Shown here piece by piece: positions 1 to 34,103 of a stretch of DNA of 34,103 bases. The translations under genes were made by a program, and so were the position numbers. The notes under the pieces were generated by a model that had not been told where the DNA came from, did not search any database, and saw only the letters and a list, made by a program, of their open reading frames with translations. Every line of letters starts with the position of its first letter. Positions within the stretch are counted from its first letter, which is position 1. This DNA is from Desulfovibrio cuneatus DSM 11391 (lineage in GTDB: Bacteria > Desulfobacterota > Desulfovibrionia > Desulfovibrionales > Desulfovibrionaceae). Where the stretch lies: positions 1-34,103 of the forward strand of contig NZ_AUCY01000037.1 in the NCBI RefSeq assembly GCF_000430005.1, written 5' to 3'.

Positions 1-27
1 GGAGAAAGGAAGACGGCAGTCGCGAGC

Positions 28-43
28 ATAGCGAGCCGTGGAG
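28..43 (+). repeat. Motif C repeat, copy 1
   Basis: The 16-bp word ATAGCGAGCCGTGGAG is found here. It occurs again exactly on the other strand at 24961-24976, and with one mismatch at 28325-28340. All three copies lie in non-coding DNA within about 90 bp of a family A end, which suggests parts of one composite repeat. Its function is unknown. Confidence 0.55.
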
Positions 44-55
44 CGAGGGCGGAGG

Positions 56-80
56 GAACAGACAGCTTTGCTGGCTGTTC
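56..80. other. Short hairpin
   Basis: GAACAGACAGC and GCTGGCTGTTC form an 11-bp stem with one mismatch around a 3-base loop. No T-tract follows, so it is not a clear terminator. It lies among repeat pieces and may belong to a decayed palindromic element. Confidence 0.4.
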
Positions 81-110
81 ATTTCAACGAAGCCCAAGCA
101 GAAAAAAGTC

Positions 111-136
111 GCCAAACGGAATAACTGAGCGTTTCC
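111..136 (-). repeat. Family A repeat, single end
   Basis: Read on the minus strand this begins GGAAACGCTC and ends TCCGTTTGGC, matching the right-hand end of the full family A elements with a few changes. On the minus strand it is preceded directly by TAG, as several other ends are. No partner end is visible nearby, so it is a solo end or a decayed element. Confidence 0.6.
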
Positions 137-144
137 CTAAAACT

Positions 145-178
145 ACAAAAGCGCAAAGGATACCCTTTGCGCTTTTGT
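145..178. terminator. Perfect 15-bp hairpin, probable terminator
   Basis: ACAAAAGCGCAAAGG pairs perfectly with CCTTTGCGCTTTTGT around a 4-base loop. The A-rich and T-rich ends of the arms resemble a bidirectional intrinsic terminator. It probably ends a gene lying left of the window. No long T-tract follows on the + strand. Confidence 0.55.
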
Positions 179-432
179 GAGTGAGCTGGACACCCGGCAC
201 TACCGTTACCGTTGCTTTCTTTCGAACCTGGCGGAATTGGCGGCGCAACCGCCGCCCAGCTCGAGAAAGGCTATACCCCCACACCGCGGCCCTGTCAAGC
301 AACATGTGTTCATCAGGCTACGGGGTGCCTGCCACCCTACCCCTTGCCATTTGCCAGAAAGGCCCTCTTCCTGTACCATGCAGCTACCAAAACACATTGC
401 CCCCTTTCCCCTTTAGCAGGAATTGCAGCATT

Positions 433-1536
433 ATGCGGGTTGCCCTTGTTCATTATTGGCTTGTTACCATGCGCGGTGGTGAAAAAGTGCTGGAAGCCCT
501 GTGCCGCATGTACCCCCAGGCAGATATTTTCACCCATGTGTATGTGCCGGAAGCTGTTTCTTCCACCATTCGCCAGCACAAGGTAACCACCTCGTTCATT
601 CAGCGCCTGCCTTTTGCCAAAAAAGCCTACCAGCGCTACCTGCCCCTTATGCCCCTTGCCCTGGAACAGTTAGACCTGCGCGGCTACGACCTTGTCATCA
701 GCACCGAATCTGGCCCGGCAAAAGGTGTGCTTACCAGCGCGGAAACAACACACATTTGCTACTGCCACACCCCCATGCGCTACCTGTGGGACTTTTACCA
801 GGATTACCTTGAAGAAGCCGGGGCCTTTACCCGCTTTGCCATGCGCCCCCTTACCCACTACCTGCGCATGTGGGACGCCCTTTCCGCCCAGCGGGTAGAC
901 CACTTTATTGCCAACTCCCACAACGTGGCCCGCCGCATTCGCAAGCATTACCGCCGGGAAAGTACCGTTATTTACCCCCCTGTGGATGTTTCTGCCTTTA
1001 CCCCGCCACAAGGGCACTATGCCCCGCCACAAGACTACTACCTTTACCTTGGGCAGCTTGTGGGCTATAAGCGGGCCGACCTGGCCGTGGCAGCCTGCAC
1101 CCGCATGAACCGCCGCCTGCTGGTAATGGGGGAAGGCCCGGAACTAAAGCGCCTGCAACAAATGGCTGGCCCCAGCATAGAATTTTTAGGCAGGCAACCT
1201 GCCCCTGTTATACACGAAAAAATGCAGCAGTGCCGCGCCTTGCTCTTTCCGGGGGAAGAAGATTTTGGCATTGTCCCACTGGAAGCCGCGGCCGCAGGCA
1301 GGCCTGTTATTGCCTATGGCAAGGGCGGCGCCATGGAAACGGTTGTGCATGGCACCACCGGGCTGCATTTTGCCCGGCAAACGGAAGAAGCCCTGTGCGA
1401 GGCCATGGAAGCGTTTGAAGCAAACGAGGCCTCTTTTATTCCGGCCGCCCTCACCGCCCATGCCGCCAGTTTTTCCACAGAGCGCTTCCAACAGGAAATT
1501 AGCGCCATGGTAGACATAGCTATGGCCAAACAATAA
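433..1536 (+). CDS. Glycosyltransferase family 4
   Basis: This 367-residue protein is a GT-B fold glycosyltransferase that probably transfers a sugar from a nucleotide sugar to a cell-surface polysaccharide or lipopolysaccharide intermediate at the inner membrane. The N-terminus (MRVALVHYWLVTMRGGEKVLE) has the short glycine-rich loop typical of the acceptor domain. The C-terminal half has MGEGPELKRL and the EX7E signature (Glu276 and Glu284 in EEDFGIVPLEAAAAGRPV), which marks GT4 enzymes. I chose the ATG at 433 because an AGGA sequence lies about 9 bases upstream and family similarity begins there, although the frame is open back to 181. It stands alone and converges on rarD across a shared terminator. 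The donor and acceptor cannot be read from the sequence. Confidence 0.9.
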   Translation: MRVALVHYWLVTMRGGEKVLEALCRMYPQADIFTHVYVPEAVSSTIRQHKVTTSFIQRLPFAKKAYQRYLPLMPLALEQLDLRGYDLVISTESGPAKGVLTSAETTHICYCHTPMRYLWDFYQDYLEEAGAFTRFAMRPLTHYLRMWDALSAQRVDHFIANSHNVARRIRKHYRRESTVIYPPVDVSAFTPPQGHYAPPQDYYLYLGQLVGYKRADLAVAACTRMNRRLLVMGEGPELKRLQQMAGPSIEFLGRQPAPVIHEKMQQCRALLFPGEEDFGIVPLEAAAAGRPVIAYGKGGAMETVVHGTTGLHFARQTEEALCEAMEAFEANEASFIPAALTAHAASFSTERFQQEISAMVDIAMAKQ

Positions 1537-1590
1537 ACAAGACAAATGCCATAGTCTCCACCTAGTCAAAGAGCAGCAGGCAGCATAATA

Positions 1591-1618
1591 AAGCCCCCTT
1601 GAGTATTCAAGGGGGCTT
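1591..1618. terminator. Bidirectional terminator between GT4 gene and rarD
   Basis: AAGCCCCCTTGA and TCAAGGGGGCTT form a perfect 12-bp stem with a 4-base loop. It lies between the converging stop codons at 1536 and 1622. On the minus strand it is followed by TTTATTAT, and on the plus strand by a T-rich stretch, so it can serve both genes. Confidence 0.85.
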
Positions 1619-1621
1619 ACC

Positions 1622-2536
1622 TTATTTCTGTACGCTGTGTGCGGCTTGCTTTCTATGCTGGCGCAAACTCTCCCAAGAATACAGGCCAATGGCTGCCCAG
1701 ATGCAGGCAAAGGTCACCAGTTCTTCCACATGCAATGGTTCATGCAGCACAAACACCCCAAGCAAAAACACGGTGCTGGGAGCCAGGTACTGCAAAAGCC
1801 CCAAAGTGGTCAGCTTGATATTGCGGGCAGCAAAGGTAAACAGCAGTAACGGCACGGTGGTAACAACACCCAGCAGCACAAAAAGCATGTGAGTATAGCC
1901 TGTGGCATGGCCAAAACTGCCTGAACCTTCCCACCATAACCACACAGCATACACCAGAGCCGGGGGAAGCAACACAAAGGTCTCCACCAGCAGGGCAGGC
2001 ACTGTTTCCACAAGCATTGTTTTGCGCAGCGCACCATACATTGCAAAGGAAACCCCAAGCCCCAAGGCCACAAAGGGGAAGGCCCCCAACGCCACAACCT
2101 GGTACCCCACCCCGAAAAAGGCAAGGGCAATGGCACACCAGGCAAGGGGGCTGGCCTTTTCACCAAACAAAAAACGCCCTATCAACACGTTTAGCAACGG
2201 GTTAATAAAGTACCCAAGGCTTGTGGCAAGCACGTGCCCATTGTTCACAGCCCAAATGTACAAAAGCCAGTTGCCCCCCAGCAGGGCGCTGCTGCACGCC
2301 AGCAGGCCAAGGTGTTTGGGCTGGTGCAAAATAAGCCACACCTTGCCCAGCTCTTTCGTGGCCAGCAACCAGCACAGCAAAAACACAAACGACCAAAGAA
2401 TACGGTGGACCACTATTTCAATGGAAGAAATAGTCACAAGCTCCAGCCAGAAAAGTGGCATGAACCCCCACCCGAGAAAAGCCAGAACACCGGCAAGCAC
2501 CCCGCGTGCCGCAGGTGTTTGTGGAAAAGACAGCAT
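1622..2536 (-). CDS. rarD: EamA-family permease RarD
   Basis: This 304-residue inner-membrane protein belongs to the RarD group of the EamA drug/metabolite transporters. About ten hydrophobic segments are visible, in two similar halves. Typical RarD wording includes GVLAGVLAFLGWGFMPLFW near the start, then IWAVNNGHVLATSLGYFINPLLNVLIGRF and LLQYLAPSTVFLLGVFVLHEP. The start at 2536 has a good AAGAGG site. The open frame continues 70 codons further upstream, but that part overlaps the terminator of the next gene and has no family character. RarD proteins were named for chloramphenicol sensitivity, and their natural substrate is not settled. The gene converges on the GT4 gene. Confidence 0.9.
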   Translation of the reverse strand: MLSFPQTPAARGVLAGVLAFLGWGFMPLFWLELVTISSIEIVVHRILWSFVFLLCWLLATKELGKVWLILHQPKHLGLLACSSALLGGNWLLYIWAVNNGHVLATSLGYFINPLLNVLIGRFLFGEKASPLAWCAIALAFFGVGYQVVALGAFPFVALGLGVSFAMYGALRKTMLVETVPALLVETFVLLPPALVYAVWLWWEGSGSFGHATGYTHMLFVLLGVVTTVPLLLFTFAARNIKLTTLGLLQYLAPSTVFLLGVFVLHEPLHVEELVTFACIWAAIGLYSWESLRQHRKQAAHSVQK

Positions 2537-2609
2537 AAAAACCTCTTGCCCGGCTTGTACAGGTTGCCGCGTGCAGGAAATAGGACAAAAGCCGTTTACA
2601 AGCAAAAAA

Positions 2610-2645
2610 ACTGGCAGGCCAAGCGCACAGCGCCAGCCTGCCAGT
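2610..2645 (-). terminator. Intrinsic terminator of the SLOG-like gene
   Basis: Read on the minus strand, ACTGGCAGGC and GCCTGCCAGT form a perfect 10-bp stem around a 16-base loop, followed by seven T residues. It lies about 50 bases after the stop codon at 2697, and is a classical rho-independent terminator. Confidence 0.85.
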
Positions 2646-2696
2646 TGTGCATAACTATCAAATTCCAATGGCTCATTGGAGCTTGGCTCTAAAAAA

Positions 2697-3251
2697 TTAC
2701 GCAGGGAAGGAGCGGGCAAAAAGCGCCGTAATGGCTTTTTGGCCATTTTCTTCTAAAAAGCGGGTGCCGGTTGCAGTAAAGTGGCGTGCCGTAATGCGCG
2801 GTGCTTCCACCTGTGCCCACACTTCTTTTTCCCACTTGAACCAGCCATCTTTTTCCTGGTCAAACACATACAGGGGTTTATTGCAGATTTTTGCAAACTC
2901 TGCCCCCCAGCCTGTGCCACCCTTTACGGTGTTGTCTGGCAGAATAACCCCCACCACAAACACTTCTGCACCGCTGGTAACCTGCCAGCAAATGGACTGC
3001 AATACTTTGCGGAACAAGGGGGCACGGGTAAATTCACGGCTCATGATACGCGAAACATAGGTAAGGCTCACATCTTTCAGGGCAAGCTCTTCATTGGTCA
3101 GCACACGCACCCCGCGTTGGCGTTCCATTTGGTGCCCGTCAAAACTGAAGTTCACTTCTTCCACGCCATGCTGCTGCGCTGCTTGCCCGAAAAACGATTC
3201 TGTTCCTGCCGCACCACCGCTAAACAAGGTGCATTCTTCTGCTTTCAGCAT
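2697..3251 (-). CDS. SLOG-like Rossmann-fold protein, function unknown
   Basis: This 184-residue soluble protein has no signal peptide. Near the N-terminus is FSGGAAGTE (10-18), a glycine-rich nucleotide-binding loop, and later GGTGWGAEFAK (111-121). This pair resembles the G-rich loop and GGxGT-type signature of the SLOG superfamily (YspA/LOG-like), whose members bind nucleotide-derived ligands or cleave nucleotides. That assignment is my inference from the motif pattern. Similar hypothetical proteins occur, as I recall, in Desulfovibrio. The ATG at 3251 is preceded by GGAGG at 5-base spacing, so the start is firm. It has its own terminator downstream. The glycine-zipper lipoprotein gene lies 70 bases upstream on the same strand, and co-transcription is possible. 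Confidence 0.8.
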   Translation of the reverse strand: MLKAEECTLFSGGAAGTESFFGQAAQQHGVEEVNFSFDGHQMERQRGVRVLTNEELALKDVSLTYVSRIMSREFTRAPLFRKVLQSICWQVTSGAEVFVVGVILPDNTVKGGTGWGAEFAKICNKPLYVFDQEKDGWFKWEKEVWAQVEAPRITARHFTATGTRFLEENGQKAITALFARSFPA

Positions 3252-3321
3252 TATAGCCTCCGCGTGTTTTGGCCCTTGTGGCCGGGTTACTGCTTATTAT
3301 GCAACAAAGGCGCGTGCTGTT

Positions 3322-3789
3322 CTACTTATGCTGCACCCGCACATATTGTTTTCCCATGCCAATAATACGCACTTCATCACCGCGAATAAAGTATTCCGCG
3401 CCGCCAATAACAATCACAAGGAAGCGGCCATTTTCCAGTTCCACGGTAATTTCTGTGGCCTCATAGGTTTTTGAGGCCAGTTCAGCCCCGCCAGAGACAA
3501 GTAACCCTGCCCCGGCCCCCACAATACCCCCGGTGGTACCATTCACAACAGCCCCCACCACACCCCCTGCCACGCCGCCCATCAAAGGGCCTAGCAGGTC
3601 TGGGTCCTGGGTTATTTTAACTGTTGCGACATTGGCCACTGTGCCAAAATAAACGCCTTCGGCCTGGCGCACTTCGTCGTCATTATAACTTTTATTGCTT
3701 GCGTTGCAACCTGCCAGCAAGGCCAGGCAAGCAACACACATGGTAAGCACATGAGCAACACGGCGCAGTGAAATAGAAAAAATGGGCAT
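3322..3789 (-). CDS. Glycine-zipper outer-membrane lipoprotein
   Basis: This 155-residue protein has a lipoprotein signal peptide with lipobox LLAGC (cysteine at 28), so it is probably anchored in the outer membrane. Residues 66-103 form a glycine zipper (GPLMGGVAGGVVGAVVNG, then GGIVGAGAGLLVSGG), as in the 2TM glycine-zipper proteins of the SlyB/Rick_17kDa type. The C-terminal part looks like a small beta domain (ITVELENGRFLVIVIGG). Proteins of this kind support envelope integrity, but the precise role is unknown. The ATG at 3789 follows CCAGGAG at suitable spacing. The family A element copy 1 lies just upstream, about 45 bases before the start, so the promoter must sit in the short gap or inside the element. 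Confidence 0.85.
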   Translation of the reverse strand: MPIFSISLRRVAHVLTMCVACLALLAGCNASNKSYNDDEVRQAEGVYFGTVANVATVKITQDPDLLGPLMGGVAGGVVGAVVNGTTGGIVGAGAGLLVSGGAELASKTYEATEITVELENGRFLVIVIGGAEYFIRGDEVRIIGMGKQYVRVQHK

Positions 3790-3835
3790 GAACGATTCTC
3801 CTGGGGTAAGGGAAGTACCGAATACGGTTCTCCAG

Positions 3836-4064
3836 GGAAACGCTGATTTATTCCGTTTGGCGGCGTTGCTTCATTTTTTTTGAAACAGTCGAGGACGAAA
3901 GAGTTGACTCGGCCCTTCCTTGGCCTCGGCCTTCGGCTCCCGCCCTTTGGGCGGTTCCCAATTCCGCTATCCTGCGAAATTGTCACTCCTGCTTCAAAAA
4001 AAGCTTGCGCCTTGCCAAACGAAATAACTACGCGTTTCCAAAATGGCAATTAATCAGTGGTTCT
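3836..4064 (-). repeat. Family A palindromic element, copy 1 (long form)
   Basis: The element is 229 bp. On the minus strand it runs AGAACCACTGATTA, then ATTTTGGAAACGCG, a central stretch with TTTTTTTGAAGCAGGAGTG, and finishes with the inverted end that reads GGAAACGCTGATTTATTCCG on the plus strand. It matches copies 2 and 3 but has about 78 extra bases in the middle, including a CCGCCCAAAGGGCGGG hairpin. It is flanked by the direct repeat CCAG (3832-3835 and 4065-4068). The match can be read outward as an 11-bp repeat, GGTTCTCCAGG, at 3826-3836 and 4059-4069. Terminal inverted repeats, small size and lack of a gene fit a MITE-like element. Confidence 0.75.
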
Positions 4065-4069
4065 CCAGG

Positions 4070-4415
4070 CATGCGCTTGTGCCTAGGCAGACCAGGACAC
4101 AAGGAAGCATTAAGTACAAAGGGTGGACAACCACTATGGTTTTGGTTTGGTACGCAATAACCAGCGTTGCCTTACTGTTGTGTATAGCGAACAAGCCTGC
4201 CATCTGGCAAGCAGGGCTGACGGTTTTCCCAGTATTTCTTTGCAGATATTACCTGAAAAAACCAGCACACCCCGCAAAGAACCTTACCAAGTGCACCGCA
4301 AAAACAAGAAAAAGTGTTTCTTTATAACACGATACGATAGAAACCCTGTGCACTACGCACGCCAGTTCCCGGCAGAGAGTAAACCAAGGGTTAGCGAGCT
4401 TTTCCCTAAAGCCTG
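4070..4415. other. Intergenic region with one doubtful small ORF
   Basis: No recognised gene lies here. On the plus strand a 63-codon frame from 4136 to 4327 encodes a hydrophobic start followed by a basic tail, but it has only a weak upstream GGTGGA and no known relatives that I recognise. The exporter gene ends at the right edge (4416), where AGCCTG/CAGGCT forms a weak hairpin over the stop codon. Confidence 0.5.
4136..4327 (+). CDS. Doubtful small membrane protein
   Basis: This frame of 63 residues begins MVLVWYAITSVALLLCIA and has a second hydrophobic patch (AGLTVFPVFLC), then ends in a Lys-rich tail. It would be a small inner-membrane protein. No good ribosome binding site precedes it, only GGTGGA, and the composition is less GC-rich than the neighbours. 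I do not recognise it, and it may be chance. Confidence 0.18.
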   Translation: MVLVWYAITSVALLLCIANKPAIWQAGLTVFPVFLCRYYLKKPAHPAKNLTKCTAKTRKSVSL

Positions 4416-5351
4416 TTACAGGCTAAGCAAAAACGCCACAACAAATGGCACCCATAAGGAAAGCAGCATGCCGGAAAACACCGCCACCACCACAAACTGT
4501 TCTCCGGAAAAGCGGGAGATAACCGGCAGGCAGGTGTCCATGGCCGTTGCCCCGGCTACCCCAACCGGCGCAAGCCTGCTCACATAACGGGCCAGCAGTT
4601 GCGCAGTCAAAATGCCCAAAAGCTCACGGAAAATATTGGCCAGCAAGGCAATGGAAGCAAGGGCCGGGTGCCCGGCTTCACCAATCATAATGCTGGAAAG
4701 GCTGTAGTACCCAAACCCGGCCCCCACCAAAAGTGCCTGCAACACGCCCACCTGGGGCAGCACAAGCCCAGCCACCACTGCCCCGGTGGCTGTGCCCCCC
4801 ACAATGAGCAGGGGCACCAACAGCAGCTTGCCATGCATGCGGCGCAGTAGCAAAAACACCTCAATGGCACCGCCAAGGCCCATGCCCACGGTAAATACCA
4901 AAAGCCACAGGGCATATTCAGCCAGGGTGTCGTTGGCCAGCCAGGGGGGCACTACCCCAAGCCGCCCCAGCACGATGCCACTGGAAAACAGCGCCAAAAT
5001 GCGCACCGTGCCCATAAAGGGCGAACCACCCGCTGTGGCACTTTCCGTGCTCTTTTGTTCTGCTTCAGGAAAGCGCAACCAGCCACCGCACCGTTCTGCC
5101 CCCCACAACCACAGCACACTGCCAGCAGCGCAGCACAGGGCAAGCACCAAGGCTGTGCCACCAAATTCCGGCAAACGGGCAAACAGGGCCGCGTCGCTAC
5201 CCAGTTTTGCCCCCAGCACAAACAACAGCACATACACCGCCAGCATGCTGGAAGTGTCTGCCCTGCGCAAAACCCCCGGCCTGTGCCGTAATGAAAAACC
5301 ACATGCCATGCCAGCAAGCAGAAAAAAGAGAATGGGAAGGATGGCACTCAT
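4416..5351 (-). CDS. lysO: LysO-family lysine exporter
   Basis: This 311-residue polytopic inner-membrane protein matches the DUF340/LysO family, known in E. coli (YbjE) as an L-lysine exporter. About eight to ten hydrophobic segments are visible. Family hallmarks are GFGYYSLSSIMI, LASIALLANIFRELLG and GVAGATAMDTCLPVI near the C-terminus. A hydrophilic loop (PEAEQKSTESATAGGS) separates the two halves. The start at 5351 is preceded by GGAGAAAG. The frame is open for 51 codons further upstream, but that stretch overlaps the regulator gene. The gene lies 40 bases after the sigma-54 response regulator on the same strand, which suggests an operon. The actual substrate in this organism is inferred from the family only. 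Confidence 0.88.
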   Translation of the reverse strand: MSAILPILFFLLAGMACGFSLRHRPGVLRRADTSSMLAVYVLLFVLGAKLGSDAALFARLPEFGGTALVLALCCAAGSVLWLWGAERCGGWLRFPEAEQKSTESATAGGSPFMGTVRILALFSSGIVLGRLGVVPPWLANDTLAEYALWLLVFTVGMGLGGAIEVFLLLRRMHGKLLLVPLLIVGGTATGAVVAGLVLPQVGVLQALLVGAGFGYYSLSSIMIGEAGHPALASIALLANIFRELLGILTAQLLARYVSRLAPVGVAGATAMDTCLPVISRFSGEQFVVVAVFSGMLLSLWVPFVVAFLLSL

Positions 5352-5391
5352 ACGAAATTCTTTCTCCAGTACCCAAAAGGGGAAAACAGGG

Positions 5392-6819
5392 CTATTCCTT
5401 GCCCATGCCGTACTTGTCAATTTTTGCCAGCAATGTGGGGCGGGAAAGCCCCAGCATACGCGCCGTGCGGGAGCGGTTCCCCTCACACAGGCGCAGGGCT
5501 TCACGCACCACCCGCGCCCCTACATCGTCCATAATGGCATCAAAAATATTGCCCTCTCTATAGGTTTCCAGAAAATGGCGTACATATTCTTCCAGCATCA
5601 GGGCCGGGGTGTTCGCCAAGGCGCTGCCCTGGAACCTGCCCCCTTCGAGCCCCTTGCCTGCCAGCGCCCGTTCCACATCTACAGCATCAATAACGCCGCC
5701 CTGAGTAAAAATAAGCAACTGCTGCATAAGGTTGCGTAACTCACGCACGTTACCGGGCCAGGAATGCCCGGTGAGTAATGCCAGGGCTTGCTGCGTCAAT
5801 TCCGGGGGGCGCACTTCCATTTCCCTGGCAAAGGCTGCCAGGCAATGCCGGGCCAGCATGGGCACATCTTCCCCCCGTTCGCGCAGGGGGGGCAGGTGCA
5901 GGCTCACCACATTCAGGCGGTAAAACAGATCTTCACGAAAGCGCCCGGCGGCCACGGCTTCTTCCAGGTTGCGGTTGGTGGCGGCAAGAATACGCACGTC
6001 CACGTTCACCGTTTCCCGCCCGCCAAGGCGTTCAATTTGCCTCTCTTGCAACAGCCGCAGCAGTTTTGCCTGCACGCCAATGGGAATATCGCCAATTTCA
6101 TCCAGAAACACGGTACCGCCTGAGGCCTGCTCTATTTTTCCCACCCGGCGGTGTACGGCCCCGGTAAAGGCCCCGCGCTCATACCCGAACAACTCACTTT
6201 CCAGCAATGTTTCCGGTATGGCCACGCAGTTGATAATCAGAAACGGCCTGTTGCTGCGGGCACTGTGCTGGTAAAGGGCGCGGGCCACCAGTTCCTTCCC
6301 CGTGCCCGATTCACCCCGCAACAACACCAGGGCGTCGGTGTGGGCCACACGTCCAATGGATTTATACAGCTCCTGCATGGCCCGGCTGGTACCCACCAGT
6401 TGTTCGGCCTGCTCCTCGTCACTTGCAACGTTCAGGCCCACTTGCTGGCGCATTTTACGCCCGGCTTCCAGGGCTGTGGCAAGCTGTTCCAGCACGTGGG
6501 GAATGTCAAAGGGCTTCATCACATAATCAAAGGCACCCTGCTTTGTGGCCTCAATGGCAAATTCTGTGGTGCTATAAGCCGTCATGATAATAACAGGCAG
6601 GCGCGGTTCCAGTTCATGCAGGGCGCGCAAGGCTGTCAGCCCGTCCATGCCCGGCATACGCACGTCCATAATCACGGCATCAGGCAACGCTTCCTTGGCA
6701 AGGCGCAACGCCACTTCCCCGGTGGAAGCGGCACGCACGGTGTAGCCTTCCGCCACCAGAAGGTTTTCAAAGCTGTCACGCAATTGGTCATCGTCATCAA
6801 CCAGAAGCACATTTTTCAT
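5392..6819 (-). CDS. NtrC-type sigma-54 response regulator
   Basis: This 475-residue protein has the full three-domain layout of an NtrC-type activator. Residues 1-120 are a receiver with the acidic cluster at 8-11, the phosphorylation site Asp52 in VIMDVRMPGMDG, Thr80 and Lys102. Residues about 142-380 are the AAA+ domain, with Walker A GESGTGKE (169-176), GAFTGA (216-221) and Walker B TVFLDEIGD (236-244). The C-terminus is a Fis-type helix-turn-helix (NRSRTARMLGLSRPTLLAKI). It should activate sigma-54 promoters after phosphorylation by a histidine kinase, but no kinase gene is in the window. The start at 6819 follows an AGG. It precedes the lysO-like gene and is divergent from the M24 peptidase gene, so it may control either. 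Confidence 0.92.
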   Translation of the reverse strand: MKNVLLVDDDDQLRDSFENLLVAEGYTVRAASTGEVALRLAKEALPDAVIMDVRMPGMDGLTALRALHELEPRLPVIIMTAYSTTEFAIEATKQGAFDYVMKPFDIPHVLEQLATALEAGRKMRQQVGLNVASDEEQAEQLVGTSRAMQELYKSIGRVAHTDALVLLRGESGTGKELVARALYQHSARSNRPFLIINCVAIPETLLESELFGYERGAFTGAVHRRVGKIEQASGGTVFLDEIGDIPIGVQAKLLRLLQERQIERLGGRETVNVDVRILAATNRNLEEAVAAGRFREDLFYRLNVVSLHLPPLRERGEDVPMLARHCLAAFAREMEVRPPELTQQALALLTGHSWPGNVRELRNLMQQLLIFTQGGVIDAVDVERALAGKGLEGGRFQGSALANTPALMLEEYVRHFLETYREGNIFDAIMDDVGARVVREALRLCEGNRSRTARMLGLSRPTLLAKIDKYGMGKE

Positions 6820-6956
6820 GTGAGCCTGTCTTGCAAAAAGGTACAGAGTTGCTTAAGCAAATGGTACAGGGCGGCACCACCGCCCGAAACGTACCAACAA
6901 TGCGCCGGAAAGGCAATTTTTCGCCGCACAACCTGCTTTTTTTCCTGGGAACTACC

Positions 6957-8177
6957 ATGACTACCCACCCACACCCCTTTTCCCTTGAAGAACTCCACAC
7001 GCGCCATGCTGCCTGCAAGAAACTGCTGGGCAGCCTTGTGCCACAGGCCCAAGGTTTTTTGGCCTTCAGCCGCGTAAGCATTTACTACCTTTCCGGCACC
7101 ATGGCCAACGCCACATTCTGGTTACCCCTGGAAGGCGACCCGGTACTGTTTGTGCGCAAAAGTGTGGAGCGTGCCCACATGGAAAGCCCGTTGCCCGGCA
7201 TTGTACCTTACCGCTCGTTTGGTGATATTTATGCCTATTTACAAGGCACAGGCCTGCCCACCCACATTGCCTGTGAAAAAAGCATGCTGCCTTGGAGCAT
7301 GGCAGAAAACCTGATTAAACGCATGCCCGGCATACACCTGCTGGCGGGGGACGCTGTAATGCACCAGGCCCGTGCCAGCAAAACCGCCCTGGAACTAGGC
7401 CTTATGCGCCACGCCGGGGCCATGCACCACAAGGGCATTTGCCACATACTGCCCCAGCGCATGCGCCCAGGCATGACAGAGCGGGCCATTGCCGTGCTCA
7501 TATCAGACATATTCCTGAACCTTGGGCACGACGGCACATCCCGCATGGCCGCCTTTGGGGAAGAAGCTGTGCTGGGGCACATTTCTGCCGGGGAAAACGG
7601 CAACTACCCCAGCCACTTCAATGGGCCACTGGGGCTTTGCGGCATACACCCTGCCGCACCCTTCATGGGGAGCGAGGCAACCGTGTGGCAGCCCAACACC
7701 CTGTTAAGCATAGACACTGGTTTTTCCTGCCAGGGCTACCAAACAGACAAAACCCAGATATTTTTCAGCGGGCCGGAAAAAAAACTGCCCAGCCAGGTGA
7801 AGGAAGCCCACGCCTTGTGCCTTGCCATTGAACAGGAAGCCGCTGCCATGCTGCGGCCAGGGGCCATTCCGGCAGAAATTTACGCCAAAGCCCTGCGCAT
7901 GGCGGAAGAAGGTGGCTTTGCCCAGGGGTTTATGGGCCTTGGGGGCAACCATGTGCCCTTTTTGGGGCACGGCATAGGCCTTGCCGTGGACGAATGGCCT
8001 GTGCTGGCCACGGGGTTTGAAGTGCCCCTGCCCCACGGCCTGACCATGGCCATTGAACCTAAAATCGGTATTCCCGGCGTGGGCATGGTGGGCAGTGAAA
8101 ATACCTATGAACTCACGGAAAATGGCGGGGGGCCCCTTTCAGGTGGGCCAAAAGCCATTATTTGCCTGGAAGAATAG
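6957..8177 (+). CDS. M24 family metallopeptidase (Xaa-Pro peptidase type)
   Basis: This 406-residue cytoplasmic enzyme has a creatinase-like N-terminal domain and a pita-bread M24 domain. All five dinuclear-metal ligands expected for the family are present: Asp253 and Asp264 (LLSIDTGFSCQGYQTDKTQ), His338 (FLGHGIGL), Glu367 (MAIEPKIG) and Glu381 (GSENTYEL). It probably removes or cleaves next to proline in short peptides. The start is placed at 6957, after GGGA and where family similarity begins; the frame is open from 6831. The MFS transporter gene follows after 8 bases, so the two are co-transcribed and the transporter might import or export the peptides or amino acids concerned. This functional link is inferred. 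Confidence 0.9.
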   Translation: MTTHPHPFSLEELHTRHAACKKLLGSLVPQAQGFLAFSRVSIYYLSGTMANATFWLPLEGDPVLFVRKSVERAHMESPLPGIVPYRSFGDIYAYLQGTGLPTHIACEKSMLPWSMAENLIKRMPGIHLLAGDAVMHQARASKTALELGLMRHAGAMHHKGICHILPQRMRPGMTERAIAVLISDIFLNLGHDGTSRMAAFGEEAVLGHISAGENGNYPSHFNGPLGLCGIHPAAPFMGSEATVWQPNTLLSIDTGFSCQGYQTDKTQIFFSGPEKKLPSQVKEAHALCLAIEQEAAAMLRPGAIPAEIYAKALRMAEEGGFAQGFMGLGGNHVPFLGHGIGLAVDEWPVLATGFEVPLPHGLTMAIEPKIGIPGVGMVGSENTYELTENGGGPLSGGPKAIICLEE

Positions 8178-8185
8178 CAGCCACC

Positions 8186-9439
8186 ATGAAAGGCACCCCC
8201 ACCCAGCAGGCAGCACACCAAAACAACGCTGAAGCAACAGCACCCAACGCATCGCCCAACACATCACCCAATCCCCCCTTTGAAGTGCTGCTTCCTGAAG
8301 AACGCAAGGTGTTACTTCTGGCAGTGGTGTGTACGTGCTGCATGGTGCTGGGGGTTAGCAGTATCATGCCGTTGCTTCCCATGCTGGCAGAGCACTTTCA
8401 GGTATCCATTCCTCTGGTCAGCCTGCTGATTATTGCCTTTACCCTGCCGGGCATTTTCTTTACCCCCCTTGCCGGGGTGCTGGCAGACAAATACGGCCGA
8501 AAAACCGTGCTGGTGCCTTCCATTTTACTGTTTTCCCTGGCTGGCGGGGCCTGTGCCCTTGCCCCGAATTTTACTGTGCTGGTGGTCTTGCGTTTCATGC
8601 AAGGTATTGGGGCTGCTTCCTTTGGCATGCTCAATGCCACCATTCTTGGCGACACCTTTGCTGGCAACCGCCTTTCCCGGTACATGGGCTGGAACATGGC
8701 CCTGCTCAGCATATGCACTGCCCTGTTCCCGGCCCTGGGGGGCGTGTTGGGCCAACTGGACTGGCGGTTGCCTTTTGCCCTGCCCGTGCTGGCCTTGCCC
8801 GGTGTATGGGTAACCCTGCGCACCCCTTTGCGCGGGGCTGGCCCTGCAAGGCCTTTTATGACCTACCTTGCAGGCATGTTCCGGGCAGGGGCCGCCCCTT
8901 CCACCCGGCGTTTATTGCTCATGACATTCCTCACCTTCACCATACTATACGGCCCCATCATTACCTGCTTTCCCGTACTGGCCCATGTGCGGTTTGAAGC
9001 CCCCCCGGCTTTGATTGGTGCCCTGCTTACCCTTTCCTCCCTGGGTACTGGGCTTGCTTCCTGGCGTTTTGGGGCGCTTACCACCCGCTTTTCATTTGTG
9101 CGCCTGCTGCTTGCCAGCCAAGTGTGCTACCTTGTGGCCCTTTTTGCCATTCCCGTTATGCCCACCATGCTCGCCCTTCTGCCCGTGCTTATGCTTTATG
9201 GGATTGGGCAGGGGCTGAACATACCCAGCATCCAGTCTGCCCTGATGGCCTGCGCCCCGCCGGAAGGCAGAGCTTCCATTATGGCCCTGAATGGTATGCT
9301 GCTGCGCCTTGGACAAACGGTTTCACCCTTTCTCTTCAGTCTCCTGGCAGATGGCGTTCACCTGAATGCCCCCTTCCTGGCGGCCGCCCTTATTCCCCTG
9401 GCCATGCTGGCACTCACCCGCGGCATGAGCAGGGAATGA
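8186..9439 (+). CDS. MFS transporter, drug/metabolite type
   Basis: This is a 12-helix major facilitator of 417 residues with a polar N-terminal tail rich in Asn, Thr and Pro (about 30 residues). The MFS motif A is clear between helices 2 and 3 (GVLADKYGRKTVL), followed by VLRFMQGIGAASFGM, as in DHA-type drug:proton antiporters. I chose the ATG at 8186. An upstream TTG at 8162 would overlap the M24 gene, with no better ribosome site. The gene is 8 bases after the M24 gene. The substrate cannot be told from the sequence. Confidence 0.88.
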   Translation: MKGTPTQQAAHQNNAEATAPNASPNTSPNPPFEVLLPEERKVLLLAVVCTCCMVLGVSSIMPLLPMLAEHFQVSIPLVSLLIIAFTLPGIFFTPLAGVLADKYGRKTVLVPSILLFSLAGGACALAPNFTVLVVLRFMQGIGAASFGMLNATILGDTFAGNRLSRYMGWNMALLSICTALFPALGGVLGQLDWRLPFALPVLALPGVWVTLRTPLRGAGPARPFMTYLAGMFRAGAAPSTRRLLLMTFLTFTILYGPIITCFPVLAHVRFEAPPALIGALLTLSSLGTGLASWRFGALTTRFSFVRLLLASQVCYLVALFAIPVMPTMLALLPVLMLYGIGQGLNIPSIQSALMACAPPEGRASIMALNGMLLRLGQTVSPFLFSLLADGVHLNAPFLAAALIPLAMLALTRGMSRE

Positions 9440-9653
9440 GAACGCGGGGAAGGGCCAGCATAAGGAATTATGTTCAAAAATCCAGCGCTTGGCAGGTGGC
9501 AACCGTATTGGTACAGTGCCTTGTCATGCATTCGTGCATATTTTAAACGGATGCGGCAAAAATAAGGTTACGTGGAATCTGGTGGAAAAGCATGAAATGG
9601 TGTATACCGCAAGAAAGGGTACGTTTTACCGCTACTGTTATGCTTTACGCGCT

Positions 9654-9679
9654 GTCAAACGGAATAACTGAGCATTTCC
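9654..9679 (-). repeat. Family A repeat, single end next to the amrA ribosome site
   Basis: On the minus strand it begins GGAAATGCTC and ends TCCGTTTGAC, one more copy of the family A right end. It lies in the 253-base gap before amrA, which otherwise holds nothing I recognise. Its outer edge is about 3 bases from the AGGAGG of amrA, so a hairpin or insertion here would directly affect translation start. Confidence 0.55.
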
Positions 9680-9692
9680 CCAGGAGGTTTTT

Positions 9693-10232
9693 ATGCCCCA
9701 CCCATACCCTACCCTGGCCCGTCATGTTGTACGGCAACATCTTGTTCGGCGTGAGTTGCCCATGGCAGAAGCCGCAGCCCGCGAACTGGGGCCAGAAGCC
9801 CCCTTGTGGCATGAGGCCAAGGCCTGCTTTGTTTCCATAAAAACCGCCACAGGGGAATTACGCGGCTGCATGGGCACCTTTATGCCCACCCAGCCTGCCC
9901 TGGGCAGGGAAATTGCCGCCAACGCCCTGCTTGCTGCCATAAAAGACCCGCGCTTCCCCCCCATTACCCTGAACGAGCTGGACAGCCTGCAATTTTCAGT
10001 GGATGTGCTGACCCTGCCGGAACCTGTTGCCGACATTACCACCCTGGACCCACAGCGCTTTGGCGTGATTGTAACCAAGGACGGGCACCGCGGCTTGCTG
10101 CTGCCTGCCCTGGAAAGCGTAACCAGCGTAGAGCAGCAACTTTCCATTGCCGCAAGCAAGGCAGGGCTGCCGGGCTGGCAAGGGGCAGATATACAACGGT
10201 TTGAAGTGCAACGGTTTACGGAGAAAGACTAA
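9693..10232 (+). CDS. amrA: AmmeMemoRadiSam system protein A (AMMECR1 domain)
   Basis: This 179-residue protein consists almost entirely of an AMMECR1 domain. The signature LRGCMGT is at 56-62, followed by DPRFPP (85-90) and GLLLPALES. In the family this cysteine-containing loop is the most conserved feature and is thought to be catalytic or nucleotide-binding. Bacterial AMMECR1 proteins are usually encoded with a Memo-like protein (AmrB) and a radical SAM enzyme (AmrS). Here only AmrS follows, overlapping by one base (TAATG). The AGGAGG ribosome site at 5-base spacing makes the start secure. The biochemical role of the system is not established to my knowledge. Confidence 0.92.
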   Translation: MPHPYPTLARHVVRQHLVRRELPMAEAAARELGPEAPLWHEAKACFVSIKTATGELRGCMGTFMPTQPALGREIAANALLAAIKDPRFPPITLNELDSLQFSVDVLTLPEPVADITTLDPQRFGVIVTKDGHRGLLLPALESVTSVEQQLSIAASKAGLPGWQGADIQRFEVQRFTEKD

Positions 10233-11158
10233 TGTTCCCCGCACGCTGGTGGCAGCCCCTGCAACAGCAGGCAACCCAACGCCTTGAAGGAACAAGCCCC
10301 ACTCCCCCTTCCATAAAGTGCGGGCTGTGCGTACATGGCTGTACCCTGCCCCCTGGGGCCTGGGGCCGCTGCAAGGCACGGCGCAATGAGAATGGCGCCC
10401 TGGTTTCCCCCTACCTAGGGCGGTTTTGTTCCCTGGCGGCAGACCCCATGGAAAAAAAGCCCCTGTACCACTTCATGCCCGGCACGTTCATTCTTTCCCT
10501 GGGTAGCATTGGCTGCACCATGTGCTGCCCGTTTTGCCAAAACCACACCATTGCCCAGCCTGCGTCCAAGGCGGCCCTGCCCCCCTTGAGTGCCCTGACC
10601 CCGGAAAAACTGGTGGTGCTTGCCCAGCACCACAACCTGCCTTCCGTTGCTTACACCTACAATGAACCCACGTTGCAGGCTGAATATATTCTGGAAGCAG
10701 GCCCACTACTGCGTGAAGCACACATTGCCGCTGTAATGGTGACCAATGGCATGATGTCTGCCCCGATGCTGGCAGAACTGCTGCCCGTTGTGGATGCGTT
10801 CAATTTTGACGTAAAAACATTCAATGCCAAGCAATATACCCGCCTTGGGGGTAACCTTGCCCATGTGCAACAATCTGTTACCGCTGCCCTTGCCGCTGGC
10901 AGGCACGTGGAACTAACCCACCTTGTGGTGCCGGGTATAAGCGACAGCATGGAAGAATTCGCCGCCCTGGTGCAGTGGGTGGCAAGCCTTTCCCCCGCCA
11001 TACCCTTGCATATTTCGCGCTATTCCCCGGCCCACACCTACACCGCCCCCAGTACCCCGCTGGAAACGTTGCAAGCCATGCACCAGCACGCCAGTTCCGT
11101 GCTGCGCCATGTGCACGTTGGCAATGTGCCACCTTCCGCCAGACCGCAAAAGCAATAA
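10232..11158 (+). CDS. amrS: AmmeMemoRadiSam radical SAM enzyme
   Basis: This 308-residue radical SAM protein has the CX3CX2C cluster at Cys95, Cys99 and Cys102 (GCTMCCPFCQNH), which would bind the [4Fe-4S] centre that cleaves S-adenosylmethionine. An N-terminal cysteine set at 30, 33, 37 and 47 (CGLCVHGCTLPPGAWGRC) is typical of AmrS and pyruvate formate-lyase activating-enzyme-like proteins, probably holding a metal. TYNEPT and FDVKTF are further family marks. The start ATG overlaps the amrA stop, with GGAGA 7 bases upstream, so the two are translationally coupled. It ends before a hairpin terminator. It probably modifies a protein or small molecule together with AmrA, but the target is unknown. 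Confidence 0.93.
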   Translation: MFPARWWQPLQQQATQRLEGTSPTPPSIKCGLCVHGCTLPPGAWGRCKARRNENGALVSPYLGRFCSLAADPMEKKPLYHFMPGTFILSLGSIGCTMCCPFCQNHTIAQPASKAALPPLSALTPEKLVVLAQHHNLPSVAYTYNEPTLQAEYILEAGPLLREAHIAAVMVTNGMMSAPMLAELLPVVDAFNFDVKTFNAKQYTRLGGNLAHVQQSVTAALAAGRHVELTHLVVPGISDSMEEFAALVQWVASLSPAIPLHISRYSPAHTYTAPSTPLETLQAMHQHASSVLRHVHVGNVPPSARPQKQ

Positions 11159-11187
11159 ACGCCATTAGGCACTCCCCAGCAACAACA

Positions 11188-11221
11188 AACCGGAAGCGGC
11201 ACACTCCTGCCACTTCCGGTT
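11188..11221 (+). terminator. Probable terminator after amrS
   Basis: AACCGGAAGCGGCA and TGCCACTTCCGGTT form a 14-bp stem with one mismatch. It begins 30 bases after the amrS stop. Only a short T stretch follows (TTTA), so it is a fair rather than perfect intrinsic terminator. Family B element copy 1 begins two bases later. Confidence 0.65.
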
Positions 11222-11223
11222 TA

Positions 11224-11374
11224 CTAGAGCATTTCAACTTTGAAATGCTCTGTGGACGCGCAGCGAACACTCGCGAAGCGTGTCGTTTTATTCTATTATC
11301 ACCTTGGGTTTTGTTGAGTTGCCCATGTGTATTGCGGAAAATGAATACAACTTTTCAAAGTTAAAAGGCTCTAG
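11224..11374. repeat. Family B palindromic element, copy 1
   Basis: The element is 151 bp and bounded by CTAG on both sides. Its ends are inverted repeats: CTAGAGCATTTCAACTTTGA on the left matches the complement of the right end (TTCAAAGTTAAAAGGCTCTAG region) with few changes. The left end is itself a perfect palindrome with 12-bp arms (AGAGCATTTCAA, 11226-11251). It contains no gene. A second copy is at 29057-29165. Size and structure are those of a MITE or large REP element. Confidence 0.65.
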
Positions 11375-11408
11375 TTTTGGCTTCCTTTTACGGAAGAACA
11401 GCCCTCTA

Positions 11409-12302
11409 TTATTTCGCTGTGCTGGGGGCTTTACGCAATTCTTCGGGGCAGGGGTCCACCACGGCTGCCGGGGCTGGGGCTTGTACAGCAGCAGGAGCCG
11501 TAGCGTGTGTTGTTGCCTGGGCTACAGGCTGGGTGCGCTTGGCGGCAGGGCGCCGGGCAGCAGCTTTTTTACCGGAAGAACGGGCAACAGGCCTGCCCGC
11601 GGAAGCGCTTGCCGCAGGTTGCCTTACTGTGGAATTTGCAGGCAATGCGGGACGGCTGCCAAAGGCAGGGCCACGGCTGGCAAAATGTTCCCACACTGCA
11701 ACATTATTCTGCCGGTTACCCTGCCGGAGCAGAACCATGGCGTCTTCAGAATACGGAATAAAATATTCATAGGCGGCAATAACAGCGCTGTCTGAAAGGC
11801 GCACAACCCGGGCTGAAACAAAAATGTTGGCGTCGGTTGGGGAATACATGCCAAGCAGCACGGCATGGGCATTGTGTTCCTGGGCCATAAGGCGGGAAGC
11901 TTCCCTGGTGAGCATAATTTCCCCTTGGGCGGGGTTAATACGCATGCCGTCGCCCAGGCGCATTTCTGTTACACGAAAGCCGTGTTGCCCAAGGCGGGAA
12001 GACACCTGCTGCATACTGGTGCGCCCAAACGGGGAAGATTGTTCGGTATTTTCCATTTCCACAAAAGAGGCCACCAAAATACCATTGCTTGCGTCAACGC
12101 GCTTCAGTAGCATGGCAGCCAATGCGTCGCCAGCAAAGGTATTGGCAGTAAGCATGGCAGAACCAGGAGGCGGGTCCACCGGCATGGCCTGGGGCAGTGG
12201 CCCAGGAGGGGTGTTTGCAATGGTACTGGCGCAGCCGCCAAGGGCCACAAGGGATACCAGCAAAAAAGCCGTTGCCAGAAAAGGGGAAGAAGGAGCGTTC
12301 AT
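11409..12302 (-). CDS. FlgO-like outer-membrane lipoprotein
   Basis: This 297-residue protein has a lipoprotein signal (lipobox ALGGC, cysteine near 24). Residues about 50-205 match the FlgO domain: repeated use of DALAAMLLKRVDASNGILVASF, then LGQHGFRVTEMRLG, and VLLGMYSPTDANIFVSARVVRLSDSAVIAAYEYFIP. In Vibrio, FlgO is an outer-membrane protein needed for stable flagella. The last 85 residues are an Ala/Pro/Lys-rich low-complexity tail (AARRPAAKRTQPVAQ), which is unusual for the family and may bind peptidoglycan or nucleic acid. It starts 7 bases after the stop of the upstream lipoprotein gene and its weak AGG site lies inside that gene's end, so the pair is an operon. Confidence 0.82.
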   Translation of the reverse strand: MNAPSSPFLATAFLLVSLVALGGCASTIANTPPGPLPQAMPVDPPPGSAMLTANTFAGDALAAMLLKRVDASNGILVASFVEMENTEQSSPFGRTSMQQVSSRLGQHGFRVTEMRLGDGMRINPAQGEIMLTREASRLMAQEHNAHAVLLGMYSPTDANIFVSARVVRLSDSAVIAAYEYFIPYSEDAMVLLRQGNRQNNVAVWEHFASRGPAFGSRPALPANSTVRQPAASASAGRPVARSSGKKAAARRPAAKRTQPVAQATTHATAPAAVQAPAPAAVVDPCPEELRKAPSTAK

Positions 12303-12309
12303 AGCGGGC

Positions 12310-12942
12310 TTACCTGCTCATTACTTTCACGGTGCGTGTGGTGTCTGCCTGGCTGTCTGCCGGGCGTGGGCTGGCGTACAGGGCCCAATCCGCATCGTTG
12401 ATGTAATAGGTGTTGGAAATGTGCATTACATAGCGGTTATTATGTGTGAGCCGGGTGGTCACAATAACTTCATGGTCGGAAGGACGTGTGTATGTGCCTG
12501 TTACCAGCGTTATTACCCCCATACCAATGTCCAGCAGGGAAGGAATAAGACTGTAACGGGAAGAATCATGCAGCACCACCTGCACCGTAAAATCAAGAAT
12601 TACACCGTCTGGCTCCGGCATGGCGGAAACCTGCATACCGCGCGTTGTCAGGCGGGTGCGCAGCAAGGTTTCAAAGGCCATGGGAAAGGGCCTGTCGTTG
12701 GGGCGGCGCACATACACAGGTTTGGTAATAATATCCGAACGCTGCAAATAGGCGTTAAATACGCGGGCAGCAACAGCATCGGCCACAGTGTCCCAATGGT
12801 CAACAGCCTGAATACGCTGCTGGCTATAAAGGGGGGGGCGTGTTGCCACAGGAACGCCACGGCTGCCGCACCCCGCCAAAAACAGGCTGCTGCCAAGCAA
12901 TATTCCCACAAGGAACAATGTGGCAAGATGTGTTTTTTTCAT
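12310..12942 (-). CDS. Lipoprotein of unknown function, partner of the FlgO-like gene
   Basis: This 210-residue protein has a clear lipoprotein signal peptide (MKKTHLATLFLVGILLG, lipobox FLAGC). The mature part is soluble, with a mixed alpha/beta look (GVILDFTVQVVLHDSSRYSL, HEVIVTTRLTHNNRYVMHISNTYYI), and is probably exposed to the periplasm. I do not recognise a named family. The start at 12942 was preferred over an in-frame ATG at 12960 because AGAGG sits 8 bases before it. It is directly followed by the FlgO-like gene. By its position it may play the role FlgP or a similar lipoprotein plays next to FlgO in Vibrio, but this is inference from context only. Confidence 0.75.
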   Translation of the reverse strand: MKKTHLATLFLVGILLGSSLFLAGCGSRGVPVATRPPLYSQQRIQAVDHWDTVADAVAARVFNAYLQRSDIITKPVYVRRPNDRPFPMAFETLLRTRLTTRGMQVSAMPEPDGVILDFTVQVVLHDSSRYSLIPSLLDIGMGVITLVTGTYTRPSDHEVIVTTRLTHNNRYVMHISNTYYINDADWALYASPRPADSQADTTRTVKVMSR

Positions 12943-13040
12943 AGAAAGCGCCTCTTGCATAGCTCATATATTCTCATCACCCGCACAAGGGTGCAGGCTT
13001 CCACTAGCCTACTCTTCGGCACAATGTGGCAGATACTTTA

Positions 13041-13066
13041 GGAACCGTTGATTTATTCCGCTTGGC
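13041..13066 (+). repeat. Family A repeat, single end
   Basis: GGAACCGTTGATTTATTCCG followed by CTTGGC differs from the family A right end at only a few positions. It is preceded by TTTA. It lies about 155 bases before full copy 2 and may be the remains of an older element. Confidence 0.55.
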
Positions 13067-13220
13067 TTTGCTATTCACCTTGACCAATGGCACGCAAACA
13101 CGAGAAGGCAAATGGAGAGAAGGTATTGTAAGAATACCCAAGCTCCCCCCCCCATAAAAAACAACACCCACCCCATACATGCGCATGAGGTGGGCGGTAA
13201 TTCACGCGTTGTAAAATTAG

Positions 13221-13371
13221 GGAAGCACGGATTACACGACATTTTGGAAACGCGCAGTTATTTCGTTTGGCAAGGCACGAGTTTTTTTTGAAGCAGGAGT
13301 GGACTCTTCCGTCCTCGACTGTTTCAAAAAAAGTGAAGTAACGCGGCCAAACGGAATAAATCAGCGTTTCC
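13221..13371 (+). repeat. Family A palindromic element, copy 2
   Basis: The element is 151 bp. It begins GGAAGCACGGATTA, has ATTTTGGAAACGCGCAG and the central GAAGCAGGAGTGGACTC, and ends with AATCAGCGTTTCC. It is nearly the same as copy 3. Flanks are TTAG (13217-13220) and TTAA (13372-13375), an imperfect direct repeat. It ends only 6 bases from the stop codon of the TPR gene and forms a large stem, so it may serve as that gene's terminator or RNA 3' end protector. Confidence 0.75.
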
Positions 13372-13377
13372 TTAAAG

Positions 13378-16300
13378 TTACCTGCCTGTGGGCGAATACT
13401 TGGCAGCATTCTCCCGCAGAGCATCTTCCTTCAGCTCCCGGGCGGCAGTTTTTCCATACACACTGTCCGGGGCAGATTTGGCAAGGTTCGTCAGCATGGT
13501 GCGCCACTGTTCTTCATTGCCCTGGCGCTTGAAAATGCGGGCCATACGGTATTCCACCCCAAGGCGAGCCGGGTCGTTTGGCTCAAGCATGGCAAGGGAA
13601 CGCTGGGCATAATCCAGGGCTTCCACAAGCCTTCCGGCAGTTTCTGCAATATCCATAAGCGAGCCAAGCTGGCTGCGCACTTTGCCAAGGTCTGCCTGGT
13701 TGGGGGAAGATTCCACCAGCGCATTCAAGCGGGTAAGGGCGTCCTGCCCAAGCAGGTAAGCCTTTTCCAGCTTCTTTTCCCGTTCAGCCGCTTTTGCCAA
13801 AAAGTAGCTGGCATAGGCCATTTGCTGTTCCGGCAATTTTGCAGCGGTATGCAATTTTTCCCACAAGGGGGCAGCCGTTTCGCTTTCGTCCAAGTTTTCC
13901 GCAGCAATTGCCAGGGCAAAATCCAGTTGGGTTTGCGTTTCCGGCGTAAGTTCCCACATGGCAACCTGGTCTGCCACCTGGCGCACTGCCGCCCACTGCT
14001 CTGCTTGCAGGTAAATGCTCACGGCAAGGTTCAGGGCAAGTTCAGAATACTTTGGCACCTTGTTACCCAAAAAGAAGGGGTCGATGGTTTCCAACGCTTC
14101 ATTCAGGCGACCGTCTTTTTCAAAACTAGCAGCCAGGGCAATGCGGCTTTCAGGAGAGAGTATTTCTTCTTGCCCCTGCAAAATGGGGTAGCGTGCCCAA
14201 ATCTCACGCATACGGCCAAAGCGGCCATCCACCATGCTTTCAGCGGCCATAGTGGCAAAAGCTTTCAAGGCAACTTCTTTCATTTTGGGCGCCAGTTCGC
14301 TTTTGGGGAACTGTTCCATAAACTCTGTGGCCGTATCCAGTGTGGCTGTGTAGTCTTTCTTCCACAAGTGCCACATGGCTATTTTCAGTTTTGCCAGGGG
14401 GGCCAAGTCACTTTTGGGGTGGTCTGTCACTATGGAAGTATAGACGTCCAAGGGACTTACATCAAAAGGCTGTTCAAACACAGCAAACATGCCAGCAATG
14501 GTGGGGGCATCTGTAATGGCAGATTCCGCCAAGCGCATTTTGGCAATAAGGCCCCCGTCTTTATCAGGAAAGCGGGTAACGCTGTCGTGGTAGGCCTGCT
14601 CTGCCGCCTTTTTCTGGCGCATCATGCTATACACATCGCCAATGCGGGTCAGAATAACGTCTGTTTCATCCCCTTGCGGCGCAATGTTAACATACAGCCA
14701 GTAATAGCGTAGGGCCGTGTCCAGGTGGTTCAGGCGGAAGGCCACATCACCCATCATATTCAGGAATGGGGGGTAATCCAGGTAGAAGCGTGGCCAGCGT
14801 TTTTCGATATATTCCACAATTTCATAGGCTTGCTTGAAATACCCCAAACGATAGAAGGAACGTGCCAACCCCAGGGCAGCTTCCCTGGCAAAACGGCTGT
14901 TGGGGTACTTTTGCAGCACAAACTGAAACTGGTCGGCCGCACGGGAAATATCACCCTTGTTATAGTAGTAGTCGCCCCAGTAGTAATAGGTCAGGGGCAC
15001 GTTTTCATCTTCCGGGAACTGCTTGCGCAGCATGGAAAACCGCGCTTCCGCTTCAGGAATATTCCCAAGCTTCAGGCTCATATAGCCAAGGCGCAGCAGG
15101 GCCCCGGCATTGCGCAAGGAAGCCTGGTTAAAGTTCATGGCCCGGCGGGTTGCTTCGGCAATGGAAAAATAATTGGTTTTAAAGTCGTTCTGGCTCTGGG
15201 CAAACAGGATTTCAGCCCGCAGGTGCAGGGCTTCTTCCCTGTGGGCCTCTGTGAGGTTGCTTTGGGGCAGCAATGCTTCCACTTTTGCCAGTGCTTCGGG
15301 GTATTTTTGCCCCAGCAGGGCTTCACGCACTTCCGGCAACACTACTTCCGGGTCCAGCGGGGGGGCCACAGGGTTGCCCTGCTCGTCCACATACTGAACC
15401 GGAGCTTCTTCTGCCGCTACAGTTGCGTTACCAGCAGGGCCAGTTGGCTGTGCTGTTGTGCCGGGCTGTGTTGCGGGTACAGCAGGGGCACTGGCTGTTG
15501 CAGGGGCCGCGCCAGAGCTTGGCGGCACGGCCACGGGGGCAGAGGCCACAGGGGGCGTTGCAGGTGCCGAAGCAGACGGGCCAGCAGGAGAAACAGGGGC
15601 TGGCGCAGCGGGCGCTACTGGTGCAGGCGTGGTGGAAGCCACCCCGCCAACGCCTTCACCCTGTACAGCGCCAGAGGGTGCAGAAGCCTGAGGGAGGGCT
15701 GGTGCTTCAACGCCATCCTCTCCCTTCAGGTTAATACGTGCCCGGTAACTTAACCCTGGGCCTGCCAGCACTGCACTGCCAATGGGCAGGTGGGCGTCGT
15801 CCATGCCAAAGTACGGATTCTGGTTTGGGGGGGGCACCGGGAGAGGTATTCCGGAAGAGACAGCCTGGGCAGTAGGCTGGGCTGCGACTTGCGGTACAGC
15901 CACGGCTTGGGGCTGGGCTGTTGCAGGGGCTACAGGGGCCGGGCTAACAGCAGGCTGGGCAGTAGGTGTTTGCGGCACAGGCTGTTGCCCCGCAGGGGCT
16001 TGGGCTGCTTGCATGGCAGGCGGTGCAGGCACTGCCTGTGGCAACACCTGGGGAGCCGCCGCGGCCTGAGGTATTTTTGTTGCAGGGTCTGCCGCAGGGG
16101 AAGTGGCAGCAGAACTGGCAATAGCTATGCCCAGGCTGCCCGCTTCCAGGGTGGGGGAGGTAGGGGCAGCAAAAGGAGAGGCAGGCTGCATGGTGGGCAC
16201 CGCCAAAGGCGGTTCATTGGCAGCAGGGGCAACAGGTGCCGGGGCTACTCCTTCCATACCGGGCAACGGCTGTGGCAAGGGGGCCGTGCGGGCAGAAGTT

Positions 16301-17043
16301 TCCCTGTTGCCATTTAAAAAAGCTGGCACAGGTGGGGCTGCCGGTTCCACTTTGGCGGCTGGAACAGGGGCTGGTACCGGGGCTGGTACAGGTGCTGGTA
16401 CAGGGGCTGGAACAGGTGCGACACTGGCTACCGGGGGGGTGGAAGCCTGGGCAGCAGCAGGCGCAGGGGCAGGCGGTGCATCCTGGGGGGGTGCGGGCGG
16501 TGCAGCAGCCGGGGGAGCGGCCTGTGACACAGGGGCAGCTGCTTGCTGGCTTTCAGCCGCGGCAGCGCGTTGGGCAGCCTCCACAGCAGAAGGGGGAGGC
16601 AATTCCGTGGTGGGCACTACCGTGCTGGAAGGCTTCCAGCGTGCACCCAAGGCGTCTGGAAAAATATCAATAACCACCCGGTGTTGCTTACGTTCTGTTA
16701 CCACAAAACCAAAAGCCGGGGTTTGGGTATGCAATGCCAAGGCATTGCCAAGCACCGAAGTGTTTTTGAACAAGCGTGCTTCAGCAGGCGTTTGTTCCTG
16801 TAGCAGGGCCGAAGGGACTTCCGTAAAAGGCACCACAAGCGCTGTGGGGTCGATACGCGCCACATTGCCTGCAATACCGTCGCTAGCGTTCAGGGTTATA
16901 ATAATTCGTTCCTTGGTGCCCTGTTGCTGCCATTCAAACGTGGCTGCCAGGGCAAAGGAAGGTAAAAGCAGCCAGACGCATGCCGCTGCGGCAAGAGACC
17001 GGCGCAAACCGGCAAAAAAAGAACATTTCACGCCTGACCCCAT
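13378..17043 (-). CDS. Large exported TPR protein with Ala/Pro-rich linker
   Basis: This 1221-residue protein has an N-terminal signal peptide with cleavage probable after ALA near residue 33. Residues 34-130 form a beta-rich domain (FEWQQQGTKERIIITLNA ... HRVVIDIFP) that resembles an AMIN-type domain. Residues about 145-560 are a very long Ala/Pro/Val-rich linker with PVPA repeats, broken near 405-445 by an ordered stretch (NQNPYFGMDDAHLPIGSAV). From about 565 to the end there are many tetratricopeptide repeats (for example IPEAEARFSMLRKQFPED and AADQFQFVLQKYPNS). It is probably periplasmic or envelope-attached and acts as a protein-binding scaffold, with the linker spanning the peptidoglycan. 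The ATG at 17043 has a GGA about 8 bases upstream. Upstream lies the FleQ-like regulator, downstream the FlgO-like operon. Confidence 0.85.
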   Translation of the reverse strand: MGSGVKCSFFAGLRRSLAAAACVWLLLPSFALAATFEWQQQGTKERIIITLNASDGIAGNVARIDPTALVVPFTEVPSALLQEQTPAEARLFKNTSVLGNALALHTQTPAFGFVVTERKQHRVVIDIFPDALGARWKPSSTVVPTTELPPPSAVEAAQRAAAAESQQAAAPVSQAAPPAAAPPAPPQDAPPAPAPAAAQASTPPVASVAPVPAPVPAPVPAPVPAPVPAAKVEPAAPPVPAFLNGNRETSARTAPLPQPLPGMEGVAPAPVAPAANEPPLAVPTMQPASPFAAPTSPTLEAGSLGIAIASSAATSPAADPATKIPQAAAAPQVLPQAVPAPPAMQAAQAPAGQQPVPQTPTAQPAVSPAPVAPATAQPQAVAVPQVAAQPTAQAVSSGIPLPVPPPNQNPYFGMDDAHLPIGSAVLAGPGLSYRARINLKGEDGVEAPALPQASAPSGAVQGEGVGGVASTTPAPVAPAAPAPVSPAGPSASAPATPPVASAPVAVPPSSGAAPATASAPAVPATQPGTTAQPTGPAGNATVAAEEAPVQYVDEQGNPVAPPLDPEVVLPEVREALLGQKYPEALAKVEALLPQSNLTEAHREEALHLRAEILFAQSQNDFKTNYFSIAEATRRAMNFNQASLRNAGALLRLGYMSLKLGNIPEAEARFSMLRKQFPEDENVPLTYYYWGDYYYNKGDISRAADQFQFVLQKYPNSRFAREAALGLARSFYRLGYFKQAYEIVEYIEKRWPRFYLDYPPFLNMMGDVAFRLNHLDTALRYYWLYVNIAPQGDETDVILTRIGDVYSMMRQKKAAEQAYHDSVTRFPDKDGGLIAKMRLAESAITDAPTIAGMFAVFEQPFDVSPLDVYTSIVTDHPKSDLAPLAKLKIAMWHLWKKDYTATLDTATEFMEQFPKSELAPKMKEVALKAFATMAAESMVDGRFGRMREIWARYPILQGQEEILSPESRIALAASFEKDGRLNEALETIDPFFLGNKVPKYSELALNLAVSIYLQAEQWAAVRQVADQVAMWELTPETQTQLDFALAIAAENLDESETAAPLWEKLHTAAKLPEQQMAYASYFLAKAAEREKKLEKAYLLGQDALTRLNALVESSPNQADLGKVRSQLGSLMDIAETAGRLVEALDYAQRSLAMLEPNDPARLGVEYRMARIFKRQGNEEQWRTMLTNLAKSAPDSVYGKTAARELKEDALRENAAKYSPTGR
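16355..16414 (-). repeat. In-gene 12-bp tandem repeat coding PVPA
   Basis: Five 12-base units of the form GGNGCTGGNACA (plus strand) follow each other, with a partial sixth unit. On the coding strand they give the repeating peptide PVPA in the linker of the TPR protein. Tandem units of a codon multiple can expand and shrink without frameshift, so linker length may vary between strains. Confidence 0.8.
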
Positions 17044-17074
17044 GCAAGTTCCGTGCTATACATTCAAGAACACC

Positions 17075-17215
17075 TCATCTTTGCTGGCTCATTGCAAGGA
17101 TTGTTGCAGAACTCATCGGCAAAGCCAAGCATATCAATAGGTCTTTATGCCACGGCCTGACAATTGTTTTCTTCATTGGTTCCTTGCTCACAATAGTGTC
17201 CTGCTCTCTCTTCAT
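17075..17215 (-). CDS. Doubtful small ORF upstream of the TPR gene
   Basis: A 46-codon frame begins MKREQDTIVSKEPMKKTIV and ends 31 bases before the TPR start. Its ATG has a good GGAGAG site at close spacing. An internal ATG gives a 33-residue form (MKKTIVRPWHKDLLICLALP) that looks like a short basic-hydrophobic signal or leader, and it too has AAGGA upstream. It may be a leader peptide or chance. I do not recognise it. Confidence 0.28.
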   Translation of the reverse strand: MKREQDTIVSKEPMKKTIVRPWHKDLLICLALPMSSATILAMSQQR

Positions 17216-17315
17216 TCTCTCCTGTGCATGGCACAAAAAAGAGAGACACAAAAAGAGGTGATTGTAAAAAACTAGCGACACATTACGCGGGGCAATTCTG
17301 CAAGAAAAACGGCCC

Positions 17316-17347
17316 AATGCTGCCTGGGTTGGACACAAAGCAGCATT
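17316..17347 (-). terminator. Probable terminator after the FleQ-like regulator
   Basis: On the minus strand AATGCTGC and GCAGCATT pair as an 8-bp stem with a 16-base loop, followed after GGGCCG by TTTTTCTT. It begins 9 bases after the regulator's stop. The spacing between stem and T-tract is a little long, so confidence is moderate. Confidence 0.6.
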
Positions 17348-17355
17348 AGCTTACT

Positions 17356-18393
17356 CTATTCCATATGCCGTTTTTTCAATTTTTCAATGAGCGTGGTGCG
17401 CTTGATCCCCAAAATTTCAGCAGCCTGGTTTTTCACACCATCTGCCTGGCGCAGGGCCTCAAGTAACAACCGTTCTTCCGCCGTATCCAGAAATTCTTTC
17501 AGGCCAAGGCCTTTCCCCTGAAGGTCGGCAATGGTGGGCCAGGCAAAGCCCCCTGCATGGGCCATTGCAGGCTGGCTGGGCGCTACCGCAACCCGTGGGG
17601 GTGGCAATTCACCAATGTCACCCACCTGGGAAAGAATTTTTTCAGGAATATCATCCAGTTCCACCGCATCGCCATCGCACAGAATGGAAAGGCGCTCTGC
17701 CAGGTTTTCCAGTTCTCGCACGTTTCCGGGCCAGGTGTAAGCGTCCAGAACGCGTTGCACAGTAGAGCTGAGGTGCAGGATTTTACGCTTCTTTTTCTCG
17801 CAAAACACCCGCAAAAAATGGCTTACCAGCAGGAGAACATCGTCACCTCGGTTACGCAGGGCAGGCAAGTGCAGGGGAATGACGTTGAGGCGGTAAAACA
17901 AGTCTTCCCGGAAACGCCCCAGGGCCACTTCTTCTTCCAGGTTGCGGTTAGTTGCCGCCACAACGCGCACATCAACCTTACGCACCCCCTGGCCCCCAAC
18001 CCGTTCAATTTCTCGTTCTTGCAGTACTCGTAAAATTTTTACCTGTAAGAGAAGGTCCATTTCCCCTATTTCATCCAGAAAAACCGTGCCGCCATCGGCC
18101 ATTTCAAACCGCCCCGGGCGTGTTTTTATGGCGTGGGTAAAGGCCCCTTTTTCATGACCAAACAGTTCAGATTCAAGGAGTTCTTTGGGAATTGCCCCGC
18201 AGTTGATGGGTACAAACGGCTTGTCTTTACGCAGGCTTTGGGTATGCAAGGCCCGAACAATCAGCTCTTTGCCTGTACCAGATTCACCGGTAACAAGCAC
18301 GGTACTGTCAGTGGGCGCCACCTTTTTCAGCGTGCGGAATACCTCTGTCAGCGAGGTACTTTGCCCTATTATACCTATTTCTTCTGCGTCCAT
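17356..18393 (-). CDS. Sigma-54 activator without receiver domain, FleQ-like
   Basis: This 345-residue protein is an AAA+ sigma-54 activator with no regulatory domain in front. Walker A GESGTGKE is at 36-43 and Walker B TVFLDEIGE at 103-111. The sigma-54 contact loop reads GAFTHA (83-88) instead of GAFTGA. The C-terminal helix-turn-helix (NQAAEILGIKRTTLIEKLKK) is the type seen in FleQ/FlrA flagellar regulators. The start at 18393 puts the AAA+ domain right after the first residues and has GGGGGGAGGA in front; GTG at 18441 and ATG at 18420 are alternatives. It lies upstream of the TPR gene and FlgO-like operon, so a role in motility or envelope gene control is inferred. Confidence 0.88.
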   Translation of the reverse strand: MDAEEIGIIGQSTSLTEVFRTLKKVAPTDSTVLVTGESGTGKELIVRALHTQSLRKDKPFVPINCGAIPKELLESELFGHEKGAFTHAIKTRPGRFEMADGGTVFLDEIGEMDLLLQVKILRVLQEREIERVGGQGVRKVDVRVVAATNRNLEEEVALGRFREDLFYRLNVIPLHLPALRNRGDDVLLLVSHFLRVFCEKKKRKILHLSSTVQRVLDAYTWPGNVRELENLAERLSILCDGDAVELDDIPEKILSQVGDIGELPPPRVAVAPSQPAMAHAGGFAWPTIADLQGKGLGLKEFLDTAEERLLLEALRQADGVKNQAAEILGIKRTTLIEKLKKRHME

Positions 18394-18777
18394 TCCTCCC
18401 CCCTTGCCCAAAAAGAGCATCTGCCCTTCACCAATTGCCACATGGCAGGCTATATAGATTTGATTACTGCAGAAAAGGCAGTATGCTGAGAAAACAAGGA
18501 ATTACACGTTTTCCTTGGTGCTGTAAGCATGTATCGTTCTTCACAAGGGTATGTCAATTTTATGACTCACTGTCAAGTATTTTCCTGCAACCGTTTTGTG
18601 TAAAACGACATTACAGGGCAGTATGATAGCTGAATGTTGCTCGAAGGAAACACTGTATCCCCCTCCAAGAGTACTTACTATGGAGTAAAAGGAGAAGGGC
18701 AGACACCCTGGGCAGAATCCACCCACATGTTGTGTATGTCTCCCTCAGGAACAGCATGGTGCATGGGCGCAAACACA
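18394..18777. other. Intergenic region, promoter region of the FleQ-like gene
   Basis: This 384-base gap between two minus-strand genes has no gene I can support. On the minus strand TTGACA occurs twice (18576-18571 and 18557-18552). Either could be the -35 of the regulator gene, but the matching -10 (for example GATACA about 16 bases after the second) is weak. No hairpin terminator for the deacetylase gene was found. Confidence 0.45.
18529..18557 (-). promoter_or_regulatory. Possible promoter of the FleQ-like regulator
   Basis: A perfect TTGACA at 18557-18552 on the minus strand is followed after 16 to 17 bases by GATACAT, a weak -10. It is about 140 bases before the start at 18393. Evidence is the consensus hexamer only. 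Confidence 0.3.
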
Positions 18778-19884
18778 CTACAGGCGCATACGGGCATAGA
18801 GTTCGCCAATCCAGGGGCGGGCATACACCTGCAAGCGGGAAACCAGCCATGCTCCGTTTTTGCGGTTATAGACCTTAAAACGGCGTATAGCCCTGGCTTT
18901 TCCTGGGGGGTTACCACCTGGTGAAGTGATGTGAAAGGCTTCATACCCAGCTTCAAGGGCAAGGCGTTCTGCCATGGGGCTGCCAAACCCCCAGGGCCAA
19001 CAAAGGGTACGCACCTTTTCCCCCAGAATGGCTTCCAGGTCTTGTTTTCCCCCTGCCAGTTCTTCCCACAGGCGGTCTTGCATTTCCGCGTCTGTTTCAA
19101 AGCGGCCCATGCGCCCGGCAAAACTGTTCACCAGTTGCTGCAAGTCCCCCCTGCCAGCGGACGTTTGAAAAAAAGCATGGGCAGCGGCTTTTTCCTGGGG
19201 CACAAGCTGCTTTATTTTTTCCAGCATATCTTCACAGGGCAAAAACGCCCGGTTGGTAAACCCGGTTTTTGCCTTGAAGTTGGGCATACCCCAAATGTCG
19301 CCGTAAGCAGTTATATAAAAGGTACGCGACTGCTCCGCAGGTTCCACAAACCCTGTATATTCTTCCCCCAAAAAAACACTGCGGTGGTAGCGGCTGTGCC
19401 CGGCAACGGCAAGTACCCCGGCTTTATGCATGGCGTGCACTTCTGCCTTGTTACAAAACACATCTGTGCGGGTGGGCAGGCCAAGGGCATCTGGCTGTAC
19501 AGGGTCATGCAGTTCAGTAAGGGGGGGCACATTGCCTGCCAGGGCGTCTTCAAGGCTGTAACGCGGCGCACTGGCTTCTGCCAGGCGGGCAGTAACAGCA
19601 AACATCACCCCTTTGTGCCCATAGCGTTGCAGCACAGGCATGGCATAGGCGTAATTGTCCAGGTAGCCGTCATCAAAGGTAATAAGAGCCGATTTGACAG
19701 GGAGTGGTTCACCGTCTATGAAATAGGCTTCAGCTTCTGCAAGGCTCACCCCGCGCCAGCCATGTTCCTGCATTGTGCGGCACTGTTCTTCAAAAACAGC
19801 GGGGGGCACAGTAATCGTATTAACAGAATTGTTGATATAATGGTGCATCAGCACTGGCAGGCTTTTGGCGTGGCCGCGTGGCAT
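18778..19884 (-). CDS. Polysaccharide deacetylase (CE4, NodB-like)
   Basis: This 368-residue protein carries the NodB homology domain of carbohydrate esterase family 4. The first metal motif is TFDDGY (69-74), containing the catalytic base and a metal-binding aspartate. The second is His163-x3-His167 (GHSRYHRS). Such enzymes remove N- or O-acetyl groups from sugar polymers such as chitin-like chains, poly-N-acetylglucosamine or peptidoglycan. There is no signal peptide with the chosen start, so it may act in the cytoplasm on a lipid-linked or nucleotide-linked sugar. The start at 19884 has an excellent AAGGAG site; the frame is open to 19995. It stands alone on the minus strand, and no glycan operon surrounds it. 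Confidence 0.87.
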   Translation of the reverse strand: MPRGHAKSLPVLMHHYINNSVNTITVPPAVFEEQCRTMQEHGWRGVSLAEAEAYFIDGEPLPVKSALITFDDGYLDNYAYAMPVLQRYGHKGVMFAVTARLAEASAPRYSLEDALAGNVPPLTELHDPVQPDALGLPTRTDVFCNKAEVHAMHKAGVLAVAGHSRYHRSVFLGEEYTGFVEPAEQSRTFYITAYGDIWGMPNFKAKTGFTNRAFLPCEDMLEKIKQLVPQEKAAAHAFFQTSAGRGDLQQLVNSFAGRMGRFETDAEMQDRLWEELAGGKQDLEAILGEKVRTLCWPWGFGSPMAERLALEAGYEAFHITSPGGNPPGKARAIRRFKVYNRKNGAWLVSRLQVYARPWIGELYARMRL

Positions 19885-20076
19885 GGGTAACTCCTTAGGG
19901 AAACACCCCCCGTGTATATTTGGGTGGTGCAGGCGGGAAGGGCCAAAAGCAGTTGCAAACACTACGCAGAAAAAAGAGTCCCTACGCAGGAGCATAAAAA
20001 AATGGGAAATACCCCAAAAAAGGCCCAGGTGAACAAAAAAGAGACCATCCGTATAGGGGATAGGCGTTTATGTTTC

Positions 20077-20103
20077 CTTGACTTTTAGCAGAGGGCCATT
20101 ACA
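20077..20103 (+). promoter_or_regulatory. Possible heat-shock promoter of the dnaJ-like gene
   Basis: CCTTGAC at 20076-20082 is followed after 13 bases by CCATTACA, which resembles the sigma-32 pattern (CTTGAA, then CCCCATNT). It lies about 40 bases before the start codon. A sigma-70 reading (TTGACT and a weak -10) is also possible. Confidence 0.35.
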
Positions 20104-20140
20104 TCTGCAAGTAAAACATACTATTATTGGGGACTGCCAC

Positions 20141-21067
20141 ATGAGTGTTGCCTATAAAGACTACTACAAAATACTAGGGGTTTCTCGCACAGCCACGCCT
20201 GAGGAAATTCAAAAGGCTTACAAAAAGCTGGCTCGCAAGTTTCACCCAGACCTGAACAAAGATAACAAAGATGCCGAAGAACGCTTCAAGGAAGTGAATG
20301 AAGCCAATGAAGTGTTGAAAGATGCGGAAAAACGCAAACTGTACGACCAACTGGGCCCGAACTACCAGCATGGCCAGCAATTCCAGAACCCGCATGGCTT
20401 TCAAGGGGGCAGGGGGTATGCCGGGGCCGATTTTGGTGGTTCTGGTTTCAGCGACTTTTTTGAAACCCTGTTTGGCGGCGGTTTTGGCGGCCAAGGATTT
20501 TCCTTTAACCAGGGGGGGCCGCAGTTTGCTGGTAACTTTGGCGGGTTTAACCAGGCTCCGGCAAAAGGACGCGATATAGAAAGCAGCCTGACCCTTTCCC
20601 TGGAAGAAGCCGTGGCAGGCGGCAAAAAAAGCATTAGCCTGCGCGGGCCGGAAGGGGCACGTTCCCTGGAAGTAACTATTCCGGCTGGCATTAAAAACGG
20701 GGCACGCATACGCTTGAACGGGCAGGGGGAAAAAGGCCAGGCAGGGGCAGGCAACCTTTACCTGCGCATTACCATTGCCAAGCACCCAGATTTTACCCTG
20801 GATGATGCCGACATTATTTACGACCTGCAACTGGCCCCATGGGACGCTGTGCTGGGATGCAAGGCCCGCATACCTACCCCTGCGGGTGCCGTGGAACTGA
20901 CCATTCCGGCTGGCACTTCCAGCGGGAAGAAGTTGCGCCTGCGCGGGCGCGGCCTTGGCTCTGGCGCTGGCAAGGGCGACCTTTTGGTACATGTGCATGT
21001 TCAGGCGCCGGATTCCCTTACAGAACGGCAAAAAGAACTGTGGGAAGAACTGAAGGAACTGGGGTAA
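20141..21067 (+). CDS. cbpA: DnaJ-family co-chaperone, CbpA type
   Basis: This 308-residue protein is a type II (class B) J-protein. Residues 7-72 form the J domain with the HPD motif at 35-37 (KFHPDLNK), which stimulates the ATPase of DnaK. A Gly/Phe-rich linker follows (about 88-145: [15 protein letters not shown]). Two C-terminal substrate-binding domains follow, and the zinc-finger region of true DnaJ is absent, as in CbpA. The ATG at 20141 has GGGGA upstream and begins at the J domain, although the frame is open from 20078. It stands alone with a good terminator. It should help protein folding in the cytoplasm together with DnaK. Confidence 0.92.
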
Positions 21068-21101
21068 ACACGCTTTCCTCCCTCTGTTTTGTGCTTCCTC
21101 A

Positions 21102-21130
21102 AGCCCCTGCTGCCCATTACAGCAGGGGCT
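21102..21130 (+). terminator. Intrinsic terminator after the dnaJ-like gene
   Basis: AGCCCCTGCTG and CAGCAGGGGCT form a perfect 11-bp stem with a 7-base loop, followed by TTATTCTGTTTTT. It begins 35 bases after the stop codon. The 220 bases between it and the CBS gene contain open frames but no start with a ribosome site, so I call no gene there. Confidence 0.85.
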
Positions 21131-21350
21131 TTATTCTGTTTTTCCTTTCTCACAAAAAACTATGGCAGCATTACCCCTTGCCTGCTGTACCATGCCCTGT
21201 TCTTGGGCTACACCTTGCCCTTCCTGCTATTTTGGCGTACAGAAAGAGAAATACAAGCAAAGCGGTTTGCATGTTTTTTGGGCAAACCGCAACGCAGCCA
21301 AAGCCTTGTGCGCCAGGCTGTAGCCCTGCTTCAAGGGCAAAGGAAACGCC

Positions 21351-21770
21351 ATGCTTACCGTTGCAGAAATAATGAGCCACCAGCTTATCACCCTTTCCCC
21401 ATTTGAATCTGTACAAACAGCACGCACCCTTATGGAACGGGCACGTATACGCCACCTGCCACTTGTCACAGATAATGGCCAGTTTGTTGGCATTGTGACC
21501 CAGCGTGATATTTTCCAGGTAGCCGTTTCTCAACTTGCCGACCTGCATGAAACAGAACAGGAAGCCATTGAAGCGGCCATTCCCCTGGAACGCATCATGC
21601 GCACTGAAATTCTTACCATTCCCCCCAGCTACCCGGTTACAGAAGCAGCCCGCCTGCTGCTGGCCCACAAGTTTGGCTGCCTGCCAGTGCTGGAACGCGG
21701 TGTGCTTAAAGGAATTTTAACAGAATCCGACTTTGTTTCCCTGGCGCTTTCACTGCTGTTGCAGTGTTAA
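21351..21770 (+). CDS. CBS-domain pair protein
   Basis: This 139-residue soluble protein consists of two CBS domains and nothing else: the first begins AEIMSHQLITLSPFESVQTARTLM and the second IMRTEILTIPPSYPVTEAARLLL. Such pairs bind adenosine nucleotides or S-adenosylmethionine and often act as energy sensors or regulators of partner proteins. The start has AAGGAAA upstream. No partner domain is fused, and the partner is unknown. Its stop codon TAA (21768-21770) is directly followed by a degenerate family A end. It precedes the M23 peptidase gene by 308 bases, so co-transcription is uncertain. Confidence 0.9.
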   Translation: MLTVAEIMSHQLITLSPFESVQTARTLMERARIRHLPLVTDNGQFVGIVTQRDIFQVAVSQLADLHETEQEAIEAAIPLERIMRTEILTIPPSYPVTEAARLLLAHKFGCLPVLERGVLKGILTESDFVSLALSLLLQC

Positions 21771-21796
21771 GAAAACGCCGCTTTATTCCACTTGCC
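21771..21796 (+). repeat. Family A repeat, degenerate single end at a stop codon
   Basis: GAAAACGCCGCTTTATTCCA followed by CTTGCC matches the family A right end with several changes. It starts at the base right after the TAA stop of the CBS gene. It is one of three family A ends that begin directly after a stop codon in this window. Confidence 0.45.
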
Positions 21797-22078
21797 TGAC
21801 AAAACTCTTTTGCCCTGCCTGCACTGCCCACGGGTACCAGGGAGGGCATTTAATTTCACGTTGCAGTTACCTTGGTGCCCACAAGCCCCATGCGGCAAGT
21901 AGGACACTCCTCTTGACAGGGGAGACAACCCCACCTATTGACATGAAGGCTTGGCAAGTGCACACAAGATGCCACCGAACAAAATATACTCCCTTAAAGA
22001 TACCATACAACATGCAGCACCATGCTTGGCTGGTAACACTTCCCTCCACAGTTTATCATTTCAGGTAAAGGCACGCAT
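21797..22078. other. Intergenic region before the M23 gene
   Basis: No gene is visible. Together with the repeat end at 21771 the gap is 308 bases. A TTGACA at 21913-21918 and TATTGA at 21936-21941, spaced by 17 bases, form a possible sigma-70 promoter. GGGTACCA and TGGTGCCC (about 21835-21880) could pair as the base of a leader structure, but I cannot name any riboswitch or small RNA. Confidence 0.45.
21913..21941 (+). promoter_or_regulatory. Possible promoter of the M23 peptidase gene
   Basis: A perfect -35 hexamer TTGACA is followed after 17 bases by TATTGA, a partial -10. It lies 137 bases before the start at 22079. A second TTGACA overlaps the -10 (from 21938) without a good partner. 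Confidence 0.35.
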
Positions 22079-23548
22079 ATGAAGAGAAAGAGTCAGTTGG
22101 CGTACAGTGTTTTCCTCGCTATTGTGGTCTGCGCATGCATTGCGGCAGGGTACCTTTTTTTCAAAGACTCCACCCCCCCCACCATTGCGCTGCTCCCTGA
22201 AACTCAGGTTGTTTCCACCAGCATGCCCTTTACCCTGCAACTGCATGACGAAGGTTCCAGCGTAAAACGGGTTTCCATTGTAGCCAAATGGGGCGACCGC
22301 ACCCTGCCTGTGCTGGAAGAAAATTTCCCTTCCGGTGCCAACACCCAGGAACTTGCCTTCAGCCTGAAAGATGTGGGCCTGAAAGACGGCACCCTGGAGC
22401 TGATTGTTACCGCCACAGACAGCGCCCGCTTTGGCATTGGCAACAGCCAAACAGTGCAACGCACCATTACTATTGACAATACCCCGCCGCGGGTTACCGT
22501 GAAAACCAGCCCCCCTAACGTGCGGCGCGGGGGCAGTGCCGCCATTTTATATTCCGTAAGCAAGGAAGTAAGCCAAACCGGGGTAAAGGCCAACGGACTG
22601 TTTTTCCCTGGGTTCCGGCAGGAAAATGGAGATTACCTGTGTTTTTTTGCCTTTCCCCACTTTGCCACCATGGAAAATTTTACCCCTGAACTGGTGGCCG
22701 TAGACGTGGCGGGCAACGCTCGCATCGTGCCCCTGACAGTGAACAAAATATTCCAGGAGTTCAAGAAGGACACCATTCCTGTTACCCAGAACTTTCTGGA
22801 TAAAAAAAACGAAGAATTTCACAAAATTCTTCCCAGCACCTTGTCCCCCGTTGAGCATTTTATCGCCATTAACCGTGATGTACGCTTGGCAAACACCCAG
22901 GCACTTATGGAAATAGGCCGCCGCACCAGTGCCGATATTTTGTGGAAAGGCGCATTTCTTGCCCTGCCGCGTGGGGCTGTGCGTGCCCTGTTTGCCGAAC
23001 ACCGCACCTACATGTGGGAAGGCAAAGAAGTGGACCAGCAAACCCACCTAGGGTACGACCTTGCTTCCACTGCCAACGCGCCTGTGCCTGCGGCAAACTC
23101 TGGCAAGGTTGTGTTTGCCGGGTACCTGGGCATTTACGGCAACCTTGTGGTTATTGACCACGGCCTGGGGCTGCAAAGCCTTTACTCCCACCTGTATGAA
23201 ATTCGGGCGACTGAAGGACAAACCGTAAACCGGGGTGACATTATTGGCCTTACAGGCATTTCAGGCATGGCCCTTGGGGACCACCTGCACTTTGGCATTC
23301 TTATGTCCGGGCTGGAAGTAGCCCCGCTGGAATGGCTGGACGCAGGCTGGATACGCGACAATATTATTAAACGGGTGAAAGAAGCAGGGGGGAACCTGCC
23401 TGCCTTTACCCTGCCTGCCAATGCCACAACAGGCGCTGCGGGTGCCACAGCCACAGGCAGTGCTGCTGCACAAGGCAAAAAAAAGAATGCTGCCAGGGAA
23501 AAAGCACAAGGGAAAAAGCAGGGCAAAACCAAAGAAAAAAGACGCTAA
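22079..23548 (+). CDS. M23 (LytM-type) peptidoglycan peptidase, membrane-anchored
   Basis: This 489-residue protein has an N-terminal membrane anchor (about residues 8-28), a long periplasmic region with two Ig-like or Big-type beta segments (TPPTIALLPETQVVS and TPPRVTVKTSPPNVR), and a C-terminal LytM domain. The zinc-binding motifs are complete: His323 and Asp327 in THLGYD, and His402 and His404 in GDHLHFG. It is therefore likely an active endopeptidase that cuts peptidoglycan cross-links, or a related activator in cell division or envelope building. The last 45 residues are a Lys/Ala-rich tail (KKKNAAREKAQGKKQG), which is uncommon and may bind cell wall polymers. The start has AAAGG upstream. 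A shared terminator follows. Confidence 0.92.
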   Translation: MKRKSQLAYSVFLAIVVCACIAAGYLFFKDSTPPTIALLPETQVVSTSMPFTLQLHDEGSSVKRVSIVAKWGDRTLPVLEENFPSGANTQELAFSLKDVGLKDGTLELIVTATDSARFGIGNSQTVQRTITIDNTPPRVTVKTSPPNVRRGGSAAILYSVSKEVSQTGVKANGLFFPGFRQENGDYLCFFAFPHFATMENFTPELVAVDVAGNARIVPLTVNKIFQEFKKDTIPVTQNFLDKKNEEFHKILPSTLSPVEHFIAINRDVRLANTQALMEIGRRTSADILWKGAFLALPRGAVRALFAEHRTYMWEGKEVDQQTHLGYDLASTANAPVPAANSGKVVFAGYLGIYGNLVVIDHGLGLQSLYSHLYEIRATEGQTVNRGDIIGLTGISGMALGDHLHFGILMSGLEVAPLEWLDAGWIRDNIIKRVKEAGGNLPAFTLPANATTGAAGATATGSAAAQGKKKNAAREKAQGKKQGKTKEKRR

Positions 23549-23676
23549 CAAGGAACAAAGGCAACTACTGCCCTAAAGCAAAAAACGGCTGAAACAAGTT
23601 TCTTGCCGCGTACTCGGCGTAGGTGAGCAGCGCTCGCCCTTAAGTGACTATTGCAAGTGGTAAATGGCATAAGAAA

Positions 23677-23721
23677 CCCCCGGCACAATGCCTGTTATGA
23701 AACAGAGCACGGTGCCGGGGG
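23677..23721. terminator. Shared terminator of the M23 and first ilvE-like genes
   Basis: CCCCCGGCAC and GTGCCGGGGG form a perfect 10-bp stem around a 25-base loop. On the plus strand it is followed by CTTTTATTTT and on the minus strand by TTTCTTAT. It lies between the converging genes ending at 23548 and 23762, so it can end both. Confidence 0.85.
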
Positions 23722-23761
23722 CTTTTATTTTACAGTGAAAAGGCGGGAACTTAGCGCTACC

Positions 23762-24850
23762 CTACTTTGCGTAGTGCGGAATCTTCATCAGCCAGCCTTC
23801 AGGGGCAGGGTGCTTTCCTGTTTGCATACCAGTGTACATTTCATACAGGGCACGGGTGTGCTTGCCAATGGCCCCATCACCCACGGTAATTTCTGTGCCA
23901 TCTTCCAAAATGTATGTGCCTGCCGGGCTAATTACCGCAGCGGTGCCAAACCCGCCAGCTTCAATAATCTCGCCGGAACGCAGACCTTCCAGAAAATCCT
24001 TGAAGAGAATACGCTCCTGCCGGGCCTTGATTTTGCCCGCAGCAGCAAGTTCCAGCACAGAACGTGAGGTGATGGACTTCAAGATAGAGTTAGTGAATTC
24101 AGGAATAATAAACGTTCCATCCTTAAGCACATGGAAGTGGTTCATTATGCCGGCTTCTTCAATGTAGGTATTGCTGGCATCCAGGTACAGCACCTGCGCA
24201 GCCCCTTGGGAGCGGGCATAGTCGCCTGCACGCATGGAGGCAGCATAGTTGCCACCAGCTTTGGCGTTGCCTGTTCCGCCGGAAACCGCCCGGTGAAAAC
24301 TGGTGCTGATGAGCAGCTTGATGGGCTTGGAAAAGCCCCCGGGATAATACGGCCCGCTGGGGGAAAGCATAATACAGTAGCGGTAGTTCACACTTGGGCG
24401 AATGGAAAGGGCGTCTTCCGTGGCGAACATGAAAGGCCGAATGTATATGGAACATTCATCTTCATGGGGGCAGAACGTGCGGTCCAAATCCATCAGGCGC
24501 AAGAAGCCTTCCACTTGCAACTCCACCGGAATGGGAGGCATTTGCAAAATAACAGCAGAATCGTTAAGACGCTCCGCATTTTTATCAAAGCGAAAGGCAT
24601 ATACGTCGCCATTGCCATGGCGAAAAGCCTTTCCCCCTTCAAACAGGGTTTGCCCGTAATGGAAGCACAAGGCACCTGGAGCTATGGAAAAGTCGGCATA
24701 AGGAACGATACGCGCGTCTTGCCATTCTCCATTTTTATAGTCCGCAACAAATATATGGTTTGTTCGTGCTGCACCAAACCCAAGGTTGTTTGAGTCTGCC
24801 ACGGGCTGTTTACATTGACATTCAGGGCATAATTCATAACGGATGGTCAT
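23762..24850 (-). CDS. ilvE: Branched-chain aminotransferase, paralogue 1
   Basis: This 362-residue pyridoxal-phosphate enzyme is a class IV aminotransferase of the longer, eukaryote-like BCAT group. It should interconvert leucine, isoleucine and valine with their 2-oxo acids, using glutamate. The cofactor lysine is Lys197 in NAKAGGNYAAS. Other marks are FEGGKAFRH, YIRPFMFATE, and SILKSITSRSVLELA with EEAGIMNHFHV. It starts at 24850, after GAGGAG; the frame is open to 24961. It carries an N-terminal cysteine cluster CPECQC (8-13) that its neighbour lacks. It is the downstream member of a tandem pair: 121 of the first 200 residues are identical in an ungapped alignment with the second copy, so they arose by duplication or separate transfer. 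Confidence 0.92.
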   Translation of the reverse strand: MTIRYELCPECQCKQPVADSNNLGFGAARTNHIFVADYKNGEWQDARIVPYADFSIAPGALCFHYGQTLFEGGKAFRHGNGDVYAFRFDKNAERLNDSAVILQMPPIPVELQVEGFLRLMDLDRTFCPHEDECSIYIRPFMFATEDALSIRPSVNYRYCIMLSPSGPYYPGGFSKPIKLLISTSFHRAVSGGTGNAKAGGNYAASMRAGDYARSQGAAQVLYLDASNTYIEEAGIMNHFHVLKDGTFIIPEFTNSILKSITSRSVLELAAAGKIKARQERILFKDFLEGLRSGEIIEAGGFGTAAVISPAGTYILEDGTEITVGDGAIGKHTRALYEMYTGMQTGKHPAPEGWLMKIPHYAK

Positions 24851-24960
24851 GGCCGGCTCCTCTTTTTCTAAAAAATTTCGCACAAGACTACGGCTGGGCC
24901 GCAAAACCTGCGATGTACTAATGCTGGGTTGGGCAAAGCCACCCGCACCCTCCACCCTCA

Positions 24961-24976
24961 CTCCACGGCTCGCTAT
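24961..24976 (-). repeat. Motif C repeat, copy 2
   Basis: The minus strand reads ATAGCGAGCCGTGGAG, an exact copy of positions 28-43. It lies between the two aminotransferase genes, about 35 bases from a family A end (25013-25037). Confidence 0.55.
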
Positions 24977-25012
24977 ACGCGCAATTGCCGTTGGAATTCA
25001 AAGCTTACACCA

Positions 25013-25037
25013 CCAGACGGAATAATGCAGCGTTTCC
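25013..25037 (-). repeat. Family A repeat, single end at a stop codon
   Basis: On the minus strand this reads GGAAACGCTGCATTATTCCG and then TCTGG. It begins at the base directly after the TAG stop of the second aminotransferase gene (stop codon at 25040-25038). Confidence 0.6.
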
Positions 25038-26135
25038 CTACCCCTCAGTGTGGGGGTAATGGGGCACCTTTTGCATCCATCCCTTGGGGGCTGGTGTGCT
25101 GCCACGCTGCATGCTGGTCATGTGTTCATACACAAAGCGAGAATGCTTGCCAATTTTCCCATCAGCCACAGTAATTTCCGTACCGTCTTCCAGCAAGTAG
25201 CTGCCCACAGGGCTAATTACCGCTGCTGTGCCTACACCGCCAGCTTCAATAATTTCACCGCTCTTGATACCGTCAATAAACTCGGCAATGGCTACTGGTT
25301 CTTGCCGGGCCTTAATAAGCCCCTGTTCAGCCAGTTCCAGCACTGAAACTGCGGTTATGGAGCGTAAAATGCTGTCGGTAAACGGCGGAATAATGAAGGT
25401 ACCGTCTTTAAGCACGTGGAAGTGGTTCATGGCGCCAGCTTCTTCAATATGCGTGTTGGCCGTGTTCAGGTATAATACCTGTGAGGCGCCACTCTTTTTG
25501 GCAAACTGCCCGGCCCGTAAGGAAGCTGCGTAGTTGCCCCCGGCCTTGGAAGCCCCCATGCCCCCTGGGGCTGCACGGTGGAAACTGGTGCTGATAAGCA
25601 ACTTTACCGGGCTTGAAAAGCCCCCGGTGTAATACGGCCCACTAGGGGAAAGGAACACACAGAACGTGTATTCATTGCTGGGGCGCACACCAAGGCAGTC
25701 TTCAGTGGCAAACATGAAGGGGCGGATATAGAGGGAAGACTCTGGCTGTGTGGGGCAAAAGTCTCTGTCTATGTCAATAAGGCGATGAATTGCTTCCAAC
25801 TGCATGGCAGCATCAATTTGCGGCATGCACAAAACATCGGCAGAAAAGTTGAACCGTTCTGCGTTTTTGTCCAGCCTGAAGGTGTAAATTTCACCATCGG
25901 CGTGTTTAAAAGCCTTGGCACCTTCAAAAAAGTTTTGAGAATAGTGTAAACACATGGCTCCTGGCCCCATACACAAGGGGCCATAAGGCACAATGCGGGC
26001 ATCTTGCCAAACTCCGTCTTTGTATTCGGCCAGAAACATATGGTTTGTGCGACGAATGCCAAACCCAAGTTCCTCACCCGGTGCGGGCTGCACTTTACGT
26101 GCGGCAGGCGCACACTGTTCATAACGGATCTTCAT
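25038..26135 (-). CDS. ilvE: Branched-chain aminotransferase, paralogue 2
   Basis: This 365-residue enzyme is the upstream copy of the tandem BCAT pair and has the same layout. The cofactor lysine is Lys197 (ASKAGGNYAAS), with YIRPFMFATE and EEAGAMNHFHV conserved. It differs in the N-terminus (CAPAARKVQPAPG) and in substrate-pocket neighbours such as LCMGPGAMCLHYSQNFFEGAKAF. It might prefer a different branched-chain or aromatic substrate, or be expressed under other conditions; this is inference. The start at 26135 has AGGGAG about 9 bases upstream. The 187-base gap to paralogue 1 holds only repeats and a Shine-Dalgarno site, with no terminator, so both may be on one mRNA. Confidence 0.92.
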   Translation of the reverse strand: MKIRYEQCAPAARKVQPAPGEELGFGIRRTNHMFLAEYKDGVWQDARIVPYGPLCMGPGAMCLHYSQNFFEGAKAFKHADGEIYTFRLDKNAERFNFSADVLCMPQIDAAMQLEAIHRLIDIDRDFCPTQPESSLYIRPFMFATEDCLGVRPSNEYTFCVFLSPSGPYYTGGFSSPVKLLISTSFHRAAPGGMGASKAGGNYAASLRAGQFAKKSGASQVLYLNTANTHIEEAGAMNHFHVLKDGTFIIPPFTDSILRSITAVSVLELAEQGLIKARQEPVAIAEFIDGIKSGEIIEAGGVGTAAVISPVGSYLLEDGTEITVADGKIGKHSRFVYEHMTSMQRGSTPAPKGWMQKVPHYPHTEG

Positions 26136-26556
26136 ACAAAAAAACTCCCTGGCTAGATGTCGCACAAGCTACCCCACTTGCCCTATGGACGCTTTGGGGC
26201 TTTCTTGGTAAAATTCCTTTTTTCCAGCAAGTTGTCAATACGTCTGGCGCTGTAAAGCGTGCTTGGCCAGTATTTTCTCATAATACGCCCAGCATGTGCT
26301 TTTATTCACTACTTCAGCCGTTGCATTCAAAAAAGGTCACACCACAAACGACAATTCAAACCAGATCGCTAACACGCTTAAAAATAAAGACATTTCGCAA
26401 AACACCCGGTGAAGGCATATCGTTACAGAGTAATTCACCTGTGCCCCCGGTTGACCATTCAGGAATAAGGCATATTTTTGAGCAACAAGGGCCATGCCAC
26501 CCTGGCTACGCGTGCCGCATGATACTGTTACTGTATAGAGAAAACCAAGGAGCACT
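26136..26556. other. Divergent promoter region between ilvE copy 2 and the GT9 gene
   Basis: This 421-base gap lies between divergent genes and is more AT-rich than the genes. On the minus strand a TTGACA at 26238-26233 with an AATTTT about 17 bases on could drive the aminotransferases. On the plus strand TATAGA near 26535 might be a -10 for the GT9 gene, but its -35 is poor. I found no T-box, leader peptide or attenuator typical of branched-chain amino acid control. Confidence 0.45.
26210..26238 (-). promoter_or_regulatory. Possible promoter of the aminotransferase pair
   Basis: A perfect TTGACA (26238-26233, minus strand) is followed after 17 bases by AATTTT, a weak -10. It is about 75 bases before the translation start at 26135. 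Confidence 0.35.
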
Positions 26557-27624
26557 GTGGATAATTCGGAATTACACGCACAGGCACGCCACTGCAAGCA
26601 CTGGCTTGTGGCCCGGCTTGGGCACTTGGGGGATGTAGCCCTTACCACGGGCGTGCTACGCTGGTGGGGCGAGCGCTATGGCCTGCGCTTCCACGTGCTC
26701 ACCAAACCCGCCTGGGCCCCCCTGTTTGCCCACCACCCCCATGTAGAGCGCGTGGTGCCGTTTCCTGAATTTGCCCACAGTGCCAGCGGGGCCATTCCCT
26801 TTTTCCATGCCCTTGCCAAAGAATACACTGGTTGGGGCTTTGCAGACCTGCACGGTGTGCTCCGCACCCGTGTGTTGAGTGCCTTGTGGCATGGGCCTGT
26901 GGCAAGGTACCCCAAAATGGGTTTGCAGCGCAGGCTGTTCATGGCTTTTGGCGTGCAAAGCATGGGGCAGGCCCTGCGGGCCATGAACGTTCCCCAGCGC
27001 TATAGCCTTACCCTGCAAAACACGCCCCCCCCTGCGCAAAGCCTTCTGCCCCAAGTGTGGCTTACCCCGGAAGAAAGCGCCACTGCACGTGCCACACTGG
27101 ACACAGTGCATGCAGCAGGCATGAAAGGCCTCCCCCCCGCCGCACCCATTGCCTTGCACCCCTTTGCCGCCCACCGCTGGAAGACATGGCCGGAACACAC
27201 ATGGCGCACACTGGCCACCTTGCTGCGCCAAAGCGGCATACCCTTTATTGTGCTGGGCCAAGGCACCCCCCTGTTGCCTAATGCGCCGGAAGATTTGGTG
27301 AACAACACCACACTGCGCGAAACGTGCGCACTGCTGGGGCACTGCCGCTGCCTGATAACAGGCGACTCCGGCCCCATGCACCTTGCCAGCGCTGTGGGTA
27401 CCCCTGTGGTGGCCCTGTTTGGCCCCACCACCCCGGAATGGGGCTTTTACCCTGCCGGGCCGCACGACACAGTGCTGGAACGCCCCCTGCCCTGCCGCCC
27501 TTGTTCCTTACACGGCAAGGGCACCTGCCCCAGGAATGGACAATGCCTGCAAGACATTGCTCCGGAAGAAGTGGTTGCCTGTGCCCTGCGCCTGCCCCTT
27601 CAGCCCCGCCAAAGCCAGGAATAG
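26557..27624 (+). CDS. Glycosyltransferase family 9 (heptosyltransferase-like)
   Basis: This 355-residue enzyme has the GT9 fold used by ADP-heptose:LPS heptosyltransferases. The N-terminal half has VARLGHLGDVALTTGVLRWW (acceptor side loop). The donor-binding motif is GDSGPMHLASAVGTPVVALFGPT (from residue 269), with GFYPAGP following. It probably adds heptose or another sugar to the LPS core at the inner membrane's cytoplasmic face. A cysteine pair CRPC and further cysteines lie near the end, as in many members. The start is a GTG at 26557 with a strong AAGGAG site at ideal spacing. The next gene starts two bases after its stop, so they form an operon. Confidence 0.9.
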   Translation: MDNSELHAQARHCKHWLVARLGHLGDVALTTGVLRWWGERYGLRFHVLTKPAWAPLFAHHPHVERVVPFPEFAHSASGAIPFFHALAKEYTGWGFADLHGVLRTRVLSALWHGPVARYPKMGLQRRLFMAFGVQSMGQALRAMNVPQRYSLTLQNTPPPAQSLLPQVWLTPEESATARATLDTVHAAGMKGLPPAAPIALHPFAAHRWKTWPEHTWRTLATLLRQSGIPFIVLGQGTPLLPNAPEDLVNNTTLRETCALLGHCRCLITGDSGPMHLASAVGTPVVALFGPTTPEWGFYPAGPHDTVLERPLPCRPCSLHGKGTCPRNGQCLQDIAPEEVVACALRLPLQPRQSQE

Positions 27625-27626
27625 CC

Positions 27627-28292
27627 ATGCAAAGCGCCAAACGGTTACGCTCTGACCTCTACTTTACCCCCCGCCCCCAGGAAGGAGACACCCTGGAAGA
27701 AAGCCTGTTGGCCCGAAAGCAGCAACATGCGGCACAATTTGCAGAAGAAGAGGCTCGCTTTGCTGCTGCCCTGGCCGCTGCTGCACGGCCAGACGCTTCC
27801 CTGGTAAACAGCAAACTGCTGCTGGAAGGATTGCTGCGCCAAGTCCCCTGGCTACCTGCGCACATTACTTTGCCGGAAAAAACAGCCCCACTGGCCTTCC
27901 CCCTGCCGCCAGAACCACTGCTTGCCCCGGAAGCCAGGGAATGCCTTGAAAGCGCCCCGGAAGAAGAACGGCAAAAATTAGGCCACATTCCCCTGGAACC
28001 CGAAGAAACACGCACGGAAGACGGTGTGCCCAACTGGATTTCCATTCACAGCCTCTATAACCCGGAAGAAAAACGCAGGCATTTGGAAAAAGAGGACGTG
28101 CGCCAAACAGGCAGTGCCAGGGAAAAAATACGCAATTTATGGGCAGACTCCACCCCGCCGCTCCTGCCGGAACAGAATGACAACCCATTGCAAATTACCT
28201 GGGGGGTGCGGCTACGCCAGTTAATTTGGTGGGTGGTGCTGGCGGGCGCAGCAGCAGTGCTGATTAAAGGAAAAGGGTGCGGCGTGCTGTAG
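27627..28292 (+). CDS. Tail-anchored protein of unknown function
   Basis: This 221-residue protein is mostly hydrophilic and rich in Glu, Ala and Pro, with an alpha-helical stretch at about 35-60 (AEEEARFAAALAAAARPD). A single hydrophobic segment lies close to the C-terminus (LIWWVVLAGAAAVLIKG, about 198-215), so it is probably a tail-anchored inner-membrane protein with its bulk in the cytoplasm. WISIHSLYNPEEKRRHLEKEDV (139-160) looks like the most ordered part. I do not recognise a family. The ATG at 27627 lies two bases after the GT9 stop, with CAGGA upstream, so it is translated with the glycosyltransferase and may recruit it to the membrane; this is inference. Confidence 0.8.
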   Translation: MQSAKRLRSDLYFTPRPQEGDTLEESLLARKQQHAAQFAEEEARFAAALAAAARPDASLVNSKLLLEGLLRQVPWLPAHITLPEKTAPLAFPLPPEPLLAPEARECLESAPEEERQKLGHIPLEPEETRTEDGVPNWISIHSLYNPEEKRRHLEKEDVRQTGSAREKIRNLWADSTPPLLPEQNDNPLQITWGVRLRQLIWWVVLAGAAAVLIKGKGCGVL

Positions 28293-28324
28293 GCACAGCC
28301 TGTAAAAGTAGCCCTTTGCCCTTG

Positions 28325-28340
28325 CTCCATGGCTCGCTAT
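28325..28340 (-). repeat. Motif C repeat, copy 3
   Basis: The minus strand reads ATAGCGAGCCATGGAG, one base different from the copies at 28-43 and 24961-24976. A family A end follows within 4 bases. Confidence 0.5.
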
Positions 28341-28343
28341 GTT

Positions 28344-28368
28344 GGCAAACGGAATAAATTGATAATCC
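28344..28368 (-). repeat. Family A repeat, degenerate single end
   Basis: GGCAAACGGAATAAATTGAT on the plus strand matches the inner part of the family A right end; the outer part is worn. It lies between the tail-anchored protein gene and the FMN reductase gene. Confidence 0.45.
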
Positions 28369-28496
28369 ATGCCCTTATGTGCGCTACCGCACAGACACAG
28401 CCCTTGCTTCATTATATTATCCCTGCATGAATATATCCTCAGTGTACCCTCATGCATGCGCACGGTAGCCCCTTCACCGTGAAGCAAGGAAACTAT

Positions 28497-29060
28497 ATGA
28501 AAATGACTATACCAGTTGCCGTACTCGTTGGCAGCCTTCGCAACGAGGCATATTCAACCAAAATGGCCCATGCTTTTCTGGCGGCAGCCCCGCCTGAATT
28601 TACCTTAGAAATTATGCCTCTTGGCCAATTACCCCAGTACAATGAAGAATTAGATGCCAAAGAACCATCCCCCCTGTGGGTGGCATTTCGTGAACAGGTG
28701 GGGGAAGCAAAAGCCCTGCTGTTTGTGACTCCGGAACAAAACCGTTCCATCCCTGCGGTGCTGAAAAATGCACTGGATGTTGCCTCGCGTCCATATGGAC
28801 ACAACCGCTTCAACGGCAAGCCTGGTGCCGTGGTAAGCACTTCCATTGGAGCCATTGGGGGCGTTGGCGCCAACCACCATTTACACCAATCGCTCATAGG
28901 CCTGAACGTGCCCCTTATGCAACAGCCTGAAGCCTCCCTTGGGGAAGTAGACAAGTTTTTTGATAACCTGGGAACTCCCTTGACCGCCTGCGGTGAATAT
29001 GCAGCCGCATTCATGAAAACCTATGCACAATGGGTCCACACCATACTCAGTACGCGCTAG
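28497..29060 (+). CDS. NAD(P)H-dependent FMN reductase
   Basis: This 187-residue flavodoxin-like protein belongs to the NADPH-dependent FMN reductase family (ChrR/YieF type). The FMN phosphate loop is VGSLRNEAYST (11-21), and the second signature is TPEQNRSIPAVLKNALDVASR, where the usual tyrosine in PEYN is a glutamine. It should reduce flavin, quinones or metal ions such as chromate with NAD(P)H in the cytoplasm. The start at 28497 has AAGGA at 6-base spacing. The stop codon TAG is part of the CTAG that begins a family B element, so the true ancestral C-terminus might have been a little different. Confidence 0.9.
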   Translation: MKMTIPVAVLVGSLRNEAYSTKMAHAFLAAAPPEFTLEIMPLGQLPQYNEELDAKEPSPLWVAFREQVGEAKALLFVTPEQNRSIPAVLKNALDVASRPYGHNRFNGKPGAVVSTSIGAIGGVGANHHLHQSLIGLNVPLMQQPEASLGEVDKFFDNLGTPLTACGEYAAAFMKTYAQWVHTILSTR

Positions 29061-29165
29061 AACAATTTCACGTTGAAATTGCTCGGTGGCAGCGTTGCTG
29101 CCAGCCGCGGAGCATGTCGTTGTATTATGGTATAAATATATCCTTTCAAAGATAAACTGCTTTAG
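29057..29165. repeat. Family B palindromic element, copy 2
   Basis: This 109-bp element starts with CTAGAACAATTTCACGTTGA and has a near-perfect hairpin at 29060-29084. It shares GAGCATGTCGTTGTATTAT-like sequence with copy 1 (GAAGCGTGTCGTTTTATT) and ends with CTTTCAAAGATAAACTGC and TTTAG, an imperfect inverted copy of the left end. The first TAG is the stop codon of the FMN reductase gene. It may act as that gene's terminator. Confidence 0.55.
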
Positions 29166-29217
29166 GGAAACAATTCAATCACCCCACCAGCCAGGTGGGC
29201 ATAAAAAAGGACAAGTC

Positions 29218-29676
29218 ATGTATGAATGGCTTACTGAACCGCGAATAGCCTGGTTTTTATTTGGCCTGGCCCTGATGCTGGGTGAAGTGCTCATGCCAGG
29301 CATTGTGCTGCTGTTTTTTGGTGTGGGGGCATGGACTGTGGTAATCTCCCTCACTATTATTCCCTTTGGGCTTACCATGCAACTTACCCTGTTTATTATT
29401 GCTTCCTTTGCCTTCCTGGCATTGTTCCGTTCGCGGGTGGAAGCGCTGTTTCGCAGCAAAGGCCTGCACCTGAACAACTCTTCCACCTCTTTGCAACATG
29501 AAACCGTTGGGCAGGAAGTAGATGTGGTGGAAGCCATTACCCCCCCACACCCGGGGCGGGTGTTATTGCACGGAACGCTGTGGCAAGCCAAAGCCACGGA
29601 ATTTATTCCCGTGGGCAGCCGGGTACGTATTATCAGGCAAGAGGTGTTGCTACTCACCGTTAAACGCCTTCCCTAG
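29218..29676 (+). CDS. NfeD-like membrane protein
   Basis: This 152-residue protein has three to four N-terminal membrane segments (about 9-65: WFLFGLALMLGEVLMPGIVLLFFGVG) and a C-terminal OB-fold domain (about 90-150: GRVLLHGTLWQAKATEFIPVGSRVRII), the layout of short NfeD (NfeD1b/YbbK partner) proteins. Such proteins are nearly always encoded with an SPFH protein, as here, and are thought to form membrane complexes with it. The ATG at 29218 follows AAGGA. The frame is open to 29086 upstream, but that part is family B repeat. The stop TAG is directly followed by a family A end. Confidence 0.92.
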   Translation: MYEWLTEPRIAWFLFGLALMLGEVLMPGIVLLFFGVGAWTVVISLTIIPFGLTMQLTLFIIASFAFLALFRSRVEALFRSKGLHLNNSSTSLQHETVGQEVDVVEAITPPHPGRVLLHGTLWQAKATEFIPVGSRVRIIRQEVLLLTVKRLP

Positions 29677-29703
29677 GGAAACGCTGATCTATTCCGTTTT
29701 GCC
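29677..29703 (+). repeat. Family A repeat, single end between nfeD and SPFH genes
   Basis: GGAAACGCTGATCTATTCCG and then TTTTGCC start at the base right after the nfeD stop codon. The sequence is close to the family consensus. It occupies half of the 57-base gap between two genes that should be co-transcribed. Confidence 0.65.
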
Positions 29704-29733
29704 TACTCTTTCCTTCAACCATCTGGAATTTTT

Positions 29734-30666
29734 ATGAATACATCCACTGGCTACATTATTCTTGGCGGACTTGCGCTTTTTACCATTACCCTGTTCCTGA
29801 AATGCATCCTTATTGTTCCGCAGAAAAAAGCCACCATTATTGAGCGCTTGGGGAAGTATTCCGGCACGTTGCTGGCTGGATTTCATCTGCTTGTACCCTT
29901 TATAGACCGGGTGGCCTATGTGCATACCCTCAAAGAACAAGTGATTGATGTGCCCCCGCAAACCTGCATTACCAAAGATAATATTCAGGTGGAAGTAGAC
30001 GGCGTGCTGTATGTGCAAGTAATTGATGCAGAACGTGCCAGTTACGGCATAGACGACTACTACGCTGCGACCATCAACATGGCCCAAACCACCATGCGCA
30101 GCATTCTTGGCCAAATGCAACTGGACAAAACGTTTGAAGAGCGCAGTGAAATCAACCATGGCATTGTCAAAGCCCTGGATGAAGCTTCCGCCCCATGGGG
30201 CACAAAAGTAACGCGCTATGAAGTAAAAAACATCATTCCGCCCCCCAGCATTAAGGATGCCATGGAAAAATACATGCGGGCAGAACGGGAAAAACGCGCC
30301 CTCATTGCTGAATCAGAAGGCATCAAGCAGGCAGAAATCAATAAGGCGGAAGGAGAGCGCCAAGCGGTGATAAACCGTTCGGAAGGGGAAAAACAGCGCA
30401 GAATTAACGAGGCCGAAGGGCAGTCGCGGGAAATAGAGCTGGTGGCAAAGGCCACGGCAGAGGCCCTGCTCATTGTTTCCCAGGTGGCAGTAAAACCCGG
30501 TGGCCTGGATGCTGTTTCACTGCGCATTGCGGAAAGCTATATCAAAGAGTTTGGCAAACTTGCCAAGCAAAACAATACCATGATTGTGCCAACAAACCTG
30601 GCTGATATTGCTTCCATGATCGGCATTGGAGCAAAAGCCTTGCAGGCCAGCACTTCACGCCCATAG
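29734..30666 (+). CDS. SPFH/stomatin-like membrane protein (paraslipin)
   Basis: This 310-residue protein has an N-terminal membrane segment (about 3-27), then the SPFH domain (GKYSGTLLAGFHLLVPFIDRV, VIDVPPQTCITKDNIQVEVDGVLY), ending near residue 190. A charged helix follows (about 175-245) with repeating AEGE/SEGE units typical of paraslipins and QmcA. It should form oligomeric rings in detergent-resistant patches of the inner membrane and scaffold proteases or other proteins. The start at 29734 has only GGAA as ribosome site. It lies 57 bases after nfeD, as expected for the pair. A strong terminator follows at 30748. Confidence 0.93.
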   Translation: MNTSTGYIILGGLALFTITLFLKCILIVPQKKATIIERLGKYSGTLLAGFHLLVPFIDRVAYVHTLKEQVIDVPPQTCITKDNIQVEVDGVLYVQVIDAERASYGIDDYYAATINMAQTTMRSILGQMQLDKTFEERSEINHGIVKALDEASAPWGTKVTRYEVKNIIPPPSIKDAMEKYMRAEREKRALIAESEGIKQAEINKAEGERQAVINRSEGEKQRRINEAEGQSREIELVAKATAEALLIVSQVAVKPGGLDAVSLRIAESYIKEFGKLAKQNNTMIVPTNLADIASMIGIGAKALQASTSRP

Positions 30667-30692
30667 CAGTGAATGAAGCAAAACGAGTGAAC

Positions 30693-30720
30693 ACGCTGAT
30701 TTATTGGCATTAATCAGCGT
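30693..30720. repeat. Hairpin built from family A end sequence
   Basis: ACGCTGATTTATTGGC and ATTAATCAGCGT form an inverted repeat whose arms match the CGCTGATTTATT part of family A in both directions. It may be a collapsed element with its centre deleted. Confidence 0.45.
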
Positions 30721-30747
30721 CACGCTGCCTAGCACTCGCCATTTACA

Positions 30748-30778
30748 AAAACACCCCGGAAGTTGTTCCGGGGTGTTT
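30748..30778. terminator. Bidirectional terminator between SPFH and Crp/Fnr genes
   Basis: AAACACCCCGGAA and TTCCGGGGTGTTT form a perfect 13-bp stem with a 4-base loop. On the minus strand TTTTTG follows. It lies between the converging genes ending at 30666 and 30795. Confidence 0.85.
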
Positions 30779-30794
30779 GTTATGGGGGATAAGC

Positions 30795-31520
30795 TTATGA
30801 AGCAAGACCCCCAACAGGGGGCAACAAGCGGTCTGTTTCCCGTTTTACTACGGCATAGCATTCACAACACAGCGTTTCCAGCTTGGTACGGTCCAGCACC
30901 GTAATTTTCCCGCGACTATAGGCTATTACGCCCAGCTTTTGCAGCTTGCCCGCAGCTTCCGTAACGCCCTCACGCCGCACCCCAAGCATGTTGGCAATCA
31001 GTTCCTGGGTCATTACCAGCCTGTTGCTTGGCAGCCTGTCCAGGGAAAGCAGCAACCAGCGGCACAGTTGCTGGTCAATAGAGTGGTGGCGGTTGCACAC
31101 AGCGGTTTGGGCCATTTGGGTGATCAGCGACTGGGTGTAGCGCAGCATAAGGTGCAGCATTTCCGGGTGCTCTTCAAAGGCTTTTTTAAACCGCTGGCTT
31201 GAAAGGCGAAAGGCGTGCCCCGCACTTTGCACAATGGCCCTGCTGGGGGTACTCTCCCCCCCCATGAACAGGGAAATGCCCACAATGCCTTCCCTGCCAA
31301 TAACAGAAATTTCGGCAGAAGAACCATTCTGCATAACATACAAAAGCGATACAATGCAATCCACCGGAAAATAAACATAAGACATAATGTCGCCAGATTC
31401 ATACAACACCTTTCCCAGGGGCATCTTCACCAATTCCAGGTGCGGCAGCAGAGACTGGTACAAAGAAAGGGGCAATGCTGCTAAAAGTTGGTTTTGCCGA
31501 GCTTCCAATTGTTCCCGCAT
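30795..31520 (-). CDS. Crp/Fnr-family transcription regulator
   Basis: This 241-residue protein has an N-terminal cyclic-nucleotide-binding-type beta barrel (MPLGKVLYESGDIMSYVYFP ... ISVIGREGIVG), a long dimer helix (about 110-145), and a C-terminal winged helix-turn-helix (168-192: LVMTQELIANMLGVRREGVTEAAGKL). It lacks the N-terminal cysteines that hold the FNR iron-sulfur cluster, so oxygen sensing of that kind is unlikely. Near the end is CCEC (218-221), often seen in this subgroup. The ligand is unknown. The start at 31520 has an excellent AAGGAG site; an upstream extension to 31667 is open but Cys-rich and not family-like. It stands alone. Confidence 0.9.
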   Translation of the reverse strand: MREQLEARQNQLLAALPLSLYQSLLPHLELVKMPLGKVLYESGDIMSYVYFPVDCIVSLLYVMQNGSSAEISVIGREGIVGISLFMGGESTPSRAIVQSAGHAFRLSSQRFKKAFEEHPEMLHLMLRYTQSLITQMAQTAVCNRHHSIDQQLCRWLLLSLDRLPSNRLVMTQELIANMLGVRREGVTEAAGKLQKLGVIAYSRGKITVLDRTKLETLCCECYAVVKRETDRLLPPVGGLAS

Positions 31521-31728
31521 GTCACACTCCTTTTTGCTATAATGAACCTGTCTCCCATCTACCTGGGCACCCCAGCAGGAAACCACCCATGCAGGCATCA
31601 CAGCACAAACACATGCCAACGTAAACGTTATGAACAAAATGCCACAACTGAAGCAGCAACATAGCAAAAACGTCCGCTCACTCTTTTTAGAGGAGCGGCC
31701 GCTCTATTTTACCTCTGAAGTAGTTCTG

Positions 31729-31752
31729 GGAAAACGCTCGTTCATTCCACGC
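31729..31752 (+). repeat. Family A repeat, degenerate single end
   Basis: GGAAAACGCTCGTTCATTCC and then ACGC resemble the family A right end with several changes. It lies only 8 bases before full copy 3, so a newer element may have inserted beside an older one. Confidence 0.45.
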
Positions 31753-31759
31753 TTTCTTA

Positions 31760-31909
31760 GGAAGCACTGATTAAATGGTATTTTGGAAACGCGCAGTTAT
31801 TTTGTTTGGCAAGGCGCGAGCTTTTTTGAAGCAGGAGTGGACTCTTCCGTCCTCGACTGTTTCAAAAAAAGCGATGCAACGACGCCAAACGGAATAAATC
31901 AGCGTTTCC
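31760..31909 (+). repeat. Family A palindromic element, copy 3
   Basis: The element is 150 bp. It begins GGAAGCACTGATTAAATGG, continues ATTTTGGAAACGCGCAG and GAAGCAGGAGTGGACTC, and ends AATCAGCGTTTCC. It differs from copy 2 at only about ten positions in the 125-bp core. It is flanked by a perfect 4-bp direct repeat CTTA (31756-31759 and 31910-31913), which looks like a target-site duplication. It holds no gene. Confidence 0.8.
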
Positions 31910-32139
31910 CTTACTAATTTATATACTTTACGCTGGGGGGGGCATACCGTCAACGTCTATTATTTCTCCGTAAAGCAAGGAAAACATTCTCCCCATGCTG
32001 CACAACCTGGCACGCTTCCACCGGGGCCATTGCAACCACTGCCCCCTTGCCATAAGCTGCCAAATTTGCCAAAAGAATAACACTGAATGTTGCTGCTTTA
32101 CTCTCTTTCATTGCTCAATACAAAAGGAGTTTCCCTATA

Positions 32140-33111
32140 ATGACACTGCCCCTTATAGCCCTTGTTGCCGGTTTAGCCCTGCTGGTGTGGAGCGCCGACC
32201 GCTTTGTGGAAGGTGCGGCCTGCACGGCCCGGCATTTTGGCATGGCCCCCCTGCTTATTGGTATGGTTATTGTAGGGTTTGGCACTTCTGCCCCGGAAAT
32301 GGTTGTTTCCGCGCTGGCAGCTTCCCAAGGCAACCCCGGCATTGCTCTTGGCAACGCCTATGGTTCCAACATTACCAACATTGCCCTTATTCTGGGCCTT
32401 ACTGCCGTTATCAGCCCCATTACCGTGCATTCACAAGTGCTGCGTAAAGAACTGCCCATTCTGCTGCTGGTAACGGCCCTGGCGGCATGGCAACTGTGGG
32501 ATGGCCAAATAACCCGTACTGAAGCCTTTATTCTGCTGGGTGTTTTTGCCGCCCTCATGCTTTTTACTATCCGCCAGGGCAGCAAGTCACCTAAAGATGC
32601 CCTGGCAATAGAAATGGAAAAAGAACTGAAAACGCACACCATGCCCTTAAAAAAGGCTATGTTCTGGCTGGTGCTGGGCTTGCTGCTGCTTATTGCCAGT
32701 TCACGCCTGCTGGTGTGGGGGGCGGTGGAAATTGCCCATGCCTTTGGCGTGAGCGACCTGATTATTGGCCTGACCATTGTGGCAGTGGGCACTTCACTGC
32801 CAGAGCTGGCTTCTTCCCTTATTGCCACCCGCAAGGGCGAACACGACATTGCCCTTGGCAACGTGCTGGGTTCCAACCTGTTCAACACCCTGGCGGTGGT
32901 GGGCATTGCGGGCACTATTAGCCCCATGCAGGTGGGGCCGGAAGTGCTGCAACGCGACATTGCCATAATGGCAGCCCTTACTGTGGCGCTGTTCGCCATG
33001 AGTTATGGCTTCCGCAAGCAGGGGCGTATTAACCGCCTGGAAGGTGCCCTGCTGCTGGCCTGCTTTGTGGGGTACACGGCATACCTTATAAGCACCGTGT
33101 TCACAGCATAA
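32140..33111 (+). CDS. Calcium/sodium antiporter, YrbG type
   Basis: This 323-residue inner-membrane protein belongs to the Ca2+:cation antiporter superfamily. It has about ten membrane segments in two inverted halves. Each half carries the alpha-repeat motif: GFGTSAPEMVVS (46-57) with GNAYGSN (71-77), and AVGTSLPELASSL (215-227) with GNVLGSN (240-246). Both catalytic Glu residues are present. A charged loop (about 146-172) separates the halves. It should exchange sodium or protons for calcium. The ATG at 32140 has AAGGAG about 10 bases upstream. It stands alone; a hairpin follows. Confidence 0.93.
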   Translation: MTLPLIALVAGLALLVWSADRFVEGAACTARHFGMAPLLIGMVIVGFGTSAPEMVVSALAASQGNPGIALGNAYGSNITNIALILGLTAVISPITVHSQVLRKELPILLLVTALAAWQLWDGQITRTEAFILLGVFAALMLFTIRQGSKSPKDALAIEMEKELKTHTMPLKKAMFWLVLGLLLLIASSRLLVWGAVEIAHAFGVSDLIIGLTIVAVGTSLPELASSLIATRKGEHDIALGNVLGSNLFNTLAVVGIAGTISPMQVGPEVLQRDIAIMAALTVALFAMSYGFRKQGRINRLEGALLLACFVGYTAYLISTVFTA

Positions 33112-33131
33112 GGGAAAGAAAGCCGTGAATG

Positions 33132-33158
33132 GGCTGCGTTTTTTTATAAAGCGCAGCC
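33132..33158 (+). terminator. Weak hairpin after the antiporter gene
   Basis: GGCTGCG and CGCAGCC pair around a T/A-rich loop, 20 bases after the stop codon. The T-tract lies inside the loop and not after the stem, so it is an atypical terminator. Confidence 0.4.
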
Positions 33159-33296
33159 TGTTCCCAAAGAACAGAAGCCCGCTTTCAAAAAACAGCAGGA
33201 GCTCGCCATCACAACCTTTCAGTTATGACCCTTTCAAATATGGTGAAGGGGAGACTCGAAGAAGTATGGTAATATGATGAATTTATGAAGTTTTAA
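33159..33296. other. Start of the AT-rich segment
   Basis: After about 33190 the base composition changes to clearly AT-rich. Only very short open frames are present. This marks the left edge of what looks like acquired DNA. Together with the following fragment the gap between intact genes runs from 33112 to the IS element. Confidence 0.5.
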
Positions 33297-33450
33297 TTTG
33301 AAAGAGAAGATGAATACCGTTCAAAATACCGTAAGAAATTGGTAGTAGCTAATGTTTTGAATATGTTGAAGAAAAGAGATTTATTAGGAACATTTAAAAC
33401 TGATTTGAATTTAGCCGCCGGTGGCATTTTAACAAGATTTGGTAATCAAT
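33297..33450 (+). pseudogene. Low-GC gene fragment, not recognised
   Basis: From just after a TAA at 33294 an open frame encodes FEREDEYRSKYRKKLVVANV, then LNMLKKRDLLGTFKTDLNLA and AGGILTRFGNQSSG, and runs on to a stop at 33530. It has no ATG start. Its codons are A/T-rich (TTA, AAA, GAA), unlike every other gene here. The peptide looks like a piece of a real helical protein (Lys/Leu-rich), perhaps the end of a larger foreign gene whose front part is lost. The joint with the channel remnant lies close to 33446-33450. I cannot name the family. Confidence 0.4.
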
Positions 33451-33788
33451 CCTCCGGTGTATCCGTCTGGGGAAGCTGCGGTTTCCTAGATCGCTCCTTA
33501 GGCACGATGTGTCCTGGCCCCATGGTCTGAAACAGCACGCCAAGACGAGTAATAAGCACGGCCAATAAGAAGTAACCCGCCATAAGATTCAGGCATACAA
33601 CTAACATCGCCGTGGTACTCGCCGCATTTATATTGCCAAAACCAAGAGTAACCATAGTTGCAAGAGCAAAGAGAGGTAACTGCAACCAGTCAACTCCATT
33701 ACACCAAATCCTTTGCATGGACTCTAGCTGGCCCAAAACAGTTGTTTTTACGAGTAATTCTGGATTGATACTGTAAATTAAAGGGCGG
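33446..33788 (-). pseudogene. Ion-channel gene, 3' part, cut by an IS element
   Basis: On the minus strand an open frame enters from the IS edge and ends at a TGA at 33446. It encodes the C-terminal part of a two-helix (Ion_trans_2-type) channel: the pore loop LFALATMVTLGFGNINAAS, with TLGFG in place of the usual TVGYG filter, then the inner helix TTAMLVVCLNLMAGYFLLAVLI and a short polar tail. The frame stays open up to 33790, and the first upstream stop (33793-33791) is inside the IS terminus. So the element has split the gene, and the 5' part should lie beyond the right end of the window. Confidence 0.65.
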
Positions 33789-34103
33789 ATTCAAGTCGTA
33801 AGTGCAACACCTCCGGTGTTGGATAAAAAAGCAAGGTGCGGTAATACCTTAGCTCTCTATCCACCACAGATGAGGGAACTATGCACTACACGCACCTTGC
33901 CAAGGAAGAACGCTATTACATTTTCTGTAGTCTGAAAAGCGGAAAATCCATGAGAACTATAGCACGTGAATTGAACCGCAGCACCGCTACAGTTAGTCGT
34001 GAGTATGCCCGCAACAAGGGGTTGCGCGGTTATCGCTACCAGCAGGCTGAAAGGAAAAGCCAAGAAAGGCAGGCTCATAAAGGAAAGACTCAGATATCAC
34101 CTA
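33789..34103 (+). mobile_element. IS30-family insertion sequence, left end
   Basis: The element seems to begin near 33789 with ATTCAAGTCGTAAGTGCAAC, followed by a CAACACC/GGTGTTG hairpin (33805-33821), and carries an IS30-type transposase in the + direction. The exact boundary is estimated from where the channel frame breaks. The right end and any target-site duplication are outside the window. Confidence 0.7.
33881..34103 (+). CDS. IS30-family transposase, N-terminal part
   Basis: The first 74 codons are present; the window ends inside the gene. The product starts MHYTHLAKEERYYIFCSLKS and has a helix-turn-helix (RTIARELNRSTATVSREYAR, 25-44) and GLRGYRYQQAERK, which are characteristic of the DNA-binding domain of IS30-type DDE transposases. 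It would cut and join the ends of the element. The catalytic domain is not in the window, so activity cannot be judged. The ATG at 33881 follows GAGGG. Confidence 0.88.
   Translation, partial: MHYTHLAKEERYYIFCSLKSGKSMRTIARELNRSTATVSREYARNKGLRGYRYQQAERKSQERQAHKGKTQISP

Follow-up and report, generated by a model that had tools for sequence, protein, structure and literature searches.

A short repeat with two unlike ends, a head and a tail, occurs at stop codons in a strongly polar manner: among the repeat ends that face a stop codon in genome G000, 54 of 94 heads vs 1 of 36 tails are flush, i.e., start at the base that immediately follows it (p=1.3e-9). Repeats hugging stop codons are already known (REP, BOX), and the strict head/tail polarity, which is additional to the initial annotation of this DNA, is the new part and the main point of the present analysis. 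Stop-adjacent repeats are known in several bacteria, and insertion and selection are hard to separate when the repeat is symmetric. Here the two ends can be told apart and the target is duplicated, so that each copy can be assigned an orientation, and the 54:1 polarity allows target preference to be distinguished from other forces. In this respect, the element offers a natural test of the influence that structure right after a stop has on bacterial mRNA. The reading favoured here, held with moderate confidence, combines transposition into YTAR sites with orientation-dependent selection on the upstream mRNA.

Architecture and Copies of the Element

As part of that favoured reading, and judged from sequence features, the repeat, about 151 nt long and devoid of a transposase gene, is probably a non-autonomous DNA transposon of the MITE type; it also exists in longer forms, of about 228 nt and about 326 nt. 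Its terminal inverted repeats are imperfect, with the outer ends GGAAACGCTGATTTA and GGAAGCACTGATTAA. With inner tail repeats and heads pooled, the end motif gives 436 matches genome-wide vs 1 for the reversed-pattern control, and 113 vs 0 in 434 kb when at most 5 mismatches are allowed. Mobility of the element is suggested by its target duplications and its patchy occurrence. A scan of the window, the whole stretch of 34,103 nt from Desulfovibrio cuneatus DSM 11391 that was analysed, yielded at the Rfam gathering score the small SRP RNA (RF00169) as sole match, the element corresponding to no Rfam family. Open-licence papers, largely consulted through their abstracts, gave no account of this repeat family or of a head/tail polarity at stops. 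A likeness to integron attC sites was considered and dropped, since the copies are dispersed over both strands and lie next to ordinary genes.

The copies of the window are collected in Table 1. Direct reading confirmed the earlier claim that repeat ends begin at the base following the stops of the CBS gene (21771), the second aminotransferase gene (25037, minus strand) and nfeD (29677), and the full copy said to start 6 nt past the stop of the TPR gene was found there, running from 13371 to 13221. This complete element is flanked by TTAG and TTAA, and its RNA is predicted to fold at -46.4 kcal/mol (z -4.2). The end at 111-136 is indeed preceded by TAG, as had been pointed out, but this TAG is not the stop of a gene, the SRP RNA (177-265, minus strand) lying upstream; a terminator-like hairpin of the SRP RNA, recognized by eye, is also located upstream of this head. 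The three short flush remnants do not reach the profile threshold (E<1e-3) and were thus counted by pattern only.

Table 1. Copies and isolated ends of the element in the window.
Feature	Position	Strand	Context	Start	Mismatches to head motif
Short head remnant	21771..21796	+	directly after TAA (21768-21770) of CBS-domain gene (PF00571)	GAAAACGCCGCTTTATTCCACTTGCC	4
Short head remnant	25012..25037	-	directly after TAG (25038-25040) of second class-IV aminotransferase gene (PF01063)	GGAAACGCTGCATTATTCCGTCTGGT	2
Short head remnant	29677..29702	+	directly after TAG (29674-29676) of NfeD-domain gene (PF01957)	GGAAACGCTGATCTATTCCGTTTTGC	2
Complete 151-nt element	13221..13371	-	head at 13371, 6 nt past TAA of TPR gene (13378-13380, minus)		
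Complete element	31760..31909	-	away from any stop; CTTA duplicated (31756-31759, 31910-31913)		
Longer form, extra hairpin-rich insert mid-element	3836..4064	+	duplication CCAG at 3832-3835 and 4065-4068		
Head	111..136	-	preceded by TAG (137-139), which is not the stop of a gene; downstream of small SRP RNA gene		
Isolated head-like end	9654..9679	-	CTGG in front		2
Isolated head-like end	13041..13066	+	CTTTA in front		3

Position and Polarity of the Heads at Stop Codons

The excess of heads at stop codons goes beyond the window. When distances to the nearest same-strand stop were tabulated over 1.23 Mb (37% of the genome), 42 of 135 heads were found at distance 0, which bears out the suspicion of the initial annotation, since plain intergenic placement predicts 0.2%; the share expected if YTAR is targeted and orientation is random is 6.9% (p=4e-17). 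Similarly, a pattern-based count over 834 kb gives 32 flush heads out of 108. The peak stands exactly at 0 and is absent from the neighbouring offsets, and a single tail among 86 is at distance 0, a deficit (p=0.016). Flush stops represent 54 of the 914 sampled stops, about 6%.

The polarity points in the same direction, as a trend, in two related genomes, with 6/18 flush heads vs 0/13 flush tails among the ends facing a stop in G004 (p=0.03) and 11/20 vs 2/12 in MES5 (p=0.06). Away from stops, the orientation of the element is independent of transcription (complete non-flush copies, 20 '<<' vs 12 '>>'), so that the polarity belongs to the stop. It is lacking in 3' regions at distances above about 20 nt, though transcription passes there too. 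Flush copies precede convergent and codirectional genes in a proportion (13:39) like that in general (202:694), which designates the upstream gene as decisive; an outward promoter serving the downstream gene was rejected on these counts. In G000, no facing head occurs at +7 to +20, whereas five heads of G004 fall between +10 and +17 and two of MES5 at +9; the sharp edge seen in G000 is therefore not general.

Target Site of the Element

Complete copies display a 4-nt target duplication, mostly YTAR, within symmetric T-YTAR-A flanks (37 sites). Among complete copies, the duplication is retained in 16 of 76 (G000), 10 of 23 (MES5) and 11 of 20 (G004), vs 5.9, 2.4 and 3.1 expected, respectively, from shuffled partners, the majority of the G000 copies having no visible duplication today. 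The sequence in front of heads is mostly YTAR as well. Owing to this target, a TAA or TAG stop is a legitimate site of insertion when the base in front is C or T, and 240 of the 914 sampled stops are of the YTAR type. The target is palindromic and is thus unable to explain heads rather than tails at stops; the motif was rejected as a source of polarity.

Possible Origins of the Polarity

According to the favoured explanation, the element would insert into YTAR and duplicate it, and an insertion at a TAA or TAG stop with C or T in front would spare the protein; selection on the mRNA of the upstream gene would then sort the copies that persist. In head-first copies the stem would begin at the first base past the stop and leave little unpaired RNA there, while tail-first copies would expose about 25 mostly unpaired, AU-rich nucleotides past the stop, a candidate RNase E entry site, with the result that head-first copies at stops would be retained and tail-first ones lost. 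Averaged over the first 25 nt, the predicted probability of being unpaired is 0.18 head-first and 0.57 tail-first in 44 G000 copies, and 0.21 and 0.56 in 28 MES5 copies. We infer mRNA selection as the cause and RNase E as its agent, the latter being modelled on the orientation effect reported for ERIC (PMC2229807). Several observations speak against this explanation: heads at stops and elsewhere are equally diverged (p=0.62 and p=0.68), with no sign of longer retention or slow purging, 2 of 12 tails are flush in MES5, and the sharp edge of G000 is not general. The excess over the YTAR expectation, moreover, needs an extra assumption, namely the loss of most other intergenic insertions. Harm through re-initiation at an ATG 15 nt past the stop in tail-first copies found no support, this ATG being equally frequent in both contexts (13/36 vs 19/50).

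The main rival to mRNA selection, which we consider possible though less probable, sets the polarity at insertion: a complex with unlike ends would read some asymmetric feature of the 3' end of genes, for instance a GC step or a DNA state linked to translation, and stops would be oriented hot spots. It agrees with the head identities, 0.909 for flush and 0.922 for other heads over nt 0-26 (p=0.62) and no different over nt 26-46 (p=0.68), which leave no age or conservation difference at stops. It also agrees with the excess already present in young-looking MES5 copies (23/48 matches exact), whose duplication is intact in 14 of 28 copies and in 7 of the 11 flush ones, and with the higher codon-usage score of flush genes (0.185 vs 0.156, p=0.007). 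Even away from stops, head flanks are somewhat GC-richer than tail flanks (0.504 vs 0.449 over 30 nt, p=0.043; p=0.071 over 20 nt), but the GC step, present at flush sites, predicts orientation poorly there (25 vs 19 copies) and was rejected as the cue. The symmetry of the target motif and the lack of polarity in 3' regions beyond about 20 nt from the stop also stand against polarity set at insertion.

Domestication of the head as a signal of mRNA 3' ends, whether as a terminator, as a processing site or as a regulator beside the stop, its sequence being kept by selection, appears unlikely. Such a role would fit the excess and polarity at stops, the stable fold and the short head-only remnants persisting at stops in the window, as well as the reported lowering of translation by REPs at <16 nt from a stop (PMC12306157). 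The equal conservation of heads at stops and elsewhere argues against it, and together with a terminator scan of 21700-32000, which found no site (GC-rich stem plus T-run) inside the element copies of that stretch, and the persistence of native terminator-like hairpins, recognized by eye downstream of some flush insertions, it leaves a sequence-specific signal unsupported. Of 22 genes examined in relatives, none has a head directly after its stop. Of the 3'-end signal envisaged in the initial annotation, the link to mRNA thus stands, since the polarity is confined to the last translated bases, while sequence specificity does not; a milder selection, based on structure, is possible.

A YTAR preference acting by itself, on copies that are randomly oriented and neutral in their fate, would make stops frequent sites and accords with the YTAR duplications and YTAR stops, but it is very improbable because it predicts 6.9% of flush heads where 31% are seen, and as many tails as heads where 54 heads and 1 tail are flush in G000; of the TAR-type preference proposed earlier, the targeting is therefore real, whereas the flush excess and the polarity escape it. 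An artefact of gene calling or sampling can practically be dismissed: the gene calls are home-made rather than official and some stretches were chosen in knowledge of the match list, but the peak is confined to offset 0, identical gene calls yield hardly any flush tails, flush genes (>=300 nt) have a median length of 916 nt, and the trend recurs in G004 and MES5.

Relationship to Known Repeats

With IS5-type elements and MITEs, the element has in common its shortness, the lack of a transposase gene, the many copies and the 4-nt YTAR duplication, which is the one given for IS5 (PMC10359306); it differs by two unlike ends with strict stop polarity. REP repeats, whose GTAG termini reportedly often provide a TAG stop (PMC3733652), resemble it in their palindromic nature and closeness to the 3' ends of ORFs, but they are GTAG-tagged units of 20-40 bp, in contrast to 151 nt, a target duplication and YTAR in front. 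The arrangement expected of REP/RAYT systems, in which a hairpin of 20-40 bp is accompanied by a GTAG (or CGTC) tag, does not characterise the element, GTAG preceding 3 of 94 heads. In Streptococcus pneumoniae, 36 CDSs reportedly end inside a BOX, which provides the stop codon (PMC3049150); likewise, the head itself supplies a TGA at nt 9-11 in 10 of 135 cases. BOX is modular (boxA-B-C), of other sequence, and the portion of its description consulted mentions no head/tail polarity at stops. ERIC and RU-1 (127 bp, enterobacteria) are MITEs of similar length with an unlike sequence and target; the orientation of ERIC is reported to be crucial for destabilising upstream mRNA via an RNase E site (PMC2229807), whereas the mRNA effect of the present element is predicted.

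A more far-reaching reading, quite tentative and rather doubtful, regards the transposable hairpin as an oriented 3' module, placed head-first right behind stops, whose stem would close the mRNA at the first post-stop base, the other orientation being removed. If true, expression would be shielded or tuned for up to about 6% of genes, and the translation-termination site of the host would shape the genome-wide distribution of a transposon.

Occurrence in Relatives and Search for an Autonomous Partner

The element was found in 4 of the 59 genomes searched and is absent from 12 of 14 same-genus relatives. No head lies directly after the stop in 16 aminotransferase orthologues, in all 3 NfeD orthologues found, or in the 3 best CBS matches (16 genomes had such matches). 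Searches with PF01609 and PF05598 revealed no autonomous partner with the same ends, in draft assemblies that may lose IS copies. PF05598 gave no match in G000, G004, G011 and G031; PF01609 gave none in G000 and G031, and one to three in G004, G011, MES5 and TD116. An end-motif scan of seven PF01609 loci uncovered no IS5-type transposase carrying the ends of the element: the motif occurs near two of them (at most 1 mismatch), both times beside an IS with other ends; the two DDE_Tnp_1-matching IS that were read, L282 and L284, have ends unlike those of the element. One long head-tail pair of the sample, 3388 nt apart, is an autonomous candidate. In G007, GGAAACACTGAT is located 20 nt past the aminotransferase stop.

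Polarity of the Element at Stop Codons

The repeat ends which the initial annotation had placed at stop codons belong to a MITE-like hairpin element with two unlike ends, a head and a tail, and the end that abuts the stop of the upstream gene is nearly always the head. The tabulation of distances proposed there was run on 1.23 Mb of the Desulfovibrio cuneatus genome (37% of the genome, a non-random sample with 914 called stops), using a simple home-written codon-usage gene caller. This sample contains 161 elements, comprising 135 heads and 86 outer tails, with both ends present in 76. With respect to the same-strand stop, 42 of the 135 heads occur at distance 0, 12 at -1 or -2, one at -4 and 13 at +1 to +6. 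Ten additional heads are located at -11. In these cases the stop of the called gene is the TGA at nt 9-11 of the head, so that the element may provide the gene's stop codon or truncate its product. Among the 86 tails, one occurs at 0 and two at -11. Flush positions (0 to -2) account for 54/94 stop-facing heads versus 1/36 stop-facing tails (p = 1.3e-9), and a pattern-based count over 834 kb agrees (distance 0 in 32/108 heads and 1/38 tails).

The element duplicates a four-nucleotide target, mostly YTAR. Since the sample offers 240 YTAR stops and 1500 free intergenic YTAR sites, 6.9% of heads would be expected to be flush with random orientation; 31% was observed for heads (p = 4e-17) and 1.2% for tails, which are too few (p = 0.016). 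Among YTAR-preceded ends, 30/49 heads and 1/33 tails are flush.

Repeats hugging stop codons are of a known kind, because REPs are described near ORF 3' ends, with GTAG termini often supplying a TAG stop (passages of PMC3733652), REPs less than 16 nt from the stop are stated to lower translation (part of PMC12306157, citing Liang et al. 2015), and BOX is given as the stop codon source for 36 pneumococcal CDSs (part of PMC3049150). What is new here is a two-ended element with target duplication and a 54:1 head/tail polarity.

Distribution and Replication in Other Genomes

Among the 59 genomes of the relatives search, the element occurs in four, namely D. cuneatus, G004 and G011 from the same genus and G031 from the same family, and is missing from the 12 remaining genomes of the genus. 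Scanning named genomes for exact matches identified Desulfovibrio sp. MES5, Im510_bin30 (G004), UBA930 (G011) and a TD116 bin; with no more than 3 mismatches allowed, MES5 yields 48 head matches, against 0 in the control. Heads can be identical although aminotransferases within the genus are merely 60-65% identical, and therefore the family has moved between lineages or spread recently.

In G004, which possesses its own element subfamily, distance 0 occurs in 6/28 heads (p = 0.013 versus its own YTAR expectation) and 0/21 tails, and flush ends comprise 6/18 stop-facing heads versus 0/13 tails (p = 0.03). The corresponding values in MES5 are 10/32 heads (p = 8e-4) and 1/29 tails, and 11/20 versus 2/12 (p = 0.06), a weaker polarity than in D. 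cuneatus. Beyond the stop, five heads at +10 to +17 in G004 and two at +9 in MES5 were found, versus none at +7 to +20 in D. cuneatus.

Origin of the Polarity

The ratio of convergent to codirectional genes behind flush copies matches the general one, so that it is the upstream gene that counts, at a range of a few bases from its stop; orientation shows no correspondence with transcription away from stops (20 '<<' versus 12 '>>'). In predicted folds, the 25 nt next to the stop are mostly paired head-first (mean unpaired probability 0.18) and mostly unpaired tail-first (0.57; 44 D. cuneatus copies); the MES5 means are 0.21 and 0.56 (28 copies). For ERIC, section 10 of a review (PMC2229807) reports that orientation determines destabilisation of the upstream mRNA via an RNase E site. 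On account of this pairing and this precedent, the favoured account, which may about equally well prove right or wrong, is that the element would insert into YTAR and that orientation-dependent selection would then act on the mRNA of the upstream gene; by analogy, RNase E might participate in the selection step.

A polarity already set at insertion is a serious rival to such selection, because flush and other heads are equally divergent, those at stops being neither better conserved nor of a different age. The TAR-type target preference suggested initially holds as far as YTAR targeting is concerned; being palindromic, this target is unable to set orientation, and it falls short of the flush excess. 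Selection of the sequence as an mRNA 3' end signal, also suggested initially, is not supported, given the equal conservation of heads at stops and elsewhere.

Structure and Target Site of the Element

With 3 mismatches allowed, and counting heads together with inner tail repeats, the 26-nt end motif has 436 matches in the D. cuneatus assembly (3.36 Mb, 76 contigs) and its reversed pattern one. The 151-nt consensus, aligned from 18 complete copies, starts with the head GGAAACGCTGATTTATTCCGTTTGGC; the tail, read inward, consists of GGAAGCACTGATTAAATGGCATTTT and, next to it, an internal copy of the head-like repeat. In longer forms, inserts mid-element bring the length to ~228 and ~326 nt. Four-nucleotide flank duplications occur in 16/76 complete copies of D. 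cuneatus, 10/23 of MES5 and 11/20 of G004 (shuffling the partners predicts 5.9, 2.4 and 3.1), and the 37 duplicated sites define a symmetric motif, T-YTAR-A. YTAR is also the target attributed to IS5 in a passage of PMC10359306.

No partner transposase was found by PF01609 and PF05598 searches, with PF01609 loci scanned for the end motif. An insertion sequence with a DDE_Tnp_1 match lies close to an element end in G011 (locus L282, 1-860) and G004 (L284, 1090-1975); in L282, by reading, it occupies a CTAA directly adjoining the tail. Read tail-first, the consensus contains an ATG 15 nt in that starts a frame running through the remaining element; as only 32/86 tails have an ATG there, it is probably meaningless.

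Copies in the Window

The three heads behind the CBS-domain, second aminotransferase and NfeD-domain genes abut the stop codons exactly to the letter, and full copy 2 indeed starts 6 bases downstream of the TPR gene. The end at 111-136 is preceded by TAG as claimed, but no gene ends there: this head lies behind the gene for the small SRP RNA and a hairpin that looks terminator-like.

Other features noted in the window
Feature	Position	Strand	Match
Small bacterial SRP RNA gene	177-265	minus	RF00169, 50.5 bits
Class-IV aminotransferase gene	23762-24961	minus	PF01063
Class-IV aminotransferase gene, adjacent	25038-26165	minus	PF01063
Second repeat family	13-71		..GACGGCAGTCGCGAGCGTAGCGAGCCGTGGAGCGAGGG..
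Second repeat family	24933-24991		..GACGGCAGTCGCGAGCGTAGCGAGCCGTGGAGCGAGGG..

The neighbouring aminotransferase genes apparently represent a tandem duplication. In the second, the C-terminus extends a few residues further than in relatives, which stop soon after KVPRY-like letters. The 1.23-Mb sample holds 52 copies of the second repeat family and 0 matches to its reversed control; 28 of the copies lie inside an element head or at most 330 nt from one.
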